From NCBI RefSeq assembly GCF_011044975.1, contig NZ_JAAKZV010000003.1:57676-121675 (forward strand): a stretch of DNA of 64,000 nt. The letters are read 5' to 3'. Position numbers and translations under genes: made by a program. Below the pieces are notes generated by a model. That model was not told the origin of the DNA. It did not search any database and saw only the letters and a program-made list of their open reading frames with translations. The stretch is from Streptomyces coryli (lineage in GTDB: Bacteria > Actinomycetota > Actinomycetes > Streptomycetales > Streptomycetaceae). Shown piece after piece: positions 1 to 64,000 of this stretch. Every line of letters starts with the position of its first letter. The stretch's first letter is position 1.

Positions 1-888
1 TTCGCCGGCATGCGCAATCTCGAGGTCTGGTACGCGCGGATCGACGCCGACGAGCTCTACCGGACCCTCACCGAGCGCAGCGAGGAGGGGGTGACCGCGC
101 GGACGTCCCGGTCCCTGGCCAAGGCACGCGGCAAGGACCATCTGCACGCCTTCGAGAAGCTCACCCACCTCGTCAAGGGAGAGCGCAGGATCACTCCCGA
201 CCATCCGCTGATCACCCCGATCGATGTCCTGCTCCCGGATGCCGAGCGGGCCTCGCTGGAGGAGCAGATGCGCCGGCTGGTCGACCAGTACGGCGAAAGC
301 CTGCCGTCGGACCGCCGGGCGCTGCTGCGGCAGTTCCGGCTGGTGGACATGGCCCGCAAGGTCGTCGGCGTCGGCAGTGTGGGCACCCGCTGCTGGATCA
401 TTCTGATGCTCGGCCGCGATGATCACGATCCGCTGCTGCTGCAGGCCAAGGAAGCCCAGAACTCCGTCCTCGCCGAGTACGCGGGACCGAGCGAGTTCGA
501 GAGCCAGGGGCAGCGTGTCGTCGCCGGTCAGCGGCTGATGCAGGCCTCGAGCGACATCCTGCTCGGCTGGGAGCGCACCGAGGGGATCGACGGCCGCGAA
601 CGCGACTTCTACGTCCGGCAGTTGCACGACTGGAAGGGCATCGCGCTGGTCGATTCCATGAAGCCGCCCACCCTGAAGCTCTTCGGCCGGGTCTGCGGCG
701 CCAGCCTGGCCCGGGCGCACGCCCGGTCAGGAGACCGCATCGCCATCGCCGCCTATCTCGGTCGCGGGGACGCCTTCGACCTCGCCCTGGCGGAGTTCGC
801 CGAGGCCTACGCGGATCAGAACGAGCGCGACTTCGACGCCCTGGGCGCGGCGGTGCGCAGTGGGAGGGTGAGGGCAGGACAGCTGTAG
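1..888 (+). CDS. DUF2252 family protein, 5' truncated by the window edge
   Basis: The frame is open from base 1 and ends at TAG 886-888, giving about 295 C-terminal residues. DUF2252 proteins are usually about 430-450 residues, so roughly the first third lies outside the window. The stretch around VGVGSVGTRCWI, followed by a GRDD and a LQ-KEAQ block, is typical of DUF2252, a family with a kinase-like (aminoglycoside phosphotransferase-like) fold whose substrate is not established. There is no membrane segment or signal peptide in the visible part. The next gene is convergent, 16 bp away. The family call is firm; no function can be given. Confidence 0.85.
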   Translation, partial: FAGMRNLEVWYARIDADELYRTLTERSEEGVTARTSRSLAKARGKDHLHAFEKLTHLVKGERRITPDHPLITPIDVLLPDAERASLEEQMRRLVDQYGESLPSDRRALLRQFRLVDMARKVVGVGSVGTRCWIILMLGRDDHDPLLLQAKEAQNSVLAEYAGPSEFESQGQRVVAGQRLMQASSDILLGWERTEGIDGRERDFYVRQLHDWKGIALVDSMKPPTLKLFGRVCGASLARAHARSGDRIAIAAYLGRGDAFDLALAEFAEAYADQNERDFDALGAAVRSGRVRAGQL

Positions 889-904
889 CGCGGCCCGGCC
901 GCCG

Positions 905-1348
905 TCACTTCATGCCCCAGTCGTACAGGACCACGGTGCGCACGAGCCGGTCCTGGACCGAGGCGTTGCGGCGGTCGACCAGCACCCAGGCGAGGCCCAG
1001 CGGAAAGAGGACGCACAGCACGGCGCGCAGCGCCGACCTGCCGATGCTCAGCGGACGCCCGGAGGCGCCCACCAAGCGCAGTCCTGCGACCTGCTTGCCC
1101 GCCGTGCGGCCCGCCATCGCCCCGCCGACCGTGAGATAGCCGACGCAGACGAGGTAACCGCCCACGACGGCACCGGGCCGTGAGATCCGCGGCAGCTCGA
1201 ACGCGGGACCGGTCAGCAGGAAGTCCGCCAGGCCGTACGCCAGCAGGGCAGCACCGCAGATCGCGCCGACCAGCGCCAGATCGATCAGATCCGCCGCCGC
1301 CCGGGAGGCGATTCCGGCCCGTTGCCCCTGGACGGCCGGCGGCGTCAT
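905..1348 (-). CDS. RDD family integral membrane protein
   Basis: A 147-residue protein with about three hydrophobic helices, near residues 19-45, 60-80 and 105-125. An R-x-x-D pair near the start of helix 1 (SRAAADLIDLALVG), AGRTAGKQVAGLRLV in the middle and a final DRLVRTVVL are the marks of the RDD family, small membrane proteins of uncertain role, some linked to Na+(Li+)/H+ exchange. The ATG at 1346-1348 was chosen over a longer reading because it overlaps the TGA of the upstream gene in an ATGA arrangement, implying translational coupling to the repeat protein. Confidence 0.85.
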   Translation of the reverse strand: MTPPAVQGQRAGIASRAAADLIDLALVGAICGAALLAYGLADFLLTGPAFELPRISRPGAVVGGYLVCVGYLTVGGAMAGRTAGKQVAGLRLVGASGRPLSIGRSALRAVLCVLFPLGLAWVLVDRRNASVQDRLVRTVVLYDWGMK

Positions 1349-2142
1349 GACTCCTCCGCCAGCGGCGCGGGACCGGTCGTGTCCCGCACCGCCGACCGGT
1401 TCAGGAGCCGGTCCGCGACCCGGCTCAGGAACCGGTCCGCGCTCACCCCTCGGTCCCGGAAGGCGTCCACCGCCTCGACCGTCATGGTGCCGCTGGACTC
1501 CCGTACGATCCGCGAGAAGTCGATCTCGTCGAGCACCCGCTGCACGAGGTCCGCGAGATCGAGGCGGTCGATCACCGCGTCGATGTCCGCGCGCGCGACG
1601 ATCGTATTCACGTCGATCCGTGCCGCGACGCGATCCACGTCCACGCGTGCGGCGATACGGTCGACGTCGATCCGTTCCGCGGCCCGGTTCATGTCGAGCC
1701 GCCCGGCCGCGCGATCGAGGTCGATGCGTTCCGCGACACCGTTGAGGTCGACTTCGTCGAGTACCGCGATGGTCGCGTCCCGGACCAGCGCCCGTACGAA
1801 CTCCTCGGCCGCCGCCCGGTTGCGGAGCTGCTCGGCCCGGCCGCGCTCGCCCCACCGCGCCACCAAGGGCTGCGCCACGAATCCGGCCAGCGGGCTCAGC
1901 CGTGCACCGGCCCCTCTCACCACCCGCAGCGAGTGCCGCTGGGCCGCGAGCCCCAGCCCGACGGCCGACCACGACACCAGGTGCAGCAGATCCGCGGGCC
2001 CGTCCCGGGCCGGCTCTCCGGAATCCGCAGGGTCCAGCAGCCGCCGCACGACGGAGGCACCGAGCCCGGCCAGGCCGAGCACCACCCGCGATGCCTGCAC
2101 CACCAAGTCGTCATGGCCGCTTTCCGGCCCGGCTGCGTCCAT
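1345..2142 (-). CDS. Nonapeptide-repeat protein with a hydrophobic N-terminal half, unknown function
   Basis: A 265-residue protein. Residues 1-120 contain two weakly hydrophobic segments (about 15-35 and 52-72). Residues 129-200 are eight consecutive nine-residue units of the form x-R-[ILV]-D-[VLM]-[DN]-x-x-[AVI], for example ERIDVDRIA then ARVDVDRVA. The periodicity and the Asp in every unit suggest a solenoid or an amphipathic rod, but no known repeat family can be asserted. The stop codon overlaps the start of the RDD gene, so the two are probably co-translated and may form a membrane complex. The start is the ATG at 2142, downstream of the DUF6069 stop. Function unknown. Confidence 0.75.
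   Translation of the reverse strand: MDAAGPESGHDDLVVQASRVVLGLAGLGASVVRRLLDPADSGEPARDGPADLLHLVSWSAVGLGLAAQRHSLRVVRGAGARLSPLAGFVAQPLVARWGERGRAEQLRNRAAAEEFVRALVRDATIAVLDEVDLNGVAERIDLDRAAGRLDMNRAAERIDVDRIAARVDVDRVAARIDVNTIVARADIDAVIDRLDLADLVQRVLDEIDFSRIVRESSGTMTVEAVDAFRDRGVSADRFLSRVADRLLNRSAVRDTTGPAPLAEES
1543..1758 (-). repeat. Eight in-frame 27-bp repeats encoding nonapeptides
   Basis: Units of 27 bp lie head to tail inside the coding sequence. Identity between units is moderate at DNA level, higher at protein level (R, D and a hydrophobic residue at fixed positions), so this is a protein-level repeat rather than a recent DNA amplification. Confidence 0.75.
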
Positions 2143-2147
2143 TCACA

Positions 2148-2642
2148 TCAAGTCCGGGGCTGGGTGCGCTGCTCGGTACGGGGCTGCAGGGCCGAATAGC
2201 CGATCTGCGGAAGCAGGATCACGATGACGAGCCCCACCGCCAGATTGATGAGCGCGGTGGCCCACTGGGTGGCCGGCTTCGCGTCCGTGGTGAAGGGCAC
2301 GACGGCGAAGATCAGTGTCGTCAGTCCGATGATCCACGAGAAGAAGCCCAGCGGCTGCGGCGTGAGCGCGACCAGGATCTGCAGGATCAGGGTGGCGATG
2401 ATCGCGGCGAGCGCGGCCGTGACCACATAAGCGGTCGTGCTCGAGTCGCCGAACGCCCCCTCCGTATTGCGGGCGAGCAGCGCGACGTCGAACACTCCCC
2501 GGGCGATGAGCACGCCGACCAGCGCCACCAGTGCGGCGACCACGGCGGTGGCCAGGCCGCCTCCCCAGAGCCGGCCCGCGTCGACTGCGGGCTTCTCGGC
2601 CATGGCCGGTGGTGGGCCCTGCTGGTTCGTCGGTCCGTCCAT
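2148..2642 (-). CDS. DUF6069-like four-helix membrane protein
   Basis: A 164-residue protein with four hydrophobic segments near residues 27-50, 68-92, 97-118 and 126-147, separated by short loops. A proline-rich N-terminus precedes the first helix. The layout matches actinobacterial DUF6069 proteins, which have no assigned function. A ribosome binding site (GAGAGGAAG) stands about 7 bases before the ATG. It lies 66 bp downstream of the BrkB-like gene on the same strand, and a copy of the island's 17-bp inverted repeat (2709-2725) sits upstream, so it may have its own promoter. The family name is from pattern memory. Confidence 0.6.
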   Translation of the reverse strand: MDGPTNQQGPPPAMAEKPAVDAGRLWGGGLATAVVAALVALVGVLIARGVFDVALLARNTEGAFGDSSTTAYVVTAALAAIIATLILQILVALTPQPLGFFSWIIGLTTLIFAVVPFTTDAKPATQWATALINLAVGLVIVILLPQIGYSALQPRTEQRTQPRT

Positions 2643-2708
2643 CGTGGACTTCCTCTCACGGGGGGTGGTGGTATCCCGCGATGGTGCTGCGCCCGCGCCG
2701 GGTCCACC

Positions 2709-2725
2709 TCATCCGTCGTGGGTGA
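2709..2725. promoter_or_regulatory. 17-bp inverted repeat, island operator candidate (copy 1)
   Basis: TCATCCG-TCG-TGGGTGA, a 7-3-7 inverted repeat, 67 bp upstream of the DUF6069-like start. It overlaps the last codons of the BrkB-like gene, so this copy could partly reflect coding constraint. Confidence 0.5.
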
Positions 2726-3674
2726 TATCGAAGGCGACGCTGACGCGCTGGCCGGGCAGTCGTTCCTGTTCCCGGGCCAGCAGGGTGAGCGCCTTCTCGT
2801 CGGCGGGGGTGGGTTCGTCGTGCCAGAGGCTGCGCGGACAGAGCCGGAAGGCCCGTACGGCCGATATCTCGCCGCTGAAGACCAGTGCCTGGCTGACGAT
2901 GTACAGCAACGCGAAGATCCCGACGACGGTCGCGAAGCTGCCGTAAACGGGCCCGGACCGGGCGATCAGCAAGGGCAGCAGCGAGGCGCTCACCTCCAGC
3001 GTGGCGGTCATCACGAGGGTGGCCGCCAGCGCCCCGTCCCAGATCTGGCGGACCGGGCGCGGCCTCGCGGTCAGGAGCTTGTGCGCCAGGACCAGGACGA
3101 TAAAGATCACGGTGAAGGTGCCGACGGCGCTGCCCAGCCGCTGCTTCCACGCCGGATGCAGCAACTCGCTGGACAGCGCCGCGAGTCCGGCCGCGATGAA
3201 GGCGCCGAGGAGCGTCACGAGCTGGGTGAGCAGCACCCGGCCGTACCGGCTCGGCAGGGCCGGGCGGTCGCGATACGGCACGGACCAGATCCGGTTGAGC
3301 GCGTTGGACCCGGCCAATACGCCACCGGTGCCGGACCACAGCAGGCCGAGGCCGCCGACGAGCAAGGGGATGCCGCTCGGCGGGAGCTGGTGGAATGCCT
3401 GCTCCACGTCCGTTCGCAGCGAATGCGGTACAAGCTCGGTGACCAGGTCCTCGCGCAGGGCCGGATGCGCTCTGAGCACCTCGGTGAGGATGCCGACGGC
3501 GAACAGCAGCAGGGGGAAGAGGCTGAGGAAGCCGTAATACGTGAGGAGCGCCGCGAGTTTGCCCCCGTTGTCGTCGGAGTACTTCCGCAGCACCGCGTAC
3601 GGAAAGCCGAGCGCCCGGTGGCGCTGCTGCACCCGGTCGACGCGGTGCCAGGTTCGGTCCAGGCGGTCAGGCAC
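2709..3674 (-). CDS. YihY/BrkB-family inner membrane protein
   Basis: About 321 residues from a GTG at 3672-3674 that overlaps the TGA of the upstream gene by 8 bases; a longer reading from 3731 would overlap that gene much further. Six hydrophobic segments, the motif LAALLTYYGFLSLFPLLL early and QALVFSGEISAVRA late are characteristic of the YihY/BrkB family (Pfam Virul_fac_BrkB). The family name comes from Bordetella serum resistance, but most members, including this one, have no proven role; the old RNase BN label is not supported. The charged C-terminal tail is cytoplasmic by the positive-inside rule. Confidence 0.88.
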   Translation of the reverse strand: MPDRLDRTWHRVDRVQQRHRALGFPYAVLRKYSDDNGGKLAALLTYYGFLSLFPLLLFAVGILTEVLRAHPALREDLVTELVPHSLRTDVEQAFHQLPPSGIPLLVGGLGLLWSGTGGVLAGSNALNRIWSVPYRDRPALPSRYGRVLLTQLVTLLGAFIAAGLAALSSELLHPAWKQRLGSAVGTFTVIFIVLVLAHKLLTARPRPVRQIWDGALAATLVMTATLEVSASLLPLLIARSGPVYGSFATVVGIFALLYIVSQALVFSGEISAVRAFRLCPRSLWHDEPTPADEKALTLLAREQERLPGQRVSVAFDITHDG

Positions 3675-3945
3675 GCCGTGTGCGCTGCCGCGCACCGGCT
3701 CCCCAGTGGCCGACGTCGAGCAGCAGGGCAATGGCCACCCAGGCCCATTCCCAGTCGGTCAGGCCGAGGCCCGACTGATGGAGGAGCACGTACACCAGGG
3801 TCCCCAAGGGGAAGAACAAGAAACCGAGCACTGGCCAGGCCCAGCTGCTGAAGGCGTCGTCGACCGCGTTCGGCCGGGCCATCCAGAAGATGAGCAGGGC
3901 GAGCCTCGGAAACAGTGCGGCGAAGAGCACGAACACACAGCCCAT
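3667..3945 (-). CDS. Small membrane protein, unknown family
   Basis: A 92-residue protein with a hydrophobic N-terminal helix (5-22) and two more helices near 35-55 and 65-80, linked by the loop ARPNAVDDAFSSW. A strong ribosome binding site (CCGGAGGAATCC) precedes the ATG. It overlaps the BrkB-like gene by 8 bases, so the two are co-translated. Proteins of this type are common in actinomycetes but I know no function; a phospholipase-D N-terminal-like (PLDc_N) fold is possible and not demonstrated. Confidence 0.7.
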   Translation of the reverse strand: MGCVFVLFAALFPRLALLIFWMARPNAVDDAFSSWAWPVLGFLFFPLGTLVYVLLHQSGLGLTDWEWAWVAIALLLDVGHWGAGARQRTRRA

Positions 3946-3967
3946 CGTGGATTCCTCCGGTCGCGCT

Positions 3968-5023
3968 TCAGGGTCGTTGAGGCGGGCTGTCGTGGCTGCT
4001 CGCCTGCCGGATCAGCCGTCGGATGTCCAGGACGATCGCGGTCAGCGGCGCGGCCATCATGACCCCGGCGACGCCGGCGAACACGCCGGCCGCGACCGTC
4101 GCGAGCAGCACCACGAGCGGGTGCATGCGGAGTGCGGCGCCGAGGGCGAATGGCTGGATCATGTTCTGCAGGGCCCCGTTGGCCAGCAGCACGATCAGCA
4201 GCATCCAGATCGCCGTGGTGGTCCCGCCGGAGCCGAGCGCGAGGAGGACGGCGAAGGCACCGGACACGAGCGCCCCGATGTACGGGACGTAGGCCAGGAT
4301 GAAGGTCAGCACGGCGATCGCCAGGACGGACTCCACCTGGAGGATGAGCGCCCCCACGGCGGTCAGGACGGCGTTCACCAGGCCGATCAGGGTCATCCCT
4401 GCGAAGTAGCGGCGGACGAGCGCCGCCGAGCGGGTGACGGCCTGGTCGGCGAGCGGCGGCCGCAGCGGTATCACCTGGACGACCGTCTTCCGTACCGCTC
4501 CCGCGTCCTTGAGCAGGAAGAACAACATGTACAGGCCCAGCGTGCAGCCGAGGACGAGCTGGAGCGTGGCGGCCGCGCCGTCGGCCAGCCCGCTGAGCAT
4601 CGCCGAGAGCACGGTGGGCGCGGCCTTCTCGATGGCTTGGTGGACGTCCGTGGCCTGCTGCTCGCCGATGCCCAGATCGCCCGCGGTCTCGGCCAGGTTG
4701 GTGCCGGCCTCGTCCAGCATGGCGCCGATGTCGTCGGTCTGGTCGACCAGCCCGGCCACGAACACGATGGCGGAGAAGAGGAGGATGCCGATCACCAGCA
4801 GGCAGCCCAGCAGCGCGCCTGCCGCCCTGGGGACGCGCCGGGCCGCGAGCGCGTCCACGAGCGGCAGCAGCACGGTGGCGAGGGCGGCGGCGATGACCAA
4901 CGGGAGCAGCAGCGGCCGGAGCACGGTCAGGATGAAGAGCACGAGGCCGCTCGCGGCCACCAGCCCGGTGAACATCCAGGCCGCGGTGCCCGCGGTGTTC
5001 AGACGGCCGGGTGCTCCACGCAT
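3968..5023 (-). CDS. AI-2E family transporter
   Basis: A 351-residue membrane protein with about eight hydrophobic segments: two N-terminal helices (10-60), a third near 60-85, a long polar insertion (about 90-150), then a cluster of helices. The block FILAYVPYIGALVSGAFAVLLAL and the C-terminal LLATVAAGVFAGVAGVMMAAPLTA are diagnostic of the AI-2E transporter family (PF01594), which includes TqsA and YdiK; substrates vary and AI-2 export should not be assumed. The ATG at 5023 keeps the gene clear of the next one and places the first helix near the N-terminus. An imperfect copy of the 17-bp island repeat lies 37 bp upstream. Confidence 0.87.
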   Translation of the reverse strand: MRGAPGRLNTAGTAAWMFTGLVAASGLVLFILTVLRPLLLPLVIAAALATVLLPLVDALAARRVPRAAGALLGCLLVIGILLFSAIVFVAGLVDQTDDIGAMLDEAGTNLAETAGDLGIGEQQATDVHQAIEKAAPTVLSAMLSGLADGAAATLQLVLGCTLGLYMLFFLLKDAGAVRKTVVQVIPLRPPLADQAVTRSAALVRRYFAGMTLIGLVNAVLTAVGALILQVESVLAIAVLTFILAYVPYIGALVSGAFAVLLALGSGGTTTAIWMLLIVLLANGALQNMIQPFALGAALRMHPLVVLLATVAAGVFAGVAGVMMAAPLTAIVLDIRRLIRQASSHDSPPQRP

Positions 5024-5059
5024 GCCCGCCAGGATCCGTGGCCGCCGGTGCTCCCGGCA

Positions 5060-5076
5060 TCCTCCCTGACGGGTGA
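5060..5076. promoter_or_regulatory. Imperfect 17-bp inverted repeat, island operator candidate (copy 2)
   Basis: TCCTCCC-TGA-CGGGTGA, 37-53 bp before the AI-2E-type gene. The right arm matches the consensus exactly, the left arm only partly. Confidence 0.4.
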
Positions 5077-5090
5077 TAGCGGAGGGCCGG

Positions 5091-5642
5091 TCACTCCTCG
5101 GCGGCGCCGTCCGCCCGCCGGCGCAGGCCGCGCTTGACGGCATCGAGCACTATCTGGACGACCAGCCCGAGCACGACGAGGTTGCCCAGCATCTGCACCA
5201 TGGTCAGGATGCGTGCCGGATCCGAGCGCGGAACGATGTCGCCGAAGCCGACGGTGGCGAACACGGTGATCGTGAAGTACAGCGCGTCCGTCCGGGACAT
5301 GCGCTCGGAGAACGCGCTCGGATCGCTGTCACCCATCAGGAAATAGGCCGCGGCGAACAGCACCAGGAACGCGGGGACAGCCAGCGCGAGCGTCTCGATG
5401 GCGCGCAGCCGCGGATACGGGGACCGGCTGATCGCGCGCGTCTGCCACGCGATGATCCCGGCGAGCAGCAGCAGTCCACCGCCGAGCATGAGCGCGGTGC
5501 CGGCGGTGAACCGATCGGCCGACGGTGCCGCGAAGTAGAGGCCGAGGATGCAGGTGACGGTCAGCGCCGGGCGCAGTACCGCGCGCCGGAGCAGCCGGCG
5601 CCGGGATGCTCGCGGCAGGTCCTCGTACCGCGCCTCCGTCAT
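5091..5642 (-). CDS. Two-helix potassium channel family protein
   Basis: A 183-residue protein: a basic N-terminus, hydrophobic helices near 28-45, 49-67 and 82-105, a pore loop with the selectivity filter TVGFGD, and a final inner helix rich in V/L ending in a basic tail. The filter sequence is that of K+-selective channels (Ion_trans_2). There is no RCK/TrkA-N regulatory domain, so gating is not explained by this gene alone. Its ATG overlaps the TGA of the upstream LPG-synthase-TM gene (ATGA), so they are coupled. The pairing suggests linked control of membrane lipid and membrane potential, which is inference. Confidence 0.9.
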   Translation of the reverse strand: MTEARYEDLPRASRRRLLRRAVLRPALTVTCILGLYFAAPSADRFTAGTALMLGGGLLLLAGIIAWQTRAISRSPYPRLRAIETLALAVPAFLVLFAAAYFLMGDSDPSAFSERMSRTDALYFTITVFATVGFGDIVPRSDPARILTMVQMLGNLVVLGLVVQIVLDAVKRGLRRRADGAAEE

Positions 5643-6727
5643 GCCGCACCGCCGCTCTCCACCGACTTGGTGCGCCGCGCGTTCGCCGTGCGGCCGAGGT
5701 GCCGGGCCAGGATGGGCCAGCACACCAGGCCGATGAGGATCGGGCCGAGGTAGGAGAACAGCCGGAAGACGAACACTCCGGCGACGATTTCGTTCTCGGC
5801 GGCGCCCTGCGAGGCGTACAGCAGGGCCGAGATGTACAGCGTTTCCGTCACGCCGATGCCGCCCGGAGTTATCTGGACAATAGTGGCAAGATGGACGATA
5901 GCGTACACCGCGAAGATCTCGATGGGCATGAGGAGGCCGCGCTCCGCGCTGACCGAGCGCAGCGCCACCAGCAGGATCAGGAATACGGTGAGCTCCTTGG
6001 CCACCACCACCGCGGTGAGGCGGCCCCAGTGGCGGCGGACCACGCTGAGCGCGTCGGTCCTGAGCCGGACGACTCCCGTGCCCACGTCCACGGACCCGGG
6101 CCGCTTCACGACCTCGAGCCCCCATTTCACCGCCCGGTTGGCGATGGCCCCGGCCCGGTACGCGGTGTCCTCGCGGCGCATCACGAAGGTGATCAGGCCG
6201 AGTCCGAGGAGGGTGCCGACCAGGCCGATGAGGGTCAGCCAGAGCACCCGCGACGGGATCGAGTCCTGGAAGGCGAGCAGAGTGATCGCGATGCTGGGCA
6301 GCAGCATCAGAACGGCGCTGTTCCACAGGCTGTTCACCAGCATGGGCCGGCTGGTGTCGGCGGGGCTCAGGCCGTAGCGCCGGTACGCCTGGCGGCGCAT
6401 GGCCATGCCGGACGGGCCCGGAATGGTGTGGGAGACGAGGGACGCGGTCGCCTGGACCACGTAAGCGCGGCGCAGGCTCAGCGGGCCGATCAGCACGGCC
6501 GCCGCCATGGCCTTCATCATCTCCATCGCCAGGGTCAGGGCGATGAGCGCCGCGAAGGCGACCCAGGTGAGCTTCGTGATGGCTGCCCAGATGTCCGCGT
6601 AGCTGCCGAAGTTCGGGATCGCCACACCGAACAGCAGCCCCACGAGCACCAGGGTGAGCAAGCCCTGCGCGATCGCCCACCATCGTGACCTCTGCGGCGC
6701 TTCGCCCGTCAGCACTTCTGTCGCCAT
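5639..6727 (-). CDS. Lysylphosphatidylglycerol synthase-type transmembrane (UPF0104) protein
   Basis: A 362-residue polytopic protein with about eight hydrophobic helices. The segments SLVSHTIPGPSGMAMRRQAYRRYG and VHLATIVQITPGGIGVTE, with their conserved PG-G and TPGGIG motifs, identify the flippase-like transmembrane domain of LPG synthase and AglD-like proteins (PF03706). There is no aminoacyl-transferase domain, so it is a stand-alone transmembrane member, possibly lipid flipping. The ATG at 6725-6727 was chosen because GAGGGT stands just before it; a GTG at 6754 is also in frame. A copy of the island repeat is 29 bp upstream of this ATG. Confidence 0.85.
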   Translation of the reverse strand: MATEVLTGEAPQRSRWWAIAQGLLTLVLVGLLFGVAIPNFGSYADIWAAITKLTWVAFAALIALTLAMEMMKAMAAAVLIGPLSLRRAYVVQATASLVSHTIPGPSGMAMRRQAYRRYGLSPADTSRPMLVNSLWNSAVLMLLPSIAITLLAFQDSIPSRVLWLTLIGLVGTLLGLGLITFVMRREDTAYRAGAIANRAVKWGLEVVKRPGSVDVGTGVVRLRTDALSVVRRHWGRLTAVVVAKELTVFLILLVALRSVSAERGLLMPIEIFAVYAIVHLATIVQITPGGIGVTETLYISALLYASQGAAENEIVAGVFVFRLFSYLGPILIGLVCWPILARHLGRTANARRTKSVESGGAA

Positions 6728-6755
6728 GGCCACCCTCATGACCGTTGACCGCACC

Positions 6756-6772
6756 TCACCCCCGCCGGGTGA
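6756..6772. promoter_or_regulatory. 17-bp inverted repeat, island operator candidate (copy 3)
   Basis: TCACCCC-CGC-CGGGTGA, 7-3-7, 29-45 bp upstream of the LPG-synthase-TM gene. It lies between that gene and the small Arg-rich frame. Confidence 0.6.
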
Positions 6773-6802
6773 GGCGCGGTACGGGCCGGCAGTGGATCGC
6801 CG

Positions 6803-6889
6803 TCAGGAACGGCGGCGGGAGACGCGGCGCGAGGTGCGGCGCGCGGTGCGACGTGCGGTGCGGCGGGCTACTCTGCGGCTTCCGAACAT
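6803..6889 (-). CDS. Possible 28-residue arginine-rich small protein
   Basis: A short frame beginning MFGSRRVARRTARR and continuing as alternating RR-x-S/T/A units; 13 of 28 residues are Arg and there is no acidic residue. GGAGG stands 6 bases before the ATG, a good ribosome binding site, and the start is 23 bp downstream of the DUF6325 stop, so it could be the second gene of that operon. The start resembles the MF-RRR opening of SHOCT-type small proteins such as the one at 9941, so it may be a truncated relative. It could bind nucleic acid or anionic lipid by charge alone. Translation is not proven. Confidence 0.4.
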   Translation of the reverse strand: MFGSRRVARRTARRTARRTSRRVSRRRS

Positions 6890-6912
6890 GTCCTGCCTCC
6901 AATGTGATCCGG

Positions 6913-7449
6913 TTACTCGGCGGCCTTCTCCAACCGGTGCAGTTCGGCGGCCTCCTCGGCGGTGTGCATGCCGATGGCCACGAGGTCGAGCGGGCTGATG
7001 AAGGCGTCGTTGAGCCGGTAGCCGCGGGCGCGCATGACCGCGTCGCGCAGCGGCACCGCCCAGTGGTGCTCGATCAGGATCAGGGCGGCGGCCGAGTCGT
7101 TCGGGATCTCTTCGATGACATCCCACGCGTCGTCGTCGCTGAACACCTCCAGCCCCTCCTCGGCTATCGCCGCGCCGATGGCCGCGCCCTCTTCGGCTCC
7201 CTGCTCGCCCTCGAAGCCGAGGCCGATCAGTGCGCCGATCTTGCTGCCGTACTCGACCGCCTCCTTCTCGGTCAGGTTGCTGAGGTGCGCGACCTCCAGT
7301 TCTCCGCTCTTGTCCTTGTGGACGGCGAGCGCGTCGATCACGCGGACGGTGTCGCTCTGTCGCAGGCGCTCCAGCTCGGCGATGATCTCGCCGTGGAACT
7401 CGGGGTGGTTGAACCCCAGGACGATGAGCTGAACGGGTCCGATCGTCAT
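6913..7449 (-). CDS. DUF6325 family protein (paralogue A)
   Basis: A 178-residue soluble acidic protein beginning MTIGPVQLIVLGF. It has an alpha/beta-type first third, a Gly/Ala-Glu-rich middle (GLGFEGEQGAEEGAAIGAAI) and the segment IEHHWAVPLRDAV. It is a clear paralogue of the protein at 10220 (shared GPVQ-LV, GEI-ELERLR, EHxWAxPxRD and PxDLVAxG motifs). DUF6325 has no assigned function; relatives of DUF1269 are often stress-induced, which fits the island but is inference. The ATG at 7449 is preceded by GAAGGGGA; an upstream in-frame ATG at 7482 has no such site. A 17-bp island repeat lies about 60 bp upstream. Confidence 0.8.
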   Translation of the reverse strand: MTIGPVQLIVLGFNHPEFHGEIIAELERLRQSDTVRVIDALAVHKDKSGELEVAHLSNLTEKEAVEYGSKIGALIGLGFEGEQGAEEGAAIGAAIAEEGLEVFSDDDAWDVIEEIPNDSAAALILIEHHWAVPLRDAVMRARGYRLNDAFISPLDLVAIGMHTAEEAAELHRLEKAAE

Positions 7450-7509
7450 GGCAGTCCCCTTCTCTGTTTCCATCCCGGGCACCGTGCCAGCTGCCGGCGC
7501 GGCACCGAA

Positions 7510-7526
7510 TCACCTGTCAGGGGTGA
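7510..7526. promoter_or_regulatory. 17-bp inverted repeat, island operator candidate (copy 4)
   Basis: TCACCTG-TCA-GGGGTGA, 7-3-7, 61-77 bp upstream of DUF6325 paralogue A and 10 bp beyond the stop of the SulP gene. Confidence 0.65.
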
Positions 7527-7536
7527 CGTAGCGCGG

Positions 7537-9267
7537 TCAGCCATCCCGGTGGCTGACCGCCCACGCCTCTGCGGCGGCGTAGGCGGCCCATGTCGACTCG
7601 CCCACCTTGTCCGTCGCCTCGAAGGTGCGGATCGGCCCGGCGACGTCGAGGCGTCCGGTACGGCGCAGCAGCTCGGCCATGTCGCCGTCCAGGCCGCTCA
7701 GGTACAGCCGCCCGCCCACGGCGGCCAGGGTTCTGGCGTAGTCGGCCGTGACGTGCCCGAAGGTGGCGCCCAGCGAAGTGCGGCCCCGCAGCCGCAGGAT
7801 CACGACGGGCGACTCGGCGCCGGCCGGATCGGGCAGCCGGGCCCTGAGGGTGCGGGCGCCGGCGTAGAGCAGGCTGCCGTAGACGTCCAGTACGGTCACG
7901 GGGTGGCCGGTCAGCTCGTGCGGCGCCGGGCGCTCGGTCCACGTCCGCTCGCCGTCCGGCACCAGCTCCACCACCTTCAGATCCATGGCCTCCTTGTTCA
8001 CCTGCATCAGCAGCGACAGGGCCACGCCGATGCCGACCGCGGCCGCGACCGGCAGCACCAGCGTCGCGGTGAACGTGACGACGATGCCGATCCGCGCGGT
8101 CATCCCCGTACGCATGATCGTGACGATCTGCCCGGTCCGCAGCGCGCTCGCCCCGGCGAAGATCAGCACGGCCCCGAGCGTCGGCATCGCGACCTTGCCC
8201 ACCAGTCCGGAGAAGAGGACGAGGATCAGCAGCATCCAGACCCCGGCCAGCATCGGCCCCCACCGGGTACGGCCGCCGCTTGCGACCATGAGCGAGGTCT
8301 GACCGACCGAACCGCCCACCGGCAGACCGCGGAACAGCCCGGCGGCCAGATTGCCCACGCCCTGCGCGACGAAGTCCCGGTTGGGGTCCGGCGGGGTCCC
8401 GTCGGTGTTCGGGGCGGCCTCTGCCACCCCGGCGCCCTGGACGAGCACGATCACCATGATCGCGAGGGCGCCCGTCACCAGCGAGAAGGACAGCTGGTCG
8501 AACTCGGGCAGATGCGGCAGCGGAAAGCCGTCCGGGATCTCGCCCATGTCCGCCACCTGCTCGACGCTTCCGGCGCTGAAGAGGATCACTCCGGCCGTGG
8601 GCACGGCCAGCGCCAGCGGCGTCCCCGCGACCGGCCAGCGGGTGCGCGCCAGACCGACGATGATGGCCAGCGCAGCCAGCCCGGTGAGCAGCGAAGGCAC
8701 GTCGATGCGCGCCGGGTGGGTCAGTACGTCGAGCGCCTTGGCCAGCGCGAACGGGCCCTCCGCTGACGCACCGGTGAGGTCGGGGATCTGACCGCAGATG
8801 ATGTTGACGGCGATCCCGGTCAGGAAGCCGATCATCACCGAGTGCGACACGAAGCGCGTGTACCGGCCGAGACGCAGCAGCCCGGCGATGATCATCGCCG
8901 CGCCGGCGAGCAGGGTGAGGAGGAAGAGCGCCCCCGGGCGGTCCGCCGGGTTCATGCCCTGCAGCGCCGAGCCCGCCGCCAGCGCCGCCGCGCTCGTCGT
9001 GTTGACGACCATGAGCTTGGTCCGCGTCGACAGGCCGCCGGCGAACGTGCCCGCGAAGTTGGCGTACAGCCCGTACACCGGATTTACGCCCGCGAGCACC
9101 GACGCGGCCATCCCGTCGGGTACGGCGCCGACCGCGACCGGCAGACTTCCGATCGCGTCGGCGCGCAGGTCGCGTGGCCGGGGGCGCAGGGAGCGCAGTC
9201 GGCGGCCGGCCGCACCTGTCGCCCGGTGGAGAACCTTTTTGCCGCCCGTCGCGCCCCGAGTGTTCAT
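7537..9267 (-). CDS. SulP family sulfate/anion permease with STAS domain
   Basis: A 576-residue protein: an Arg-rich cytoplasmic N-terminus (1-35), about 10-12 membrane segments between 40 and 430, then a STAS domain (about 450-565). The segment VGAVPDGMAASVLAGVNPVYGLYANF and the motif LAAGLFRGLPVGGSVGQTS are typical of the SLC26/SulP transmembrane core. Members carry sulfate, bicarbonate, chloride or other anions; sulfate is plausible because an arylsulfatase gene sits about 5 kb away under the same predicted operator, but this is inference. It is divergent from the DUF1269 operon and shares a 166-bp intergenic region holding two copies of the island repeat. Confidence 0.9.
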   Translation of the reverse strand: MNTRGATGGKKVLHRATGAAGRRLRSLRPRPRDLRADAIGSLPVAVGAVPDGMAASVLAGVNPVYGLYANFAGTFAGGLSTRTKLMVVNTTSAAALAAGSALQGMNPADRPGALFLLTLLAGAAMIIAGLLRLGRYTRFVSHSVMIGFLTGIAVNIICGQIPDLTGASAEGPFALAKALDVLTHPARIDVPSLLTGLAALAIIVGLARTRWPVAGTPLALAVPTAGVILFSAGSVEQVADMGEIPDGFPLPHLPEFDQLSFSLVTGALAIMVIVLVQGAGVAEAAPNTDGTPPDPNRDFVAQGVGNLAAGLFRGLPVGGSVGQTSLMVASGGRTRWGPMLAGVWMLLILVLFSGLVGKVAMPTLGAVLIFAGASALRTGQIVTIMRTGMTARIGIVVTFTATLVLPVAAAVGIGVALSLLMQVNKEAMDLKVVELVPDGERTWTERPAPHELTGHPVTVLDVYGSLLYAGARTLRARLPDPAGAESPVVILRLRGRTSLGATFGHVTADYARTLAAVGGRLYLSGLDGDMAELLRRTGRLDVAGPIRTFEATDKVGESTWAAYAAAEAWAVSHRDG

Positions 9268-9303
9268 CGCCGAACACGGTCCCGGTGTCCATGGTCCGGC
9301 ACA

Positions 9304-9320
9304 TCACCCGGCAGGTGTGA
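9304..9320. promoter_or_regulatory. 17-bp inverted repeat, island operator candidate (copy 5)
   Basis: TCACCCG-GCA-GGTGTGA, 7-3-7 with one changed position in the right arm, 37-53 bp upstream of the SulP gene. Confidence 0.55.
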
Positions 9321-9349
9321 CCCGCACCAGCCGTACCGGCCCGCTCAAT

Positions 9350-9366
9350 TCATCCGTTCCGGGTGA
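9350..9366. promoter_or_regulatory. 17-bp inverted repeat, island operator candidate (copy 6)
   Basis: TCATCCG-TTC-CGGGTGA, 7-3-7, 68-84 bp upstream of the DUF1269 gene, in the same divergent region as copy 5. Confidence 0.65.
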
Positions 9367-9433
9367 TGCCGACCGAGGGCAGTCCGCACTTGCATGAGTT
9401 CGCCAACCCGAAACGCAAAGAGAGGCGTTGGAC

Positions 9434-9928
9434 ATGGCGAATCTGATAGCGATCGGCTACCCGGACGAGACCACCGCGGCCGAGGCCGAGCGGGAAGTCC
9501 ACCGGCTGACGGAGGACCTCGTCATCCAGCCCGACGCGGTCGCCGTGATCGTGCGGGACAAGGGCGGCAAGTTCCGGGTCACGACCAACCACCACGCGGT
9601 GGCCGGCGGCGCGACGTGGGGGATGTTCTGGGGGCTGCTGTTCGGCGTGCTGTTCTTCATCCCGTTCTTCGGGATGGCGCTGGGCGCCGGGATGGGTGCC
9701 CTGATGGGCAAGATCGAGAAGTCGGGCATCGACAAGACCTTCCAGAAGCAGGTCCGCAACCTGCTGCAGCCGGGCACGTCCGCCCTGTTCCTCGTGGTGC
9801 ACAAGGTCACGCCGGACAAGGCAGTCGCCGCGCTCAGCAAGTACGGCGGCACCGTGCTCAAGTCCTCGCTCTCCGAGGACACCGAGCGCCAGCTGCAGGA
9901 GGCCCTGCACGGTCAGCCCACGACCTAG
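9434..9928 (+). CDS. DUF1269 domain-containing membrane protein
   Basis: A 164-residue protein. An alpha/beta domain (1-60, opening MANLIAIGYPDE) is followed by a Gly-rich hydrophobic hairpin (about 64-95, with MFWGLLFGVLFFIPFFGMALGAGMGALMG) and a second alpha/beta segment, the layout of DUF1269 (PF06897). Family members are membrane-associated and of unknown function. A TTG 6 bases upstream is in frame, but the ATG at 9434 has the better spacing from AGAGG. First gene of an apparent five-gene operon reaching 11890, with gaps of 9-34 bp. Confidence 0.87.
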   Translation: MANLIAIGYPDETTAAEAEREVHRLTEDLVIQPDAVAVIVRDKGGKFRVTTNHHAVAGGATWGMFWGLLFGVLFFIPFFGMALGAGMGALMGKIEKSGIDKTFQKQVRNLLQPGTSALFLVVHKVTPDKAVAALSKYGGTVLKSSLSEDTERQLQEALHGQPTT

Positions 9929-9940
9929 AAGGGACGGGTC

Positions 9941-10210
9941 ATGGGACTGATGTTCCGGCGCCGGCGGCCGCTGGCGCGTGCCGCGATGCTCGCGGGCGCG
10001 AGCGCGGTCGCGTACAAGGCCGGTCAGCGGCAGCAGGACCAGGCGGCCGGCGGAGCGTACGAGCAGCAGGCGGCACCGCCGGCTGCCGCGCCGGCTCCGG
10101 CCGGCGGCGGCACCGTCGCCGACCTGGAGCGCCTCAAGGCGCTGCTCGACCAGGGCGTGCTCACCCAGGAAGAGTTCGAAGCCGCCAAGCAGAAGATCCT
10201 CGAGGGGTAG
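9941..10210 (+). CDS. SHOCT domain-containing small protein
   Basis: An 89-residue protein with a basic N-terminus (MFRRRRPLARA), a short hydrophobic stretch (about 15-27), a Pro/Ala-rich linker and a C-terminal SHOCT motif: DLERLKALLDQGVLTQEEFE followed by AAKQKIL. SHOCT is a short C-terminal oligomerisation motif found in many unrelated proteins. AAGGGA precedes the ATG. It sits 12 bp after DUF1269 and 9 bp before DUF6325 paralogue B, in line with a single transcript and perhaps a complex. Confidence 0.9.
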   Translation: MGLMFRRRRPLARAAMLAGASAVAYKAGQRQQDQAAGGAYEQQAAPPAAAPAPAGGGTVADLERLKALLDQGVLTQEEFEAAKQKILEG

Positions 10211-10219
10211 GGACGCGTC

Positions 10220-10726
10220 ATGGAATTCGGCCCCGTGCAGATTCTCGTGGTCGCCTTCGAAGATCCCAAGTTCACCGGCGAGATCCTTCCCGAACTCCGC
10301 CGGCTGCGCGAGCACGACATCGTCCGCCTGATCGACCTGCTGGTGGTGTCGAAGGCCGATGACGGAAGCCTGTCCACCGTGGAGATGAGCGATCTGTCCC
10401 AGGAGGAATCCCGCGAACTCGGTTCGGTCGTCGGCGCGCTGATCGGCTTCGCCGCCGACGGGGACGAGGGTGTCGAAGCGGGCCCGGAGGCCCAGCGGGA
10501 AGGGGTGTTCACCGACGCGGAGCGGTGGGCCGTGGCCGACACCATCCCGGTCGGATCGGCCGCGGCGGTCGCACTGCTCGAGCACCGCTGGGCCATACCG
10601 ATGCGCGACATGGTGCACCGGGCGGGAGGGGCCAGTCTCGCCGACGGCTGGGTGCACCCGGCGGATCTCGTGGCGGTGGGCGGGGACCGGACAGATTCGG
10701 TTCCCGCACCCCCGGATCGCGCGTAA
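10220..10726 (+). CDS. DUF6325 family protein (paralogue B)
   Basis: A 168-residue soluble protein opening MEFGPVQILVVAF, paralogous to the protein encoded at 6913-7449: the same GPVQ-LVV start, GEILPELRRLREHD, EHRWAIPMRDMV and PADLVAVG. The middle region is shorter and less Gly-rich than in paralogue A. Two copies under separate copies of the same predicted operator suggest they work in parallel or form a heteromer. Function unknown. Confidence 0.78.
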   Translation: MEFGPVQILVVAFEDPKFTGEILPELRRLREHDIVRLIDLLVVSKADDGSLSTVEMSDLSQEESRELGSVVGALIGFAADGDEGVEAGPEAQREGVFTDAERWAVADTIPVGSAAAVALLEHRWAIPMRDMVHRAGGASLADGWVHPADLVAVGGDRTDSVPAPPDRA

Positions 10727-10758
10727 GGACCGACAGACACACCGATGGGAGGTATCTC

Positions 10759-11184
10759 ATGGCACAAAAGACGTACGCGGCAAGAGAGGTAAGCGGCTGG
10801 ACCGTAGGGCTCGTGCTCTTCGCCGGCATCATGATGATCACGGTCGGGCTCTTCCAGGCGATCCAGGGCTTCGCGGCGATCCTCGAGAACGAGTTCTACG
10901 TGAACGTGCGCAACTACGCGTTCGAAGTCGATGTCACGGCCTGGGGATGGATACACCTCATCCTGGGCCTCGTCCTCGGCCTGGCCGGCTGGGGAGTCAT
11001 CACGGGAGCGCTGTGGGGCCGCATGGTCGGCATTGCCCTGGCGGTGCTCAGCGCCATCGTGAACTTCTTCTTCATCCCCTACTACCCGCTCTGGTCGATG
11101 CTGATCATCGCGCTCGACGTGTTCGTGATCTGGGCGCTGTGCGTGTACGGACGGAGCGAGGCGGAGCAGTCCGGCACCGCATAG
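10759..11184 (+). CDS. DUF7144-like four-helix membrane protein
   Basis: A 141-residue protein with four hydrophobic segments (about 14-38, 60-78, 82-104, 108-130) and the WGWIHLILGLVLGLAGWGV block seen in a family of actinobacterial membrane proteins annotated as DUF7144. The ATG follows a perfect GGGAGG at 10747-10752 by 6 bases; longer readings overlapping DUF6325 lack this. Fourth gene of the DUF1269 operon. Role unknown. Confidence 0.7.
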   Translation: MAQKTYAAREVSGWTVGLVLFAGIMMITVGLFQAIQGFAAILENEFYVNVRNYAFEVDVTAWGWIHLILGLVLGLAGWGVITGALWGRMVGIALAVLSAIVNFFFIPYYPLWSMLIIALDVFVIWALCVYGRSEAEQSGTA

Positions 11185-11218
11185 GTGCCACCGGGCCGTT
11201 ACGAGAGGGACGAGGCTG

Positions 11219-11890
11219 ATGGGTAACGCGATGGGAAGCATGCTGCCCATGGCGCTCGGGGTGGCGCTGAGCCCGATGCCGGTCATCGCCATCATCCTCA
11301 TGCTCGGCACACCCCGTGCCCGCTCGAACGGCCCGTCGTTCACGCTGGGCTGGATCTCCGGGCTGACACTGGTGGGCGCGCTGGTGCTGCTGCTCACCGG
11401 CGGGCCGGCGTCCTCTGACCAGGGTGAGCAGGCCACCTGGGTGACCGTACTGGCCCTGCTCATCGGCGTATTCCTGCTGCTTCTCGCCGCGCGTGCGTGG
11501 CGTGGGCGCCCGGCCGAGGGGCAGCAGGCGCGGATGCCGAAGTGGATGAGCGCGATCGATCAGTTCAGCCCGGTGAAGTCCTTCGGGATGGGCGCGCTGC
11601 TGTCCGGGGTCAACCCGAAGAACCTCGCGCTGAACCTCGGCGCGATGACCGCGATCGCCGAGACCGGCATCCCGGGGGGCCAACAGGCGGTGACCCTGGG
11701 TGTCTTCGTGCTCCTCGGGACGCTGACCATTCTCACCCCGCTCGGCATCTACTATCTCGCCGGAGCCGGCGCCCAGGAGATCCTCGGCACTCTCAAGGAA
11801 TGGCTGGCCGCCCACAATGCCGCCGTCATGTCGGTGCTGCTGCTGGTGCTGGGCGCCAAGCTCATCGGCGACGCGATTTCGGAGTTCTGA
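11219..11890 (+). CDS. GAP/Sap-family membrane protein (LysE-like superfamily)
   Basis: A 223-residue protein with six hydrophobic helices. The opening MLPMALGVALSPMPVIAIILML and the central GMGALLSGVNPKNLALNLGA are typical of the GAP family (PF11139), small exporters related to LysE; mycobacterial Gap is needed for glycopeptidolipid export. The substrate here is unknown. The ATG lies 34 bp after the DUF7144-like stop behind GAGAGGGACGAGG. It is the last gene of the operon; the LuxR regulator follows after 125 bp. Confidence 0.85.
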   Translation: MGNAMGSMLPMALGVALSPMPVIAIILMLGTPRARSNGPSFTLGWISGLTLVGALVLLLTGGPASSDQGEQATWVTVLALLIGVFLLLLAARAWRGRPAEGQQARMPKWMSAIDQFSPVKSFGMGALLSGVNPKNLALNLGAMTAIAETGIPGGQQAVTLGVFVLLGTLTILTPLGIYYLAGAGAQEILGTLKEWLAAHNAAVMSVLLLVLGAKLIGDAISEF

Positions 11891-11929
11891 TCACCGGTCG
11901 GCACCGACCGGCCGGATACGCACAGGAGT

Positions 11930-11941
11930 TCACCCGGGTGA
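11930..11941. promoter_or_regulatory. Perfect 12-bp palindrome upstream of the LuxR regulator gene
   Basis: TCACCCGGGTGA uses the same half-site as the island's 17-bp repeats but without the 3-bp spacer. A further GGGGTGA half-site is at 11977-11983, 32 bp before the regulator's ATG. This could be an autoregulatory variant; the different spacing is a caution. Confidence 0.4.
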
Positions 11942-12015
11942 GATGACAACTGACACGGGTTCACTTCCCGGATGCCGGGGTGAGACTCGAACTGGGCTCA
12001 CCCTGGGGGGTATTG

Positions 12016-14367
12016 ATGTCGGATCCAGGCGTGGTGGTGACACGCCCATGGGTGGAAATCGCGCCCGCCTTCCCCACCCTCGTCTCCAAGATCACCGTGC
12101 CGCCCAAGCCGACATGGCTGGTCAGCAGGCCGCAGCTGGTGAGCCGGCTGACCCGCGGGGTGCACGGACCGCTGACCGTCATCGTCGGCCCGGTGGGTGC
12201 GGGCAAGTCCGCGCTGGCCCTGGAGTGGGCGCACACCGGCACGGCACAGGGACCGCTGGCCTGGGTGAGCTGCTACGGCAGCGAGGAGCCGCCCGGCATC
12301 TTCTGGACCTGCGTGGTGGAGGCGCTGTGCCGGGCGGGCGTGGATACGGCCTGGCTCGGCACGCTGTCGCCGGACAGCGCCGACTTCGTCCCCGGATTCG
12401 TCGCGCGGCTCACGGCCGACCTGGCAGCCCGGGATGAACCGGTGACGCTCGTCCTGGACGACTTCCAGCCCGCGGCCCGGTCCCCGACCGCCGAGGGCAT
12501 GGCGTATCTGCTGCAGCACGCGGGTCCTGCGCTGCGCCTGATGGTCACGTCCCGGCGGGATCCGCCGCTGCCGCTGCACCGCCTGCGGCTGGCCGGCGAA
12601 CTCACCGAGATCCGCACCGAGGACCTGGCCTTCAGCGAGAGCGAGACCCAGGCGCTGCTGGCGCAGCACGATGTCTCCCTGCCGCGCACCGCGATCGGCG
12701 CCCTCACCCGCCGTACCGAAGGATGGGCCGCCGGCCTGCGGCTCGCCGCCATGTCGATGGTGGAACACCCCTATCCGGAACGGTTCGTGGCGCAGTTCGC
12801 CGGCGACGACGAGGCCGTCGTCAGCTATCTGGTCGAGGAGGTCCTGGACGCCCAGAAGTCCGACATGCGCCAGCTGCTCCTGACCACCAGCCTCCCGGAA
12901 CAGGTCAACGCCGAGCTCGCCGCGGAGCTCGCCGGAGAGGCGACCGCCGGCCACTTCGCCGCCCTGGTCGAGAACAACTCCTTCCTCCAGTCCCTGGGAC
13001 ACGGCTGGTACCGCTGCCACCAGATGTTCCGCGACGTCCTGCGGCTCCGGCTACGGCATGAAGCACCGGACCAGGTCATCGAACTGCACCGGCGGGCGGC
13101 CACCTGGTTCGGCGGCCGGGACCACATGGTCGAGGCCGTGTCGCATGCCGCGGCCGCCGGGGACTGGCAGTACATGAGCTCCCTGGTCATCCACCGACTC
13201 GCGGTCGGCCACGTCCTGGGGCTGACCGGTGGCCAGTTGACCGAGGTCTTCAAGCACATTCCCACGGACGTCCTGGCCGCGGCGCCGGACGGTGCGGAGC
13301 CCGAGCTGATGCTCGTCGCCTCCGCCAGCGCCCTGGCACGCGGTGAGCACCGGCTCAGCGCCGAGGCCTTGACGCAGGCCGGGGAACTGCTGGCGGACGA
13401 CGACAGCTCGCCCGGCCGGACAGCGGAGGCGAAGCTGACGCACGCGGTGATCCGCCTGCAGAGCGAGCGGAACCGCGGCACCCCCGATGCACTGCGCGCG
13501 GCCGCGGAGGCCAAGCGGCTCTTCCGGCTGATCCCGTCCGGCGTGCTGGCCGACCGCCCCGAACTGCGGGCCCTCGTCCTGTCGGCGCACGGCGACGGGG
13601 AACTGCGCAGTGGCCACCTGAACGCCGCGCAGACCACCCTGGGCAAGGCGCTCAGAGCGGCCATCGCCGCGGGGAACAGCGAGCTGCGCCACGACTGCCT
13701 GATCGGTCTGGCGCTCATCGAGGCGCTGCGCGGCCGGTTCCGGGAAGCGTCCGAACTCGTGGCCCAGGCGGAACTGCTCTCTGTGGTGCCCCGGGCGGCC
13801 ACCGCCGGCTCATCGGCTCCGGCCCACGTGCTCCGCGGCTGGGTGCATCTCGCCCGCGGCCGGCCGACGGAAGCCCGGGAGGAGCTCTCCGTCGCGGGCG
13901 CGGCACTGCGCACCGCCCCTGACCCGTTCGTCAGCGGGCTGCGCTCACTCGTGGACTTCCTCACCGGCATCGCCGAGGGCCGCCCGCTTCCCGACCCGCA
14001 GGCGGTCGCGCAGGCCGGCGGTGACCTGCCGGCCCCCTGGCTCGTGGAGCTGTTCGAGAGCGAGGTGGCGCGCGCCCGGGCCACCCCCGTACGGCACGCT
14101 CCGGCACCGACGCCGGCCGGTGCCGCGGGCAGGGCGGCCGCGAGCCCCGAGCGCCACCCGGGGCCGCGGGTGACCGAGCGGCTCAGCAAGCGGGAGCTCG
14201 AGGTGCTGGTCAATCTCTCCCAGATGATGACCACCGAGGAAATCGCCGCTCAGCTGTATCTGTCGGCGAACACGGTGAAGACCCATCTCAAGAGCGTCTA
14301 CCGCAAGTTGGGGGTGTCCCAGCGGACCGCGGCGGTACGCCGTGCCCGCGAACTCAAGCTCCTCTGA
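12016..14367 (+). CDS. MalT/LAL-type LuxR family transcriptional regulator
   Basis: A 783-residue protein. The P-loop GPVGAGKS lies near residues 58-65, followed by an AAA/NACHT-like region (VTLVLDDF as Walker B near 150), a TPR-like helical middle (about 350-680) and a C-terminal LuxR HTH (about 715-780: LSKRELEVLVNLSQMMTTEE, then KTHLKSVYRKLGVSQRTAAV). This is the STAND-class LAL/MalT layout, in which a small ligand and ATP usually trigger oligomerisation. The ATG at 12016 follows a G-run (12005-12010) by 5 bases and is preferred over an in-frame GTG at 11980. As the only regulator in the island it is the natural candidate for the 17-bp operators, which is inference. Confidence 0.88.
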   Translation: MSDPGVVVTRPWVEIAPAFPTLVSKITVPPKPTWLVSRPQLVSRLTRGVHGPLTVIVGPVGAGKSALALEWAHTGTAQGPLAWVSCYGSEEPPGIFWTCVVEALCRAGVDTAWLGTLSPDSADFVPGFVARLTADLAARDEPVTLVLDDFQPAARSPTAEGMAYLLQHAGPALRLMVTSRRDPPLPLHRLRLAGELTEIRTEDLAFSESETQALLAQHDVSLPRTAIGALTRRTEGWAAGLRLAAMSMVEHPYPERFVAQFAGDDEAVVSYLVEEVLDAQKSDMRQLLLTTSLPEQVNAELAAELAGEATAGHFAALVENNSFLQSLGHGWYRCHQMFRDVLRLRLRHEAPDQVIELHRRAATWFGGRDHMVEAVSHAAAAGDWQYMSSLVIHRLAVGHVLGLTGGQLTEVFKHIPTDVLAAAPDGAEPELMLVASASALARGEHRLSAEALTQAGELLADDDSSPGRTAEAKLTHAVIRLQSERNRGTPDALRAAAEAKRLFRLIPSGVLADRPELRALVLSAHGDGELRSGHLNAAQTTLGKALRAAIAAGNSELRHDCLIGLALIEALRGRFREASELVAQAELLSVVPRAATAGSSAPAHVLRGWVHLARGRPTEAREELSVAGAALRTAPDPFVSGLRSLVDFLTGIAEGRPLPDPQAVAQAGGDLPAPWLVELFESEVARARATPVRHAPAPTPAGAAGRAAASPERHPGPRVTERLSKRELEVLVNLSQMMTTEEIAAQLYLSANTVKTHLKSVYRKLGVSQRTAAVRRARELKLL

Positions 14368-14380
14368 GCTGGACGTCGCG

Positions 14381-14397
14381 TCACCTGGTACGGGTGA
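14381..14397. promoter_or_regulatory. 17-bp inverted repeat, island operator candidate (copy 7)
   Basis: TCACCTG-GTA-CGGGTGA, 7-3-7, directly after the LuxR gene and 56-72 bp upstream of the arylsulfatase ATG. Confidence 0.65.
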
Positions 14398-14452
14398 TGT
14401 GCGCGTCCCGGCAGCTCCCGAAACTGAGGGACGACCTGGGAGGAGAGCTGCC

Positions 14453-16810
14453 ATGACCAAGCCATTCCGAGGTGTCGTGAACCTCGATATCCGTGACTCG
14501 GTCCCGGACTGGGCCCCGTACGAACAGCCGAAGGCGCCGCCCGGCTCGCCGAACATCCTGTACATCGTGCTCGACGACGTCGGCTTCGGCGCCATGAGCT
14601 GCTACGGCGGCCCGATCGACACCCCGAACATCGACAGGATCGCGGCGAACGGCCTGCGCTACGGCCAGTGGCACACGACCGCGCTGTGCTCACCGACCCG
14701 CTCCTGCCTGCTCACCGGCCGCAACCACACCACCAATGGCATGGCCTGCATCAGCGAGTGCGCCGTCGGCTTCCCCGGCGCCAACGGGCACATCCCGCCG
14801 GAGTGCGCCACGCTCGGTGAGATCCTGGTCGAGCGCGGCTACAGCACCGCCCATGTCGGCAAGTGGCACCTATGTGCCGAGGACGAGATGAACCTCGCCT
14901 CGACCAAGCACAACTGGCCGGTCGCCCGCGGCTTCGAGCGCTTCTACGGCTTCCTCGGGGCCGAGACCAGCCAGTGGTATCCGGACCTGGTGCACGACAA
15001 CCACCCCGTCGAGCAGCCGGCCATGCCCGAGGACGGCTACCACTTCAGCGTCGACATCACCGACAAGGCGCTGGAATTCATCGGCGACGTGAAGGCGATC
15101 GCACCGGAGCGGCCCGTCTTCATGTATTACGCGCCGGGCTGCGCGCACGCGCCGCATCAGGCGCCGCGCGAATGGATCGACCGCTACCGGGGCCGTTTCG
15201 ACGAGGGCTACGAGGTCATGCGCGAGCAGACCATGGCCCGGCAGAAGGACATCGGGCTGATCCCCAAGAACACCGAACTGCCGTCGCTCAACCCGATCGG
15301 AACCCCCGAGTCCCGTACCGGGCCGGGAGGAGAGCAGTTCCCGCCGCTGGACTACACCCGCCCCTGGGACACCCTCTCCGAGGACGAGCAGCGGCTCTTC
15401 GCCCGTATGGCCGAGGTGTACGCGGGATTCCTCTCCCACTGCGACGACCAGATCGGCCGCCTCCTCGACTACCTCGAGGCGACCGAGCAGCTGGACAACA
15501 CCATCATCGTGGTCGTCTCCGACAACGGAGCCAGCGGCGAGGGCGGTCCTGACGGCTCGGTCAACGAAAACAAGATCGCGAACAGCGTCCCGGACGACCT
15601 TGCCGAGAACCTCGCGATGATCGACGACCTGGGCAGCACCAAGACGTACAACCACTATCCGAACGGCTGGGCGATGGCCTTCAACGCCCCGTTCAAGATG
15701 TGGAAGCGCTACTCCTTCAACGGCGGCACCTGCGACCCCTGCGTCATCTCCTGGCCGGCCGGCATCGCGGCGCGCGGCGAGACCAGGGATCAGTATCACC
15801 ACGCCGTCGACGTGGTGCCGACCCTGCTCGACTGCATCGGCATCGAACTCCCCGACACGGTGAAGGGTCACACCCAGCACCCGATCGAGGGCGTGAGCAT
15901 GCGCTACAGCTTCGACTCGGAGAACATCCCGACCGCGAAGCACACCCAGTTCTATTCGATGCTCGGCTCCCGGGGCATCTGGCACGACGGCTGGAAGGCC
16001 GTCACCACCCACCCCACGCTCAGCGGATGGGGTCACTTCAACGAGGACAACTGGGAGCTCTACAACACCCAGGAGGACCGCGCCGAGATGCATGACCTGG
16101 CCGCCGAGGAGCCGGGCAGGCTCGCCGAACTCGTCGGCCTGTGGTTCCACGAGGCAGGCGCCCATCAGGCGCTGCCGCTCGACGACCGCTCCGGCGTCGA
16201 GATCATCACGACGCCGCGTCCTCAGCTCGCCCCGCCGCGCAACCGCTACGTGTACCGCCCCGGCGGCGCCGAGGTGCCCGAGTCCGTCGCGGTGAACGTC
16301 CGCAACCGCTCGTACTCGATCGGAGCGCTGGTCGACCTGCCAGGCCCGGGTGCGGCAGGGGTGCTGTTCTCGCACGGCGGCCGGTTCGGCGGGCACGCCC
16401 TGTACATCAAGGAGAACCGGCTGCATTACGTCTACAACTTCCTCGGCAGCGAGGAGCAGCGGATCAGCGCGACCGTGGATCTGCCGACCGGTGAGAACCT
16501 GATCCTGGCGGCGTCCTTCGACCGGGACGACGGGGACCCGTCCGGCATCGCCCAGGGCGCCCTCAGCCTCTATCACGGCGACCGCAAGGTCGGCGAAGGC
16601 CGCATCAGGACGCAGCCCGGCAAGTTCAGCATCGCGGGCGAGGGCCTCAACGTCGGCCGGGACGGCGCGGATGCCGTCACCGACGACTACCCCGGCACCC
16701 GTCCCTGGACGTTCACCGGCGGCACCCTGCACCGGGTGGCGGTCGACGTCAGCGGCGAACCGTTCGTCGACCTGGAGCGCGAAGCCGCCGCCATGCTCTC
16801 CCGCGAGTAG
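14453..16810 (+). CDS. Type I arylsulfatase (formylglycine-dependent sulfatase)
   Basis: A 785-residue cytosolic-looking protein without a signal peptide. Metal-binding DD at 41-42 (YIVLDDVGFGA), the sulfatase signature CSPTR with the Cys to be converted to formylglycine at 79, GKWHL near 146-150 and the late VVSDNGAS are all present. About 200 residues after the catalytic domain form a beta-rich extension that looks LamG-like. It hydrolyses sulfate esters; the natural substrate is unknown. No formylglycine-generating enzyme gene is in the window. GGGAGGAG precedes the ATG. The antiporter gene starts 10 bp after its stop, so they are co-transcribed. Confidence 0.92.
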   Translation: MTKPFRGVVNLDIRDSVPDWAPYEQPKAPPGSPNILYIVLDDVGFGAMSCYGGPIDTPNIDRIAANGLRYGQWHTTALCSPTRSCLLTGRNHTTNGMACISECAVGFPGANGHIPPECATLGEILVERGYSTAHVGKWHLCAEDEMNLASTKHNWPVARGFERFYGFLGAETSQWYPDLVHDNHPVEQPAMPEDGYHFSVDITDKALEFIGDVKAIAPERPVFMYYAPGCAHAPHQAPREWIDRYRGRFDEGYEVMREQTMARQKDIGLIPKNTELPSLNPIGTPESRTGPGGEQFPPLDYTRPWDTLSEDEQRLFARMAEVYAGFLSHCDDQIGRLLDYLEATEQLDNTIIVVVSDNGASGEGGPDGSVNENKIANSVPDDLAENLAMIDDLGSTKTYNHYPNGWAMAFNAPFKMWKRYSFNGGTCDPCVISWPAGIAARGETRDQYHHAVDVVPTLLDCIGIELPDTVKGHTQHPIEGVSMRYSFDSENIPTAKHTQFYSMLGSRGIWHDGWKAVTTHPTLSGWGHFNEDNWELYNTQEDRAEMHDLAAEEPGRLAELVGLWFHEAGAHQALPLDDRSGVEIITTPRPQLAPPRNRYVYRPGGAEVPESVAVNVRNRSYSIGALVDLPGPGAAGVLFSHGGRFGGHALYIKENRLHYVYNFLGSEEQRISATVDLPTGENLILAASFDRDDGDPSGIAQGALSLYHGDRKVGEGRIRTQPGKFSIAGEGLNVGRDGADAVTDDYPGTRPWTFTGGTLHRVAVDVSGEPFVDLEREAAAMLSRE

Positions 16811-16820
16811 CGGGGCCGGC

Positions 16821-18134
16821 ATGAGCGGTGCGGTCTGGGCGGGAGTGGCGGTCGCAGGCGTGACCGCCGCTTACGCCCTGGGCTCGCGCCGGCTGTCCTC
16901 GACGCCGCTGTCGTCGGCGATCGTGTTCGTCGGCGCCGGGATCCTGCTCGGGCCGGCGGTGCTCGACATCGTCAGCCTGCAGCAGGATGCCGAATTCATC
17001 ATCGTGCTGCTCGAAGCCACCCTGGCGCTCGTGCTGTTCACCGATGCGATGGCGGTACGCCGCCGGGACCTGGTGTCCGGCGGCTATCTGCCGGGCCGCC
17101 TCCTCGGCATCGGACTGCCGCTGAGCATCGGCGCGGGGTGGCTGCTGGCGTGGCCTTTGCTGCCGGGCCTGACGATGTGGGAGCTCGCCCTCGTCGGCGC
17201 CATCCTCGCCCCCACCGACGCCGCCCTCGGCAAGACCGCCATGTCCAGCCCGCGCGTTCCACCGCTGGTACGGCACGGGCTGAACGTCGAAAGCGGCCTG
17301 AACGACGGCATGGTGCTGCCCTTCTTCGTCCTGTTCCTGGCGGCGATCCCGGGCACGCACTACGCCGAGGAGGGCATGTCGGGCATCTTCTGGCGGGCCC
17401 TCCTGCTGAGCACCGCGCTGGGTCTGCTCATCGGTTGGTTCGGCGGCCGGCTGCTGCAGTGGTCGCGGGCCAGGGAGTGGGTCACGCGGGAGTGGCTGCA
17501 GGTCTACCCGCCGGCCGTCGCGGCGGCGGCCTACGGACTCGCCGTCGTGACGGACGGCAGCGGCTTCATCGCCGCCTGGGTGGCCGGGTTCGCCTTCGGG
17601 TTCGCGCTGCGCCGCCACCCCACCGGCCGCGAGCACGAAGACCCGGACCGCACGGCCGAGTTCACCGAGAATCTGGGCGGCCTCCTCGCGTCGATCAGCC
17701 TCCTCGTCTTCGGCGCGGTGCTGCTCGGTCCCGCGCTCGAGCAGCTGAGCTGGCGGATCGTCCTCTACGCGGTGCTCAGCCTCACCGTCGTCAGAATGCT
17801 GCCGGTGGCCCTGGCGCTTGCCGGGAGCAGACTGCGTCCGCCCACCGTCGCGTACGTCGGCTGGTTCGGCCCGCGTGGTCTCGCGTCCGTCGTCCTCGTG
17901 CTGCTCGTGGTGGAGGAGAACGTCCAGGGGATGGAACTCCTCGGCCGGGTGGTCGCGATCACGGTCGGCCTCAGCGTCCTGCTGCACGGCGTCTCGGCGG
18001 TGGCCCTCGCCGCGCGCTACGGCCGCTGGCACGAGGAGACCGCGGCGACCACCCCCGACCTGCGCGAGGGCACCCCCGTACCCGACAGCCCCGCACGCCA
18101 CCGGCTCGGCCCGCTGCACCGACCCGAGCAGTGA
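16821..18134 (+). CDS. CPA1-type cation:proton antiporter
   Basis: A 437-residue protein with about twelve hydrophobic helices and no long cytoplasmic domain. The blocks LLEATLALVLFTDAM, GAILAPTDAALG and HGLNVESGLNDGMVLPFFVLF carry the conserved acidic residues of Na+/H+ exchangers (PTD and ESGLND). It probably exchanges Na+ or K+ for H+ at the plasma membrane. The ATG is 10 bp after the arylsulfatase stop. Coupling a sulfatase to an antiporter might offset acid released by sulfate-ester hydrolysis, which is speculation. Confidence 0.9.
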   Translation: MSGAVWAGVAVAGVTAAYALGSRRLSSTPLSSAIVFVGAGILLGPAVLDIVSLQQDAEFIIVLLEATLALVLFTDAMAVRRRDLVSGGYLPGRLLGIGLPLSIGAGWLLAWPLLPGLTMWELALVGAILAPTDAALGKTAMSSPRVPPLVRHGLNVESGLNDGMVLPFFVLFLAAIPGTHYAEEGMSGIFWRALLLSTALGLLIGWFGGRLLQWSRAREWVTREWLQVYPPAVAAAAYGLAVVTDGSGFIAAWVAGFAFGFALRRHPTGREHEDPDRTAEFTENLGGLLASISLLVFGAVLLGPALEQLSWRIVLYAVLSLTVVRMLPVALALAGSRLRPPTVAYVGWFGPRGLASVVLVLLVVEENVQGMELLGRVVAITVGLSVLLHGVSAVALAARYGRWHEETAATTPDLREGTPVPDSPARHRLGPLHRPEQ

Positions 18135-18415
18135 GCCGGTTTCACAGGCCCAACTGGTCGCGTATCGCGTCTTCGTCACGCAGGGCCTAGTGCTCAACGC
18201 CGGAGACGACGTTCTGCTCGATCGTCACCGAGACGTCGTGGAACGCGCCGCCGCGCCCGCCTGCCCCCACTTCTGCCGCCAGGCATCACGCCCCCGGTGG
18301 TCGACAACATCGGGATCGTCGCGCGGACGCCACGATGCGGGATCGCCCTGACCACCACCGACGCCACTCAAGCAGAGCGACTCGTCCTGCTGATCAGACA
18401 GGGCAGCGACACTCC
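18135..18415. other. Intergenic stretch with no supported gene
   Basis: 281 bp between convergent genes. One minus-strand run (18187-18243) reads like a scrap of a SnoaL-type cyclase and one plus-strand run ends at 18419, but neither has a start or enough length. I see no terminator hairpin. Confidence 0.5.
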
Positions 18416-19933
18416 CTAGCCACCGGACGACGTCGGCGCCGGCTCCAGGAACTCCTCGACGATGCCCGGTGATACCTCCGCGGCGAAGGACGGCGCCTCC
18501 ACGGCGTCGGCATCCGGGATGCGATAGCCCTCCTCCCCCGCCGCCACCGCCGCCGTCAGGGTGACGACGCCCGCCCGGCGCCCGAGCGGGGACGTGGTGA
18601 AGGTCCAGGCCGCGATGGACTCCCGCTGCAGGGCGACGGTGTCGCGGTGGAAGGTCCCGGAGCGGGCCAGCAGATACGGGCCGGCGATCGTGTGGCCCAG
18701 GCTGCGGTACGCGTCGCGCGCCAGCCACAGCACCGCGAGCGTGGCGACGAGACCGTAGACCCAGGCGGCATGCAGCAGCACACCCGAGGAGAAGACCGCG
18801 CCGAGCACCGCCAGCGCCACCACACCCGGCAGCACCGCGAGCACCAGCCCGCGCGTCCGCCGCCGCCGCAGCGCCGCCCGCGGATGCGCGATCAAGTCGG
18901 CTTCCGGGAACGGCGCTTGCAGCGCCCCCGCGGCCACCCGCACCGCCTCACCCCGAGGCGCCGGCGGGAGCAGCGCGCTGCGCCGCCGGTTGTCCTCGCG
19001 GTTGCCGAGGCCGCCGGCCACGGCCCTGACCTGGGCGCCGCCGCCGGCCCGTAGCAGCAGCGGCTCGCGGATCACCGCGCCGCGCAGCCGGTCCCGCTCG
19101 ATGGTGACCGAGCGGGTGGTGAGCAGGCCGCGACGCACCCGGAGCATGCGGGCGTCGGTCCATTCCAGGCGGTAGTTCCACCAGTTCTCGGCGTAGACCA
19201 CCAGTGCCCCCAACGACCCCACGACCAGGATCGCCAGCAGCAGCGCCGGGACGGTCAGCCACAGCATGCTGGACCCGAATTCGCTGAACGCCCGCCGGAC
19301 GAACGGCAGCCGCCAGGCCTGGATGCCCGCCCCGTCCAGGATCCGGGAGGCAGCCCCGGCCACCGTGAAGACGCCGCCGATCACCCAGAAGGTGAGCGGC
19401 GCGTAGCGCAGCCAGCGCCAGTTGATGCGGGAGACGAGCGGGTCGTCGGCGACGGCGCTGCGGTCGACATGCGCGAGGATCTCGGTACGCAGCCGCTCCG
19501 CGTCCCGCACCCGGAGCGCATTGAGCGACATCTCGCTCAGCCCGGTGCCGGACCCGGCCGTGCCGGCCCGCAGCACCGTCAGCCCCAGCAGCCGGTGCAC
19601 CGGTGAGGCCGTCAGGTCGACGCTGCGGATCCGGCGCAGCGGCACGGTGCGCAGCCGCCGGGTGAACAGCCCGCTGCGCACCGCCAGCGCCTCCGCGTCG
19701 ACCCTGAATTCGGTACGGGCCCAGTGCACCAGCCCGCCCAGCGTGATCGCGACGAAGGCGGCGGCGATGCAGCCGAGCGCGATCCATGAACCGGTGGGAA
19801 TCTGCCCGCCGGTGGCGAGCGCGGCCAGGGCGATGGAGCCCAGCGGGGCACCCAGCCACTGGCAGTGCACCAGCAGCGTACGGCGATCGAGCCGCCGCCA
19901 GTCGCCGGAACCGTCGTCCGCGGACGCGGTCAT
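18416..19933 (-). CDS. PH domain-containing membrane protein, YdbT-like
   Basis: A 505-residue protein with paired hydrophobic helices near 28-70, 178-245 and 365-405, each pair followed by a bacterial PH domain (bPH_2, PF03703), for example ARTEFRVDAEALAVRSGLFT and VRRGLLTTRSVTIERDRLRG. Three PH repeats between membrane hairpins is the YdbT layout of Bacillus. Its start overlaps the stop of the short PH-domain gene by 4 bases, as in the ydbST pair. The role is membrane-associated but not defined; protection from membrane-active compounds has been proposed for ydbST. Confidence 0.88.
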   Translation of the reverse strand: MTASADDGSGDWRRLDRRTLLVHCQWLGAPLGSIALAALATGGQIPTGSWIALGCIAAAFVAITLGGLVHWARTEFRVDAEALAVRSGLFTRRLRTVPLRRIRSVDLTASPVHRLLGLTVLRAGTAGSGTGLSEMSLNALRVRDAERLRTEILAHVDRSAVADDPLVSRINWRWLRYAPLTFWVIGGVFTVAGAASRILDGAGIQAWRLPFVRRAFSEFGSSMLWLTVPALLLAILVVGSLGALVVYAENWWNYRLEWTDARMLRVRRGLLTTRSVTIERDRLRGAVIREPLLLRAGGGAQVRAVAGGLGNREDNRRRSALLPPAPRGEAVRVAAGALQAPFPEADLIAHPRAALRRRRTRGLVLAVLPGVVALAVLGAVFSSGVLLHAAWVYGLVATLAVLWLARDAYRSLGHTIAGPYLLARSGTFHRDTVALQRESIAAWTFTTSPLGRRAGVVTLTAAVAAGEEGYRIPDADAVEAPSFAAEVSPGIVEEFLEPAPTSSGG

Positions 19934-20448
19934 GAGGCATCACCGGGGACCACCTGCGCCGCGTCCGAGATGCGCCGGGACAGCTCCTCGGCGTCGGCGT
20001 CGGACAGCCCAGCGATCTTGATGTCACCGGCCGTGGAGGCGGTCGTGACGGTCACTGTCGCCAGCCCGTACCGCCGCTGCACCGGGCCGCGCACCGCGTC
20101 CACGGTCTGCACCCGGGACAGCGGCGCGATCCGCCGCTGCTGCCACAGCCAGCCGCTCGCCGCGTACACCGCCTGCTCACCCAGCTCCCAGGCGTGCACG
20201 GCGTACCGCCACCGCGGCATCGCGATCAGATAGCCGACCGAGGGCAGCACCAGCACGACCAGCACCAGCGGGGCGAGCCACGGCAGCGCGCCGGGGAAGA
20301 AGAGCACGGACAGGGCGAGCAGCGCGGCGGCGACGAGCAGCAGCGGTCCACTGACGACCAGCAAGGCCTGCACGGTCCACCAGCGTCGGGCCTTCGGGTC
20401 GACCCGGTGGCGGGGCGGGCGCAGCTGCGGGCGTGGATCGGCAGGCAA
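19930..20448 (-). CDS. PH domain-containing membrane protein, YdbS-like
   Basis: A 172-residue protein: a basic N-terminus, two hydrophobic helices (about 25-75) and one bPH_2 domain (about 85-165, with RIAPLSRVQTVDAVRGPVQRRYGLATVTV). This is the usual partner of the long multi-PH protein, and the 4-base overlap supports a stoichiometric complex. It is divergent from the RidA gene across 96 bp. Confidence 0.88.
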   Translation of the reverse strand: MPADPRPQLRPPRHRVDPKARRWWTVQALLVVSGPLLLVAAALLALSVLFFPGALPWLAPLVLVVLVLPSVGYLIAMPRWRYAVHAWELGEQAVYAASGWLWQQRRIAPLSRVQTVDAVRGPVQRRYGLATVTVTTASTAGDIKIAGLSDADAEELSRRISDAAQVVPGDAS

Positions 20449-20544
20449 GGCGGTTCCTTCCGGTGCGGAAAATGCGTCGATTCCCGAATCGATCTTTGAA
20501 AGAGTGCCGTGCCAGCACCGTGTTTGTCACGAAAAGGAGTGCCC

Positions 20545-20955
20545 GTGCCCCGCGCCGTCACCTTGATCCGTTCCGCCTCGCTGTCCGACGTCGCCGAGTA
20601 CGCCTACGCGGCCACCGCCCCCGCGGAGGCCCGGCTGATCTTCCCGGCCGGCGCGTGTCCCCTCAACGAGGACGGCTCCACCGCGGCGATCGGGGACTAC
20701 GCCGGGCAGGCCGCCAAGGCGGTGGAGAATCTGCGGACCGCTCTCGCTGACGCCGGCGCCACCCTGGAGGACGTCATCAGCACCCGCGTCCTCGTCGCCT
20801 CCCAGCGTCAGCCGGACCTGGTGACCGCATGGGAGGTGGTCCGGGACGCCTTCGGCGACCACGACGTGCCGTCCACGCTGATGGGCGTCACCGTGCTCGG
20901 CTACGACGACCAGCTCGTGGAGATCGAGGCAGTGGCCGCCGTCCTGGACGCCTGA
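20545..20955 (+). CDS. RidA/YjgF family protein
   Basis: A 136-residue protein with the Rid fold: YAYAATAPAEARLIFPAGACP near the start, GDYAGQAAKAVENLRTALADAGATLEDV in the middle and a C-terminal VEIEAVAAV. Archetypal RidA hydrolyses reactive enamine/imine intermediates to ketones and ammonia. The conserved Arg of RidA appears to be at STRVLVAS. The GTG at 20545 is preceded by AAAGGAG by 6 bases. It is convergent with the ThDP enzyme gene, 10 bp away; Rid proteins often occur with catabolic genes and could serve that pathway. The subfamily is not certain. Confidence 0.85.
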   Translation: MPRAVTLIRSASLSDVAEYAYAATAPAEARLIFPAGACPLNEDGSTAAIGDYAGQAAKAVENLRTALADAGATLEDVISTRVLVASQRQPDLVTAWEVVRDAFGDHDVPSTLMGVTVLGYDDQLVEIEAVAAVLDA

Positions 20956-20965
20956 ACCCAGCCGT

Positions 20966-22615
20966 TCAGTGACCGCGGAAGGCCTCCTCCAGCCACCAGG
21001 CCGGCTCGTCCGCGGTCACCTTCGCGTCCAGCAGCAACGGCCGCTCCCGCGGACCCGCGAGCCAGTCGCGTACGACCCGCAGGTCCTCCGCCCGGCGCAC
21101 GGTCGCCCCCGCGCAGCCGAAGCCGCGGCCGATCGCGGCGAGATCCGTGTCCGGAAAGCGCACGGTGGCGAGCGGATGGCCGCCGGGACCGAAGTGGTGC
21201 ACCTCGGCGCCGTACGCGGCGTCGTCGTACACGACGATCAGCATCCCCAGCCCCAGGCGCACGGCGGTCTCCAGCTCCGCGACGCCCATGAGCGCGCCGC
21301 CGTCGCCCAGCGCCGCGACCGTGAGCCGGTCGGGGCGGGCGAGCGCCGTGCCGATGGCGGATGCCAGCCCGAGGCCGATGGACTGGAAGCCCTGGGTGAA
21401 GACCAGCCCGCCGGCGTCCGGCACGGCCAGGTACACCGCCGGATAGCCCATGAAGTTGCCCGAGTCCACGGCGACTTGGCGCTCGTCCGGCAGCAGGTCG
21501 TCCAGCAGGACGGACAGCGTCCGCGGGTCGATGTGCTCATCGGTGGAGGCGTCCTTGTACGGGATGTCCCGCCACCGGCCCTCGCGGTGCAGCCGGTCGG
21601 CGAGGTCCGGGAGGCGGTAGCCGGTCGTACGGTGACCGCGGCGTTCGAGCTCGGCCGCGACGGCTTCCGCGGTGGCGGCCGCGTCGCCGGTGACGGCGAG
21701 GTCGACGGGGCGATGGGCCCCGAGCGCCGCGGGATCGGCGTCGACCTGCGCCACGACGGTGTCCTGCCCGACCAGCCGACCGTGCCGCAGCGTCCACATG
21801 GTCAGCCCGCAGCCCCAGCCGACGAGCAGGTCGGCGCCGCTGATCAGCTCGGCGGCGAGCGGCGTGGCGAAGCCGCCGCTGACGTCGAGGTCGTACGGGT
21901 CGCCGAGGAACAGCCCGCGGGCCATCACGGAGGTGGCGAGCAGCGCGCCACCCCGCTCGGCCAGCCGGCGCAGCCCCGGACCGGCGCCGGACAGCTGCGC
22001 GCCGCGCCCGGCGACGAACACCGGCCGGCGGGCGGCGGCGAGCGCGTCCGCAAGCGCCGCGACCGCCTCCGCGGTCGGCGCCGGTACCGTCGCCCGGGCC
22101 GCCGCGGGCAGCGCCAACGGGCCGGGCAGCTCGGCCGCCTGTACATCCAGCGGCAGGTTCAGCACCACGGTGCGGCGCTGTTCTGCCGCCATACGCCAGG
22201 CCCGGGCCAGATCCGCCGCGGCGCTCCCTGCGCTGTGGATCCGCTCCGGCACCGCGCCGACCCCGGCGGCCAACGCCGCCTGATCGATACGGAAGTTGGA
22301 CCGTACGGCCGCGGCCCCGGTCTCCGCGGCCAGGACCAGCAGCGGAGTCCGGCTCTTGGCCGCCTCGGTGATCCCGGTCAGCGCGTTGGTGAGCCCCGGG
22401 CCCTGGTGCACCGACACCACGCCCACCTCGCCGGAGACCCGCGCGTACGCGTCGGCCATCACCGCCGCGCCGGCCTCGTGGCGGGCGGCGGTGAACTCCG
22501 CGCCGCCCGCCACGAGGGCGTTCACGACATGGAAGTTGCCGCTGCCGACGACACCGAAGACGCGCCGCACGCCGAGCCCTGCGAGGGCGGCGCCGACCGC
22601 CTCGGCGACGTTCAC
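20966..22615 (-). CDS. Thiamine diphosphate-dependent enzyme (acetolactate synthase/benzoylformate decarboxylase superfamily)
   Basis: A 549-residue protein with the three-domain ThDP layout: the N-terminal PYR domain carrying the cofactor-activating Glu47 (in RHEAGAA), a central domain, and a C-terminal PP domain with GDGGALMGVAELETA leading to VYDDAAYGAE. In most relatives the Mg/ThDP motif ends NN or ND; here it is DD. The GTG start overlaps the cyclase stop by 4 bases, so they are coupled. The substrate cannot be read from sequence; a 2-oxo acid is likely. Confidence 0.85.
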   Translation of the reverse strand: MNVAEAVGAALAGLGVRRVFGVVGSGNFHVVNALVAGGAEFTAARHEAGAAVMADAYARVSGEVGVVSVHQGPGLTNALTGITEAAKSRTPLLVLAAETGAAAVRSNFRIDQAALAAGVGAVPERIHSAGSAAADLARAWRMAAEQRRTVVLNLPLDVQAAELPGPLALPAAARATVPAPTAEAVAALADALAAARRPVFVAGRGAQLSGAGPGLRRLAERGGALLATSVMARGLFLGDPYDLDVSGGFATPLAAELISGADLLVGWGCGLTMWTLRHGRLVGQDTVVAQVDADPAALGAHRPVDLAVTGDAAATAEAVAAELERRGHRTTGYRLPDLADRLHREGRWRDIPYKDASTDEHIDPRTLSVLLDDLLPDERQVAVDSGNFMGYPAVYLAVPDAGGLVFTQGFQSIGLGLASAIGTALARPDRLTVAALGDGGALMGVAELETAVRLGLGMLIVVYDDAAYGAEVHHFGPGGHPLATVRFPDTDLAAIGRGFGCAGATVRRAEDLRVVRDWLAGPRERPLLLDAKVTADEPAWWLEEAFRGH

Positions 22616-23385
22616 CGCTCGACGAGGGCCAGGACCCGGGCGGGGCTGCCCGAGCCGCCGACGATCGGCAGCGGCGCAACCACGACGACGGCGCCCTGCG
22701 CGGGCAGCAGCCGCAGGTTCTGCAGCTGGGTGAGGCCGTACTTGCCGGCGCCCAGCAGATGCGCATGGCACGGGAACGGCGGGTCGAAGCCGTGCGCGGC
22801 CCCCGCGTCCGTCCCGACGGTCTCCACCCCGACGCCCACCAGACCCGTCTCCTCCGCGAGCCAGCGGGCGCACTCCCCCGCGATGCCCGGGGTGTGCGGC
22901 CCGCTGTCGTCGGCGTTGAGGAAGTCCTCCTGGTCGCCGGAACGGGTGTCCCAGCCGGTGCGATAGAGCAGCCAGCCGCCGTCCGGCAGCGGCCCGTGGG
23001 TCTTGGTCCACTCCTGTACGTGATCGATCTGCAGCAGGAAGTCCGGGTCGGCCGCGGCCTCGGCGGAGGCGTCCAGCACCGCGGCCGGGGCGATGAGCTG
23101 GCTCGGCGGGACGGCGGACACATCCAGCCCGTCACGGCCGGTCGCCCAGTGGATCGGGGCATCCAGGTGGGTGCCGGTGTGCTCGCCGGTGGTGATGTCG
23201 TTCCAGTACCACGCGGGCCCGCGCTCGTCGTAACGGCTCAGCTCGTGCAGCGCGAAGTGCTGCGTGTTGGCGAACGGCGGCGGCAGCTGCAGGACGGGCG
23301 TCGTCTCCGACAGCGGTGCGGTGAGGTCGACCACCTCCACCGATCCGTCGGCGAGCGCCGCGGTGAGTTGTGCGAGCACGGACAT
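22612..23385 (-). CDS. Cyclase family (kynurenine formamidase-like) metal-dependent hydrolase
   Basis: A 257-residue protein with the family motif HTGTHLDAPIHW, the zinc-binding HxGTHxDxPxH of PF04199, and a C-terminal GAVVVVAPLPIVGGSGSPARV. Family members include kynurenine formamidases, isatin hydrolases and ring-forming enzymes. The ATG at 23385 follows GGGAGGC by 6 bases. The pair with the ThDP gene suggests a two-step pathway in which the hydrolase opens an amide or ring and the ThDP enzyme acts on the oxo acid; isatin or other aromatic keto-acid breakdown is one possibility. This is inference. Confidence 0.85.
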   Translation of the reverse strand: MSVLAQLTAALADGSVEVVDLTAPLSETTPVLQLPPPFANTQHFALHELSRYDERGPAWYWNDITTGEHTGTHLDAPIHWATGRDGLDVSAVPPSQLIAPAAVLDASAEAAADPDFLLQIDHVQEWTKTHGPLPDGGWLLYRTGWDTRSGDQEDFLNADDSGPHTPGIAGECARWLAEETGLVGVGVETVGTDAGAAHGFDPPFPCHAHLLGAGKYGLTQLQNLRLLPAQGAVVVVAPLPIVGGSGSPARVLALVER

Positions 23386-23672
23386 GGCTGCCTCCCGTGA
23401 ACGGGCCGGGTCGAGGGCCGCCACGAACGTAACACCGGGGCACCGCAATGGGGATGGGGCGCGAAGCCGATCCCGCACGGGTGACCGCCGCGCGGCGCCA
23501 GGGGCCGAAGGGGTCACCTCACATGCACCGCTCGGCCCTACCCGGCCAACGACGCACAGGCGTAAAGCTCAGGTTGAGGTAGGTAAGTGACCTGCCGCAC
23601 ATCCCGAGGACACCCCGGACGGCGTCATGGGTCGGCCCGTCCGGGGCCCGGCGGGCCAGAGGAGGCCGGCGG

Positions 23673-23930
23673 ATGATGAAAGCCTCCGAGCAAGCCCGCG
23701 AAGAAATCCGCCGGCGCATAGCCGACGAACTCGAAGCCGCCGACGCCGCCGAAGCCCACGCCGCCCGCGCCACCTTGCGCGCCGCCGTCCTGAAGGCCGA
23801 CCCCACCGCGGACCCCACCACCGTCGAAGCCGCCACAGAAGAGGCCCAACGCGCCACCCTCATCGCCGCAATGCGCACCCGCGACCTCCACCGCGCGATC
23901 GAGGCAGCCGTCCACGACCTGGGACGCTGA
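23673..23930 (+). CDS. Small Ala/Glu-rich helical protein, unknown
   Basis: An 85-residue protein, almost entirely predicted helix (MKASEQAREEIRRRIADELE, then alternating A/E/R). Two adjacent ATGs start it, preceded by AGAGGAGG. There is no membrane segment. It runs convergent with the CobW-like gene, 29 bp apart. Composition gives no function; a coiled coil is possible. Confidence 0.5.
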   Translation: MMKASEQAREEIRRRIADELEAADAAEAHAARATLRAAVLKADPTADPTTVEAATEEAQRATLIAAMRTRDLHRAIEAAVHDLGR

Positions 23931-23959
23931 TCCGGCGCGGGTGAGGCCGGAGGGGTCGG

Positions 23960-25126
23960 TCAGGCGGGTGTGCCGAGGAGTTCGTCGAAGGCGGTGGACA
24001 GGGTGCGCCAGCTGGCGCGGCCGGCCTCGTATTCGGTGTCGGTGAGCAGGCAGGAGTCCAGTAGGCGCAGCAGCTGCTCGCGGTCGAGGTCGGGGCCGGT
24101 GAAGGTCAGGTGCTGGGCGCGGTCGCCGTGTTCCGGATGCCAGTCGAGGGCGGCGGCCACGGTGCGGGCCGGCGGTTCCAGCGGCCAGGCGCCGTCCGGC
24201 AGCGCGGCCAGCCACGGCCCCGCCTGCTCGATGCACAGCGCCCCGCCGGTGGCGTCCCAGGACAGCAGCGTGTCCGGCCGGTCGGCGAGCCAGACCCGCC
24301 CCCGGCTGCGCACCGCGGCGCAGGTGATGTCCTCCAGCGCCGCGTACAGCCGCCCGGGATGCAGCGGCCGGCGCCGCTGCCATACGACCGTGCCCACCCC
24401 GAAGGCGTAGGCAGGCTGCGGCAGCAGCGCGCACGCCGGATGCTGCCGCTCCGCGGCCGCCTCGGCGTCGAAGCCGCCCAGCGCCGCCGGGACCAGCCCG
24501 GCCGAGCCGAGGCGATACCGGCGCGCGGTCCCATGCAGCTGCTCCAGCAGTACCGCGTCGGCCGGTTCAGCCACCCCGGCGCACCCGACCGCGAGCACCG
24601 GCGGATATTCGAGCTGCCTGGCGAAGGTGTCGGCGACCGTACGCCGGTCCCCGGGCCCGAGCGCCAGACCCTGCTCATCGAGATCGTCACCGCAGGTCAG
24701 AAACGGCAGCAGCGAATCGGTATCGACGGCGGTGACCACCCCGACCAGCTCGACGCTCCCCTCCGGCGCTCCCGCGATCAACTCGGCGATGCCCTGCGGC
24801 TCCACGGAGTCCCACAGGTCGACCACGATCAGCGGGTACGCCCCGCCGGTGAGCGACAGCAGCGTCGGCACGAGATCGTCGCGTACGGCACAGCAGGTGC
24901 AGTCGGACCGCATCCGCGGCCGCCCCCAGTCCCGCACCCCGCCCGCGTCGCGCACGGTGCGCAGCACCCGGCCGTCCTCGGGCGCGCGCAGATCGTGGTG
25001 GACGGCGACGGCCCCGGGCACCTCGCGCAGCAGCTGCTCGACGGCTTGCGTACGCGCCTCGCTGTGCAGCCCGGCGACGATGACGACCGGCACCGGTGCT
25101 GCTTTCCCTGCTTCGCGCTCCCCCAT
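23960..25126 (-). CDS. CobW-like protein with degenerate P-loop, zinc-starvation cluster
   Basis: A 388-residue protein. It aligns by eye with COG0523/CobW G3E GTPases: an N-terminal beta strand and loop (PVPVVIVAGLHSEART), a CTCC motif at 76-79 in place of the usual C-x-CC metal site, and a C-terminal CobW_C region (RPLHPGRLYAALEDITCAAV, then WHPEHGDRAQHLTFTG). The Walker A GxxGxGKT is replaced by GLHSEART, with no conserved Lys, so ordinary GTPase activity is doubtful. It follows rpmE2 by 1 bp and shares the Zur-like promoter, matching the known link of such genes with zinc starvation; a zinc chaperone role is inferred. Confidence 0.8.
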   Translation of the reverse strand: MGEREAGKAAPVPVVIVAGLHSEARTQAVEQLLREVPGAVAVHHDLRAPEDGRVLRTVRDAGGVRDWGRPRMRSDCTCCAVRDDLVPTLLSLTGGAYPLIVVDLWDSVEPQGIAELIAGAPEGSVELVGVVTAVDTDSLLPFLTCGDDLDEQGLALGPGDRRTVADTFARQLEYPPVLAVGCAGVAEPADAVLLEQLHGTARRYRLGSAGLVPAALGGFDAEAAAERQHPACALLPQPAYAFGVGTVVWQRRRPLHPGRLYAALEDITCAAVRSRGRVWLADRPDTLLSWDATGGALCIEQAGPWLAALPDGAWPLEPPARTVAAALDWHPEHGDRAQHLTFTGPDLDREQLLRLLDSCLLTDTEYEAGRASWRTLSTAFDELLGTPA

Positions 25127-25127
25127 C

Positions 25128-25382
25128 TCAGCGCTCCTGGTGCCGCCCGTAGCGGCGCTCGAAGCGCTCCACCCGGCCGGCGGCGTCGAGGACCTTGGCC
25201 CGGCCGGTGTAGAAGGGGTGGCTCGCGGAGGAGATTTCCACGTCGATGACGGGATAGGTCTGTCCGTCCTCCCACTCGACGGTCTGCCCGCTGGTGGCGG
25301 TGGACCGGGTGAGGAAGGCGAATCCGGCCGACCGGTCGCGGAAGACGACGGGACGGTACGGCGGGTGGATGCCGGGCTTCAT
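25128..25382 (-). CDS. rpmE2: 50S ribosomal protein L31 type B (zinc-independent)
   Basis: An 84-residue protein with the L31 signature ([16 protein letters not shown]..., SASHPFYTG) and no cysteine at all, so it lacks the CxxC zinc site of type A L31. Type B L31 replaces the zinc form under zinc limitation, freeing zinc. It lies between the L33 and CobW-like genes on the minus strand. Confidence 0.97.
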
Positions 25383-25397
25383 GTCTGTCGGCTCCTT

Positions 25398-25562
25398 TCA
25401 GCGCTCTTCGCGGAACATCACATGCCGGCCTGCGACCGGGTCGTACTTGCGCAGCTGCAGCCGGTCGGGGTCGTTGCGGCGGTTCTTTCGGGTCACGTAG
25501 GTGAAGCCGGTGCCCGCGGTGGAGCGGAGTTTGATCACCGGCCGCAGTTCGTTGCTGGCCAT
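25398..25562 (-). CDS. rpmG: 50S ribosomal protein L33, cysteine-free paralogue
   Basis: A 54-residue protein ([20 protein letters not shown], then [19 protein letters not shown]) without the two CxxC pairs of zinc-type L33. The ATG at 25562 has no usable ribosome binding site but stands 7 bases from TATGCT, a TANNNT -10 box, so it is probably translated from a leaderless message. First gene of the minus-strand arm of the Zur-like cluster. Confidence 0.95.
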
Positions 25563-25569
25563 GCCCCAC

Positions 25570-25575
25570 AGCATA
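25570..25575 (-). promoter_or_regulatory. -10 box of the rpmG operon
   Basis: TATGCT on the minus strand, 7 bases before the rpmG ATG, which would give a leaderless transcript. It adjoins the Zur-like box. Confidence 0.5.
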
Positions 25576-25577
25576 CA

Positions 25578-25592
25578 TGAACACGGTTTTCA
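25578..25592. promoter_or_regulatory. Zur-like box between the divergent ribosomal protein genes
   Basis: TGAACACGGTTTTCA is a 7-1-7 inverted repeat close to the Streptomyces Zur consensus (about TGAAAATGATTTTCA), matching 11 of 15 positions. It sits just upstream of the rpmG -10 box and 60 bp before rpmB, so one repressor could close both promoters when zinc is plentiful. Confidence 0.75.
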
Positions 25593-25600
25593 TTATCAGG

Positions 25601-25606
25601 TAGGGT
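25601..25606 (+). promoter_or_regulatory. -10 box of the rpmB operon
   Basis: TAGGGT (TANNNT type) 9 bp to the right of the Zur-like box and 46 bp before the rpmB ATG. No clear -35 hexamer. Confidence 0.4.
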
Positions 25607-25652
25607 GTCGGCGACACCTTGCCACCACCAACCCACCTGGAGGGACCCGCAC

Positions 25653-25889
25653 ATGTCGGCCCGATGCCAGCTGACCGGCCGCACGCCCGGCTTCGGCAAC
25701 AACATCTCCCACTCCCACCGCCGCACCCGGCGCCGCTTCGACCCGAACATCCAGCGCAAGCGGTACTGGCTGCCCGGCGAGGGCCGCCACATCCGGCTCA
25801 CGCTGAGCGCCAAGGGCATCAAGGCCATCGACGCGATGGGCATCGAGCGGGCCGTGGCGAAGATGCGCGCCCGCGGGGAGAAGATCTGA
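25653..25889 (+). CDS. rpmB: 50S ribosomal protein L28, zinc-free paralogue
   Basis: A 78-residue protein with the L28 core ([20 protein letters not shown]). It has a single Cys near the start and lacks the Cys pairs of zinc-binding L28. GGAGGG precedes the ATG. The stop TGA overlaps the S14 start by one base (TGATG). Expected to replace the zinc form when Zur is released. Confidence 0.96.
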
Positions 25890-26194
25890 TGGCCAAGACC
25901 AGCAAGATCGCCAAGAACGCCAGGCGCCGGGCCGTCGTCGCCCGCTACGCCGCCCGCCGGGCGGAGCTGAAGGAACTCATCCGCAAGCCCTCCACCCCGC
26001 CCGAGGAGCGCGCGGCCGCCCAGCGCGAGCTGCGCGCCCAGCCGCGCGACGCCAGCGCCACCCGCGTACGCAACCGCGACGCCGTCGACGGCCGCCCGCG
26101 CGGCTATCAGCGCGCCTTCGGCCTCTCCCGCATCAACCTCCGCATCCACGCCCACGCCGGCCACCTGCCCGGCGTCCGCAAGGCCAGCTGGTGA
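25889..26194 (+). CDS. rpsN: 30S ribosomal protein S14, zinc-free long form
   Basis: A 101-residue protein ([20 protein letters not shown], then [24 protein letters not shown]) of the long type, as in E. coli, without the zinc-ribbon cysteines of the short form. Translationally coupled to rpmB and followed by rpmF after 12 bp. Confidence 0.96.
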
Positions 26195-26206
26195 AAGGAC
26201 CCGACC

Positions 26207-26377
26207 ATGGCCGTACCCAAGCGCAAGCTCTCCCGCTCCAACACCCGCCACCGCCGCGCCCAGTGGAAGGCCACCGCGCCGCAGCTGGTGCCCGTGACCA
26301 TCGACGGCTCCACATACCGCGTGCCGCCGCACCTGGTCCGGGCGTACCAGCGCGGCCTGCTGCGCTTTGAGGGCTGA
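26207..26377 (+). CDS. rpmF: 50S ribosomal protein L32, zinc-free paralogue
   Basis: A 56-residue protein starting [20 protein letters not shown], diagnostic of L32. The C-terminal half has no cysteine, whereas ordinary actinobacterial L32 carries a four-Cys zinc ribbon there. GAAAGGA precedes the ATG. Last intact gene of the plus-strand arm. Confidence 0.95.
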
Positions 26378-26497
26378 CCGCTCCGGATCGTCGGCGCGGT
26401 CACCGACTGGACGCGGCAGCTGCCCGAAGCTCTCCGGATGTGGCGAGAGCGGACGGCCGCGATCCGCGTCGGTGACCGCGCCGAGATCATCAACTAG
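26378..26497 (+). pseudogene. Start-less coding-like fragment after rpmF
   Basis: In the rpmF frame but after its stop, 39 sense codons run to TAG at 26495-26497, reading ...IVGAVTDWTRQLPEALRMW and ending GDRAEIIN. It has the look of a real C-terminal tail, with loose similarity to EACC1-like effector-associated components, but no start codon or ribosome binding site. It overlaps the metE stop by 8 bases. Probably a gene remnant; the long inverted repeat here may instead be the selected feature. Confidence 0.35.
26391..26484. terminator. 17-bp perfect inverted repeat between convergent rpmF and metE
   Basis: Arms TCGGCGCGGTCACCGAC (26391-26407) and GTCGGTGACCGCGCCGA (26468-26484) pair perfectly across a 60-base loop that holds a smaller hairpin (GCTCTC...GAGAGC). 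It could stop transcription from both sides. There is no T-tract, so an intrinsic terminator of the usual kind is not certain. Confidence 0.45.
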
Positions 26498-28805
26498 GCA
26501 GTTCCTCCCGGACCGTACGGGCCGCCGCCACCAGGTTCTCCAGCGACGCGCGCGTCTCCGGCCAGCCGCGGGTCTTCAGGCCGCAGTCGGGGTTGACCCA
26601 CAGCCGCTCGGGCGGGATCGCCTCGAGGCCGGTGCGCAGCAGCGCCGCCGCCTCCTCGGTGCTCGGCACCCGCGGGGAGTGGATGTCGTACACGCCGGGT
26701 CCTGCCTCCCGCGGATAGCCGTGGGCGGCGAGTTCGCGGGCGACCTGCATGTGGGAGCGGGCCGCCTCCAGGCTGATCACGTCGGCGTCGAGGTCGTCAA
26801 TGGCCTGCACGATGTCGCCGAACTCGGCGTAGCACATGTGAGTGTGGATCTGCGTGTCCGGACGCACCCCGCCGGTGGTGAGGCGGAAGGCCTCCGTGGC
26901 CCAGGCCAGATACGCGGCACGCTCGGCCGCGCGCAGCGGGAGGGTCTCGCGCAGCGCGGGCTCGTCCACCTGGATCACTGAAGTGCCCGCCCGCTCCAGG
27001 TCGTTCACCTCGTCGCGCAGGGCGAGGGCGACCTGGCGCGCGGTGTCGGCGAGCGGCTGGTCGTCACGGACGAAGGACCAGGCGAGCATGGTCACCGGGC
27101 CGGTGAGCATGCCCTTGACCGGGCGGTCGGTGAGCGACTGGGCGTAACGCGTCCAGCGCACCGTCATCGGCTCCCGCCGGGAGAGGTCGCCGGCCAGGAT
27201 CGGCGGGCGGACGTAGCGGGTGCCGTAGGACTGGACCCAGCCGTGCTGGGTGGCGAGGTAGCCGGTGAGCTGCTCGGCGAAGTACTGGACCATGTCGTTG
27301 CGTTCCGGCTCGCCGTGCACCAGCACGTCCAGGCCGGCCTTCTCCTGGAAGGAGATCACCTCGCGGATCTCGGCGGTGATGCGGTCCTCGTACGCGGTCG
27401 CGTCGATGCGGCCCGCCCGCAGATCGGCGCGCGCGGTGCGCAGCTCGGTGGTCTGCGGGAAGGAGCCGATGGTGGTGACCGGCAGCAGCGGCAGGTCGAG
27501 ATGGGCGCGCTGGGCGGCGGAGCGCTCGGCGTACGGCTGCGCGCGGCGGGTGTCGGCGGCGGTGACGGCCGCGGCGCGGGCCCGTACCGCCGGATCGCGG
27601 GTGATCGGGGAGGCGGCGCGGGAGGCCAGGTCGGCGCGGTTGGCGGCCAGTTCGGCGGTGATGGTGCCGGTGCCGTGGGTGAGGCCCTTGGCGAGGGTCG
27701 CGACCTCGGCGGTCTTCTGGACGGCGAAGGCCAGCCAGCGCCTGATCTGCGGTTGGATGCCGTGTTCCGCCGCCGCGTCGAGCGGCACGTGCAGCAGCGA
27801 GCAGGACGCGGCCACGTCGACCCGGTCGGCGAGCGCGAGGAGGGTGCCGAGACGGGCGAGGGACTGCTCCAGGTCGTTGGCCCAGATGTTGCGGCCGTTG
27901 ACGACTCCGGCGACCAGGCGCTTGCCGGGCAGGCCGCCGGCGGCGGCGAGGTCGTCCAGGTTCGCGGCCGCGGATTCCGTGAAGTCGAGGGCGAGGCCGT
28001 CGACCGGGGCCTTGGCGAGCATCGGCAGGGCCGCGCCGAGGCGGTCGAAGTACGACGCGATCAGGAGCTTCGGACGGTCGGTGAGCGCGCCGAGGTCGCG
28101 GTAGGCGCGTTCGGCGGCGTTGAGTTCGGCCGGGGTGCGGTCCTGCACCAGGGCGGGCTCGTCCAGTTGCACCCATTCGGCACCGGCCGCCCGCAGGTCG
28201 GCGAGGACCTCGGCGTATACGGGCAGCAGCCGGTCCAGGAGCGTGAGCGGGTCGAAGCCGGCGGGCACGCCCGGCGCGGGCTTGGCCAGCAGCAGATACG
28301 TGATCGGCCCGACCAGGACCGGGCGCGGCGTGTGGCCGAGGGCGAGCGCCTCCGTGAACTCCCCCACCTGCTTGGTGGAGTCGGCCGCGAAGACCGTGTC
28401 CGGGCCGAGCTCCGGGACCAGGTAGTGGTAGTTGGTGTCGAACCACTTCGTCATCTCCAGCGGCGCGACGTCCTGCGTGCCGCGGGCCATGGCGAAGTAG
28501 CCGTCCAGTGCGTCGGCGGCCACGGCGGCGCGGTGCCGCGCGGGGATGGCGCCGACCATGACGGTGGTGTCGAGCACATGGTCGTAATACGAGAAGTCGC
28601 CGGTCGGGACCTCGTGGAGGCCGGCGTCGGCCAACTGCCGCCAGTTGCCGGCGCGCAGCCCGGCCGCGGTGGTCCGGAGCGAATCCGCGCTGACGCGGCC
28701 CTTCCAGTAGCCCTCGATCGCCTTCTTCAGTTCCCGGTTACGGCCCTGGCGGGGGTAGCCGTACACGGTGGCCCGTGCTGCCGCGGCTGCGGTCCTGGTG
28801 GTCAC
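26490..28805 (-). CDS. metE: Cobalamin-independent methionine synthase
   Basis: A 771-residue protein of typical MetE length with both halves of the duplicated barrel. The zinc ligands are visible: the His and Cys in [12 protein letters not shown] and the second Cys in [10 protein letters not shown]. It methylates homocysteine from 5-methyltetrahydrofolate in the cytoplasm. The GTG at 28805 follows AAGGAGA by 8 bases, and the Shine-Dalgarno lies in the palindrome GGAGATCTCC (28806-28815). A cobalamin riboswitch upstream explains control: metE is shut down when B12 allows MetH to work. Confidence 0.97.
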
Positions 28806-28954
28806 GGAGATCTCCTTCGCGAGATGTATCCCTGAGATCCCGGTGCCGGGACGAGAACGCGAAGGGTGCCGGCCGGGCGGAAGCGATCCGCGCGCAATGC
28901 CGCGCGGCCGTCCGCCTGTCCGTACGCCGACCCGCCCTCGAGGTCACCGGGATA

Positions 28955-28980
28955 TCCGCGCACGGGGGTCCGTGCGCGGA
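28955..28980 (-). terminator. Strong hairpin in the metE leader (riboswitch expression platform)
   Basis: An 11-bp perfect stem (TCCGCGCACGG / CCGTGCGCGGA) with a 4-base loop lies directly downstream of the aptamer on the minus strand, 150 bases before metE. It is well placed to be the ligand-responsive terminator; there is no long U tract, as is common in high-GC actinomycetes. Confidence 0.6.
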
Positions 28981-29155
28981 CAGCGGGCAGGTCTTCGGAC
29001 TCGCGGGCACCAGCCCTTGCCAGGGCCGTCCTACTGGCCGTCGCTTCCCGGACCCACTGCTTCGGGCCCAGTGCTTGATGACGGCGGTCGTTCCCACTCA
29101 CCGCTGCGGGGCAGTCCCGGATTCCCACCGGGTTCCCTCTTACGACGCGTCCCGC
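28981..29155 (-). ncRNA. Cobalamin (AdoCbl) riboswitch of metE
   Basis: On the minus strand the conserved segments appear in order: AGAGGGAA, GGTGGGAATCC, GGGACTGCCCCGCAGCGGTGA, then GGGAAGCGACGGCCAGTAGG, and finally GCGAGTCCGAAGACCTGCC. These match the B12-box class riboswitch. With B12 bound it should reduce metE expression. The first part of the aptamer DNA is also the 3' end of the Cmx-like gene's frame. Exact outer limits of P1 are not certain to a few bases. Confidence 0.93.
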
Positions 29156-30362
29156 CTGGCGGACGGGGCGAACCAGCTGCGGCAACCACCTTACGCGCAG
29201 GGGCTCCACCCGCCGCGACCACATTGCGGAACGGGATGGCGACGAGCAGCGCGAGCAGGACGAGGAGTCCGCTCGCCCAGAACGGTCCGAGGTCACCGGC
29301 CGCGGTGCTGAGCGTGGTCGCGGCGATGAGCGGGCCGACGACGGCGCCGGTGTTGAGCGCGGCGGTCGCGTAGGCGCCGGCGATGGTGGGGGCGCCCGCG
29401 GCCTCGTAAAGGACGCGGGTGATCAGCGTGCTGCCCAGCGCGAAGGACAGGGCGCCCTGGACGAGCAAGAGGATCAGCAGCGCGGCCGGGTGGTCCGCCA
29501 GCACGGCGAGCGCCGGCCATCCGAGAAGCAGCAGCGGGCCGCCGGCGGCGAGGATCCGGCCGGGGTGCCGGTCGGACCAGCGGCCGGCGGCGGTGACCCC
29601 GGCGAAGGAGCCGATGCCGAAGGTCACCAGGGCGACGGAGACCCACAGTTCGTCGAGACCGGCCGTGTCGGTCACGACCGGTGCGAGGTAGGTGAAGCCG
29701 GCGAAGGTGGCCGCGTTCACCAGCGCGCCGAGCAGCATCACCAGCTGCAGGCGGGGGCGTTGGAGCTGGGCGAGCTCCGCCCGCAGGCCCGGCCCGGCGG
29801 CGGCGCTCTGCTCCGCCCGGCGCGCCGGGATGCCGGTGAGGACGCCGAGGGCGGCGGGCAGGCAGAGCGCGGCGACCGCCCAGAAGGTGGCGCGCCAGCC
29901 GAGCAGGGTGCCGAGCAGCGAGCCGCCGGGCACGCCGGCGATGGTGGCCAGCGTGGTGCCCGAGAGCAGGACGGCGAGGGCCCGGCCCTTCTTGTCGGAC
30001 GGGACGAGCGTGGCGGCGGTCGTCAGCGCTACGGCGAGGAAGCCGGCGTTCGCGAGGGCGGCGAGCACGCGGGTCGCGAACAGGACCGTAAAGCTGGAGG
30101 TGGCGGCGCCCACGGCGTGGGCGGCCGCGAAGACCAGCAGAAACCCGAGCAGGCTCGCGCGCCCGGGCCACCCGCGGGCCAGGGCCGCCATGAGCGGGGC
30201 GCCGACGACCATGCCGACCGCGAAGGCCGGGGTGAGCAGGCCGGCGGTCGCGACGGTGACGTCCACGTCCGCGGCGATGGCCGGCAGCAGGCCGGCGAGC
30301 ATGAATTCCGAGGTGCCCATGGCGAAGACCGCCAGGGCAAGCAGATACAGCGGGAAAGGCAT
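29031..30362 (-). CDS. cmx: Cmx/CmrA-type MFS drug efflux protein
   Basis: A 443-residue protein with twelve hydrophobic helices. MPFPLYLLALAVFAMGTSEFMLAGLLPAIA and the antiporter block ALANAGFLAVALTTAATLVPSDKKGRA are close to chloramphenicol exporters of the Cmx/CmrA group. The transporter core ends near residue 400; the last 40-odd codons (from about SPRPPGGTRRK) are the metE riboswitch read as protein. The start at 30362 is chosen by family match and CGGAG 8 bases before it; an in-frame ATG at 30401 is possible. Upstream lie a 21-codon leader frame and a hairpin, suggesting induction by ribosome-targeting drugs. Substrate not proven. Confidence 0.85.
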   Translation of the reverse strand: MPFPLYLLALAVFAMGTSEFMLAGLLPAIAADVDVTVATAGLLTPAFAVGMVVGAPLMAALARGWPGRASLLGFLLVFAAAHAVGAATSSFTVLFATRVLAALANAGFLAVALTTAATLVPSDKKGRALAVLLSGTTLATIAGVPGGSLLGTLLGWRATFWAVAALCLPAALGVLTGIPARRAEQSAAAGPGLRAELAQLQRPRLQLVMLLGALVNAATFAGFTYLAPVVTDTAGLDELWVSVALVTFGIGSFAGVTAAGRWSDRHPGRILAAGGPLLLLGWPALAVLADHPAALLILLLVQGALSFALGSTLITRVLYEAAGAPTIAGAYATAALNTGAVVGPLIAATTLSTAAGDLGPFWASGLLVLLALLVAIPFRNVVAAGGAPARKVVAAAGSPRPPGGTRRKREPGGNPGLPRSGEWERPPSSSTGPEAVGPGSDGQ

Positions 30363-30436
30363 CGAGTGGCTCCGAGGTGAGGAGAAGCACGAGAGGGACA
30401 TCTCGTCACCGCGGCCAGCACCCCGGGGGTGCGCGC

Positions 30437-30460
30437 GTCCGGCCGCGAAGCGCGGCGGAC
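30437..30460 (-). promoter_or_regulatory. Hairpin between the leader peptide and the efflux gene
   Basis: GTCCGCCGCG and CGCGGCCGGAC pair around a short CTT loop with one bulged base. It lies after the leader stop and before the efflux start, where an attenuator is expected. Confidence 0.45.
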
Positions 30461-30475
30461 GGCGGGGCTACGAAC

Positions 30476-30541
30476 TCAGAGGTTCAGGGGGCTGACGGCG
30501 TGACCGAAAGCCCCCACCTTGTCTGACTCAGGACTCGACAT
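30476..30541 (-). CDS. 21-residue leader peptide of the efflux gene
   Basis: A short frame beginning MSSPESDK and ending HAVSPLNL, 114 bp upstream of the efflux start on the same strand. Its ATG is 7 bases from the -10 box TAGCGT (30549-30554), so it is likely leaderless. A hairpin follows. The arrangement fits ribosome stalling on a short leader that frees the downstream gene when antibiotic is present, as known for several streptomycete resistance genes. Small size limits certainty. Confidence 0.6.
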   Translation of the reverse strand: MSSPESDKVGAFGHAVSPLNL

Positions 30542-30548
30542 GCGGCGC

Positions 30549-30554
30549 ACGCTA
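30549..30554 (-). promoter_or_regulatory. -10 box for the leader peptide/efflux transcript
   Basis: TAGCGT on the minus strand, 7 bases before the leader ATG. No good -35 is seen. Confidence 0.45.
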
Positions 30555-30630
30555 CCTGACGGGTGCCGGGCGAAGCACGTCGGTTTCCGGGGGCGACTTC
30601 GGCGGACCTGCGCCGGGCGCCGCCCGACCG

Positions 30631-30636
30631 TACCGT
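30631..30636 (+). promoter_or_regulatory. -10 box of the Slp-like peptidase gene
   Basis: TACCGT, 7 bases before the ATG at 30644; no ribosome binding site, so a leaderless message is likely. Confidence 0.4.
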
Positions 30637-30643
30637 GACTCAC

Positions 30644-32263
30644 ATGCGCGACAAACCTCTTATATGGGCACGAGGGCCGCGTCGCGGCGCCACCGCCCTG
30701 CTCGCCTCCGTCGCGGCCCTGGCGCTCGTCCAGCCGGTGGTGCTCCCCACCACCGTCGCCGCCGATACGTCCCACGGCGAGCTCGCTCCGTATTACGGCC
30801 AGAAGATCTCCTGGAAGAACTGTGCCGCGCAGCAGTCCAAGGAGCTCAGGGAGGCCGGCTTCACTCCACCGGCCTACGCGAAGCGGCTGCAGTGCGGCTC
30901 CGTCAAGGCGCCCAGGATCTACGCCTCCCCCGGCCGCGGCGACGTCGAGATCCACATGGTCCGCCTCCCCAAGACCGGCGACGGCGAGCGCCCCGGCTCG
31001 CTGGTGCTGAACTTCGGCGGCCCCGGCGAGTCCGGCATGGAGGGGCTGCGCGAGATGGGCGCTAAGTTCGCCACCCTCAATCAGCGCTACGACCTGGTGG
31101 CCCACGACCCGCGCGGCGTCGGCGCCAGCGCGCCGGTCGAGTGCGCGCAGCCCGACGAGGCCGACCTGGAGGGGTTCGAGGAGACGGACCGGACCCCGGA
31201 CAACCCCACCGAGGCCGAGGTCCTGGCCGCCGTCAACGGCACCCTCAACGAGGCGTGCCGCCGCTCCGCGGGCCGCCTTCTCCCCTGGGTCGGCACCGTC
31301 GCCTCCACCCGCGACCTGGACGTGCTGCGTGCCGCGCTGGGCGACAAGAAGCTGAATTACCTGGGCTTCTCGTACGGGACCTTCCTGGGCGCCAACTACC
31401 TGCACAAGTTCCCCGGCAACGCGGGGCGCGTGGTCCTGGACGGCGTCGAGAACCCCACCCAGACCCCGCGCGAGGAGCTGGAGAGCCAGGCCAAGGCGTT
31501 CGACCACGCCATGGACGACTTCCTCGCCGACTGCGCACAGCGTGGGGCGCGGCAGTGCCCGCTCGGCACCGACCCGAAGGAGGCGAAGGAGGGCCTGGAG
31601 GCGCTCTTCACCGCCCTCGACGGCAAGACGCTGCCGACGGACGCCGGCGGCCTGGACCAGGACGTCTTCGTCAACGCCATGAAGAACGCCATGTACAGCA
31701 AGGGCGACGGCTGGCCGGCCCTGCGCCGGGCGTTCGGCGCGCTGCTCGACGACGATGACGGCGCCCCGCTGGCGGCGCTCGGCGGCGCCACCCCCGGCAA
31801 TGGGCTGCGCACCGCGGACGGCGGGGCCGGTGAGCAGGCCGCCGACAACAGCGACGACGCCTTCCGCGCCATCAACTGCCGCGACACCAGCAAGCGTTAC
31901 GGCCCCAAGGACTACACCGCGGCCCTCGCCGACTTCACCAAGGCCTCCCCCCTCTTCGGCAAGCTCGTCGCCAACGAGCTGCTGCAGTGCACCGACTGGC
32001 CGGTCGCCGGCGACAACGACCCGCACCGGGTGGACGCCGAGGGAGCCCCGAAGGCCCTCCTGGTCGCCACGGTGAACGACCCGGCCACCCCGTATCCCGG
32101 CGGCGTGGCCCTGGCCAAGGCGCTGGGCAATGACTCGGTCGAGCTGACCTACACCGGCGACGGCCACGGCGCGTACGTGACGAACAGCCGCTGCGTGCAC
32201 AGCAAGGTCGAGGACTTCCTCTTCGACGGGAAGCTGCCGAAGGCAGGAACCAAGTGCAACTGA
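30644..32263 (+). CDS. Secreted alpha/beta hydrolase, Slp/tripeptidyl aminopeptidase type
   Basis: A 539-residue protein with a signal peptide (basic RGPRRGAT, hydrophobic core, TTVAA cleavage region near 40). The oxyanion segment LNFGGPGESG, the nucleophile in LGFSYGTFLG, the acid in TVNDPATPY and the His in GDGHGAY form the catalytic set of mycelium-associated Slp/Tap peptidases (S33 type, with a TAP-like C-terminal domain). Expected to release short peptides outside the cell. Four or more Cys suggest disulfides. Divergent from the efflux leader. Confidence 0.9.
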   Translation: MRDKPLIWARGPRRGATALLASVAALALVQPVVLPTTVAADTSHGELAPYYGQKISWKNCAAQQSKELREAGFTPPAYAKRLQCGSVKAPRIYASPGRGDVEIHMVRLPKTGDGERPGSLVLNFGGPGESGMEGLREMGAKFATLNQRYDLVAHDPRGVGASAPVECAQPDEADLEGFEETDRTPDNPTEAEVLAAVNGTLNEACRRSAGRLLPWVGTVASTRDLDVLRAALGDKKLNYLGFSYGTFLGANYLHKFPGNAGRVVLDGVENPTQTPREELESQAKAFDHAMDDFLADCAQRGARQCPLGTDPKEAKEGLEALFTALDGKTLPTDAGGLDQDVFVNAMKNAMYSKGDGWPALRRAFGALLDDDDGAPLAALGGATPGNGLRTADGGAGEQAADNSDDAFRAINCRDTSKRYGPKDYTAALADFTKASPLFGKLVANELLQCTDWPVAGDNDPHRVDAEGAPKALLVATVNDPATPYPGGVALAKALGNDSVELTYTGDGHGAYVTNSRCVHSKVEDFLFDGKLPKAGTKCN

Positions 32264-32274
32264 CGTTCTGGTAG

Positions 32275-33042
32275 TCAGGCGTTGGGGTCGAAGGGAATGC
32301 CCGCGGGCTTCGCGGCGGCGAGATGGGCGGCGAAGCTCGCGTCCTTCAGGCCGAAGTGCGCGCTGCCGAAGTCGTGCGCGCTCAGCTTCTCCCGGAGGCC
32401 GGCCGGGTAGCCGTTCCAGCCGATCAGGCTCGGGAACTGCCAGGTGCCGGCGTGGTTCTCCGGCGGCTCGTCATTGGCGTTCGCCGGCCGGAAGGCATGG
32501 GTGCCGATGCCGTCCTTGTGATAGACGACCTTCGGGTGGGTGCCGTCCCAGCGGATCTGGTCGCGGGCATAGATGTCGAAGTCGCCGTGCGCCGAGGTGG
32601 CCACGTACTCCGCGGCGCCGCCGTCCTTGACCCAGACGACCGCGTGCTCCCAGTCGTGCTTGTGACCGCCGAGGCCGCTGCCGAACACCGCCTGGTCCTT
32701 CTCGAAGTACAGGCCGTAGAGGATGGCGCACCAGCCGTTGTTGCACTTGCTGCGCGCGTAGCCGTTGGTGTTGGCCAGGTCCGCCGCGTCGTGGCACTGG
32801 CCGTTGAGCGCGCCGCCTGGGTCGAGGCCCGGGTTGACGGTGCCGTCCGGGCCGATGGCCGGCGTCGGATAGCAGCCGTCGGTGTCGTAGTCGTAGGCCG
32901 GCTGGTAGGTCTGCTCGGTGCCGTCGGCATTGCCGGGCAGGGCCGGTGGCGGGGCGGCGAAGGCCGGTCCGGCGAAGACCATGACCATGGCGAGGGCGCC
33001 ACCGATGACGGAGGTGCTGCGGACGAGCCTCTTTGTCTTCAC
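32275..33042 (-). CDS. Secreted NEP1-like (NPP1) necrosis-inducing family protein
   Basis: A 255-residue protein with a clear signal peptide (cleavage after AFA, about residue 29) and the NLP heptapeptide as GHKHDWE, followed by HAVVWV. The usual motif is GHRHDWE; the Arg-to-Lys change is conservative. The acidic/His metal site and the fold-defining YDYDTDGCYPTPA are present. NLPs bind plant sphingolipids (GIPCs) and lyse dicot cells; bacterial copies are mostly in plant-associated species. Here it may act on plants or be a remnant of another role. It is convergent with the Slp-like gene. Confidence 0.9.
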   Translation of the reverse strand: MKTKRLVRSTSVIGGALAMVMVFAGPAFAAPPPALPGNADGTEQTYQPAYDYDTDGCYPTPAIGPDGTVNPGLDPGGALNGQCHDAADLANTNGYARSKCNNGWCAILYGLYFEKDQAVFGSGLGGHKHDWEHAVVWVKDGGAAEYVATSAHGDFDIYARDQIRWDGTHPKVVYHKDGIGTHAFRPANANDEPPENHAGTWQFPSLIGWNGYPAGLREKLSAHDFGSAHFGLKDASFAAHLAAAKPAGIPFDPNA

Positions 33043-33151
33043 CTCACGAGGATGCTGTCATGCGCACGCCACCCACAAGAGGGAGCGTTTGCACAGGAGA
33101 TGAACCGTGAGGGCCGCTCCCCCGTCGGCGGCCCCCACGGTAGTCGAGCGG

Positions 33152-34969
33152 CTAGCGGCTCTCCGTAACGCTGATCTTGCGCCAGCTGCCGGTGCCCGCC
33201 TGGTCGCGGACGCCGATCGCGCCGCTGGTGAAGGAGCAGTCCGTGTGCGCGAAGGCGACCGGGGCGGAGTCCGCGGCGCGGCCGGTGACCTTGATGTCGC
33301 AGCCGTCGACGTCCACCGTGAGGCGGTACCACTTCCCGGTCTTCAGGCCGCCGGGGATGGCTGCCTGTTCCAGCTGCTGCCAGCCGCCGTCCTGCTTGCC
33401 GAGCACGATGTTCTTCGACGTGACGCCGACGTAGTAGCCCTTGTGCGCGTCGGTCCCCTTGCGCGGGTCGGAGGCCCGCACCAGGAATCCGGCCTGGTCA
33501 CCGCTGTCGATACGGACCTCGCCGTCGAGGCGGTAGTCGGTCCAGCCGGTGGAGCCGGCCACGGACTTGTTGCCGCCGCTGCCGCCGCAGGTCTCGGAAA
33601 GGACGCCGCCCGCGGTCTTCCAGCAGCCGCCGTAGTCGATCCAGCCGGCGGTCCCGTCCTGGAAGGTGCTCGTGTACGGCAGCACGCCGCTGTTCGCCGC
33701 GCCCGTGCCGACCATGCAGTCGGTCGGCCCGCCGGTGGCCGTGGGCGTGGTGAGGCGGACGGACCTGCCGGTGTCGTCCAGCAGCATGTGCGGGCTGTAG
33801 CTGGTCTTGCAGTTCGGGTCGGGCCCCTCGACCGGCTGGAACGGTGCCGGCGCCCAGGACCAGGGTCCCGATGCGTCCGGATCCTTGGCGAAGACCGCCT
33901 GCCGGTCCTCGGGCGTGAACTCATTGGTGCCGGCGTAGCGGGTGCGCATGCCCATCATCAGCAGCCGGCCGTTCTCGCCGCCGGCCGGGCTCCAGACGAG
34001 GTAAGGGCTGCTGCCCAGATACCGGCCGTCGGAGCTGACGGCCATCTCGCCGAGGTCGGAAGGCCCGCTGCCCCAGGTCATGCCGCCGTCCGTCGAAGTC
34101 TTCGTGTAGGCCTCGCAGTTACGGCCCGCGCCGCAGATCTCGTACGCGAGGACCATCCGCCCGTCCGGCAGCGTGGCGGTGGTCGGCATCCCCGGCCGGT
34201 CCGTGGCGGAGTCGCTCTGCACATCCACGACCAGCCCCGGCTCGAAGTTCTTCGAGCCGTCGGGGTTGGCGCTCCAGGTTTCTCCTCCGTCCTCGGAGAC
34301 GATGTGGGCGATGACCTGGGCATGCTCCGGCTGCTTGCGCTCGTCCGCGAAGAACATGGCCAGCCGCCCCGCACCGTCCACGGTCAGGAAGGGCTCCCAG
34401 ATTCCCGTACCGCCGTGCGGTGCACCGTCCGTGCCGCCGCCGGTCTGCACGACCGACTGGAAGTCCCAGCTGGCGCCGTGGTCGGCGCTCCGCCACAGCA
34501 CGAAGTCCGAGCGGGTGTTGGCGCCGGGCTCGATGTTGGCGGCCATCAGCAGCGTGCCCGCGGGATACTTGCCCATCTTCTGCGGGAGCTCGAAGAGGAA
34601 CGGCTGCCACATCCGGTCCGAGGGGTGGTGTTCACCGGTGAGCGGGTCGCGCAGCTCGGTGAGTGTGCGCCAGGTCTCGCCGTCGTCCTTCGACGTGCGG
34701 AGCACGAACTCGGACGGGCTGCCGTCGACGGACGCGTGCTCGAAGGTCCCGATCAGAGTGCCGTTGGCCGAGCCGCTGTGCTCGAGGCGGATGACGCGTG
34801 CGGAGCCGACGAACTCGTTCTGCGACTGCCGCGTGTACATACTCTCGCCCGGACTGTTCGCCGTGGCGCCCAGCGGCTGGACGGCGCCGGCGACGAGCGC
34901 CAGCAGCAAGGCGGTGAGGAGGCCGGTCAGCCACCGCACCCTTCCGTGAGCGTTCCGTCGCTGACTCAA
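33152..34969 (-). CDS. Secreted Asp-box (sialidase-like) beta-propeller protein with C-terminal sugar-binding-like domain
   Basis: A 605-residue protein from a TTG (34967-34969) that overlaps the GH2 stop by 3 bases. A signal peptide covers about 1-37. Four Asp boxes (SKDDGETW, SADHGASW, SEDGGETW, STDGGMTW) mark a sialidase-type propeller (about 45-400); the C-terminal 180 residues look like a concanavalin/LamG-type beta-sandwich (GYYVGVTSKNIVLG, TGKWYRLTVDVDG). The Arg triad of true sialidases was not confirmed, so the substrate is open. Coupling with the GH2 glycosidase suggests joint polysaccharide use: cleavage outside the cell, completion inside. Confidence 0.82.
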   Translation of the reverse strand: MSQRRNAHGRVRWLTGLLTALLLALVAGAVQPLGATANSPGESMYTRQSQNEFVGSARVIRLEHSGSANGTLIGTFEHASVDGSPSEFVLRTSKDDGETWRTLTELRDPLTGEHHPSDRMWQPFLFELPQKMGKYPAGTLLMAANIEPGANTRSDFVLWRSADHGASWDFQSVVQTGGGTDGAPHGGTGIWEPFLTVDGAGRLAMFFADERKQPEHAQVIAHIVSEDGGETWSANPDGSKNFEPGLVVDVQSDSATDRPGMPTTATLPDGRMVLAYEICGAGRNCEAYTKTSTDGGMTWGSGPSDLGEMAVSSDGRYLGSSPYLVWSPAGGENGRLLMMGMRTRYAGTNEFTPEDRQAVFAKDPDASGPWSWAPAPFQPVEGPDPNCKTSYSPHMLLDDTGRSVRLTTPTATGGPTDCMVGTGAANSGVLPYTSTFQDGTAGWIDYGGCWKTAGGVLSETCGGSGGNKSVAGSTGWTDYRLDGEVRIDSGDQAGFLVRASDPRKGTDAHKGYYVGVTSKNIVLGKQDGGWQQLEQAAIPGGLKTGKWYRLTVDVDGCDIKVTGRAADSAPVAFAHTDCSFTSGAIGVRDQAGTGSWRKISVTESR

Positions 34970-36768
34970 TGCGTTTCCTTCCTGCGGGTGAGGATTGCGC
35001 GCAGCTCGGTCATGGGGATCTTGGGTTCGCGGTCCGCCGTGAGCAGGCCGTTGATCTCCTGCTCGGTGTCGGTGAACTGCGTGTAGCAGAAGCCGGCGAG
35101 CCCGGAGTCGACGGCGGCGCCCACCAGGGCGGTCAGCCGGTCGGCGAATTCCTGCTCGCCGGCCACCGTGTCGTAGCCGAACCACTCGGCGCCGTCGGCC
35201 GGTTCGAAGGTCGCGCCGCCGAATTCGCTCAGCACGACGGGCTGCCCCTCATGCCGTACGCCATCGAGCAGCAGCCGCTTCGCGCCGGGCCACGGCTCGG
35301 GGAGCTCGCCGCGCCGCAGCGCGGTGTCGCCGTAGCGCTCGCGCAGCACCGATGCGTGCTGGGTGTAGTCGTGGACGCCCCAGATGTCGGCGGCGGAGAT
35401 CTCCCAGCCGTCGTTGGAGACGGCGGGGCGGGAGGGGTCCAGGGCCTTCGTCAGGTGGTACAGGCCGTCGATGAAGTGGCGCTGTTCGGGGACGAGCGCC
35501 GGATTCGGTACGGACCAGGACTCGTTGACCGGCACCCAGGCGACGATCGACGGGTGGCTGATGTCGCGGGAGAGCGCCTCGGTCCATTCGGCGGTGACCC
35601 GCTCGACGGTCTCGGTGCCGAAGGCGTACGCGGACGGCATCTCCTCCCACAGCATCAGGCCGAGCCGGTCGGCCCAGTACAGGAACCGCGGGTCCTCGAT
35701 CTTCTGGTGGATGCGCAGCCCGTTGAGGCCCATCTCCTTGGCCAGCTCGGCGTCGCGGCGCAGCTCGTCGGCGGAGGCGGAGAGGTGCGAGGCGGGCCAG
35801 TAGGCCTGCTGGAGCGCGAAGCGGAGGAAGTACGGCTTGTGGTTGAGGAGGAAGACTCCCTTCTCCCAGCCGATGTCGCGCAGGCCGAGGTAGGACGCGA
35901 CGCGGTCGACCGGGGTGTCGTCGGTCGCGTCGGTGAGCTCGACCGTGGCGTCGACGAGGTTCGGGTGCTCCGGGCTCCACAGGAGCTCGTCGAGCGCCTG
36001 CCCGTGCCGCAGCGCGGGCACCGCGATGTCGAACACCGACTCCCGCCCGTCGGTGAGCGTCCGCTGCTCGGCGAGCACCCGGTCGCCGAGGGTCAGGCGG
36101 ACCGTCGCGCGCAGCGGTCGCCGCGGCCACCGGCTCAGGCGCAGCCGGCAGCGCACGCGGGCCTGGGCGACGTCGGGCGTGAAGTGCAGGACGGAGATGT
36201 GGTCTTCGGGTACGTCCTCCAGCCAGACCGGCTGCCAGATGCCGGAGGTGCGGTGGTACCAGATCACGTGCGGGTCGCGCCGCCAGTCCTGCTTGCCGCG
36301 CGGCTGCGCGGCGTCGAGCGGCTGGTCCTCGGCCCGTACGACCAGGACCTGCTCGCCGTCGCGGTCGATGGCGTCGGTGAGGTCGCAGGTGAAGCCGGTG
36401 TGGCCGCCTTCGTGCCGGCCGACCAGGCGGCCGTTGAGCCACACCTCGGCCCGGTAGTCGACCGCACCGAAGTGCAGCAGCAGGCGGCGGCCTGCCGACG
36501 GGTTAGGCGTCTCGATGGTGCGCCGGTACCAGAGCACCGGGTGGAAGGCGGTGTCCTGGACGCCGGACGCCTTGGACTCGGGCGGGTACGGCACCGTGAT
36601 GGTGCCGGTGAAGGGCTCCGTGACCTCCGGATCCATCCAGCGCCCTGACCGGCCGACGTCCGCGTCGTCGTGCGCGAACTCCCACGGGCCGCTCAGATCA
36701 CGGAAGTCCGGGTCGCGGATGAGCTGCGGCCGCGGGTGGCCGGCGGCGTCCAGGTGGGTGTGGTGCAT
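34966..36768 (-). CDS. Glycoside hydrolase family 2 enzyme
   Basis: A 600-residue cytosolic protein with the GH2 order: sugar-binding N-domain (YRAEVWLNGRLVGRHEGGHTGF), immunoglobulin-like domain and TIM barrel. The acid/base Glu is in WVPVNESW and the nucleophile in VVLSEFGG. Beta-galactosidase, beta-glucuronidase or beta-mannosidase activity is possible; sequence alone does not decide. A palindromic LacI-type operator candidate is about 100 bp upstream. Its stop overlaps the start of the sialidase-like gene. Confidence 0.9.
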   Translation of the reverse strand: MHHTHLDAAGHPRPQLIRDPDFRDLSGPWEFAHDDADVGRSGRWMDPEVTEPFTGTITVPYPPESKASGVQDTAFHPVLWYRRTIETPNPSAGRRLLLHFGAVDYRAEVWLNGRLVGRHEGGHTGFTCDLTDAIDRDGEQVLVVRAEDQPLDAAQPRGKQDWRRDPHVIWYHRTSGIWQPVWLEDVPEDHISVLHFTPDVAQARVRCRLRLSRWPRRPLRATVRLTLGDRVLAEQRTLTDGRESVFDIAVPALRHGQALDELLWSPEHPNLVDATVELTDATDDTPVDRVASYLGLRDIGWEKGVFLLNHKPYFLRFALQQAYWPASHLSASADELRRDAELAKEMGLNGLRIHQKIEDPRFLYWADRLGLMLWEEMPSAYAFGTETVERVTAEWTEALSRDISHPSIVAWVPVNESWSVPNPALVPEQRHFIDGLYHLTKALDPSRPAVSNDGWEISAADIWGVHDYTQHASVLRERYGDTALRRGELPEPWPGAKRLLLDGVRHEGQPVVLSEFGGATFEPADGAEWFGYDTVAGEQEFADRLTALVGAAVDSGLAGFCYTQFTDTEQEINGLLTADREPKIPMTELRAILTRRKETH

Positions 36769-36866
36769 GCGAGAGCTCCGGGAGTGGTGGGTACGGGCAG
36801 AGCGCGCCGGTCGCGTGACTCACTGGCCGCCGGCGCGCCGCTGGTCCGACGTCACCGAGCACGCCG

Positions 36867-36880
36867 TTCCAACGTTGTAA
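36867..36880. promoter_or_regulatory. LacI-family operator candidate upstream of GH2
   Basis: TTCCAACGTTGTAA is a near-palindrome with central CAACGTTG, like LacI-family sugar operators with a central CpG. It is 99 bp from the GH2 start. No LacI-type gene is in the window. Confidence 0.45.
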
Positions 36881-36979
36881 TCGCGCCGACAGCCCGGACA
36901 GTACCGACCGTGGCGGCCGCTGCACAAGGGCCGCTCCCGGCTCGCGATCAGGGAGTCGTGACCGGCCGGCACAATTCGG

Positions 36980-37057
36980 CGCGGCCACCGGGCGCTCCAT
37001 CGTGCCGAACACCTGCTGGGCCAGGCGGTCGAACTCGCGGAAGGGGTCGGTTCGCAG
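36980..37057 (-). pseudogene. Remnant of an Hsp20 small heat-shock protein N-terminus
   Basis: The minus strand reads LRTDPFREFDRLAQQVFGT and continues MERPVAA, matching the opening of streptomycete Hsp20 proteins. It lacks a proper start and the alpha-crystallin domain never follows. It is a short gene scar, which suggests past rearrangement here. Confidence 0.5.
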
Positions 37058-37089
37058 CCGCCGCTCGGAGGTATTTGCATTCCCGGTGC

Positions 37090-37095
37090 TAGTAT
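37090..37095 (+). promoter_or_regulatory. -10 box of the TetR gene
   Basis: TAGTAT, 6 bases before the GTG at 37102, with no ribosome binding site; a leaderless transcript is likely. Confidence 0.45.
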
Positions 37096-37101
37096 CCGGC
37101 C

Positions 37102-37755
37102 GTGGCACGCGACCGAGCAGCGAGACCGAGTACGAAGCCCGCGAACCCCGCCGCCGAGCCGGCCGACGGGCGGGCAGCCCGCTCGCACCGGACCCGGCTG
37201 GCCATCATCGACGCGATGCGGGCGCTGCACGCCGAAGGCGAGTTGCGGCCGACCGCGCGGGCCATCGCGCAGCGCGCCGAGGTGTCGCTGCGCACGGTGT
37301 GGCAGCACTTCGCCGACCTGGAGACGCTGCTCGCCCACGCGGGCGAGCGGGACCATCAGGTGCTGCTGTCGCTGACCAGGCCGATCTCCCCCGAACAGCC
37401 CCTGGAGGCCCGTATCGAGGCCTTCGCCCGGCACCGGGCCCGGCTGCTGGAGAAGATGACGCCCAGCTGGCGGGCGGCCCGGCTGGAGGAGCCGTTCTCC
37501 AAGGAGCTGCAGCGCATCAAGGCGCGCACCTTCGCGCTCGCCCGGGACCAGGTGGCGACGGTGTTCGGCCCGGAACTCGACCGGCTGGACGAGCCGGAGC
37601 GGACGCGGCTGCTGGACTGCCTGGTGGCCGCCGGGTCCTGGGAGCACTGGGACGCGCTGCGTACCGGCCTGAAGCTCTCCCGCCCCGCGGCGCGGGAAGT
37701 GCTGGTGACCTCGGTGACCGCACTGCTCGCCCGGACCGGCGCGGACGTCGGCTAG
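37102..37755 (+). CDS. TetR/AcrR family transcriptional regulator
   Basis: A 217-residue protein. After a disordered Ala/Pro-rich tail (1-25) the TetR_N helix-turn-helix runs about 28-75 (LAIIDAMRALHAEGELRPTA, then VSLRTVWQHFADLETLL). The ligand-binding helices have no recognisable subfamily. GTG start, probably leaderless. Divergent from GH2 and convergent with the PQQ-type dehydrogenase gene; it may regulate GH2 or itself. Confidence 0.87.
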   Translation: MARDRAARPSTKPANPAAEPADGRAARSHRTRLAIIDAMRALHAEGELRPTARAIAQRAEVSLRTVWQHFADLETLLAHAGERDHQVLLSLTRPISPEQPLEARIEAFARHRARLLEKMTPSWRAARLEEPFSKELQRIKARTFALARDQVATVFGPELDRLDEPERTRLLDCLVAAGSWEHWDALRTGLKLSRPAAREVLVTSVTALLARTGADVG

Positions 37756-37770
37756 CCGTCCGCGCCGAGC

Positions 37771-39018
37771 TCACCACCGCGCCCGCCAGACGCCGCCGCT
37801 ACCGGCGGTGGCGGCCAGCCGGCCCCGCGCGCCGGGCTCGAAGTGGCCGAAGTCCAGCACGTACAGCTGCCCGTCAGGGCCGAAGGCGACGTCGATGGGG
37901 CGCTTGAGCGCGGGGGTGGGCAGGACGGTGTGACTCCAGTCGTCGGGGTCGACGACGGCGAGGGCGCGGCCGGAGCGCGGGCCGGAGGGGGCGGTGAGCG
38001 GAATCTCGTCGCCGAAGAGGGCCACCACGATGGACCCGTCCGGGGCCAGCGTCATCTTCACCGCGGCGGAGTGCGGCGCGAAGGCGAGCAAGGGGGCTTC
38101 GGGGGGCGGGAGTTCGTGGTGGTTGGCCAGGACGAACTCCGGCGGTGGGCTGCCCTCCGGCCGGTAGCGCGGGTCGGTGACCGGCACCCCGCCGATGAAG
38201 TCCGGCCAGCCGTACCAGGCGCCCGCGCGCACCTCGTACAGCAGCTCCGGCGCCCCGCCCACCGGGCGGCTGCCGCGGTCGTTGGCGCCCTGGTCGGTGA
38301 CCAGCAGCCGGCCGTCGGGCAGGAACAGCAGCCCGTACGCATTGCGCAGCCCCCACGCGACGAGCCGGAGGTCGCTGCCGTCCGGCGCACAACTCATCAC
38401 CGCAGCGGTGCACGGCAGCGCGGCCGGGATCCGGGTCCCGGCCGGGTGCACGCTGCCGAACGGCGCGAACGGCCCGGTGACCGCCCGGTCGCCGCCTTCG
38501 CGCGGGTCGTCGGTCTCTACGGCGACCGCGCGCAGTTCGATGTCGCGCCCGGGGATGTCGAGCGGATGCGGCAGCCGCTTCAGCCAGCCGATGTCGAGCG
38601 CGTCCAGGCCGATGACACCCGTGTTGGTGGCGGCTCCCTGGCTGAAGTACAGCCGGCCGTCAGGGCCGAAGGCGGTCATGTTGGTCTGGTAGTTGCCGCC
38701 ACCGGGCAGCTGGTCTAGCACCGGCTCCGGAGTGCCGCCGTCGAGCGGGAGGCGCAGGATCCGGCCGGGATTGCCGCCCTCGGATACGTACAGGGCACCG
38801 TCGTACACGGTGACTCCGTTGACCGGCGCCCGCAGCCCCTCGGCGATGAGCTCGCGGCGGCCGTCACGTAGCCGCCAGATGCCGCCGCCCGGCGTCGCCC
38901 CGCCGAACGGCAGCCCGGACTCGGCCACGTAGAGCCGGCCCCGGTCGTCGAAGGCGAGAGACGTGGGGAAGCCGAAGCCCTTCTCGTACGGCTCGAGGGT
39001 CGGCGGGGTGGTGCGCAT
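37771..39018 (-). CDS. PQQ-dependent sugar dehydrogenase-like (glucose/sorbosone) propeller
   Basis: A 415-residue protein without signal peptide. Repeated blades (SLAFDDRGRLYVAESG, NMTAFGPDGRLYFSQG, AYGLLFLPDGRLLVTDQGAND, DVAFGPDGQLYVLDFGHFE) and WGLRNAYG are typical of the GSDH/sorbosone dehydrogenase family (PF07995), mostly PQQ-using sugar oxidases. PQQ synthesis genes are not in the window, and cytosolic location is unusual, so cofactor use is unproven. The next gene upstream encodes another propeller. Confidence 0.8.
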   Translation of the reverse strand: MRTTPPTLEPYEKGFGFPTSLAFDDRGRLYVAESGLPFGGATPGGGIWRLRDGRRELIAEGLRAPVNGVTVYDGALYVSEGGNPGRILRLPLDGGTPEPVLDQLPGGGNYQTNMTAFGPDGRLYFSQGAATNTGVIGLDALDIGWLKRLPHPLDIPGRDIELRAVAVETDDPREGGDRAVTGPFAPFGSVHPAGTRIPAALPCTAAVMSCAPDGSDLRLVAWGLRNAYGLLFLPDGRLLVTDQGANDRGSRPVGGAPELLYEVRAGAWYGWPDFIGGVPVTDPRYRPEGSPPPEFVLANHHELPPPEAPLLAFAPHSAAVKMTLAPDGSIVVALFGDEIPLTAPSGPRSGRALAVVDPDDWSHTVLPTPALKRPIDVAFGPDGQLYVLDFGHFEPGARGRLAATAGSGGVWRARW

Positions 39019-39051
39019 GGGCGACTCCTTGCGTCACACGGAAAGGTGCGG

Positions 39052-40491
39052 TCAGTACAGGCCGAACGAGCGCAGCCCGCCGGGCGCGGTGGCGCCCCAG
39101 GTCCAGCCGTAGCCGACGTAGATCCGGCCGCCGGAGATCGTCGGCCCGCCGGCCGCGCCCTTCTCGATCACCGTGGCGCCGTCCGGGGTGCCGATGTACT
39201 TCGCGAGCAGCGTGCGGCCGGTCGCGGCGCTGTGGGCGCGCAGGATTCCGTCCCACGTGGTGAAGTACAGAACGCCGTTGGCCACCGCGACACCGCCGAA
39301 GCCGCCATCCGGCAGGTCCTGCTGCCACTTGATCCGCCCGTCGGCCGCGTTGACCGCGAACAGCTTCGCCGCGGTGGGGCGGGCATCGGCGCGACTGGTC
39401 GCCGTCATCTCGGTGTTGCCGACCGCATAGATCGTGCCGTCCGCGTACGCCGTGGTGTGCTCGATGCCGCCCAGCGTCGTGCCCTTGACCAGCTCCTTCG
39501 ACCACACCAGCTTGCCGGTCCGGGCGTCGAAGACCTTATACGTGCCGCCCTTGTCGCCGCAGCCGACCAGCCGCTTGCCGCCGACGGTGAACAGGTTCGG
39601 GGCGGCGCCGAGGTCGGCGTCCTTGCCCTCCGGGTGCTCGGCGCCGAAGACGTCGCCCGCCGTGTACTGGTGGTACCAGGCGATCTTCCCGGTCCGGTAG
39701 TCGAGCGCGACCAGCGAGTCCGACATCGGAGCGGTGGTGTCGGTGTACGACTGCCCGGTGCCGATGTAGGCAAGGCCCAGTTCGGTGTCGACGGCGGCCG
39801 TGGACCACACCGACACCCCGTCGCACTTCCCGGTGCACACCGGCGTACGCCACTTCACGGCGCCGGTCTTCGCGTCCAGCCCGACGACGCTGCCCTGGAA
39901 GGGCGGATCGGCCGGGCTGAAGACCTGGAACGAGGCGCTGCCGATGATCAGCGTGTCGCCCGCGACGACGGGCGAGGACCAGATCAGATCATTGGGCGCG
40001 GCCTCGATGTCCGTACCCCACTTCTTCGCCCCGGTCGCGCGGTCGACGGCGAAGACATTGCCGCCGTACCCGGCGGTGTAGACGGTGTTCCCCGAGACGG
40101 TGGGCGAGCCGGGCAGCTGGGCCGGCAGCAGCTTCGTCTGCCAGACCTGGGCGCCGCTCTTGGCGTTGCGGGCGGCCAGGTTCCCGGCGAAGTCCGAGTT
40201 GTAGACCACCCCGTCGGCTACGGCCGGGGTGGACGTCACGGCCGCGCCCGGCGCGTTCCACTGCTCGCGTACGCCGCCCACATTGGTCGGCCCGAGGACC
40301 AGCTCGGAGGCATGCCGGGTGTTGGCCGGGTCGTGCCCGAACGACGGCCAGTCGGCCCCCGGATAGGCACTGCGCGCATCCGGCAGCGGCGCGGCATCCG
40401 ACCCGCTCAGCGTCGTCGCGGCGAGCACGAGCCCGCCGGCGACGGCTGCCAGGACGGTCCTCGGTTTCCTCGTCTTCATGTGCAGGCCCAT
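39052..40491 (-). CDS. Secreted PQQ-binding-like (PQQ_2) beta-propeller protein
   Basis: A 479-residue protein with a signal peptide (KTRKPRTVLAAVAGGLVLAA, cleavage near 35). Eight-bladed propeller repeats of the type VVALDAKTGAVKW, VFDARTGKLVWSKEL and FAVNAADGRIKWQQDL are seen in quinoprotein alcohol dehydrogenases and polyvinyl-alcohol dehydrogenases. The heme c motif CxxCH is absent, so electron transfer to a partner would be needed if it is an enzyme. The ATG at 40491 follows GGGAAGA; one at 40479 is also possible. Confidence 0.8.
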   Translation of the reverse strand: MGLHMKTRKPRTVLAAVAGGLVLAATTLSGSDAAPLPDARSAYPGADWPSFGHDPANTRHASELVLGPTNVGGVREQWNAPGAAVTSTPAVADGVVYNSDFAGNLAARNAKSGAQVWQTKLLPAQLPGSPTVSGNTVYTAGYGGNVFAVDRATGAKKWGTDIEAAPNDLIWSSPVVAGDTLIIGSASFQVFSPADPPFQGSVVGLDAKTGAVKWRTPVCTGKCDGVSVWSTAAVDTELGLAYIGTGQSYTDTTAPMSDSLVALDYRTGKIAWYHQYTAGDVFGAEHPEGKDADLGAAPNLFTVGGKRLVGCGDKGGTYKVFDARTGKLVWSKELVKGTTLGGIEHTTAYADGTIYAVGNTEMTATSRADARPTAAKLFAVNAADGRIKWQQDLPDGGFGGVAVANGVLYFTTWDGILRAHSAATGRTLLAKYIGTPDGATVIEKGAAGGPTISGGRIYVGYGWTWGATAPGGLRSFGLY

Positions 40492-40578
40492 GGGGTCTTC
40501 CCTGCCTTCCTGGGGAGGGGGCGGCTCAGGCCGTGCAAGTTCCAGCACTGGGAGTGCAGGAAGTCGAAGCGGAACGCG

Positions 40579-40607
40579 AGTATGCTCTTATCGCACTCAG
40601 GATGCAA
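40579..40607 (-). promoter_or_regulatory. Promoter candidate for the PQQ-propeller gene
   Basis: On the minus strand TTGCAT and CATACT are separated by 17 bases, a sigma-70-like arrangement 88 bp before the ATG. It overlaps the 3' end of the preceding membrane protein gene. Confidence 0.45.
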
Positions 40608-41232
40608 TATCTTGCCGCCTGCCGAGCACCACCACCCAGACGAGCAGGAGGGGCAGGGAGAGATACGCGGCAGGCGCCAGGGCGGTGGACAGGAGCAGAT
40701 AGCCGATGCCGGAGAGGGTTATCGCGGCGGCGAGCGTCCAGCCCACGACCACTTCCCAGCGGCGCAGCAGCTGTCTCCCCCGGGCGGCGAGGCAGGCGGC
40801 CACGGCGAGCGCGGCGAGGGCGAACATCTTGAGACCGTCCACGCGCTGGACGGTCTCCCAGAGCGCGGCCGTGGTGCCCGGTGCGGCGGAGTCGGCACCG
40901 GAGATGGCGATCAGTTCGAGGACGAGCTGCACGGCGGCGAGGGCGGCCGCGGCCAGGCCGGACCAGCCGGCGATACGGGCGGTGCGGTTGCCGGCGCGGC
41001 GGGCCCGGCCGAGCAGGCCGGCGGCGACGACGGCGAGACCGGCGGGGGCCAATCCGTGGACGAGGACGGCTTGAGCGATGGCCTGGGCGGAGTGGTCCGC
41101 GTAGGCGGTGGCGATCTCGGTGTGCGAGTCGCCGAGTTCAGGGGTGGCGCCCCAGGCGATGGCGATTCCGGCGAGCCAGCCGGCGGCGTGGGTGTAGCCG
41201 GCGACGCGGGGAGTGGCGGCGGTGGCGTTCAT
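40597..41232 (-). CDS. Six-helix integral membrane protein, unknown
   Basis: A 211-residue protein with six hydrophobic helices (about 10-30, 50-75, 85-110, 125-150, 158-180, 185-205). There are no conserved charged motifs that reveal a function; a DUF4386-like membrane family is possible. AAGGAG precedes the ATG, and it starts 37 bp after the small membrane protein gene, so both are read from the promoter with the paired palindromes. Confidence 0.65.
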   Translation of the reverse strand: MNATAATPRVAGYTHAAGWLAGIAIAWGATPELGDSHTEIATAYADHSAQAIAQAVLVHGLAPAGLAVVAAGLLGRARRAGNRTARIAGWSGLAAAALAAVQLVLELIAISGADSAAPGTTAALWETVQRVDGLKMFALAALAVAACLAARGRQLLRRWEVVVGWTLAAAITLSGIGYLLLSTALAPAAYLSLPLLLVWVVVLGRRQDIAS

Positions 41233-41269
41233 ACGGGTTCTCCTTGAAGTCGGGCGGTGCGGTGCGTGG

Positions 41270-41605
41270 TCAGCGGCGGCGGAGCGTCCGGGTGATGGCG
41301 ATGCGGGTGAGCCAGCCGAGGCCGGCGGTGAACAGCGGGGGCCAGACGACCGGGGTGACCGTGTAGAGGACGAGCACGGCGAGCGGGAGCGAGGCGAGGT
41401 GCGCCCAGCGGTGGCGGCGGAAGAGGTCCGGCACGGCGAAGAAGGCGATGGCCGCGGCGGTGGTCGGCAGCCCGTACTTCTGGGCCTCGAAAATGGCGAA
41501 TGCGGCGAGGAAGAGGGTGAGTGCGCCCCAGGCGATGCGGCGGGTCCAGGTCAGGACGGCGAGGGCGGGGGCGGTGGTGTGGTTCATGGCGGTCATGGCG
41601 GTCAT
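41270..41605 (-). CDS. Small integral membrane protein, unknown
   Basis: A 111-residue protein with three or four hydrophobic segments. Three ATGs in one frame (41605, 41596, 41587) are part of a 9-bp repeat ATGACCGCC; the first is 6 bases after GAGGAG and is chosen. First gene of a two-gene membrane operon behind two palindromic operators. Not recognised. Confidence 0.6.
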   Translation of the reverse strand: MTAMTAMNHTTAPALAVLTWTRRIAWGALTLFLAAFAIFEAQKYGLPTTAAAIAFFAVPDLFRRHRWAHLASLPLAVLVLYTVTPVVWPPLFTAGLGWLTRIAITRTLRRR

Positions 41606-41625
41606 GGCGGTCTCCTCGGATCTGC

Positions 41626-41642
41626 GGCTAACAGCGTTAGCC
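41626..41642. promoter_or_regulatory. Palindromic operator candidate, proximal copy
   Basis: GGCTAAC-AGC-GTTAGCC, perfect 7-bp arms, 21 bp before the small membrane protein start. TetR-type dimensions. Confidence 0.7.
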
Positions 41643-41661
41643 TGTCGTGAGACCAATATGA

Positions 41662-41678
41662 GGCTAACGCCGTTAGCC
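41662..41678. promoter_or_regulatory. Palindromic operator candidate, distal copy
   Basis: GGCTAAC-GCC-GTTAGCC, the same 7-bp arms as the proximal copy, 36 bp away centre to centre. It lies between the small membrane operon and the stop of the kinase-WD40 gene. Confidence 0.7.
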
Positions 41679-41707
41679 GTCAATCCCCGTGGGGTAGCGA
41701 ATCCTTG

Positions 41708-44700
41708 TCAGCGGCCGGCCGGGAACCGAGCCAACTCCCAGTCCAGCTCCCACAGTCGGGGCGCGACACCGCGGGCCGAGGTCAGCAGGCGGTGGCCGTG
41801 GGCGGTCGGCACGGCGGCCTCGACCCAGCTGGTCAGGCCCTCGATGATGCGCACGCTCCGGCCCGTGACCACGTCCCACACCACCGCCGTCTCGTCACGG
41901 CCGCCGGTGACCGCGAAGCGGCCGTCCGGAGTGAAGCGGACCGTCACCGGGTCGTGGCCGTGGCGGTCGGTGTCGTAGCGGAATTGGCGGATCTGGGTGC
42001 CGCTCGCCACGTCCCAGAGGCGGATCACCGCCTCGCCGGTGCTGCCCGCGGTGAGCAGCAGCCGCTCGTCCGGGCTCAGGCACAGCGCCGCCACGCTGAA
42101 GAGGTGGGCCTTGATGCGGTGCAGCAGGCGGCCGGTGGCCAGGTCGGTGAGGCGTACGTAGCCGTCCAGGCCCGCGGCGGTCGCGGCCAGGCGGCCGCCC
42201 GCCTGGGCCCAGACTGTGGCGGCGATGCCGCTCGGCTGCCCCTGGAGGCGGTCGTCCCCCGGCTCCTCGGTCGCCGACCAGCGCAGCTCCCCCGTGGTCA
42301 GGTCCCGCAGGTGTACGGAGTCGTCGCCGGAGCCGATCATCGCGAGCGTCTCGTCGCCGGCGAAGCAGGCGGTACGGGAGTGGTGGTCGGTGCCGTCCAG
42401 TACCCGAAGGCAGGCGCCGGTGCCGGTGTCCCACAGCCGCACCTCGCCGCGCGACGCGGTCAGCAACCGGCGGCCGTCGGCGCTGAGGGAGACCTGGCGA
42501 ACGGGGTGGGACTTGTTCCGCTCTGGGTCCGGGTGCGGGCGCTCCGGGAGCCGCATCTCGCGCAGCAGGGTGCCCACTTCCGCGTCCCAGATCTTGATCT
42601 CGCCGAGGTAGCCGCCGGTGGCGGCCACCCGGCCGTCCCCGGTCACGTCTACCGACATCACCCCGGTTTCGCCGAGCGTCCGGCCCGGCCACGCCGCGCG
42701 CAAGCCGGTGCGGCGCAGCACCGCCGCCAGCCGCCGCCAGGCGGCGAGCACCTCCGGCTCGCGCTCGTAGCCGGGCGTGGCGCGGACCGCGGCCAGCAGC
42801 CGCACGGCCTCGCGGTGCCGTCCTGCCACCCGCTCCGCCTCGGCCTCGGCCAGGCGGTCGGTCACCCGCGTTGCCAGCCGGGCCAGTTCGGGCTGCGCGC
42901 GGGGGCGGCCGAGGGCGGGCGGCGCGGCGTAGGCGGAGGGCAGCTGCCAGCGGTGCAGCGCGCTGTTGCGGCCCGCGGACATGGCCGTACGGGCGTCGCC
43001 GGCGAGCCGGACGTCGGCCACCGGCAGCGACTCGAGGAGGCCGAGCGGCGCCGGCGGACCCGTGCTGCCGGGCTTGTAGAAGGTGCGCAGGCACTGGCCG
43101 GTGTCCAGGTCCCACAGCCGGACGGACTGGTCGGACGCGCCGGACAGCAGCCGCCGGGCGTCCGCGTCGAACGACAGCGCCGCGACACCGTACTTGTGCC
43201 CGCTGAGGGTGCGCACGGGTCGGCCGGCCGGCAGGTCCCAGACGTGAATCGGGCCGTGGTTGGTGCCGATCGCGGCGAGCCGTCCGTCGCGGCTCAGCCG
43301 CAGCGCCGTCGGCTGGTGCTGCTCGGGCAGCACGGTGAGGTGGGTCCGGTCTCCCCCGGCCGGATCCAGGACGGCGAGCTGCCGGGTGAGCGCCAGCACC
43401 AGCCGCGTACCGTCCGGGCCGAACTCGGCCGCCGCGCCCTGCTCTTCCTCGGCGAGCACGGCGCGGGCCCCGGTGCGCAGATCGAACAGCACCGCGACGC
43501 CGTCGCGCACCCACAGCAGCCGCCCGCCATCGGGGGCGAGTCGGATCGCGGCGCGGGAGAGCGTGTCCCAGTCGCCGCCGGTGCCGTACGGGGCGTCGAG
43601 CGTGTGCAGGCAGGCGCGGGAGTCGAGGTCCCACACCCGCAGCGTGCCGTCCTCGCCCGCCGAGGCCGCGAGCCGGGCGTCGGCGGTGACGTCCACGGCG
43701 CGCACCCGGGACCGGTGGCCGTCGAGGGCGCGCAGCAGCTTCCCGGTGGCCGGATCCCACAGCGATACGGTCCCGTTGGCCTTGCCCAGGACCACACCCC
43801 GGCCCCCGGTCGCGAACCGGGCCGTGCCGTCGGCGGGCAGCAGGCTCGGGACGTAGGCCGCCTCGACCTCGACGCCGCGCGCGTCCACGACCCGGCCGGA
43901 GTCGAGCGCGCGCACCACCTCCCGCACCTCCGGCTCGTCGCGCGGCAGCTGCTCCAGCAGGCCGCGGGCGGCATCGAGGTCACCGCGCTCCAGATGCACC
44001 TGGGCGAGCAGCAGCCGCGCCCGCCACGAGTCCCCCACGGCCGTACGGACCGACTCCAGTTCGGTCACCAGGCCGACGTCGGAGACCTCACCGCGGCGCC
44101 AGCGCAGCAGCCCGGCGTTGTACGTGGCCCGCGGATGCTGCGGGTCGGCGGCGAGCGCGGCCGCGAAGGAGCGGGTGGCGCCGTCGGGGTCGCCGAGGTC
44201 GAGCAGGGAGAGGGCGTGGTTGTTGTGGCCGTCGGCGCGCAGGTCGGTCAGGCGGGGTTCGGGGCGCGGATACGGGCGGCCGAACAACTGGGCATACACC
44301 GCGGCGAGTTCGCCGGCGACGGCGGTCATGGAGGCCGGGCGGTCGGCGGCGTCCGGGCGCAGGCAGCGCGCGAGGAGGCGGGCCAGCAGCGGCGGCAGGA
44401 CCGGCAGGCCGTCCTCCTCGGGGCCCTCGTACGCCTCCAGCACCGCGCCCGCGGCCGGACCGGCCGGCCACAGCACGCCGCCGGTGAACATCTCCAGCAC
44501 CGTCACCGCGAAGCTGTACACGTCACTGCACCGCCCGACGCTGCCGCCGGCCGCCTGCTCCGGCGAGGCGTACGGCGGGGTCATGCCGCCGCCGGCGGCA
44601 AGGCCGAAGTCGGTGAGCTTCGCGGTGCCGCCGTCGCCGAGGAGGATGTTCGCGGGCTTGACGTCCAGATGCGGCACCCCGGCAGCGTGCGCGTGCTCCA

Positions 44701-45139
44701 GTCCCCACGCGGTCTGCACCGCGATGTCGAGGATGCGCGCGAGCGCCTCGTCCGGCTCGCCCTCGTACAACCGCCGCCCGGCGATCCGCTCCGCGAGACT
44801 GCCCCCGGGCACGTACTCGGCGAAGAGCCGAGGCACACCGCCGAGGGTGCGCACGTAGTGGCAGGCGCAGACGTGCGGATGCGGTCCGAGCGACACCCAC
44901 GTCTGCGCCTCGGCGGCGAAGCGGTCTCGCGCCACCGGGGCCGACAGCGGGCTCTTGACGGCGAGTTCGGTGCGCCAGCCGAGGTGCCGGACGCGATGCA
45001 CCACGCCCATGCCGCCGCGGCCGAGCACGCCGAGCACCTCGTACTTGCCGTCGATCACGGCGCCGGTCCGCCACTCGCCCCCGCCGGTCGCGGTGTCCGG
45101 TGCGAACCCGGCAGGCCGCGTCACCTGCCCGTCGCTCAC
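41708..45139 (-). CDS. Ser/Thr kinase - TPR - WD40 protein (paralogue 1)
   Basis: A 1143-residue protein. Kinase domain about 30-300: GRGGMG at 40-45, Lys62 (AVKSP), HLDVKPAN at 157-164 in place of HRD, DFG at 177-179, and SPEQ in the activation segment. A helical TPR-like part (about 315-450) is followed by two WD40 propellers (about 450-700 and 780-1140; GTLRVWDLD, IHVWDL, SVRLWDLDTG, RLWDV...). No membrane helix, unlike PknB types. The GTG at 45139 overlaps the FHA-kinase stop by 4 bases. The layout suggests a sensor/scaffold kinase; the Arg-to-Leu change makes it a non-RD kinase. Confidence 0.87.
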   Translation of the reverse strand: MSDGQVTRPAGFAPDTATGGGEWRTGAVIDGKYEVLGVLGRGGMGVVHRVRHLGWRTELAVKSPLSAPVARDRFAAEAQTWVSLGPHPHVCACHYVRTLGGVPRLFAEYVPGGSLAERIAGRRLYEGEPDEALARILDIAVQTAWGLEHAHAAGVPHLDVKPANILLGDGGTAKLTDFGLAAGGGMTPPYASPEQAAGGSVGRCSDVYSFAVTVLEMFTGGVLWPAGPAAGAVLEAYEGPEEDGLPVLPPLLARLLARCLRPDAADRPASMTAVAGELAAVYAQLFGRPYPRPEPRLTDLRADGHNNHALSLLDLGDPDGATRSFAAALAADPQHPRATYNAGLLRWRRGEVSDVGLVTELESVRTAVGDSWRARLLLAQVHLERGDLDAARGLLEQLPRDEPEVREVVRALDSGRVVDARGVEVEAAYVPSLLPADGTARFATGGRGVVLGKANGTVSLWDPATGKLLRALDGHRSRVRAVDVTADARLAASAGEDGTLRVWDLDSRACLHTLDAPYGTGGDWDTLSRAAIRLAPDGGRLLWVRDGVAVLFDLRTGARAVLAEEEQGAAAEFGPDGTRLVLALTRQLAVLDPAGGDRTHLTVLPEQHQPTALRLSRDGRLAAIGTNHGPIHVWDLPAGRPVRTLSGHKYGVAALSFDADARRLLSGASDQSVRLWDLDTGQCLRTFYKPGSTGPPAPLGLLESLPVADVRLAGDARTAMSAGRNSALHRWQLPSAYAAPPALGRPRAQPELARLATRVTDRLAEAEAERVAGRHREAVRLLAAVRATPGYEREPEVLAAWRRLAAVLRRTGLRAAWPGRTLGETGVMSVDVTGDGRVAATGGYLGEIKIWDAEVGTLLREMRLPERPHPDPERNKSHPVRQVSLSADGRRLLTASRGEVRLWDTGTGACLRVLDGTDHHSRTACFAGDETLAMIGSGDDSVHLRDLTTGELRWSATEEPGDDRLQGQPSGIAATVWAQAGGRLAATAAGLDGYVRLTDLATGRLLHRIKAHLFSVAALCLSPDERLLLTAGSTGEAVIRLWDVASGTQIRQFRYDTDRHGHDPVTVRFTPDGRFAVTGGRDETAVVWDVVTGRSVRIIEGLTSWVEAAVPTAHGHRLLTSARGVAPRLWELDWELARFPAGR

Positions 45140-46497
45140 CGCCCCGCCCGCTCCAGCGCCCGGCGCAGCTCCCCCGCACTCTGGAAGCCGATCTCCGGCC
45201 GCTCCACCAGCGCCCGGTCGATGACCTCGGCCAGCTCCCCGGGAATGCCCGAATCCCGCCGCCGGATCGGGATCGCCGGCTCCTGCAGCACCACGTGCCA
45301 CGGGTCCTTCCCGCGCGGGAACTCACGCGGCAGCGCCCCGGTCAGCATGTGATACAGGCAGGCCGCCAGCGCCCATACGTCCACAGCCGGCGCCGCCTTG
45401 CGGAAGTTGATCACCTGCTGCCGCGGCATGAACGTCGGCTTGCCCGCGGTCGCCCCGGTCCGCGTCAGTCCGCTCAGCCCCGCCTGGTCGAAGGCCTTCC
45501 CGATCCCGAAGTCCGCGATCTTCGCGGTGAGGGACCCGTCGCCCTCCTCGTGCAGCAGGATGTTGGACGGGCTCAGGTCGCGGTGCACCACCCCCTGCTC
45601 ATGGGCGTGCTCCAGGCCCTTGAGCGCCTGCACCGCGATCCGCACCGCCTCCCCCGCCGGCAGCCGCCCGCCGCGCTTCTCCAGCAGCCGGTCCAGGCTG
45701 CCGCGGATGCAGAACTCGGTGGTCAGGTAGAAGGTGCCGTTGGCGAACCCGGCGTCGTGCAGCGACGCCACATGCCGGTGCTTGAGCGCCCGGGTCAGCG
45801 CCACCTCGCGCAGGAAGCGGGCCCGCGCGGTCGCGCTCGCGGCCACCTTCGGCAGCATCACCTTCAGCGCCACCTCCGCGCCGGTCGACTCGTGCCGGGC
45901 GAGGTAGACCGCGCCCATCCCGCCGCGGCCCAGCTCCCGGAGCACGACGTAGCCGCGGATCGAGTCCAGGTCGGGGCGCCCGCCCTGGGCCAGGTCCAGC
46001 AGCAGGTTCAGCACCGCCGCCGGCTCGGCCTGGCAGGCCGCGCAGAGGATCTCACCGGCGCGGCCGCCCGCCTCCTCGCCGACCTCGCGGCCGCACTTGG
46101 CGCACTGGGCGAGCACCAGGGTGGCCTGCCGCGCGATGCCGATGCGCAGCACGGTCTCGCCCAGCCGGATCTCGTCGCCGTCTGCCAGGTCGTGCTCGGG
46201 ATACGACTCCGCCGCGGCCTGCTCGGGGGTGAGGCCCTTGCGCCGCTGGCCGATCTTCTCGCCGTTGACATAGGTGCCGTTGAGGCTGCCGAAGTCGCGG
46301 ATGCGGATGTCCGGCGGGTTGATGTCCAGCAGGCAGTGGTGGCGGGAGACGGTCTTGTGGTGCGCGTCGTCCGGCACCCGCGGCGCGCAGTCGGCGGAGC
46401 GGCCGAGCACACAGGTCGTACGCTCGTCGAAGACGTACTCGCCGGGCTCGAGGCGGCCCTTGACGAGGGTGAGGGTGACGGCGGCCGGGGACGTCAT
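45136..46497 (-). CDS. FHA domain - zinc ribbon - Ser/Thr kinase
   Basis: A 453-residue protein. The FHA domain (about 10-122) keeps GRS at 32-34, SRHH at 51-54 and SLNGTYVNG at 71-79, which read phosphothreonine. A CxxC pair at 132-135 and 152-155 looks like a zinc ribbon. The kinase (about 183-450) has GRGGMG, Lys212, HRD at 305-307 and DFG at 329-331; the usual APE is replaced by MPRQ. FHA plus an active-looking RD kinase suggests it is the signal reader and activator of the cassette. It overlaps both neighbours by 4 bases. Confidence 0.9.
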   Translation of the reverse strand: MTSPAAVTLTLVKGRLEPGEYVFDERTTCVLGRSADCAPRVPDDAHHKTVSRHHCLLDINPPDIRIRDFGSLNGTYVNGEKIGQRRKGLTPEQAAAESYPEHDLADGDEIRLGETVLRIGIARQATLVLAQCAKCGREVGEEAGGRAGEILCAACQAEPAAVLNLLLDLAQGGRPDLDSIRGYVVLRELGRGGMGAVYLARHESTGAEVALKVMLPKVAASATARARFLREVALTRALKHRHVASLHDAGFANGTFYLTTEFCIRGSLDRLLEKRGGRLPAGEAVRIAVQALKGLEHAHEQGVVHRDLSPSNILLHEEGDGSLTAKIADFGIGKAFDQAGLSGLTRTGATAGKPTFMPRQQVINFRKAAPAVDVWALAACLYHMLTGALPREFPRGKDPWHVVLQEPAIPIRRRDSGIPGELAEVIDRALVERPEIGFQSAGELRRALERAGR

Positions 46498-48827
46498 CGT
46501 TCTCCTTCGGGTCGTACGGGACCGGTGGTGAAGTCCAGCTGCCCGTCCGCGGCGTCGGCCCGTACGGCCGCGCCGTCGGCAAGGTCACCGGCAAGCAGCG
46601 CGCGGCCCAAGGGCTGGACCAGCAGCCGCTCGACCGCCTGCTCCAGCGCGCGGGCACCGGCCCGGGCCCCGGAGGCCCGGCCGAGGAACAGCCGGCGGGC
46701 GGCCCCGGTGAGGGTGAGGTCGACGCGGCGGCCGGCCAGCCGCTCGCCGACCTGGGCGAGCAGCTTGTCCAGGATCTGCTCCAGGGCGGCGTCGTCCAGC
46801 GGCGCGAAGACCACCACGCGGCCGATCCGGCCGAGGAGTTCGGGCCGCAGCTCCTGGTGGAGGGCGGCCATGACCGGCTCGGCAGCGGCCTTCGCGGAAC
46901 GCAGGAAGCCGAACGCCCCACCCGCCGCGGCCGCGCCCGAGCCCAGGTTGGTGGTGAGGATGACGACGCTCTCGTTGAACGGCACCCGCCGCCCGCGGGC
47001 GTCCGTCAGCTGCCCCTCGTCGCAGATCTGCAGCAGGATGTCGAGCACCTCCGGGTGCGCCTTCTCCACCTCGTCGAAGAGCACCACGCTGTGCGGGTGG
47101 TCCCGCAGCGGTCCGCTGAGCTGCCCCTCGCGGTCGTGGCCGACATAGCCGGGCGGGGCGCCCAGCAGCCGCGAGATCGAGTGCCGCTCCTGGTACTCGG
47201 ACAGGTCGATGCGCACCAGCCGTCGCTCGTCCTCGAAGAGGAACTCGGCGAGCGCCTTGGCCAGTTCGGTCTTGCCGGTGCCGGTGGGCCCGGCGAAGAG
47301 CAGCACGCCGACCGGGCGGCGCGGATCGCCGAGACCCGACCTGCCGGTGCGCACCGCCTCGGCGACGGCCCGTATCGCCTCCTCCTGACCGACCACGCGG
47401 CGGCGCAGATGCTCCTCCATCGCCAGCAGCCGCCCCGCCTCGTCCGCCGCCACCCGCTCCAGCGGCAGCCGGGCCCGCTCGGCGACGGCCGCGGCGACCT
47501 CCTCCCGGCCGATGCGTACGGGCCCGGCGGGTGGGGGCGAAGTGTCGGGGGTGAGGGTGCGGATGCGGGCGGCGGCGCACGCCTGGTCGAGGGCGTCGAT
47601 GGCCTTGTCCGGCAGCCGCTGCTCCGGGAGATGGCGGACGGTCAGGTCCACGGCGGCCGCGGCCGCCTCCGCGTCGATGTCCACGCCGTGGTGGCCGGCG
47701 AGCGACTCCAGCAGCCCGGCGAGGATCTCCACCGCCTCCGCCCGGCTGGGCTCGTCCACCCAGATCACCTCGAACCGCCGCTGCAGCGCCGGGTCGTCCT
47801 CGATGTCGCGGCGGTACTCCCCCGGCGTCGTGGCGCCGATGCAGCGCAGATCGCCGCGGGCGAGGGCGGGCTTGAGGATGTTCGCGGCATCGCTCGCGCC
47901 GCGGCCGCCGGCGTGCAGCACGGTGTGCAGCTCGTCGATGAAGAGGATCACCTCGGGCGAACTGCGGGCCTCCGCGAGGACCTTCTGCAGCCGGTCCTCG
48001 AAGTCGCCGCGGTGCGGGGCGCCGGCCACCAGCGCGGCCATGGACAGCTCGACGATGCGGGCGCCGGCCAGCTCCGCGGGCGCGTCGGCGGCGGCCAGCC
48101 GGGCGGCAAGGCCCTCGACCAGGCCGGTCTTGCCGGTGCCTGCGTGGCCGACGAGGACGGCGTTCGCCTTGCGCTGGCGGAGCAGGACGCGGGCGAGGGC
48201 GCGCAGTTCGGGGCCGCGGCCGATCAGCGGCGGCAGCTTGCCGTCGCGGGCGAGCGCGGTGAGGTCACGGCCGTACCGGTCGAGGAGCGGGGTCTTGCTG
48301 TCCGTAGCGGCATCGCCGGGGAAGAAGGCGGCCACCGGGTCGCTGATCCCGTGGCCCGCAAGCACCTTCAGGCCTACGGGCGTCAGTGCCTCCAGCGCCG
48401 CCCGCAGCAGGTCCACCGCGCTCACCGTCGCCGCGCCGGACCGCTCCGTCGCGCGGGTGAACACCCGGCGGGCGGCGCGGCTGCGGTGCGGCACGCCGCC
48501 CGCCCCTGCCCCGGCCGCACCGCTCGCGGCGAGCGCGTCGCGCAGACCGCGGCGCAGCTGCCGCGGGTGCACGCCGGCGGCGTCGAAGCGCTCCCGTACC
48601 CGCACGGCATCGGCCGCGACGGCCGCGCGCTCGGCGGCGCTCGGGCCGCGGCGCCCCAGCACGTCGTCCAGGTCCCGCCGGCACAACGTGCCGAGCCCCA
48701 CCAGCAGATGGTCCGGCTCCACCGCCGCCGCCCGGCCCACGCGGGCCTCCAGCCGCGCCCGGCCGAGCACGAAGACGACGCTGTCCGCGTACGTGCCGCC
48801 GCCCCTGCCGCTCCCGCTCCCGCTCAT
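46494..48827 (-). CDS. ClpA/ClpB-type AAA+ ATPase
   Basis: A 777-residue two-ring AAA+ protein. A divergent Clp_N-like region (1-150) precedes D1 with GHAGTGKT at 227-234 and FIDE at 296-299. D2 has GPTGTGKT at 513-520, LLGAPPGYVGHDREGQL and LFDEVEKAHPEV. There is no coiled-coil M domain of ClpB length and no clear ClpP loop, so partner protease use is open. In this setting it may unfold or remodel a phosphorylated target. The ATG at 48827 follows GGGGGA; an in-frame GTG at 48860 is possible. First gene of the coupled operon. Confidence 0.88.
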   Translation of the reverse strand: MSGSGSGRGGGTYADSVVFVLGRARLEARVGRAAAVEPDHLLVGLGTLCRRDLDDVLGRRGPSAAERAAVAADAVRVRERFDAAGVHPRQLRRGLRDALAASGAAGAGAGGVPHRSRAARRVFTRATERSGAATVSAVDLLRAALEALTPVGLKVLAGHGISDPVAAFFPGDAATDSKTPLLDRYGRDLTALARDGKLPPLIGRGPELRALARVLLRQRKANAVLVGHAGTGKTGLVEGLAARLAAADAPAELAGARIVELSMAALVAGAPHRGDFEDRLQKVLAEARSSPEVILFIDELHTVLHAGGRGASDAANILKPALARGDLRCIGATTPGEYRRDIEDDPALQRRFEVIWVDEPSRAEAVEILAGLLESLAGHHGVDIDAEAAAAAVDLTVRHLPEQRLPDKAIDALDQACAAARIRTLTPDTSPPPAGPVRIGREEVAAAVAERARLPLERVAADEAGRLLAMEEHLRRRVVGQEEAIRAVAEAVRTGRSGLGDPRRPVGVLLFAGPTGTGKTELAKALAEFLFEDERRLVRIDLSEYQERHSISRLLGAPPGYVGHDREGQLSGPLRDHPHSVVLFDEVEKAHPEVLDILLQICDEGQLTDARGRRVPFNESVVILTTNLGSGAAAAGGAFGFLRSAKAAAEPVMAALHQELRPELLGRIGRVVVFAPLDDAALEQILDKLLAQVGERLAGRRVDLTLTGAARRLFLGRASGARAGARALEQAVERLLVQPLGRALLAGDLADGAAVRADAADGQLDFTTGPVRPEGER

Positions 48828-48910
48828 TCGCGATCCCCCGTTCTCCGCACCCGGAGGCACGGTAATCCATTACGGTGGCGGACATAACAATGTCATGCGG
48901 CGATACGGGA

Positions 48911-49654
48911 TCAACCCGGGCGGCGCGGGCGAGGCCCGCGCCTGGTCCCCGGAAGCGCGCCGGCCGCCGGGGCCGGCGTCCGGAAGGTCTCCGGGTCGGG
49001 GGCGGCGGCGACCATCGAGCCCTCGGCCGCCTCCCGTTCGTCGCCCAGGCCGACCAGGAGGTTGACGCAGTGCGGGGCGAGGATGTCGAAGACCCCCTGG
49101 CCGTCGTAGCCGAACCAGCCGCTGACCTCCAGCAGCACGAAGCCGTGCACCATGGTCCACAACTGCCCGGCGACGGCGCTCGCGTCGTCCTCCCGGAGCC
49201 GGCCGGCCGCCATCGACCGGCGGACCACGGTGACCAGCTGCTCGAAGGAGGCGTTGGCGATCGGCGCCGGGCTCGCGCTGCGCTCGGCCGTCAGGTCGTG
49301 CACCGGCGGCAGCCCGGCTCCGGGCGCGGTCGCACCGAACATGAGCCGGTAGCGCTGCGGATGGGCGAGCGCGTAATCCCGGTAGGCCAGGCCGATGGCG
49401 AAGACGTCCTGCACCGGGTCGGTGGTCCGCGGCGCCTCGGCCAGCCGCCGGTCGAAGCGGGCGAACGCCTCCAGCGTCAGCGCCTCGTACAGCCCGGCCA
49501 TGCCGTCGAAGTACGTGTAGACCGCCATGCTCGACGCCCCGATCTCGGCGCACACCTTGCGCGCCGACAGGCTCTCGGGCCCGCCGTCCTCGAGCAGCCG
49601 CAGGCCCGCGTCGACGAGACGGTCCCGGGTCGGCGGCTCCTTACGACGTGGCAT
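48911..49654 (-). CDS. TetR/AcrR family transcriptional regulator
   Basis: A 247-residue protein with a TetR_N helix-turn-helix (about 8-58: AGLRLLEDGGPESLSARKVC, then SSMAVYTYFDGMAGLYEAL) and a C-terminal WHG-type domain (YRLMFG, FVLLEVSGWFGYDG). The basic Pro-rich tail is probably disordered. The ATG has no ribosome binding site; TATAAC lies 6 bases upstream, so it may be leaderless. It is divergent from kinase-WD40 paralogue 2 across 82 bp and upstream of the Clp operon, so it could control either. Confidence 0.85.
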   Translation of the reverse strand: MPRRKEPPTRDRLVDAGLRLLEDGGPESLSARKVCAEIGASSMAVYTYFDGMAGLYEALTLEAFARFDRRLAEAPRTTDPVQDVFAIGLAYRDYALAHPQRYRLMFGATAPGAGLPPVHDLTAERSASPAPIANASFEQLVTVVRRSMAAGRLREDDASAVAGQLWTMVHGFVLLEVSGWFGYDGQGVFDILAPHCVNLLVGLGDEREAAEGSMVAAAPDPETFRTPAPAAGALPGTRRGPRPRRPG

Positions 49655-49736
49655 GACGCAGTTATACCTGCCAGCGGTGGTTGAGGAATCATCCGCCTGG
49701 CGACCTTCGCACAGACCGGAACGGGGAGACCGAACG

Positions 49737-52700
49737 ATGCGGGAAGCGTACGGCCACCAGGCCGGTGGCAGTTGGCAGGTCGGCGATGTCGTCGCCGGCC
49801 GCTACGAGGTGCTGCACCGGCACGAGCAGGGCGGCATGGGCGTGGTCCACCGGGTGCGGCACCGGGAGTGGGGCATCGACCTGGCGGTGAAGGCACCGCG
49901 CCCGGAGCTGCTTTCCGCGCCGGGGTTCCTGGAGAGCTTCGTCGCCGAGGCGGAGAACTGGGTGGCGCTGGGCCTGCATCCGCATGTCTGCGGCTGCCAT
50001 TACGTGCGGCTGCTCGACGGCGTGCCGCGGGTATTCGCCGAGTACGTCGGCGGCGGCAGCCTCGCCGAGTGGATCGCGGACGGCCGCCTGTACGCGGACG
50101 GCGAGGCGGCGACGCCGCGGATCCTGGACATCGCGATCCAGCTCGCCTGGGGCCTCGACCACGCGCACAGCCGTGGCCTGGTGCACCAGGACGTAAAGCC
50201 CGCGAACGCCCTGCTGGAGGCCGACGGCACGGTGAAGGTGACCGACTTCGGTCTGGCCAGGGGCGCGGCCGGCCTCGGCGCCCCGCCGGAATCCGCTCCG
50301 GACCCCCTCGTCACACGCGCCGGCATGACCCTCCCGTACGCGTCCCCCGAGCAGCTCGCCGGCGACCGCCTCGGCCGGCGCACCGACGTCTACAGCTACG
50401 CCGTGTCCGTACTGGAGATGTTCACCGGCGGCGTGACCTGGATGGCCGGGCCGGTGGCGGGGGCGGCGCTGGACGCGTACCGGGAGGAGGGTCCCGCGGA
50501 CGGGCGGCCCGGCATGCCGGACGAACTGGCCGGGCTGCTCGCGCGCTGCCTGGCCCAGGAGCCGGAGCAGCGCCCCGCGTCGCTGGCGGAGTGCGCGCGG
50601 GAGCTGACCGGGATCTACGCCCGGAGTACCGGCACGCCGTACGGCCGCCCCGCCCCGACCGCCGCCGACCTGCGGGCCGATGAGCTCGGCAACCGGGCCC
50701 TGTCGCTGCTCGACCTGGGCCGGACCGCGGAGGCCGAGGAGGCCTTCGCCGCGGCCCTCGCCGCCGACCCGCGGCATCTGGCGGCCACGTACAACCAGGC
50801 CCTGCATCGCTGGCGGAGCGGGACGATCACGGACGCGGAGGCGATCGCGGCCGTCACCTCGCTGCAGGCGGACGCGGACGTGGGGACCGGTACCGGTGCC
50901 GGTGACTGGGAGATCCGCAATCTGCTCGCCCAGCTGCATCTGGAGCGCGGCGACCGCCTCAACGCGCGGCGGCTGCTGCAGGACATGGAGCGCGAGCGGC
51001 CCGCCGCCGACGCGGCCGGACCGGTGCGCGACGCGCTGGAGTCGGGCTGGGGCGGCGAGGTCCGCGGGCTCGAGCGGCGCCCGCTGCCGTGGGGCGAGCG
51101 GGACGACTTCCGTACGAGCGCGGACGGGGCACTGGCGCTGTCCAGCGGCGGGGAAGGGCCGCTGCTGCTGTGGGATCTGGACAGCGGGGCATGCCGGGAC
51201 ACCTTCGACAGACACCGCAAGAAGGTCGTCGCCTTCGACGTCAGCGCCGACGGCCGGTTCGGCGTATCCGTCGACCAGGACGGCGTGCTGTGCTCCTGGG
51301 ATCTCGCGGCGGGCCGGAGCCTGGGGGCCGCGCTGCCGCAGGGCAGTCCGAGCCTGGCCCGGTGGAAGTCCCTGCGGCTGAGCGGTGACGGCGGGATGGC
51401 CGCGACGCTGTTCAACGGCAGGCTCGCGGCCTGGGAGTTCCCCTTCGGCCGGCGGCAGACCTTCAGGAACGAAGTCCAAGAGGCCCAGTCCCGCGTCGAG
51501 ATCAGCGCCGACGGCCGCCGGGCCGTGACCCTGGCGGGCAAGCTGAACGAGAGCGTCCGCGTATGGGACCTGGAAACCGGAAAGGCCATCTGGAAGGTGC
51601 CCGACGTGCATTACGTCAGCGGCGTCTGCCTGAGCTCCGACGGCCGCAGCCTGGCCGTGGCGACAACGGACAAGCTGCGCTACGCGATCCAGCTGTGGGA
51701 CGTCGACACCGGCCGGCTGATCCGCACCCTGCTCGGACCGCAGGGAATGATGCACTACATCTCCGCGCTTGCGCTCGGGCGCGACGGCCGCTTCCTGCTG
51801 GCGGCGAGTGACGATCACCCCGCCATCTGGCTATGGGACACGGCCACGGGGCGCTGTCTGCGCACCTTCCACGGGCATGAAGAGGGCGTCGACCGCGTCC
51901 AGATGGCCCCGGACGGCCGCTCGGCGGTCTCCTTCGGCGGCGGCGAAGTGCGCCGGTGGGAATGGCATCTGCCCGCCGAGTTCACCGCGGCACCGCTGCT
52001 CAGCCGGCCGCGGGCGCCGCGCGAACTCGGCGATCACGGCCGCCGGGCACGGGAGTTGGTGGCCGCGGCCGAGCAGGCGATGTCGGAGGGCAGGAAGGCC
52101 ACCGCGCTCGACGTCCTCCGGCAGGCCCGCGGCGTGCCGGGGCACGAGCGCTCCCCGCAGGTGCTGGCCGCCTGGCGCAAGCTCGGTACGCGGACGCGCC
52201 GCGTCGGGCTGCGCGCCGTATCCGCGGCCCGCAGCTGGCCCGGCGCGTTCCAGGGCTCCTCGCTCGCCATCTCCGGCGACGGGCGGATCGTGGCCTGCGC
52301 GGGCGATCGCGGCCAGGGGCCGATCCGCCTGTACAACACCGCCGACGGCACCCTGCTGCGCGAGCAGAAGATCAGCAGCGTGAGCTCGCTCTGGCTCAGC
52401 GCGGACGGCGAGCAACTGGCCGCCGGCAGCGGCCACCTGATGGGCGTCTGGCGGACGTCCGGCGGCCCGTGGCTGTACCGCCTGGACACTCGCAAGACCG
52501 GCGGCCGGGTGCCGGACCTTCGCGCCGGATACGGCACGGCGCTCCGCCGCTCGGTCGGCTTCGCCTACGACGGACGGGTCGCGCTCGGCATCTGCGGGGA
52601 CGACGCGCTGCGGCTGTGGGACCTCGGCACGGGCACATGCCTGCGGACGCTGGCGAACGGGGGCAGCAAGCTCGTGGAGCATTTGTGGGTCAGCGCCGAC

Positions 52701-53204
52701 ATGCGGCAGGCCGTCTCCTTCGGCATGGACAAGACGGTACGCATCTGGAACGTGGTCAGCGGCGCCTGCGTGACCATCGAGCACCCGGACTCCTGGGTCG
52801 GCTCCGCCTGCCTCAGCCCCGACGGCAGCACGGTGCTCCTCACCGGCGACCATCTCGGCCACACCACGTGGCTCGCCGACGCCCGCACCGGGACGTTCAT
52901 CAGGGGCTTCGACGACGTGATCGACCCTGACGAGCTCGACGACCCCGACGACCGGTCGGGCGAGGTGGGGGTGGGCCGCCTGACCTCCGACGGCCGTTTC
53001 GCGGTCACCGGAGACGAGTACGGGACCGTACGCATCTGGGAGACGGCCACCGGCCGCTGCGTTCACACCCTGGAAGAGCACGACGACGAGCTGTACGACC
53101 TGGCCCTCAGCGCCGACGACCGCTACCTGCTGACCGGCTCCCACGACGGCCTGCTACGCCTGTGGGAACTCGACTGGGAACTGGCCGCGGACGACGAAAG
53201 CTGA
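49737..53204 (+). CDS. Ser/Thr kinase - TPR - WD40 protein (paralogue 2)
   Basis: A 1155-residue protein colinear with the paralogue at 41708: kinase (about 20-290), TPR-like part (about 310-450; LRADELGNRALSLLDLGRTA...FAAALAADP) and two WD40 blocks to the end (LRLWELDWEL). The glycine loop is EQGGMG where paralogue 1 has GRGGMG, so the first Gly is lost; Lys52 is kept, HRD is HQD (150-152), and DFG is present at 170-172. Activity may be weak or specialised. ATG at 49737 follows GGGGAGA. Stand-alone, divergent from TetR. Confidence 0.87.
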   Translation: MREAYGHQAGGSWQVGDVVAGRYEVLHRHEQGGMGVVHRVRHREWGIDLAVKAPRPELLSAPGFLESFVAEAENWVALGLHPHVCGCHYVRLLDGVPRVFAEYVGGGSLAEWIADGRLYADGEAATPRILDIAIQLAWGLDHAHSRGLVHQDVKPANALLEADGTVKVTDFGLARGAAGLGAPPESAPDPLVTRAGMTLPYASPEQLAGDRLGRRTDVYSYAVSVLEMFTGGVTWMAGPVAGAALDAYREEGPADGRPGMPDELAGLLARCLAQEPEQRPASLAECARELTGIYARSTGTPYGRPAPTAADLRADELGNRALSLLDLGRTAEAEEAFAAALAADPRHLAATYNQALHRWRSGTITDAEAIAAVTSLQADADVGTGTGAGDWEIRNLLAQLHLERGDRLNARRLLQDMERERPAADAAGPVRDALESGWGGEVRGLERRPLPWGERDDFRTSADGALALSSGGEGPLLLWDLDSGACRDTFDRHRKKVVAFDVSADGRFGVSVDQDGVLCSWDLAAGRSLGAALPQGSPSLARWKSLRLSGDGGMAATLFNGRLAAWEFPFGRRQTFRNEVQEAQSRVEISADGRRAVTLAGKLNESVRVWDLETGKAIWKVPDVHYVSGVCLSSDGRSLAVATTDKLRYAIQLWDVDTGRLIRTLLGPQGMMHYISALALGRDGRFLLAASDDHPAIWLWDTATGRCLRTFHGHEEGVDRVQMAPDGRSAVSFGGGEVRRWEWHLPAEFTAAPLLSRPRAPRELGDHGRRARELVAAAEQAMSEGRKATALDVLRQARGVPGHERSPQVLAAWRKLGTRTRRVGLRAVSAARSWPGAFQGSSLAISGDGRIVACAGDRGQGPIRLYNTADGTLLREQKISSVSSLWLSADGEQLAAGSGHLMGVWRTSGGPWLYRLDTRKTGGRVPDLRAGYGTALRRSVGFAYDGRVALGICGDDALRLWDLGTGTCLRTLANGGSKLVEHLWVSADMRQAVSFGMDKTVRIWNVVSGACVTIEHPDSWVGSACLSPDGSTVLLTGDHLGHTTWLADARTGTFIRGFDDVIDPDELDDPDDRSGEVGVGRLTSDGRFAVTGDEYGTVRIWETATGRCVHTLEEHDDELYDLALSADDRYLLTGSHDGLLRLWELDWELAADDES

Positions 53205-53224
53205 GAACGTCCGTCTACGACCTC

Positions 53225-53815
53225 TCAGCATGCCCCCTGTGCGACCTCCGCCTTGATCCGGTCCAGCGGCACCGTCTCAGCACCGTCCCCGGACCCGTTC
53301 GGGACGGTGATCGAGTCACTGCCGCGAGAGGTCTTGAGGGTCAGGCATTGCGGGTACTGCCCCTCCGCCGAGATGACGTACGAGTCGGCCCCCGACTCCT
53401 CCACCGTCAGTTGCTCCTCGGCCGCGAACTCGGTGTCGTTGGGCAGCGCCAGCTCGACGTCGCCGACGTCCACCGCGTCGTGCTGCATCTTCGGGGAGCT
53501 CTCCAGGTCACGGCCCGCCTGCTCGGCTGCCGCACGCACCTCGTCCTGACTCCACTTGGATTCGTCATGCACCACGATCCCGGCGCTGAGCACCTGATAG
53601 GTGGCGAAGGCCATCATCGCCGCCGCTGCGACGAAGGACAGGCGCTGCCGGCCGAGCGCGAGGTCCGAGGGTTCGTTCGCCTCGGGGTTGCGGTACCAGC
53701 GCGCCCGCCAGTTCCACCACAGCTTCCGTTGGTCGACGAAGGCCATGCCAAGGAAGGCAAGGGCCAGCAGACCGAGAAAGATACCGAGGCCGATCACGAA
53801 CAGGTCCCCCATCAT
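53225..53815 (-). CDS. Two-helix membrane protein with exported C-terminal domain, unknown
   Basis: A 196-residue protein with helices near 5-26 and 60-80 joined by a basic loop (RKLWWNWRARWYRN), so the acidic C-terminal domain of about 115 residues is probably outside. The only two Cys (QCLTL and the last residue) could form a disulfide. Not recognised. It is convergent with the kinase-WD40 gene. Confidence 0.6.
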   Translation of the reverse strand: MMGDLFVIGLGIFLGLLALAFLGMAFVDQRKLWWNWRARWYRNPEANEPSDLALGRQRLSFVAAAAMMAFATYQVLSAGIVVHDESKWSQDEVRAAAEQAGRDLESSPKMQHDAVDVGDVELALPNDTEFAAEEQLTVEESGADSYVISAEGQYPQCLTLKTSRGSDSITVPNGSGDGAETVPLDRIKAEVAQGAC

Positions 53816-53863
53816 GCGCTGTCAGATCCGTGGAGGCTACTGCAATCCGTCCCGGGAGCAGAC

Positions 53864-54490
53864 TCAGCCCAGCAGCCGGTCCGCCAGCTCGGCCAGGGGT
53901 TCCTCAAGAGCGCGGAGGGCGTCGAGGTCGCCGGTGACCAGGTGGGTAGTGACCAGTTGGGCGGTGGCGGCGACCAGGGCGTCGCAGGCGAAGCGGGCGT
54001 CCGGGGTGCGGGCGTCGAAGATGTCGGCGATGGCTTCCGCGAAGCGGCCCTGCACCTCGCGGCGGCGCTCCATCGCCTCGGGCCCGGCCGCGTACACCTC
54101 GACGAGGAAGACGCGGGCGAGCGCGGGCTCGTCGGCGAGCGTACGCAGATAGATGTGCAGCAGGCGGCGGAACTGCGCCGGCGGCGCGAGCGGCCCGCCG
54201 GCGGCGGCCTGCTCGAGACGGTCGTCGGCGGCCAGCTCCAGCAGCCGGGCGAGCACGTCCGTGCCGGTGTCGAGGGCCTGGATGAAACAGTCCTGCTTGG
54301 AGCGGAATTGCTGATAGAACGTCTCGCGGGAGACGCCGGCCCGCCGGATGATCTCGGCCACCGGCGTGCCGACATACCCCTTTTCCATCATTGCTTCCGC
54401 CATGGCAGCCAGCATCCGGCTCCGCTGCGAGGCGACGACCTGCTCACGGGAGAGATGGTGCCTGCCGCTGGGCAGGGGCGCGCTGGACAT
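53864..54490 (-). CDS. TetR/AcrR family transcriptional regulator
   Basis: A 208-residue protein with a TetR_N helix-turn-helix (about 20-68: MLAAMAEAMMEKGYVGTPVA, then GVSRETFYQQFRSKQDCF). The C-terminal part is helical without a clear ligand signature. It lies 58 bp after the secreted-protein gene on the same strand and could be the last gene of the DUF6230 operon, regulating it. Confidence 0.87.
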   Translation of the reverse strand: MSSAPLPSGRHHLSREQVVASQRSRMLAAMAEAMMEKGYVGTPVAEIIRRAGVSRETFYQQFRSKQDCFIQALDTGTDVLARLLELAADDRLEQAAAGGPLAPPAQFRRLLHIYLRTLADEPALARVFLVEVYAAGPEAMERRREVQGRFAEAIADIFDARTPDARFACDALVAATAQLVTTHLVTGDLDALRALEEPLAELADRLLG

Positions 54491-54548
54491 GGACGGACCC
54501 TAACAGTCGAAGAACAACCGCGTACACGAGGCCCTTGGCGTACGGAAC

Positions 54549-55493
54549 TCACGGGTACGGGACGGGCACCGGCTCTCCCGCACTGCCCGGGCCCGGGTAG
54601 TCGACCGCCGCCTCGTGCTCCAGATGCCGGCCGAGCAGGAACCTCGGCGCGTGCTTCTCGTCCACGCAGACCCTCCAGGTCTTCGTGACGTCGTCGTCCG
54701 CCTTCAGGTCCGGCAGTTCGCGGCGCGACGTCTCGGTGACCCAGTCGACGCCGATGGCGCCGACGATGTGCGAGGTGAAGGTGACGTCGGCGCCGGAGAT
54801 GGTGCGGCCGCCGGTGTTGCGGACGGTGAGGGTGACCTTTTCGCACCAGGGGACGTCGGAGGGGGCGCGTTCGAGGTCGGTGAGCTTCAGGTCGCCCGGC
54901 TGCTTCTCCGGGGGCCGCTCCTCGCGCCGGCCGGGCAGTCCTGGTCCGTTACGGTCCTCGCCCTTGTCCTTGTCCTTGCCCTCGCCCTTGGCCTCGCCCT
55001 CGTCCTCGCGATCGTCCTGCTTCCCCTCCGCCCGCTGCTCGTCCGCCGGCTTCGTACCGCCGTAGTCCAACTCCACCGCCGGCGCGCCCCTCGTCGTAAT
55101 GCCGAGGTTGTCCACCTTGATGGAGTCCGTAGTGATCAGCGCCTGTTCGGCCCGCACCTTCGTCATGTAGACGAAGGGCGGCACGACCGGCGGCGCCGGC
55201 AGCGTCTCCGGGGAGAAGCTCAGGCACAGCGGCGTGCCCTGGATGCAGCCGGCGAAGCGCCGCATGTACAGCGTCACATGGCCGCGCATCTCGATCCGGT
55301 CGGCGGTCAGCTCTTGCTGCGCGCCGCCGGAGTCGCGGGTGCTGAGCCGGTAGTCGGTCAGAGTCGCCGCCTTCATCCGCAGCACGATCACCTTCATCGG
55401 CCCCTTCGCCGTCCGCACCTCCTCGGTGCCGGCGAAGGCGAAGCCCTCGGGCGAGAACCGGTCGGTGGTGATCGCGGCCGGCGCCAGCGCCAC
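54549..55493 (-). CDS. Secreted acidic protein of the DUF6230/DUF6114 locus; start uncertain
   Basis: The stop is firm. A GTG at 55493 gives 314 residues (VALAPAAITT...), but the frame upstream to 55592 reads RRLLGLLLPAALLTAVGDP then SDAQAAP, which looks like a signal peptide, and no ATG, GTG or TTG begins it before a stop at 55650-55652. Either the start is non-canonical, or an indel has removed it. The middle (about residues 165-230) is a highly charged K/E/D/G linker between two beta-rich parts, the second with four Cys overall. Function unknown; probably exported with its neighbours. Confidence 0.6.
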   Translation of the reverse strand: MALAPAAITTDRFSPEGFAFAGTEEVRTAKGPMKVIVLRMKAATLTDYRLSTRDSGGAQQELTADRIEMRGHVTLYMRRFAGCIQGTPLCLSFSPETLPAPPVVPPFVYMTKVRAEQALITTDSIKVDNLGITTRGAPAVELDYGGTKPADEQRAEGKQDDREDEGEAKGEGKDKDKGEDRNGPGLPGRREERPPEKQPGDLKLTDLERAPSDVPWCEKVTLTVRNTGGRTISGADVTFTSHIVGAIGVDWVTETSRRELPDLKADDDVTKTWRVCVDEKHAPRFLLGRHLEHEAAVDYPGPGSAGEPVPVPYP

Positions 55494-55590
55494 CCGACCG
55501 GCCCCGTCCGCGGGCGCGGCCTGCGCGTCGGAGGCGGTGGGATCGCCGACCGCGGTCAGCAGCGCGGCCGGGAGCAGCAGGCCGAGGAGC

Positions 55591-55932
55591 CTACGGCCCC
55601 GGCGCCGTGGCCGCGAACGACAGCACCGACAGCAGCAGCGCGTTGAGGCTCACATACGTCCTCGCATGTGGCGCCGCCCACAGAAAGCCACCGGCGAGAA
55701 TCAGCGCCAGCCCGATCGCGATGGCCGCGAGCCCGCCGATGCCCAGCGAGATCAGCACGCCGAACGGGGACAGCGGCACGATCAGCAGCTCGGCCCCGGC
55801 GGCCATGAGCAGCAGCCCGCCCCAGAACGGCCGGTTCCGCCGCCAGCCGCGCAGCGCCGCCCGCAACTCCGGCTGCGGCAGCCGGGCGTCGAGCCGGGCG
55901 CCCCACTCGGCGCGCTTCGACGTCAGTAGCAT
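55591..55932 (-). CDS. DUF6114 domain membrane protein
   Basis: A 113-residue protein with three hydrophobic helices after a basic N-terminus (RGWRRNRPFWGGLLLMAAGAE). This matches DUF6114, which is regularly found next to DUF6230. Its ATG lies inside the last codons of the DUF6230 gene (10-bp overlap), so expression is coupled. Confidence 0.8.
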   Translation of the reverse strand: MLLTSKRAEWGARLDARLPQPELRAALRGWRRNRPFWGGLLLMAAGAELLIVPLSPFGVLISLGIGGLAAIAIGLALILAGGFLWAAPHARTYVSLNALLLSVLSFAATAPGP

Positions 55933-56516
55933 TCCTTGCCGTCCAGCCCGAGGTTGATCCGCATTCCCTTGAGCTTGAAGTTCCCGCCCATGGCGGTCCA
56001 GGCGCGGGACCTCACGCCGGAGACGTTGACGTCGTCGACCTGCAGCCCGAATCCGCCCGCCTTGCCCTTCACGCCGGGGACGTTGTCGAGCGAGGCGGCG
56101 TCGCGGCCGATCTGCGCGCTGCCGAACTGCGAGTCGCCGGTGAGGTCGTCGGCGTCGATGACGAGCTTGTCGGCCGTGACCGGTCCGGCCTCCCCGCCCG
56201 CCTGCAGCCGGAACACCACGGTCCCGACGGGGGTCTTGACCTTGGTGGACTGGCAGATGGTGGACAGCTCCACGTTGTTCATGGCCAGCAGGGAGACCGG
56301 GTGCCCCTTGCCGTCCGCGGAACGGTCCACGTCGACGTACGAGGCGAGGCCATCGCTGCTCAGCTTCCCCGAACTGACCTTGAAGTTGGTGCCGGAGACC
56401 GCGAACGTCGCGGCCATCGCGCCCTCCGCCATCGCCACCCCCATCGCGCCCACGGCCAGCAGCGCGGGGACCGCGACCGCGGCCGATCTCCTGAAGTCGG
56501 TGCGTCCTTCGCTCAC
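55923..56516 (-). CDS. DUF6230 family secreted protein
   Basis: A 197-residue protein with a signal peptide (RRSAAVAVPALLAVGAMGVA, cleavage near 36) and a beta-rich mature part with two Cys. It matches DUF6230, sometimes annotated cholesterol esterase without support; no catalytic motif is seen. GGGAGG precedes the GTG start. It is divergent from the SDR gene with mirrored promoter elements. Confidence 0.8.
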   Translation of the reverse strand: MSEGRTDFRRSAAVAVPALLAVGAMGVAMAEGAMAATFAVSGTNFKVSSGKLSSDGLASYVDVDRSADGKGHPVSLLAMNNVELSTICQSTKVKTPVGTVVFRLQAGGEAGPVTADKLVIDADDLTGDSQFGSAQIGRDAASLDNVPGVKGKAGGFGLQVDDVNVSGVRSRAWTAMGGNFKLKGMRINLGLDGKECY

Positions 56517-56560
56517 TTGTGCCTCCCGTTTCTCGCGGTGCGGCGCACCCTAGCATTGAC

Positions 56561-56577
56561 GAACACTGTCGTACATG
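56561..56577 (+). promoter_or_regulatory. GAACAC-N4-GTACATG element, left copy
   Basis: GAACACTGTCGTACATG, 45 bp upstream of the DUF6230 start. Its second half is the left arm of CGTACAT-N11-ATGTACG (56570-56594). Confidence 0.5.
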
Positions 56578-56649
56578 GGGAACGACTATGTACGTGAAAG
56601 ACATCCACACCTGCACGTACGACCGTCTGCGTCTCACCTGACGACCCTT

Positions 56650-56666
56650 CATGTACACCTGTGTTC
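56650..56666 (-). promoter_or_regulatory. GAACAC-N4-GTACATG element, right copy in mirror orientation
   Basis: On the minus strand GAACACAGGTGTACATG, 22 bp before the SDR ATG. It shares 13 fixed bases with the left copy. Confidence 0.5.
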
Positions 56667-56674
56667 ACCGGTGC

Positions 56675-56680
56675 TAGCGT
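56675..56680 (+). promoter_or_regulatory. -10 box of the SDR gene
   Basis: TAGCGT, 7 bases before the ATG at 56688, giving a probable leaderless transcript. Confidence 0.45.
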
Positions 56681-56687
56681 GCCCGCC

Positions 56688-57608
56688 ATGCGACGACCAG
56701 CACGCAAGGACCTGCGCGGACAGCGGGTGTTCGTCACCGGCGCGGCGAGCGGCATAGGGCGGGCTGTGGCCCTGCGCGCCGCGGCCGAGGGCGCCGAGCT
56801 GTTCCTCACCGACATCAATGCGGCCGGGCTCGCCAAGGCCGCCGAGGCGGTACGCGCCCGCGGCGGCAAGGTCCGCCGCGCCGACCCCGCCGACGTCAGC
56901 GATTACGACGCCGTCATGACGCTGGCCGCGGACATCCACGCCGAATTCGGCTCGATGGACGTGGTGATGAACGTGGCCGGCATCTCCACCTGGGGCACGG
57001 TGGAGAACCTGGAGCACCGCCACTGGCGAGCGATGGTCGAGGTCAACCTGATGGGCCCGATCCACGTCATCGAGGCCTTCGTGCCGCAGATGATCGTGGC
57101 GGGCCGCGGCGGCCACCTCGTCAACGTCTCCTCCGCCGCCGCCCTCATCGGCCTGCCCTGGCACGCGGCGTACAGCGCGGCGAAGTTCGGCCTGCGCGGC
57201 GTCTCCGAGGTGCTCCGCTTCGACCTGCGCCGGCACGGCATCGGCGTCAGCCTGGTCTGCCCGGGCGCCGTGGACACCCCGCTCACGAACACGGTGGAGA
57301 TCGTCGGCGTGGACCAGACCCAGCCGGCCTTCCACGACTTCCAGGAGTCCTTCCGTAAACGCGCGTCCACCCCCGACGAGGTGGCGGCGGCGATCCTGAC
57401 CGGTATCCGCCGCAACCGGTACCTCGTGCACACCTCCACCCGGGTACGGGCCGCGTACGGGCTCCAGCGCGTGATCCCGCCGCTCTACTCGCTGGCGATG
57501 CGGGTGCTGAACGACGCGGCTGAGCGAGTGCTGAAGCAGTCCTCGGCCCCTGCGGACCCCTCGGATCCCGCAGATCCCGCGGCCCCGACCAAGGCAGGCA
57601 GCCGATGA
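56688..57608 (+). CDS. Short-chain dehydrogenase/reductase
   Basis: A 306-residue protein with the cofactor motif TGAASGIG, NVAG (near 90), the catalytic Ser in NVSSAAALIG and YSAAK. The Asp at the end of strand 2 (LTDIN) suggests NAD(H) preference. An extended C-terminus rich in Pro/Asp follows the fold. The substrate is unknown. It overlaps the CMD gene start by 4 bases (ATGA). Confidence 0.92.
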   Translation: MRRPARKDLRGQRVFVTGAASGIGRAVALRAAAEGAELFLTDINAAGLAKAAEAVRARGGKVRRADPADVSDYDAVMTLAADIHAEFGSMDVVMNVAGISTWGTVENLEHRHWRAMVEVNLMGPIHVIEAFVPQMIVAGRGGHLVNVSSAAALIGLPWHAAYSAAKFGLRGVSEVLRFDLRRHGIGVSLVCPGAVDTPLTNTVEIVGVDQTQPAFHDFQESFRKRASTPDEVAAAILTGIRRNRYLVHTSTRVRAAYGLQRVIPPLYSLAMRVLNDAAERVLKQSSAPADPSDPADPAAPTKAGSR

Positions 57609-58156
57609 CCGGCCCGCGCATCCGCCCCGGCGACCGGCGCGAAGTCGGCCTGCGCACCTGGGTCTTCAGCCAGGGCGCGGGCCTCGTCGCCGGCACCCGC
57701 CCGCCCGCGCTCTTCCTCACCCTGGGCCGGCACCGCAAGCTCTTCCGCGGCTGGCTGCGCTTCGCGGCCCAGCTTATGCCGCGCGGCACGCTGCCCCGAC
57801 GGGAGAGCGAGCTGATGATCCTGCGGGTGGCCCATCTGCGCGACTGCGCCTACGAGTTCGAGCACCACCGCCGCCTCGGCCGCCGCGCCGGCGTCGGCCC
57901 GGCCGACCTGGAGCGCATCGTCGAGGGCCCGAAGGCGCCGGGCTGGTCACCGCGGGAGCGGGCCATGCTGACGGCGGTCGACGAGCTCAACGACCGCCAG
58001 GACCTCGACGATGCGACCTGGGAGGAGCTGCGCGAGTATCTGGACGAGCCGACGGCGATCGAGTTCCTGCTGCTCGTCGGCCACTACCAGATGCTGGCGA
58101 CGACGATCATCACGCTGCGGCTGACACCCGACCGCTCACGACGCGGAAAGGCTTAG
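57605..58156 (+). CDS. Carboxymuconolactone decarboxylase (CMD/AhpD-like) family protein
   Basis: A 183-residue all-helical protein with RESELMILRVAHLRDCAYEFEHH, the CMD core. Only one Cys is present at the usual CxxC place (DCAYEFEH), so a peroxidase cycle like AhpD is unlikely. Coupled to the SDR; the two may act on the same substrate. Confidence 0.87.
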   Translation: MTGPRIRPGDRREVGLRTWVFSQGAGLVAGTRPPALFLTLGRHRKLFRGWLRFAAQLMPRGTLPRRESELMILRVAHLRDCAYEFEHHRRLGRRAGVGPADLERIVEGPKAPGWSPRERAMLTAVDELNDRQDLDDATWEELREYLDEPTAIEFLLLVGHYQMLATTIITLRLTPDRSRRGKA

Positions 58157-58175
58157 CCGGCAAGGCTTAGCCGGC
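58148..58175. repeat. 14-bp tandem duplication over two convergent stop codons
   Basis: AAGGCTTAGCCGGC occurs twice in a row; the first copy holds the CMD stop (TAG) and the second the stop of the esterase (TAA on the minus strand). Confidence 0.85.
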
Positions 58176-59162
58176 GGGCCGGAGGCGGCCGAGGATGCCG
58201 TCGAGGTCGCGGCTGAAGATGCCGGGACGGAAGACGTGCCCGCCGGGCTCCTCGTGCCACTCGTGCGGGATCCCGGCGTCCCCGAGCCGGGCCCGGAACT
58301 CCCGCTGCCCGGCGAGCACCTGGGTCTCGTTGGCCGTGTCGAACCAGTTGACCGGGTCCGGGCTGGTCCCGGCGACCAGGAACACCCGCTTGTCCCGGTA
58401 GCTGCCGATGCGCTCGACGGGGTTGTCCGCGCTGACCCTGGCCTCGTCCCACAGCGGCGCCCCGTAGACGGTCGCGCCGCCCAGATCGAGGGCCGCGGAG
58501 GTCGCGTTGGCCCAGTGCACGACGAGACCGGAGTCGCGGCGCAGGCTGGCAGGACCCGAGTGGGAGCTCACCGAGGCGAAGTGCCCGTAGTACTTGGCCG
58601 CGTACTTCAGCGCACCGAACCCGCCCATCGAGAACCCGCCGACGCCGCGGCCGTCGTACTCGGCGTGGGTGCGGAAGTTGGCGTCGACCCACGGGAGCAG
58701 CTGGTTGATGTGGAAGGTCTCCCAGTTCCGCGGCCCGGTGTTGGAGCCGACCGGATTGGAGTACCAGCCGGCGTGCCCGCCGTCGGGCATCACGACGATG
58801 ACAGGCTTGCCGGCGGTCAGCTGCCGGATGCCGAAGCGGTCGAACTCGATGAAGTCCGAGCCCCTACCGCCGCCGTGGAAGAGGTAGAGGACGGGATAGG
58901 CGCTCCCGCTGTCGTGATAGCCGTCCGGCAGCAGGACGTTGACCCCGGGATTCCAGCCGATCGCGTCGGTCGCGAACCGGTAGAACCACATCCGCGGATC
59001 GCCCTCATTGCGCTCCACGATGCGCAGCCCGAACCCGTCCCCGGGGGCTGCGCTCGCCGGCGCGGCCGCAGCGACGACACCGGCGCCGCCGAGGGCCATC
59101 GCGGCGGTCATTCCGCCTGCGGTCTTCAGTAAGCGCCTGCGGCTGAGACGTCTTTCGCCCAT
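58167..59162 (-). CDS. Tat-exported esterase (Esterase D / antigen 85-like, PF00756)
   Basis: A 331-residue protein. The Tat signal SRRRLLKTAGG is followed by a hydrophobic core and ASAAP cleavage near 40. The mature part has YLFHGGGRGSDF (oxyanion), the nucleophile in GGFSMGGFGAL, an Asp in TSPDPVNWFD and the His in PGGHVF. Family members are feruloyl/acetyl esterases and mycolyltransferases; here likely an exported carbohydrate or lipid esterase. AAGGAGGT precedes the ATG at 59162, deciding the start. Confidence 0.9.
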   Translation of the reverse strand: MGERRLSRRRLLKTAGGMTAAMALGGAGVVAAAAPASAAPGDGFGLRIVERNEGDPRMWFYRFATDAIGWNPGVNVLLPDGYHDSGSAYPVLYLFHGGGRGSDFIEFDRFGIRQLTAGKPVIVVMPDGGHAGWYSNPVGSNTGPRNWETFHINQLLPWVDANFRTHAEYDGRGVGGFSMGGFGALKYAAKYYGHFASVSSHSGPASLRRDSGLVVHWANATSAALDLGGATVYGAPLWDEARVSADNPVERIGSYRDKRVFLVAGTSPDPVNWFDTANETQVLAGQREFRARLGDAGIPHEWHEEPGGHVFRPGIFSRDLDGILGRLRPAG

Positions 59163-59369
59163 CACGACCTCCTTGGAATCGTTTTCACGCCAAGAATGAG
59201 TGACGAACGAGAGTGTTCGCAAGACTCGTGCGCAAGTCGATTGACATGCACCCGCCCTGCTGCGTAGCGCAGTGTGACGGCTCTTCCGGGAGACGTCAGA
59301 TGCAAGGGAATCGATTTCTGCCGAGATGCGAGCAGCCCGCCTCGGACGCAAGCAGCAGTCGGACGCGGC

Positions 59370-60497
59370 TCATTGCCCCTTCTCGGCGATCATGTCGAGC
59401 AGGCCCTGGGGTGTGTTGTCCGCGGAGTCGACGCCGTGGAGCTCGGCGCCCTCGAAGGCGGCGGCCTCGGCGCTGCGGGGGAACATGGCCTGCTCGTACG
59501 CGCTCAGCGCGGCCTGGGTGTCGCCGGGGTGCGCCGCGAGGGCCTGGCCGAGTTCGGCGCCGTCGAGCATGGCCAGGTTGGCGCCCTCGCCGTTCGGGCC
59601 CGCGAGGTGGGCGGCGTCGCCGAGCAGGGTTATGCCGGGCACCCGCTCCCACCGGTGGCCGACGGGCAGCGCGTAGTGGGGGCGTAGGACCGGTGCGGTG
59701 TCGGTGTCGGTGATCAGGGCCGTGAGCTCCGGCGCCCAGCCGGCGAACTCCGCGGCGATCCGCTCCGTGGCCGCGGCAGCTTCAGTGAAGTCGATGCCGG
59801 CGAAACCAGTCCAGCCGACCTGGTCAGCGCCACGTAAGCGTGCAGCGTGTCGCCGCGCTCCCGGTGCGCGAAGATCACCCGCCCCGGCAGGGGCGCCATC
59901 ATCATCCCGCCGCCGACCGCCTTCGTGGTGGCCGGGTGCCGGGTCTCGCTGTCGAACAGATAGGTCTCGACGAACGACGTACCGGCATACGCGGGCGTAG
60001 CGTCGGACAGCAGCGGACGCACCCGCGACCAGGGGCCATCCGCGCCGACCAGCAGGTCCGTATCCACGGTGGCGGCGAAAACCACCTCGTGCCAGCCCGC
60101 CACCAAGGGCATGGACGCCGCTGACCTTACGGCCCCACTGGACGGTCCCGGCCGGCAGCGAGTCGAGCAGCAGCTGCCGCAGCTCGCCCCGCATCACCTC
60201 CGGCCGCCCGCCCGTACCGTCGTCGGCTATCTCGAGCTGGAGCGCCCCGTCCTTGTCGAGGACCCGCATCATCTCGCGGCCCTCCAGGACGAGGCCTCGG
60301 AATTCCGCCATCAGCCCGGCCGCCTCGAGGGCGAGCTGACCGTTGTAATCGTGGATGTCGAGCATCCCGCCCTGCGCCCGCGCCTCCGGGGAGGCCTCTG
60401 CCTCGTAGACGGTGGCGGGGATGCCATGGACGTGCAGGACGCGGGCGAGCGTGAGGCCGCCGAGCCCGGCGCCGATGATCGTGACGGGGGTGTGCAT
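59370..60497 (-). pseudogene. FAD-dependent monooxygenase (TetX/aromatic hydroxylase type), frameshifted
   Basis: The start MHTPVTIIGAGLGGLTLARV with the FAD GxGxxG motif, and the end with LLGDAAHLAGPNGEGANLAM, are in one frame. The middle (DLLVGADGPWSRVRPLLSDA to HAYVALT) is in another. The frame changes near 60095 (one extra base) and again near 59800 (net two extra bases), so the reading frame is restored. Complete length is normal for the family (about 375). Either a decayed gene or sequencing errors. If intact it would hydroxylate small aromatics or drugs. Confidence 0.8.
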
Positions 60498-60804
60498 AGC
60501 AGGCTCCTTGCGTTCGGGGCCGCCCGGCGATCTCCGGCCGGCCGTCTCCCGAAAAGGTCGCAAGCCCCGCCGACGAGCCACCGACATCGGCCCGATAGCT
60601 CCCGACAGCTCCCGACAGCCGACCGACACCGATGGTCGGACCCGCGCCACTCGACGGGAGCCGCGCCACGATCGCCCTCCCCCACCGCACCCGCAGCGCG
60701 TGCCTCGATCGATCCGCTGAAGAGGCGGCCCGCGGCCGACCGGGCCACCATCGACGTATCGCGTCCGGCCGGAGACGTCGGTGGTCGAGAAGCAGGGAGA
60801 GACA
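60498..60804. other. 307-bp intergenic region
   Basis: Divergent region between the FAD enzyme and the VanW gene. It contains a tandem AGCTCCCGAC pair (60597-60616). No gene or clear promoter is seen. Confidence 0.5.
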
Positions 60805-62547
60805 GTGCAGCGCCTGCGGCGAATATCCAGTCCCGGCGCCGCGCCCGATGGGCGGCGCCGAATACCCCGAGCCGCCCTGGCAGCGGGCGCCGTCGGCCTC
60901 GGATTCGCCGCGTTGTACGGCGCCGGGCTGCGGGCGGCAGACGATGACATACCCGAGGGCACGCACGTACGCGGCGTGGACATCGGCGGCATGGACCGCG
61001 CCACCGCCCGTGCCGAGCTGGCCGAGCAGACGGGCCGGATCTGGCCGGCAAAGGTCCCGGTACGCATCGGCGACCACCACGGAAGCATCGACACGCGCGC
61101 CGCCGGCCTCACCCTCGACAGCGCCGGAACCGCCCACGAAGCGTCCCGCTCCGGCAAGGACCCGATCACCGTGATCGGCCGCCTCCTCGGCATACGGACC
61201 GCAGCCGCTGCCACCGCACCGGTCATCCGTATGGACGAACCGAAGGCACGAGCCGCCCTCCGCGAGCTCGCGCGGGACCACGCCCACCCGGTCCGGCACG
61301 GCGCGATCCGCTTCCAGCAGGGCGCGGCGGTGCCCGTACGACCGCGAACCGGCCAGGCCCTGGACATGCACGCAGCCCTCGCGGCGCTACGCCGGGCCGC
61401 TCCCGCCGACGCCCCCGTCCGGCTGCCGCTGCGCGAGAGCAAGCCCCGCGCGGACGCCACCGCGGTCGGCCGCGCCATGGAGGAGCTCGCCGAACCCGCG
61501 ATGTCGGAGCCGGTGACGCTGACCACCGACCGCGGGAAGGTAAAGATCACCCCCGAGGTCCTGGGCGCGCACTTGACCCTGGAGCCGGACGAGGACGGCG
61601 ACCTGACCCCGCAGCTGGACGCCGCCGGCCTGCTGAACGACCCCTCCGTCCACCGCCCGCTGCAGCAGATCACCGACCCGTCGGTGAACGCCAAGCTGCG
61701 CGTCGAAGGCGGACGCGTGGTGGTCGCTTCCGACGGCAAGGCCGGACAGGAAGTGACCGCGACGACCCTCCGGGAGGCGGTGCTGCCCCTCCTGACCAAG
61801 GAAGGCGAGGACCGAACCGGCCCGGTGGCCACGGAGCGGGTGGAGCCCACGCTCACGCGGGACAACGTCTCCCGCCTCGGCATCACGGAACAGATGTCGA
61901 CCTTCACGGTGAACTTCCCGGCCGCCCCGTACCGCACGAAGAACGTCGGCCGTGCCGCCGAGCTGATCAATGGCTCGGTCGTCCTGCCCGGAGACACGTG
62001 GAGCTTCAACCGCACGGTGGGCGAACGCACGAAGGCCAACGGCTTCGTCGAGGGCGTCATGATCTACGACGGCAAGTACGCCCTGGCAACCGGCGGCGGC
62101 GTCTCCGCCGTGGCCACCACGGTCTACAACGCCATCTTCTTCGCCGGGGTGGACCCGACGGAACACGGCGCGCACTCGTTCTACATCGAGCGCTATCCGG
62201 AGGGCCGGGAGGCGACGGTGGCCTGGGGCCGCCTGGACCTGAAGTTCAAGAACGACTCCGGCAACGCCATCTACATCAAGGCGGCCGCGACGCAGAACTC
62301 GATCACCATCTCCTTCCTCGGCACCAAGAAGTACGACGAGATCGACTCGGTCAAGGGCCCGCGCACAAAGATCAAGGAGCCCGGCACCCGCAAGGGCGAC
62401 CCCGACCCGAAGAAGTGCGAGCCGCAGACGCCACTGGAGGGCTTCGACGTCAAGGTGGACCGGATCTTCCGCAACGGCGGCGAGGAGGTCAGGCGGGAGA
62501 CTTTCAAGACCCACTACACGCCGCGGGATGCGGTCACATGTGAGTGA
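60805..62547 (+). CDS. VanW family protein with peptidoglycan-binding-like domains
   Basis: A 580-residue protein with an N-terminal anchor (about 18-40), two PG_binding_4-like regions (GVDIGGMDRATARAELAE..., then VLGAHLTLEPDEDGDL) and a VanW domain (about 365-510: NVGRAAELINGSVVLPGDTW, then NRTVGERTKANGFVEG, TGGGVSAVATTVYNAIFFAG). It probably acts at the outer face of the membrane on cell-wall material; VanW's own function is not known. The GTG at 60805 follows GGGAGAG; an in-frame GTG at 60781 is less favoured. Confidence 0.85.
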   Translation: MQRLRRISSPGAAPDGRRRIPRAALAAGAVGLGFAALYGAGLRAADDDIPEGTHVRGVDIGGMDRATARAELAEQTGRIWPAKVPVRIGDHHGSIDTRAAGLTLDSAGTAHEASRSGKDPITVIGRLLGIRTAAAATAPVIRMDEPKARAALRELARDHAHPVRHGAIRFQQGAAVPVRPRTGQALDMHAALAALRRAAPADAPVRLPLRESKPRADATAVGRAMEELAEPAMSEPVTLTTDRGKVKITPEVLGAHLTLEPDEDGDLTPQLDAAGLLNDPSVHRPLQQITDPSVNAKLRVEGGRVVVASDGKAGQEVTATTLREAVLPLLTKEGEDRTGPVATERVEPTLTRDNVSRLGITEQMSTFTVNFPAAPYRTKNVGRAAELINGSVVLPGDTWSFNRTVGERTKANGFVEGVMIYDGKYALATGGGVSAVATTVYNAIFFAGVDPTEHGAHSFYIERYPEGREATVAWGRLDLKFKNDSGNAIYIKAAATQNSITISFLGTKKYDEIDSVKGPRTKIKEPGTRKGDPDPKKCEPQTPLEGFDVKVDRIFRNGGEEVRRETFKTHYTPRDAVTCE

Positions 62548-62660
62548 GTGAGCGCTGACCATGTCCCCGGGTAGCCGTCGAGGCTGGCGACAAGATCACA
62601 CCCACCGGGAACCGACAGCCGGGCGCGCCACCTCCCCTCGCAGTGGCAGGATCGTCGGCC

Positions 62661-63415
62661 GTGGGCGGTGTCTTCGAGCAGTCCGGTTACGGCGCACGCT
62701 TCGAGTGGGGTCCGGCAGGGGCGGAGCGCCTGGCGGGTGAGGTCTCCTGCCTGGTGGTCGTAGACGTGCTGTCGTTCACGACGTCGGTGACCGTCGCGGT
62801 GGACGCGGGCGCGCGGGTGTTCCCGTACCGCTGGCGTGACGAATCCGCCGCGGCCTTCGCCGAGCAGATGGACGCCACGCTGGCGGTGGGACGGCGGGCG
62901 GCCACGGAGGACGCCCCGTGGTCCCTGTCCCCGGCGGCGTTGCGCCGCGCCCCGTTCACACCGCGCCTGGTGCTGCCGTCCCCGAACGGCTCGACGATCG
63001 CCGCCGCGGCCACCGAGCACACGACGGTGCTCGCCGCCTCGCTACGAAACGCGACCGCCGTCGCCCACTGGCTCACCACCCACGGCCACGGCACCCCCCA
63101 CCACCCCGTCGGCGTCATCGCCGCAGGCGAACGCTGGCCCGACGGCACAGCCTGCGCCCCGCGCTCGAGGATCTCATCGGCGCCGGCGCCGTACTCGCGG
63201 GGCTGCTGGCGCACGGGGCCGAGTCCCCCTCACCGGAAGCGGCCCTGGCAGCGACCGCCTTCACGGCGACCCCCGACGCCGGCGCGGCCGTCTGTGAGAG
63301 CTCGTCCGGGCGGGAGCTGATCGCGGGCGGCTTCGCGGAGGACGTCGCGATCGCCACGGAGGTGGATGTCAGCGGCGTGGTGCCGGTGCTGAGCGAGGGA
63401 GCCTTCGTCGGCTGA
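62661..63415 (+). pseudogene. 2-phosphosulfolactate phosphatase (ComB)-like gene, frameshifted
   Basis: The first part (to about 63146) has the ComB core: VVVDVLSFTTSVTVAVDAGA, LPSPNGST, GVIAAGERWPDG. The continuation LRPALEDLIGAGAVLAGLLA to the end is in another frame; a CACA at 63146-63149 where CA is expected explains the 2-base shift. The full protein would be about 245 residues. Actinobacterial members may not act on sulfolactate. Start GTG 62661 or 62643. Either recent inactivation or an assembly error near a contig end. Confidence 0.8.
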
Positions 63416-63550
63416 CGGGCTGACGGGCTGACGACTGAGGGGCTGACGGCGGGCACCCCTCGCCGCCGACGCGTACGGACGGACCGGCCCCCGCCGCTCG
63501 GCCCGTAAATCCCCCGCCTCACCCCCGGGCCGGATGGTAGAGACAGAGGC

Positions 63551-63949
63551 ATGGAGATGACGGTCTGGATGGACGCCTGGCAGCTGCAGTGCTGCGGCAC
63601 CCCGTTCTCCATCGGCGACGAGGTGACCTGGACACTCGGCGACGCCGACATGGACTGGCTGGCCGAGCCCCTGGGCCCGGCGACCACCGCCGAAATCGAC
63701 GCCGCCGAGGAACACCACGGCGGCCTCCCGAGCCGCACCCCCACCACGACAGGCACGGTGACGAGCATCCATGCCGTGCACTGCCGCTACGCACCGGAAC
63801 CGGGAGCCGACGACCGCACGCTCTCCCCGGTAAAGGACTCAGCCATCCTCACCACGACCACCACGGCCGACGGCTGGGAGAGCGCCCAGGAGGACCGCAC
63901 CTTCATCGGCTATCTCATCCACCTCGACACGCCCCCACACCGAGCCTGA
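63551..63949 (+). CDS. DUF6578 domain-containing protein
   Basis: A 132-residue soluble acidic protein opening MEMTVWMDAWQLQCCGTPFS, then VTWTLGDADMDWL and EHHGG, which match streptomycete DUF6578 proteins. It has three Cys. Function unknown. It ends 33 bp before the adapter-like end of the sequence. Confidence 0.75.
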   Translation: MEMTVWMDAWQLQCCGTPFSIGDEVTWTLGDADMDWLAEPLGPATTAEIDAAEEHHGGLPSRTPTTTGTVTSIHAVHCRYAPEPGADDRTLSPVKDSAILTTTTTADGWESAQEDRTFIGYLIHLDTPPHRA

Positions 63950-63981
63950 CGCCCCGTCCCACCAGAACACAGCCCCCACCC

Positions 63982-64000
63982 CTGTCTCTTATACACAACT
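63982..64000. other. Tn5/Nextera mosaic-end sequence at the right edge
   Basis: CTGTCTCTTATACACAACT matches the 19-bp mosaic end CTGTCTCTTATACACATCT at 18 of 19 positions, and it is AT-rich against the local composition. This is most likely library adapter left at a contig end rather than genomic DNA. Confidence 0.9.

Follow-up and report, generated by a model that had tools for sequence, protein, structure and literature searches.

Introduction

The active form of MalT is set by an inducer, maltotriose, plus ATP. Passages of a paper on SCO6993, an S. coelicolor LAL protein, call MalT a positive regulator and quote its E. coli box as GGA[TG]GA (PMC9628970). According to its title, that paper reports SCO6993 to regulate antibiotic production negatively; parts of its text describe inverted-repeat sites and binding of SCO6993 to its own promoter, and state that the authors were unable to predict a consensus site (PMC9628970). 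BldM of S. venezuelae is a 203-aa developmental response regulator, described in passages of PMC4125116 as activating its targets, and its Group I site is given there as TCACCCG-N2-CGGGTGA (TCACcCgnncGgGTGA). Here we examine a 64-kb stretch of DNA (hereafter the window) in which an inverted repeat recurs around a gene for a MalT-like (LAL) LuxR protein. From the sequence evidence, we consider it likely that this protein is an activator and that the repeat is the operator of an envelope and ion regulon.

Results

Seven copies of an inverted repeat in the window

An earlier note on this DNA had listed seven copies of a 7-3-7 inverted repeat. All seven were found where it had placed them, with 0–2 mismatches to its pattern on the better strand, and we refined the consensus to TCACCCG-N3-CGGGTGA, a near-perfect palindrome of 17 bp. 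A PWM built from 159 sites in 55 other loci, with the window excluded, placed six of the seven copies at ranks 1–6 over the 64 kb and the copy at 5060 at rank 8, rank 7 being a compact site at 11930 upstream of the LuxR gene. Between 2 and 15 kb, three sites matched TCACCCGNNNCGGGTGA with at most one mismatch and six with at most two, whereas 100 dinucleotide shuffles averaged 0.00 and 0.13 (maximum 2); the shuffles and the PWM ranking together rule out chance or composition as the origin of the repeats. At three mismatches the whole window showed no enrichment (46 matches vs 55 expected), and by these counts the motif signal is confined to high similarity and to the island. A MalT-like direct-repeat arrangement was rejected, as among direct spacings of 0 to 25 none stood out the way the inverted N7 does.

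Genes were called with a codon-usage script, and gene clusters were named from a Pfam scan of one representative per cluster. In these calls the motif ends 28–67 bp from a start codon, close to the 29–84 bp previously claimed. On the minus strand, copy TCACCCACGACGGATGA (2709–2725; PWM rank 5) is directed towards a DUF6069 gene (2148–2642). As had been noted, this copy overlaps the stop of the BrkB/YihY family gene (2709–3695, minus strand). Also on the minus strand, the weak copy at 5060–5076 (rank 8) precedes an AI-2E family transporter gene (3968–5023), that at 6756–6772 (rank 3) an LPG_synthase_TM gene (5639–6727) and an ion channel gene (5091–5642), that at 7510–7526 (rank 2) a DUF6325-like gene (6913–7449), and that at 9304–9320 (rank 6) a SulP/STAS transporter gene (7537–9267). 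On the plus strand, copy 9350–9366 (rank 4) precedes DUF1269, SHOCT, DUF6325-like, DUF7144 and Sap genes (9434–11890), and copy 14381–14397 (rank 1) precedes an arylsulfatase gene (14453–16810). The predicted targets are the DUF6069, AI-2E, LPG_synthase_TM, DUF6325-like, SulP and arylsulfatase genes and the DUF1269 operon; a Na+/H+ exchanger family gene (16821–18134, plus strand), separated from the arylsulfatase gene by 10 bp, is probably co-transcribed with it. The product of 10220–10726 matched DUF6325 below Pfam's cut-off, and that of 6913–7449, labelled DUF6325 in the earlier note, had no Pfam match at 0.001. Genes behind sites differed considerably between loci. Relatives of the 6913–7449 gene stand behind sites in L006, L018 and L021; in the other loci compared, no relative of the DUF6069, BrkB, AI-2E or LPG_synthase_TM genes was found behind a site.

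Conservation of the repeat in related loci and genomes

Loci were picked by LuxR similarity, not by motif. A site with at most one mismatch was present in 20 of 23 loci of a first set (L001–L023; none in L017, L019 or L022) and in 33 of 36 of a second set, mostly of a longer LuxR type (L071–L106; none in L087, L092 or L097, with L087 and L097 cut by contig ends), counts that are not independent events because the loci are related. Among 17 control loci with other LuxR HTHs (L107–L123), one had such a site, the sister-type locus L108. We omitted L067–L070 as repeats of L017, L005, L019 and L010, tallied L071 in the second set although it carries the window-type LuxR, and used L124–L126, fetched for holding a site, neither as set members nor as controls. 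The earlier note had named two observations that would speak against a regulon, namely orthologous upstream regions lacking the motif and random density inside genes across the genome. The related islands carry the motif, and within the loci no random density was seen: of the sites with at most two mismatches, 80 of 98 fell between genes in the window and L001–L023 (intergenic bases, 10.6%) and 93 of 111 in L071–L106 (14.1%). This intergenic share rules out a coding-sequence effect. A start codon lay within 400 bp of 170 of the 173 intergenic sites, at 20–119 bp for 161 of these.

The spacer was strict, with 96 and 111 matches in the two sets at three bases and 3–17 at each other spacer from 0 to 8. 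(Intergenic and spacer counts used the control set without L107, L108 and L112; with them the control is 1 of 17.) These counts bear on whether the sites are targets of BldM, or of BldM-WhiI, which would place the island in a sporulation regulon. The half-site of the Group I operator as given in PMC4125116 is identical, and sites of the 7-2-7 type were slightly commoner in LuxR-positive genomes (means 42.1 vs 36.2, P = 0.048). However, a spacer of two yielded only 6 and 7 matches in the LuxR loci, 7-2-7 sites occurred in 80 of 80 genomes regardless of LuxR, and 20 such sites from three genomes, L131 and L137 among them looking alike, had no fixed −10. On spacer counts, genome spread and the missing −10 register we rejected BldM sites as the identity of the repeats, and regard this origin as highly unlikely.

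The motif combined with a −10 in register behaved differently from 7-2-7 sites across genomes: composite promoters averaged 3.73 per genome with the LuxR gene (n = 33) and 0.89 without (n = 47; P = 2e-10), whereas a reversed-pattern control of the motif alone gave 5.8 and 5.7. These counts covered 80 of 101 genomes, with LuxR presence defined as E below 1e-30, the threshold by which G020, whose HTHs differ, was counted as positive. Exceptions were four of the 33 LuxR-positive genomes with fewer than two composite promoters and 10 of the 47 LuxR-negative genomes with at least two.

It is also highly improbable that another regulator binds the sites, such as the small LuxR-HTH protein whose gene follows downstream, on the opposite strand, in most first-set loci. 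A second HTH match just downstream was present in 20 of 23 loci (L001–L017, L019, L020, L022). The window, L023 and L071 have no second HTH match, and among L072–L106 only L095 has one, yet sites are present in nearly all of these.

A fixed −10 register downstream of the sites

The register analysis used 164 of the 173 intergenic sites; dropped were those that had no start at 15–149 bp, ran off an end, duplicated another site or lay beyond 18 kb in the window. Of the 164, 72 had starts on both sides and were set aside, leaving 92 unambiguous sites. In the target direction, 72 of these 92 had a −10-like AnnnT at one of two adjacent offsets (53 at offset 40 and 19 at 41, against a median of 1 over offsets), and in the opposite direction only 9 had one at offset 40. 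Leaving out the three that come from the window, 70 of 89 were in register. Looking towards the nearer start, the two-sided sites gave 33 at offset 40 and 19 at 41; the other direction gave 10 and 6.

Within the window, five of seven sites were in register, both weak copies (2709 and 5060) included (null rate 0.042, P = 2.4e-6). The −10-like elements are CACCAT for the DUF6069 gene (2681–2686, offset 40), GATCCT at the AI-2E site (5031–5036, offset 41), CACGGT at the 7510 site (7481–7486, offset 41) and GACCGT at the SulP site (9276–9281, offset 40), all on the minus strand, and GAAACT at the arylsulfatase site (14420–14425, plus strand, offset 40); none in register was found at the 6756 and 9350 sites. 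The −10 consensus, SACGCT, is weak and lacks a T at its first position, and we found no −35 consensus beside the sites. An operator adjoining the −10 at a fixed distance, with no good −35, matches a class II activator layout.

A fixed distance from motif to −10-like element is also what a long promoter for an alternative sigma factor would give. The motif, though, is a near-perfect palindrome, and the gap of 23–24 bases between it and the conserved A of the −10 exceeds the usual sigma spacers; we consider such a promoter extremely improbable. A second possibility is that the LuxR protein binds as a repressor, occupying the −35 position and blocking RNA polymerase until a signal releases it. 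In every in-register promoter the inferred −35 position lies under the site, and the title of PMC9628970 calls a LAL protein, SCO6993, a negative regulator. Against this, the missing −35 consensus and a weak −10 without a first T suit dependence on an activator, and the same paper describes positive regulation for MalT. We judge repression unlikely.

The MalT-like LuxR protein and its own promoter

The LuxR gene lies on the plus strand at 12016–14367, with its start at 12016 or 12031. Its product has a C-terminal GerE/LuxR HTH (PF00196, 56.3 bits, 2.4e-15, residues 734–789 of 795) and an N-terminal ATP-binding domain with the Walker A sequence GPVGAGKS, as in LAL proteins; its AAA_16 match was slightly below the cut-off (32.2 vs 32.6 bits). 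With 239.5 bits against a cut-off of 537, it falls far under the MalT equivalog PRK04841. A plasmid search for relatives returned distant ones, the best from Nonomuraea (45.8%).

The compact element that had been noted before this gene was found as a 6-0-6 palindrome, TCACCCGGGTGA (11930–11941, plus strand); counting the window and L001–L023, 19 of 24 loci have it, 14 of these 19 at 78–109 bp from the called LuxR start. At a fixed distance from it stands the −10-like GAGACT (11982–11987, plus strand), and 18 of the 19 distinct loci have an AnnnT at offset 52 or 53. The palindrome is a probable autoregulatory site, although its spacing differs by 5 bp from that of the 7-3-7 operator, which would not easily be explained by one dimer geometry. 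A GGGGTGA before the gene, earlier proposed as a half-site, was rejected: it may not be a site because it overlaps the probable −10.

Recognition helix and half-site

All 59 HTHs that were read had the recognition helix NTVKTH followed by YRKL. Three sister LAL loci (L107, L108, L113) instead have NTVNTH and YAKL, and their repeat is TCACC-N7-GGTGA, again inverted and 17 bp long, with C as the inner base in 8 of 12 half-sites vs 3 of 276 in the main loci. Each LuxR gene of these sister loci has one or more composite matches with a −10 nearby. The protein we take to be BldM has the LuxR-type helix SEDTVKTHARRLFKKL, also with TVKTH, a likeness in favor of BldM as binder. TVKTH alone is no predictor of the motif, because control loci L109, L114 and L116–L118 carry such helices and have no motif at one mismatch.

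Discussion

The sites, their conservation, the spacer, the −10 register and the location beside the regulator are features of the DNA itself. The LuxR protein is the strongest candidate for binding the sites because they cluster beside its relatives, composite promoters are more numerous in genomes with it, and helix and half-site change together in the three sister loci. In the mechanism we propose, this protein would bind TCACCCG-N3-CGGGTGA as a symmetric HTH pair. The site would be centred about 43 bp upstream of the inferred transcription start, so that its inner half would take the place of a −35 box; the weak −10 could probably not fire alone, and the bound protein would recruit RNA polymerase. 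A minimum of seven promoters, serving envelope, ion-transport and other membrane-protein genes, would thereby be turned on together, and the regulator would read its own promoter through the compact palindrome. As for MalT, the active form would depend on an inducer together with ATP, and the physiological role may lie in envelope or ion stress. A family of LAL proteins would gain a sharp predicted operator, a layout for its promoters and a list of targets, and the unnamed families DUF7144, DUF6069, DUF1269, DUF2252 and DUF6325 a common regulatory context.

We found no description of the 7-3-7 site or regulon in searches of the open-licence PMC literature; a passage of PMC2687793 holds an unrelated probe sequence. 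That the site belonged to no recognised streptomycete regulon, as the earlier note had it, stands for the three-base spacer only, because the half-site is known from BldM (passages of PMC4125116).

SCO6993 resembles the island protein as a large ATP-binding LuxR regulator with inverted-repeat sites, and the passages of PMC9628970 used here mention no envelope regulon, unlike that predicted for the island. MalT too is a large ATP-binding protein with a C-terminal LuxR HTH. The island half-site GGGTGA is one base off the MalT box as quoted in that paper, its third base being G, and the island sites, unlike MalT boxes, are inverted pairs with one strict spacer. BldM shares the palindromic half-sites TCACCCG/CGGGTGA and, going by the protein we take to be BldM, TVKTH, but is a small response regulator rather than a large ATPase, and its published spacer is two bases rather than three, in neither locus set the prevailing one. 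This one-base gap offers a clear example of a way in which HTH proteins that recognise one half-site might be kept from cross-talk. Whether it goes further is a matter on which we are evenly divided: in the same cell, the unrelated BldM and MalT-like ATPase may share a half-site with their regulons separated by the spacer base alone, and the helix changes of the sister proteins (K to N, YRKL to YAKL) may yield a third code within the same 17-bp frame.

Inverted repeats in the window and in related loci

All seven copies of the 7-3-7 inverted repeat that the earlier note had claimed (its consensus now refined to TCACCCG-N3-CGGGTGA), starting at 2709, 5060, 6756, 7510, 9304, 9350 and 14381, are present as described. 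Using the symmetric consensus TCACCCGNNNCGGGTGA, we found 3 sites at ≤1 mismatch and 6 at ≤2 in the 2-15 kb island (means in 100 dinucleotide shuffles, 0.00 and 0.13). At three mismatches the whole window showed no enrichment (46 matches versus 55 expected), so the loose pattern alone is misleading. When the window was left out and a PWM was built from 159 sites in 55 other loci, it ranked 14381, 7510, 6756, 9350, 2709 and 9304 first to sixth in the window, the compact site at 11930 before the LuxR gene seventh, and 5060 eighth. Rank 9 (PWM 12.6) was an isolated intergenic site at 23928-23944 with no start codon within 500 bp.

A scan with the MalT-like (LAL) LuxR protein encoded at 12016-14367 (P0001) yielded 23 loci (21 Streptomyces, 2 Actinomadura), 19 with 50-56% identity and four with 35-46%. 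Searching 101 genomes of one genus returned more LuxR loci of the same type together with a mostly longer type (L072-L106; ~34-42% identity over the matched part, 58-73% in the HTH). Sites at ≤1 mismatch were present in 20/23 loci of the first set and 33/36 of the second (L071-L106), and in 1/17 control loci with other LuxR-HTH proteins, namely the sister LAL locus L108. Ten related loci compared with the window were not collinear with it, differing in gene order and content; the motif still preceded some gene families common with the window.

Geometry, position and a putative -10 register

The inverted arrangement TCACC-N7-GGTGA occurred 59 times in the 23 loci of the first set, while the remaining inverted spacings from 0 to 25 occurred 0 to 22 times each, the highest (22 at N2, same loci) being the compact site. 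With two mismatches allowed, spacer 3 gave 96 and 111 matches in the two sets, and all other spacers from 0 to 8 gave 3 to 17. Sites at ≤2 mismatches were largely intergenic (80/98 and 93/111, versus 10.6% and 14.1% of bases), and a start codon lay within 400 bp of 170/173 intergenic sites, at 20-119 bp for 161 of those. As at 9304-9366 in the window, sites were paired 35-67 bp apart (start to start) in 13/23 loci, for example L002:13343-13415, and mostly read TCACAC or TCACCT, then TCATCC; these recurring pairs suggest a conserved two-way promoter.

We aligned 92 sites with one possible target, anchored and oriented towards that target. Counting from where the motif begins, the single other clearly conserved feature was an A at offset 40 with a T at offset 44: AnnnT stood at 40/44 in 53/92 sites and at 41/45 in 19/92 (together 72/92; 70/89, from 44 loci, without the three window sites), against a median over offsets of 1 and 9 sites at offset 40 on the opposite side. 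We read AnnnT as a putative -10 element (aligned consensus SACGCT), which would place the site centre near -43, with the inner half where a -35 box would lie; beside the sites we saw no -35 consensus. Within the window, 2709, 5060, 7510, 9304 and 14381 are in this register and 6756 and 9350 are out of it (five of seven sites, with 220 of 5286 upstream positions in register; P = 2.4e-6). Copies 2709 and 5060, previously called the weakest, are thus supported, since the register was found at both.

Genes behind the sites

Across all loci, with family names taken from one representative per cluster, operons behind sites encoded DUF7144 (43 loci), an unknown protein of 65-98 aa (36), PLDc_N-SHOCT (24), a ~470-aa unnamed protein containing hydrophobic stretches (23), a DAGK_cat lipid kinase (20), DUF2252 (17), a GH63-like enzyme and an alpha-amylase-like protein (16 each) and DUF308 (14). 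DUF7144, PLDc_N-SHOCT proteins, the small unknown protein and the lipid kinase are thus commonest, with sugar-active enzymes in some loci. SulP, an ion channel, an arylsulfatase and a DUF6325-like protein each lay behind sites in three or four loci, counting the window; DUF6069, BrkB, AI-2E and LPG_synthase_TM did so in the window only. The window's targets comprise membrane or envelope proteins, a channel, transporters and an arylsulfatase, plus several of unknown function. The putative regulon may serve an envelope or ion homeostasis response to a small-molecule signal sensed by the ATPase part of LuxR. The window's first gene (1-888), truncated by the window start, encodes a DUF2252 protein (266 bits); as its relatives lie behind the motif in 17 loci, we predict one more site shortly beyond the window's first base.

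LuxR as the predicted binder

Co-location, genome distribution and specificity provide evidence for the LuxR protein as the predicted binder. Promoters combining motif and -10 averaged 3.73 per genome with LuxR (n = 33) and 0.89 without (n = 47; P = 2e-10), reversed-motif controls averaged 5.8 and 5.7, and the motif alone gave 17.7 versus 12.1 strand hits (P = 1.3e-5). Away from LuxR loci, TCACCACGC...GGGTGACGCCGCC ... GCGTCTAGCGT recurs nearly identically in the same 17-bp frame in several genomes (G010:C491:10951, G016:C1:4091525, G058:C1:1201145, G072:C123:1804007 and G076:C1:8540297).

The recognition helix reads NTVKTH(L/I)(K/R)xxYRKL in 24/24 and 35/35 HTHs of the two sets (L097 has no visible HTH) and NTVNTH(V/I)RxIYAKL in three sister loci, whose variant 17-bp operators (L107:8370, 11149 and 13095; L108:4299 and 11313; L113:8842) often carry C at the inner base, as in TCACCGGATTCCGGTGA. 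Strand ignored, the inner base of XGGTGA was C in 8/12 sister half-sites (6 sites; G in 3, T in 1) and in 3/276 half-sites of the main loci (G in 192, A in 81). Given so few loci (three) and the lack of symmetry in the sister sites, we regard the joint change of helix and inner base as suggestive. TVKTH is also present in motif-less controls L109, L114 and L116-L118, so the wider helix must matter.

The compact TCACCCGGGTGA lies upstream of the LuxR gene in 19/24 loci (first set plus window; L003 and L005 each have it twice), with AnnnT at 52/53 from it in 18/19 and at 51 in L004. It was not found in L071-L106, and occurred once in control L112, distant from that locus's LuxR-HTH match. This looks like autoregulation through a second arrangement of half-sites. 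A second, small LuxR-HTH gene lies just downstream of the large one, on the opposite strand, in L001-L017, L019, L020 and L022; no second LuxR-HTH match was seen in the window.

Comparison with known regulators

Our searches of open-licence PMC literature showed no report of the 7-3-7 site or its regulon. A 203-aa protein, which we take to be BldM, matched at 100% in 3/3 genomes and has TVKTH in its helix. BldM-type sites were found in 80/80 genomes, and their strand hits (42.1 with LuxR versus 36.2 without, P = 0.048) differed slightly, in the same direction as those of the 7-3-7 motif; no fixed -10 was seen at twenty BldM-type sites from three genomes. According to excerpts of PMC4125116, the S. 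venezuelae BldM recognises TCACcCgnncGgGTGA and, when paired with WhiI, TGnnCCGnnCGGGTGA; the BldM half-site is identical to that of the 7-3-7 site, but its spacer is one base shorter. Excerpts of PMC9628970 state that the authors could predict no consensus for the LAL regulator SCO6993, and quote the MalT box as GGA[TG]GA, one base off the GGGTGA of the 7-3-7 half-site.
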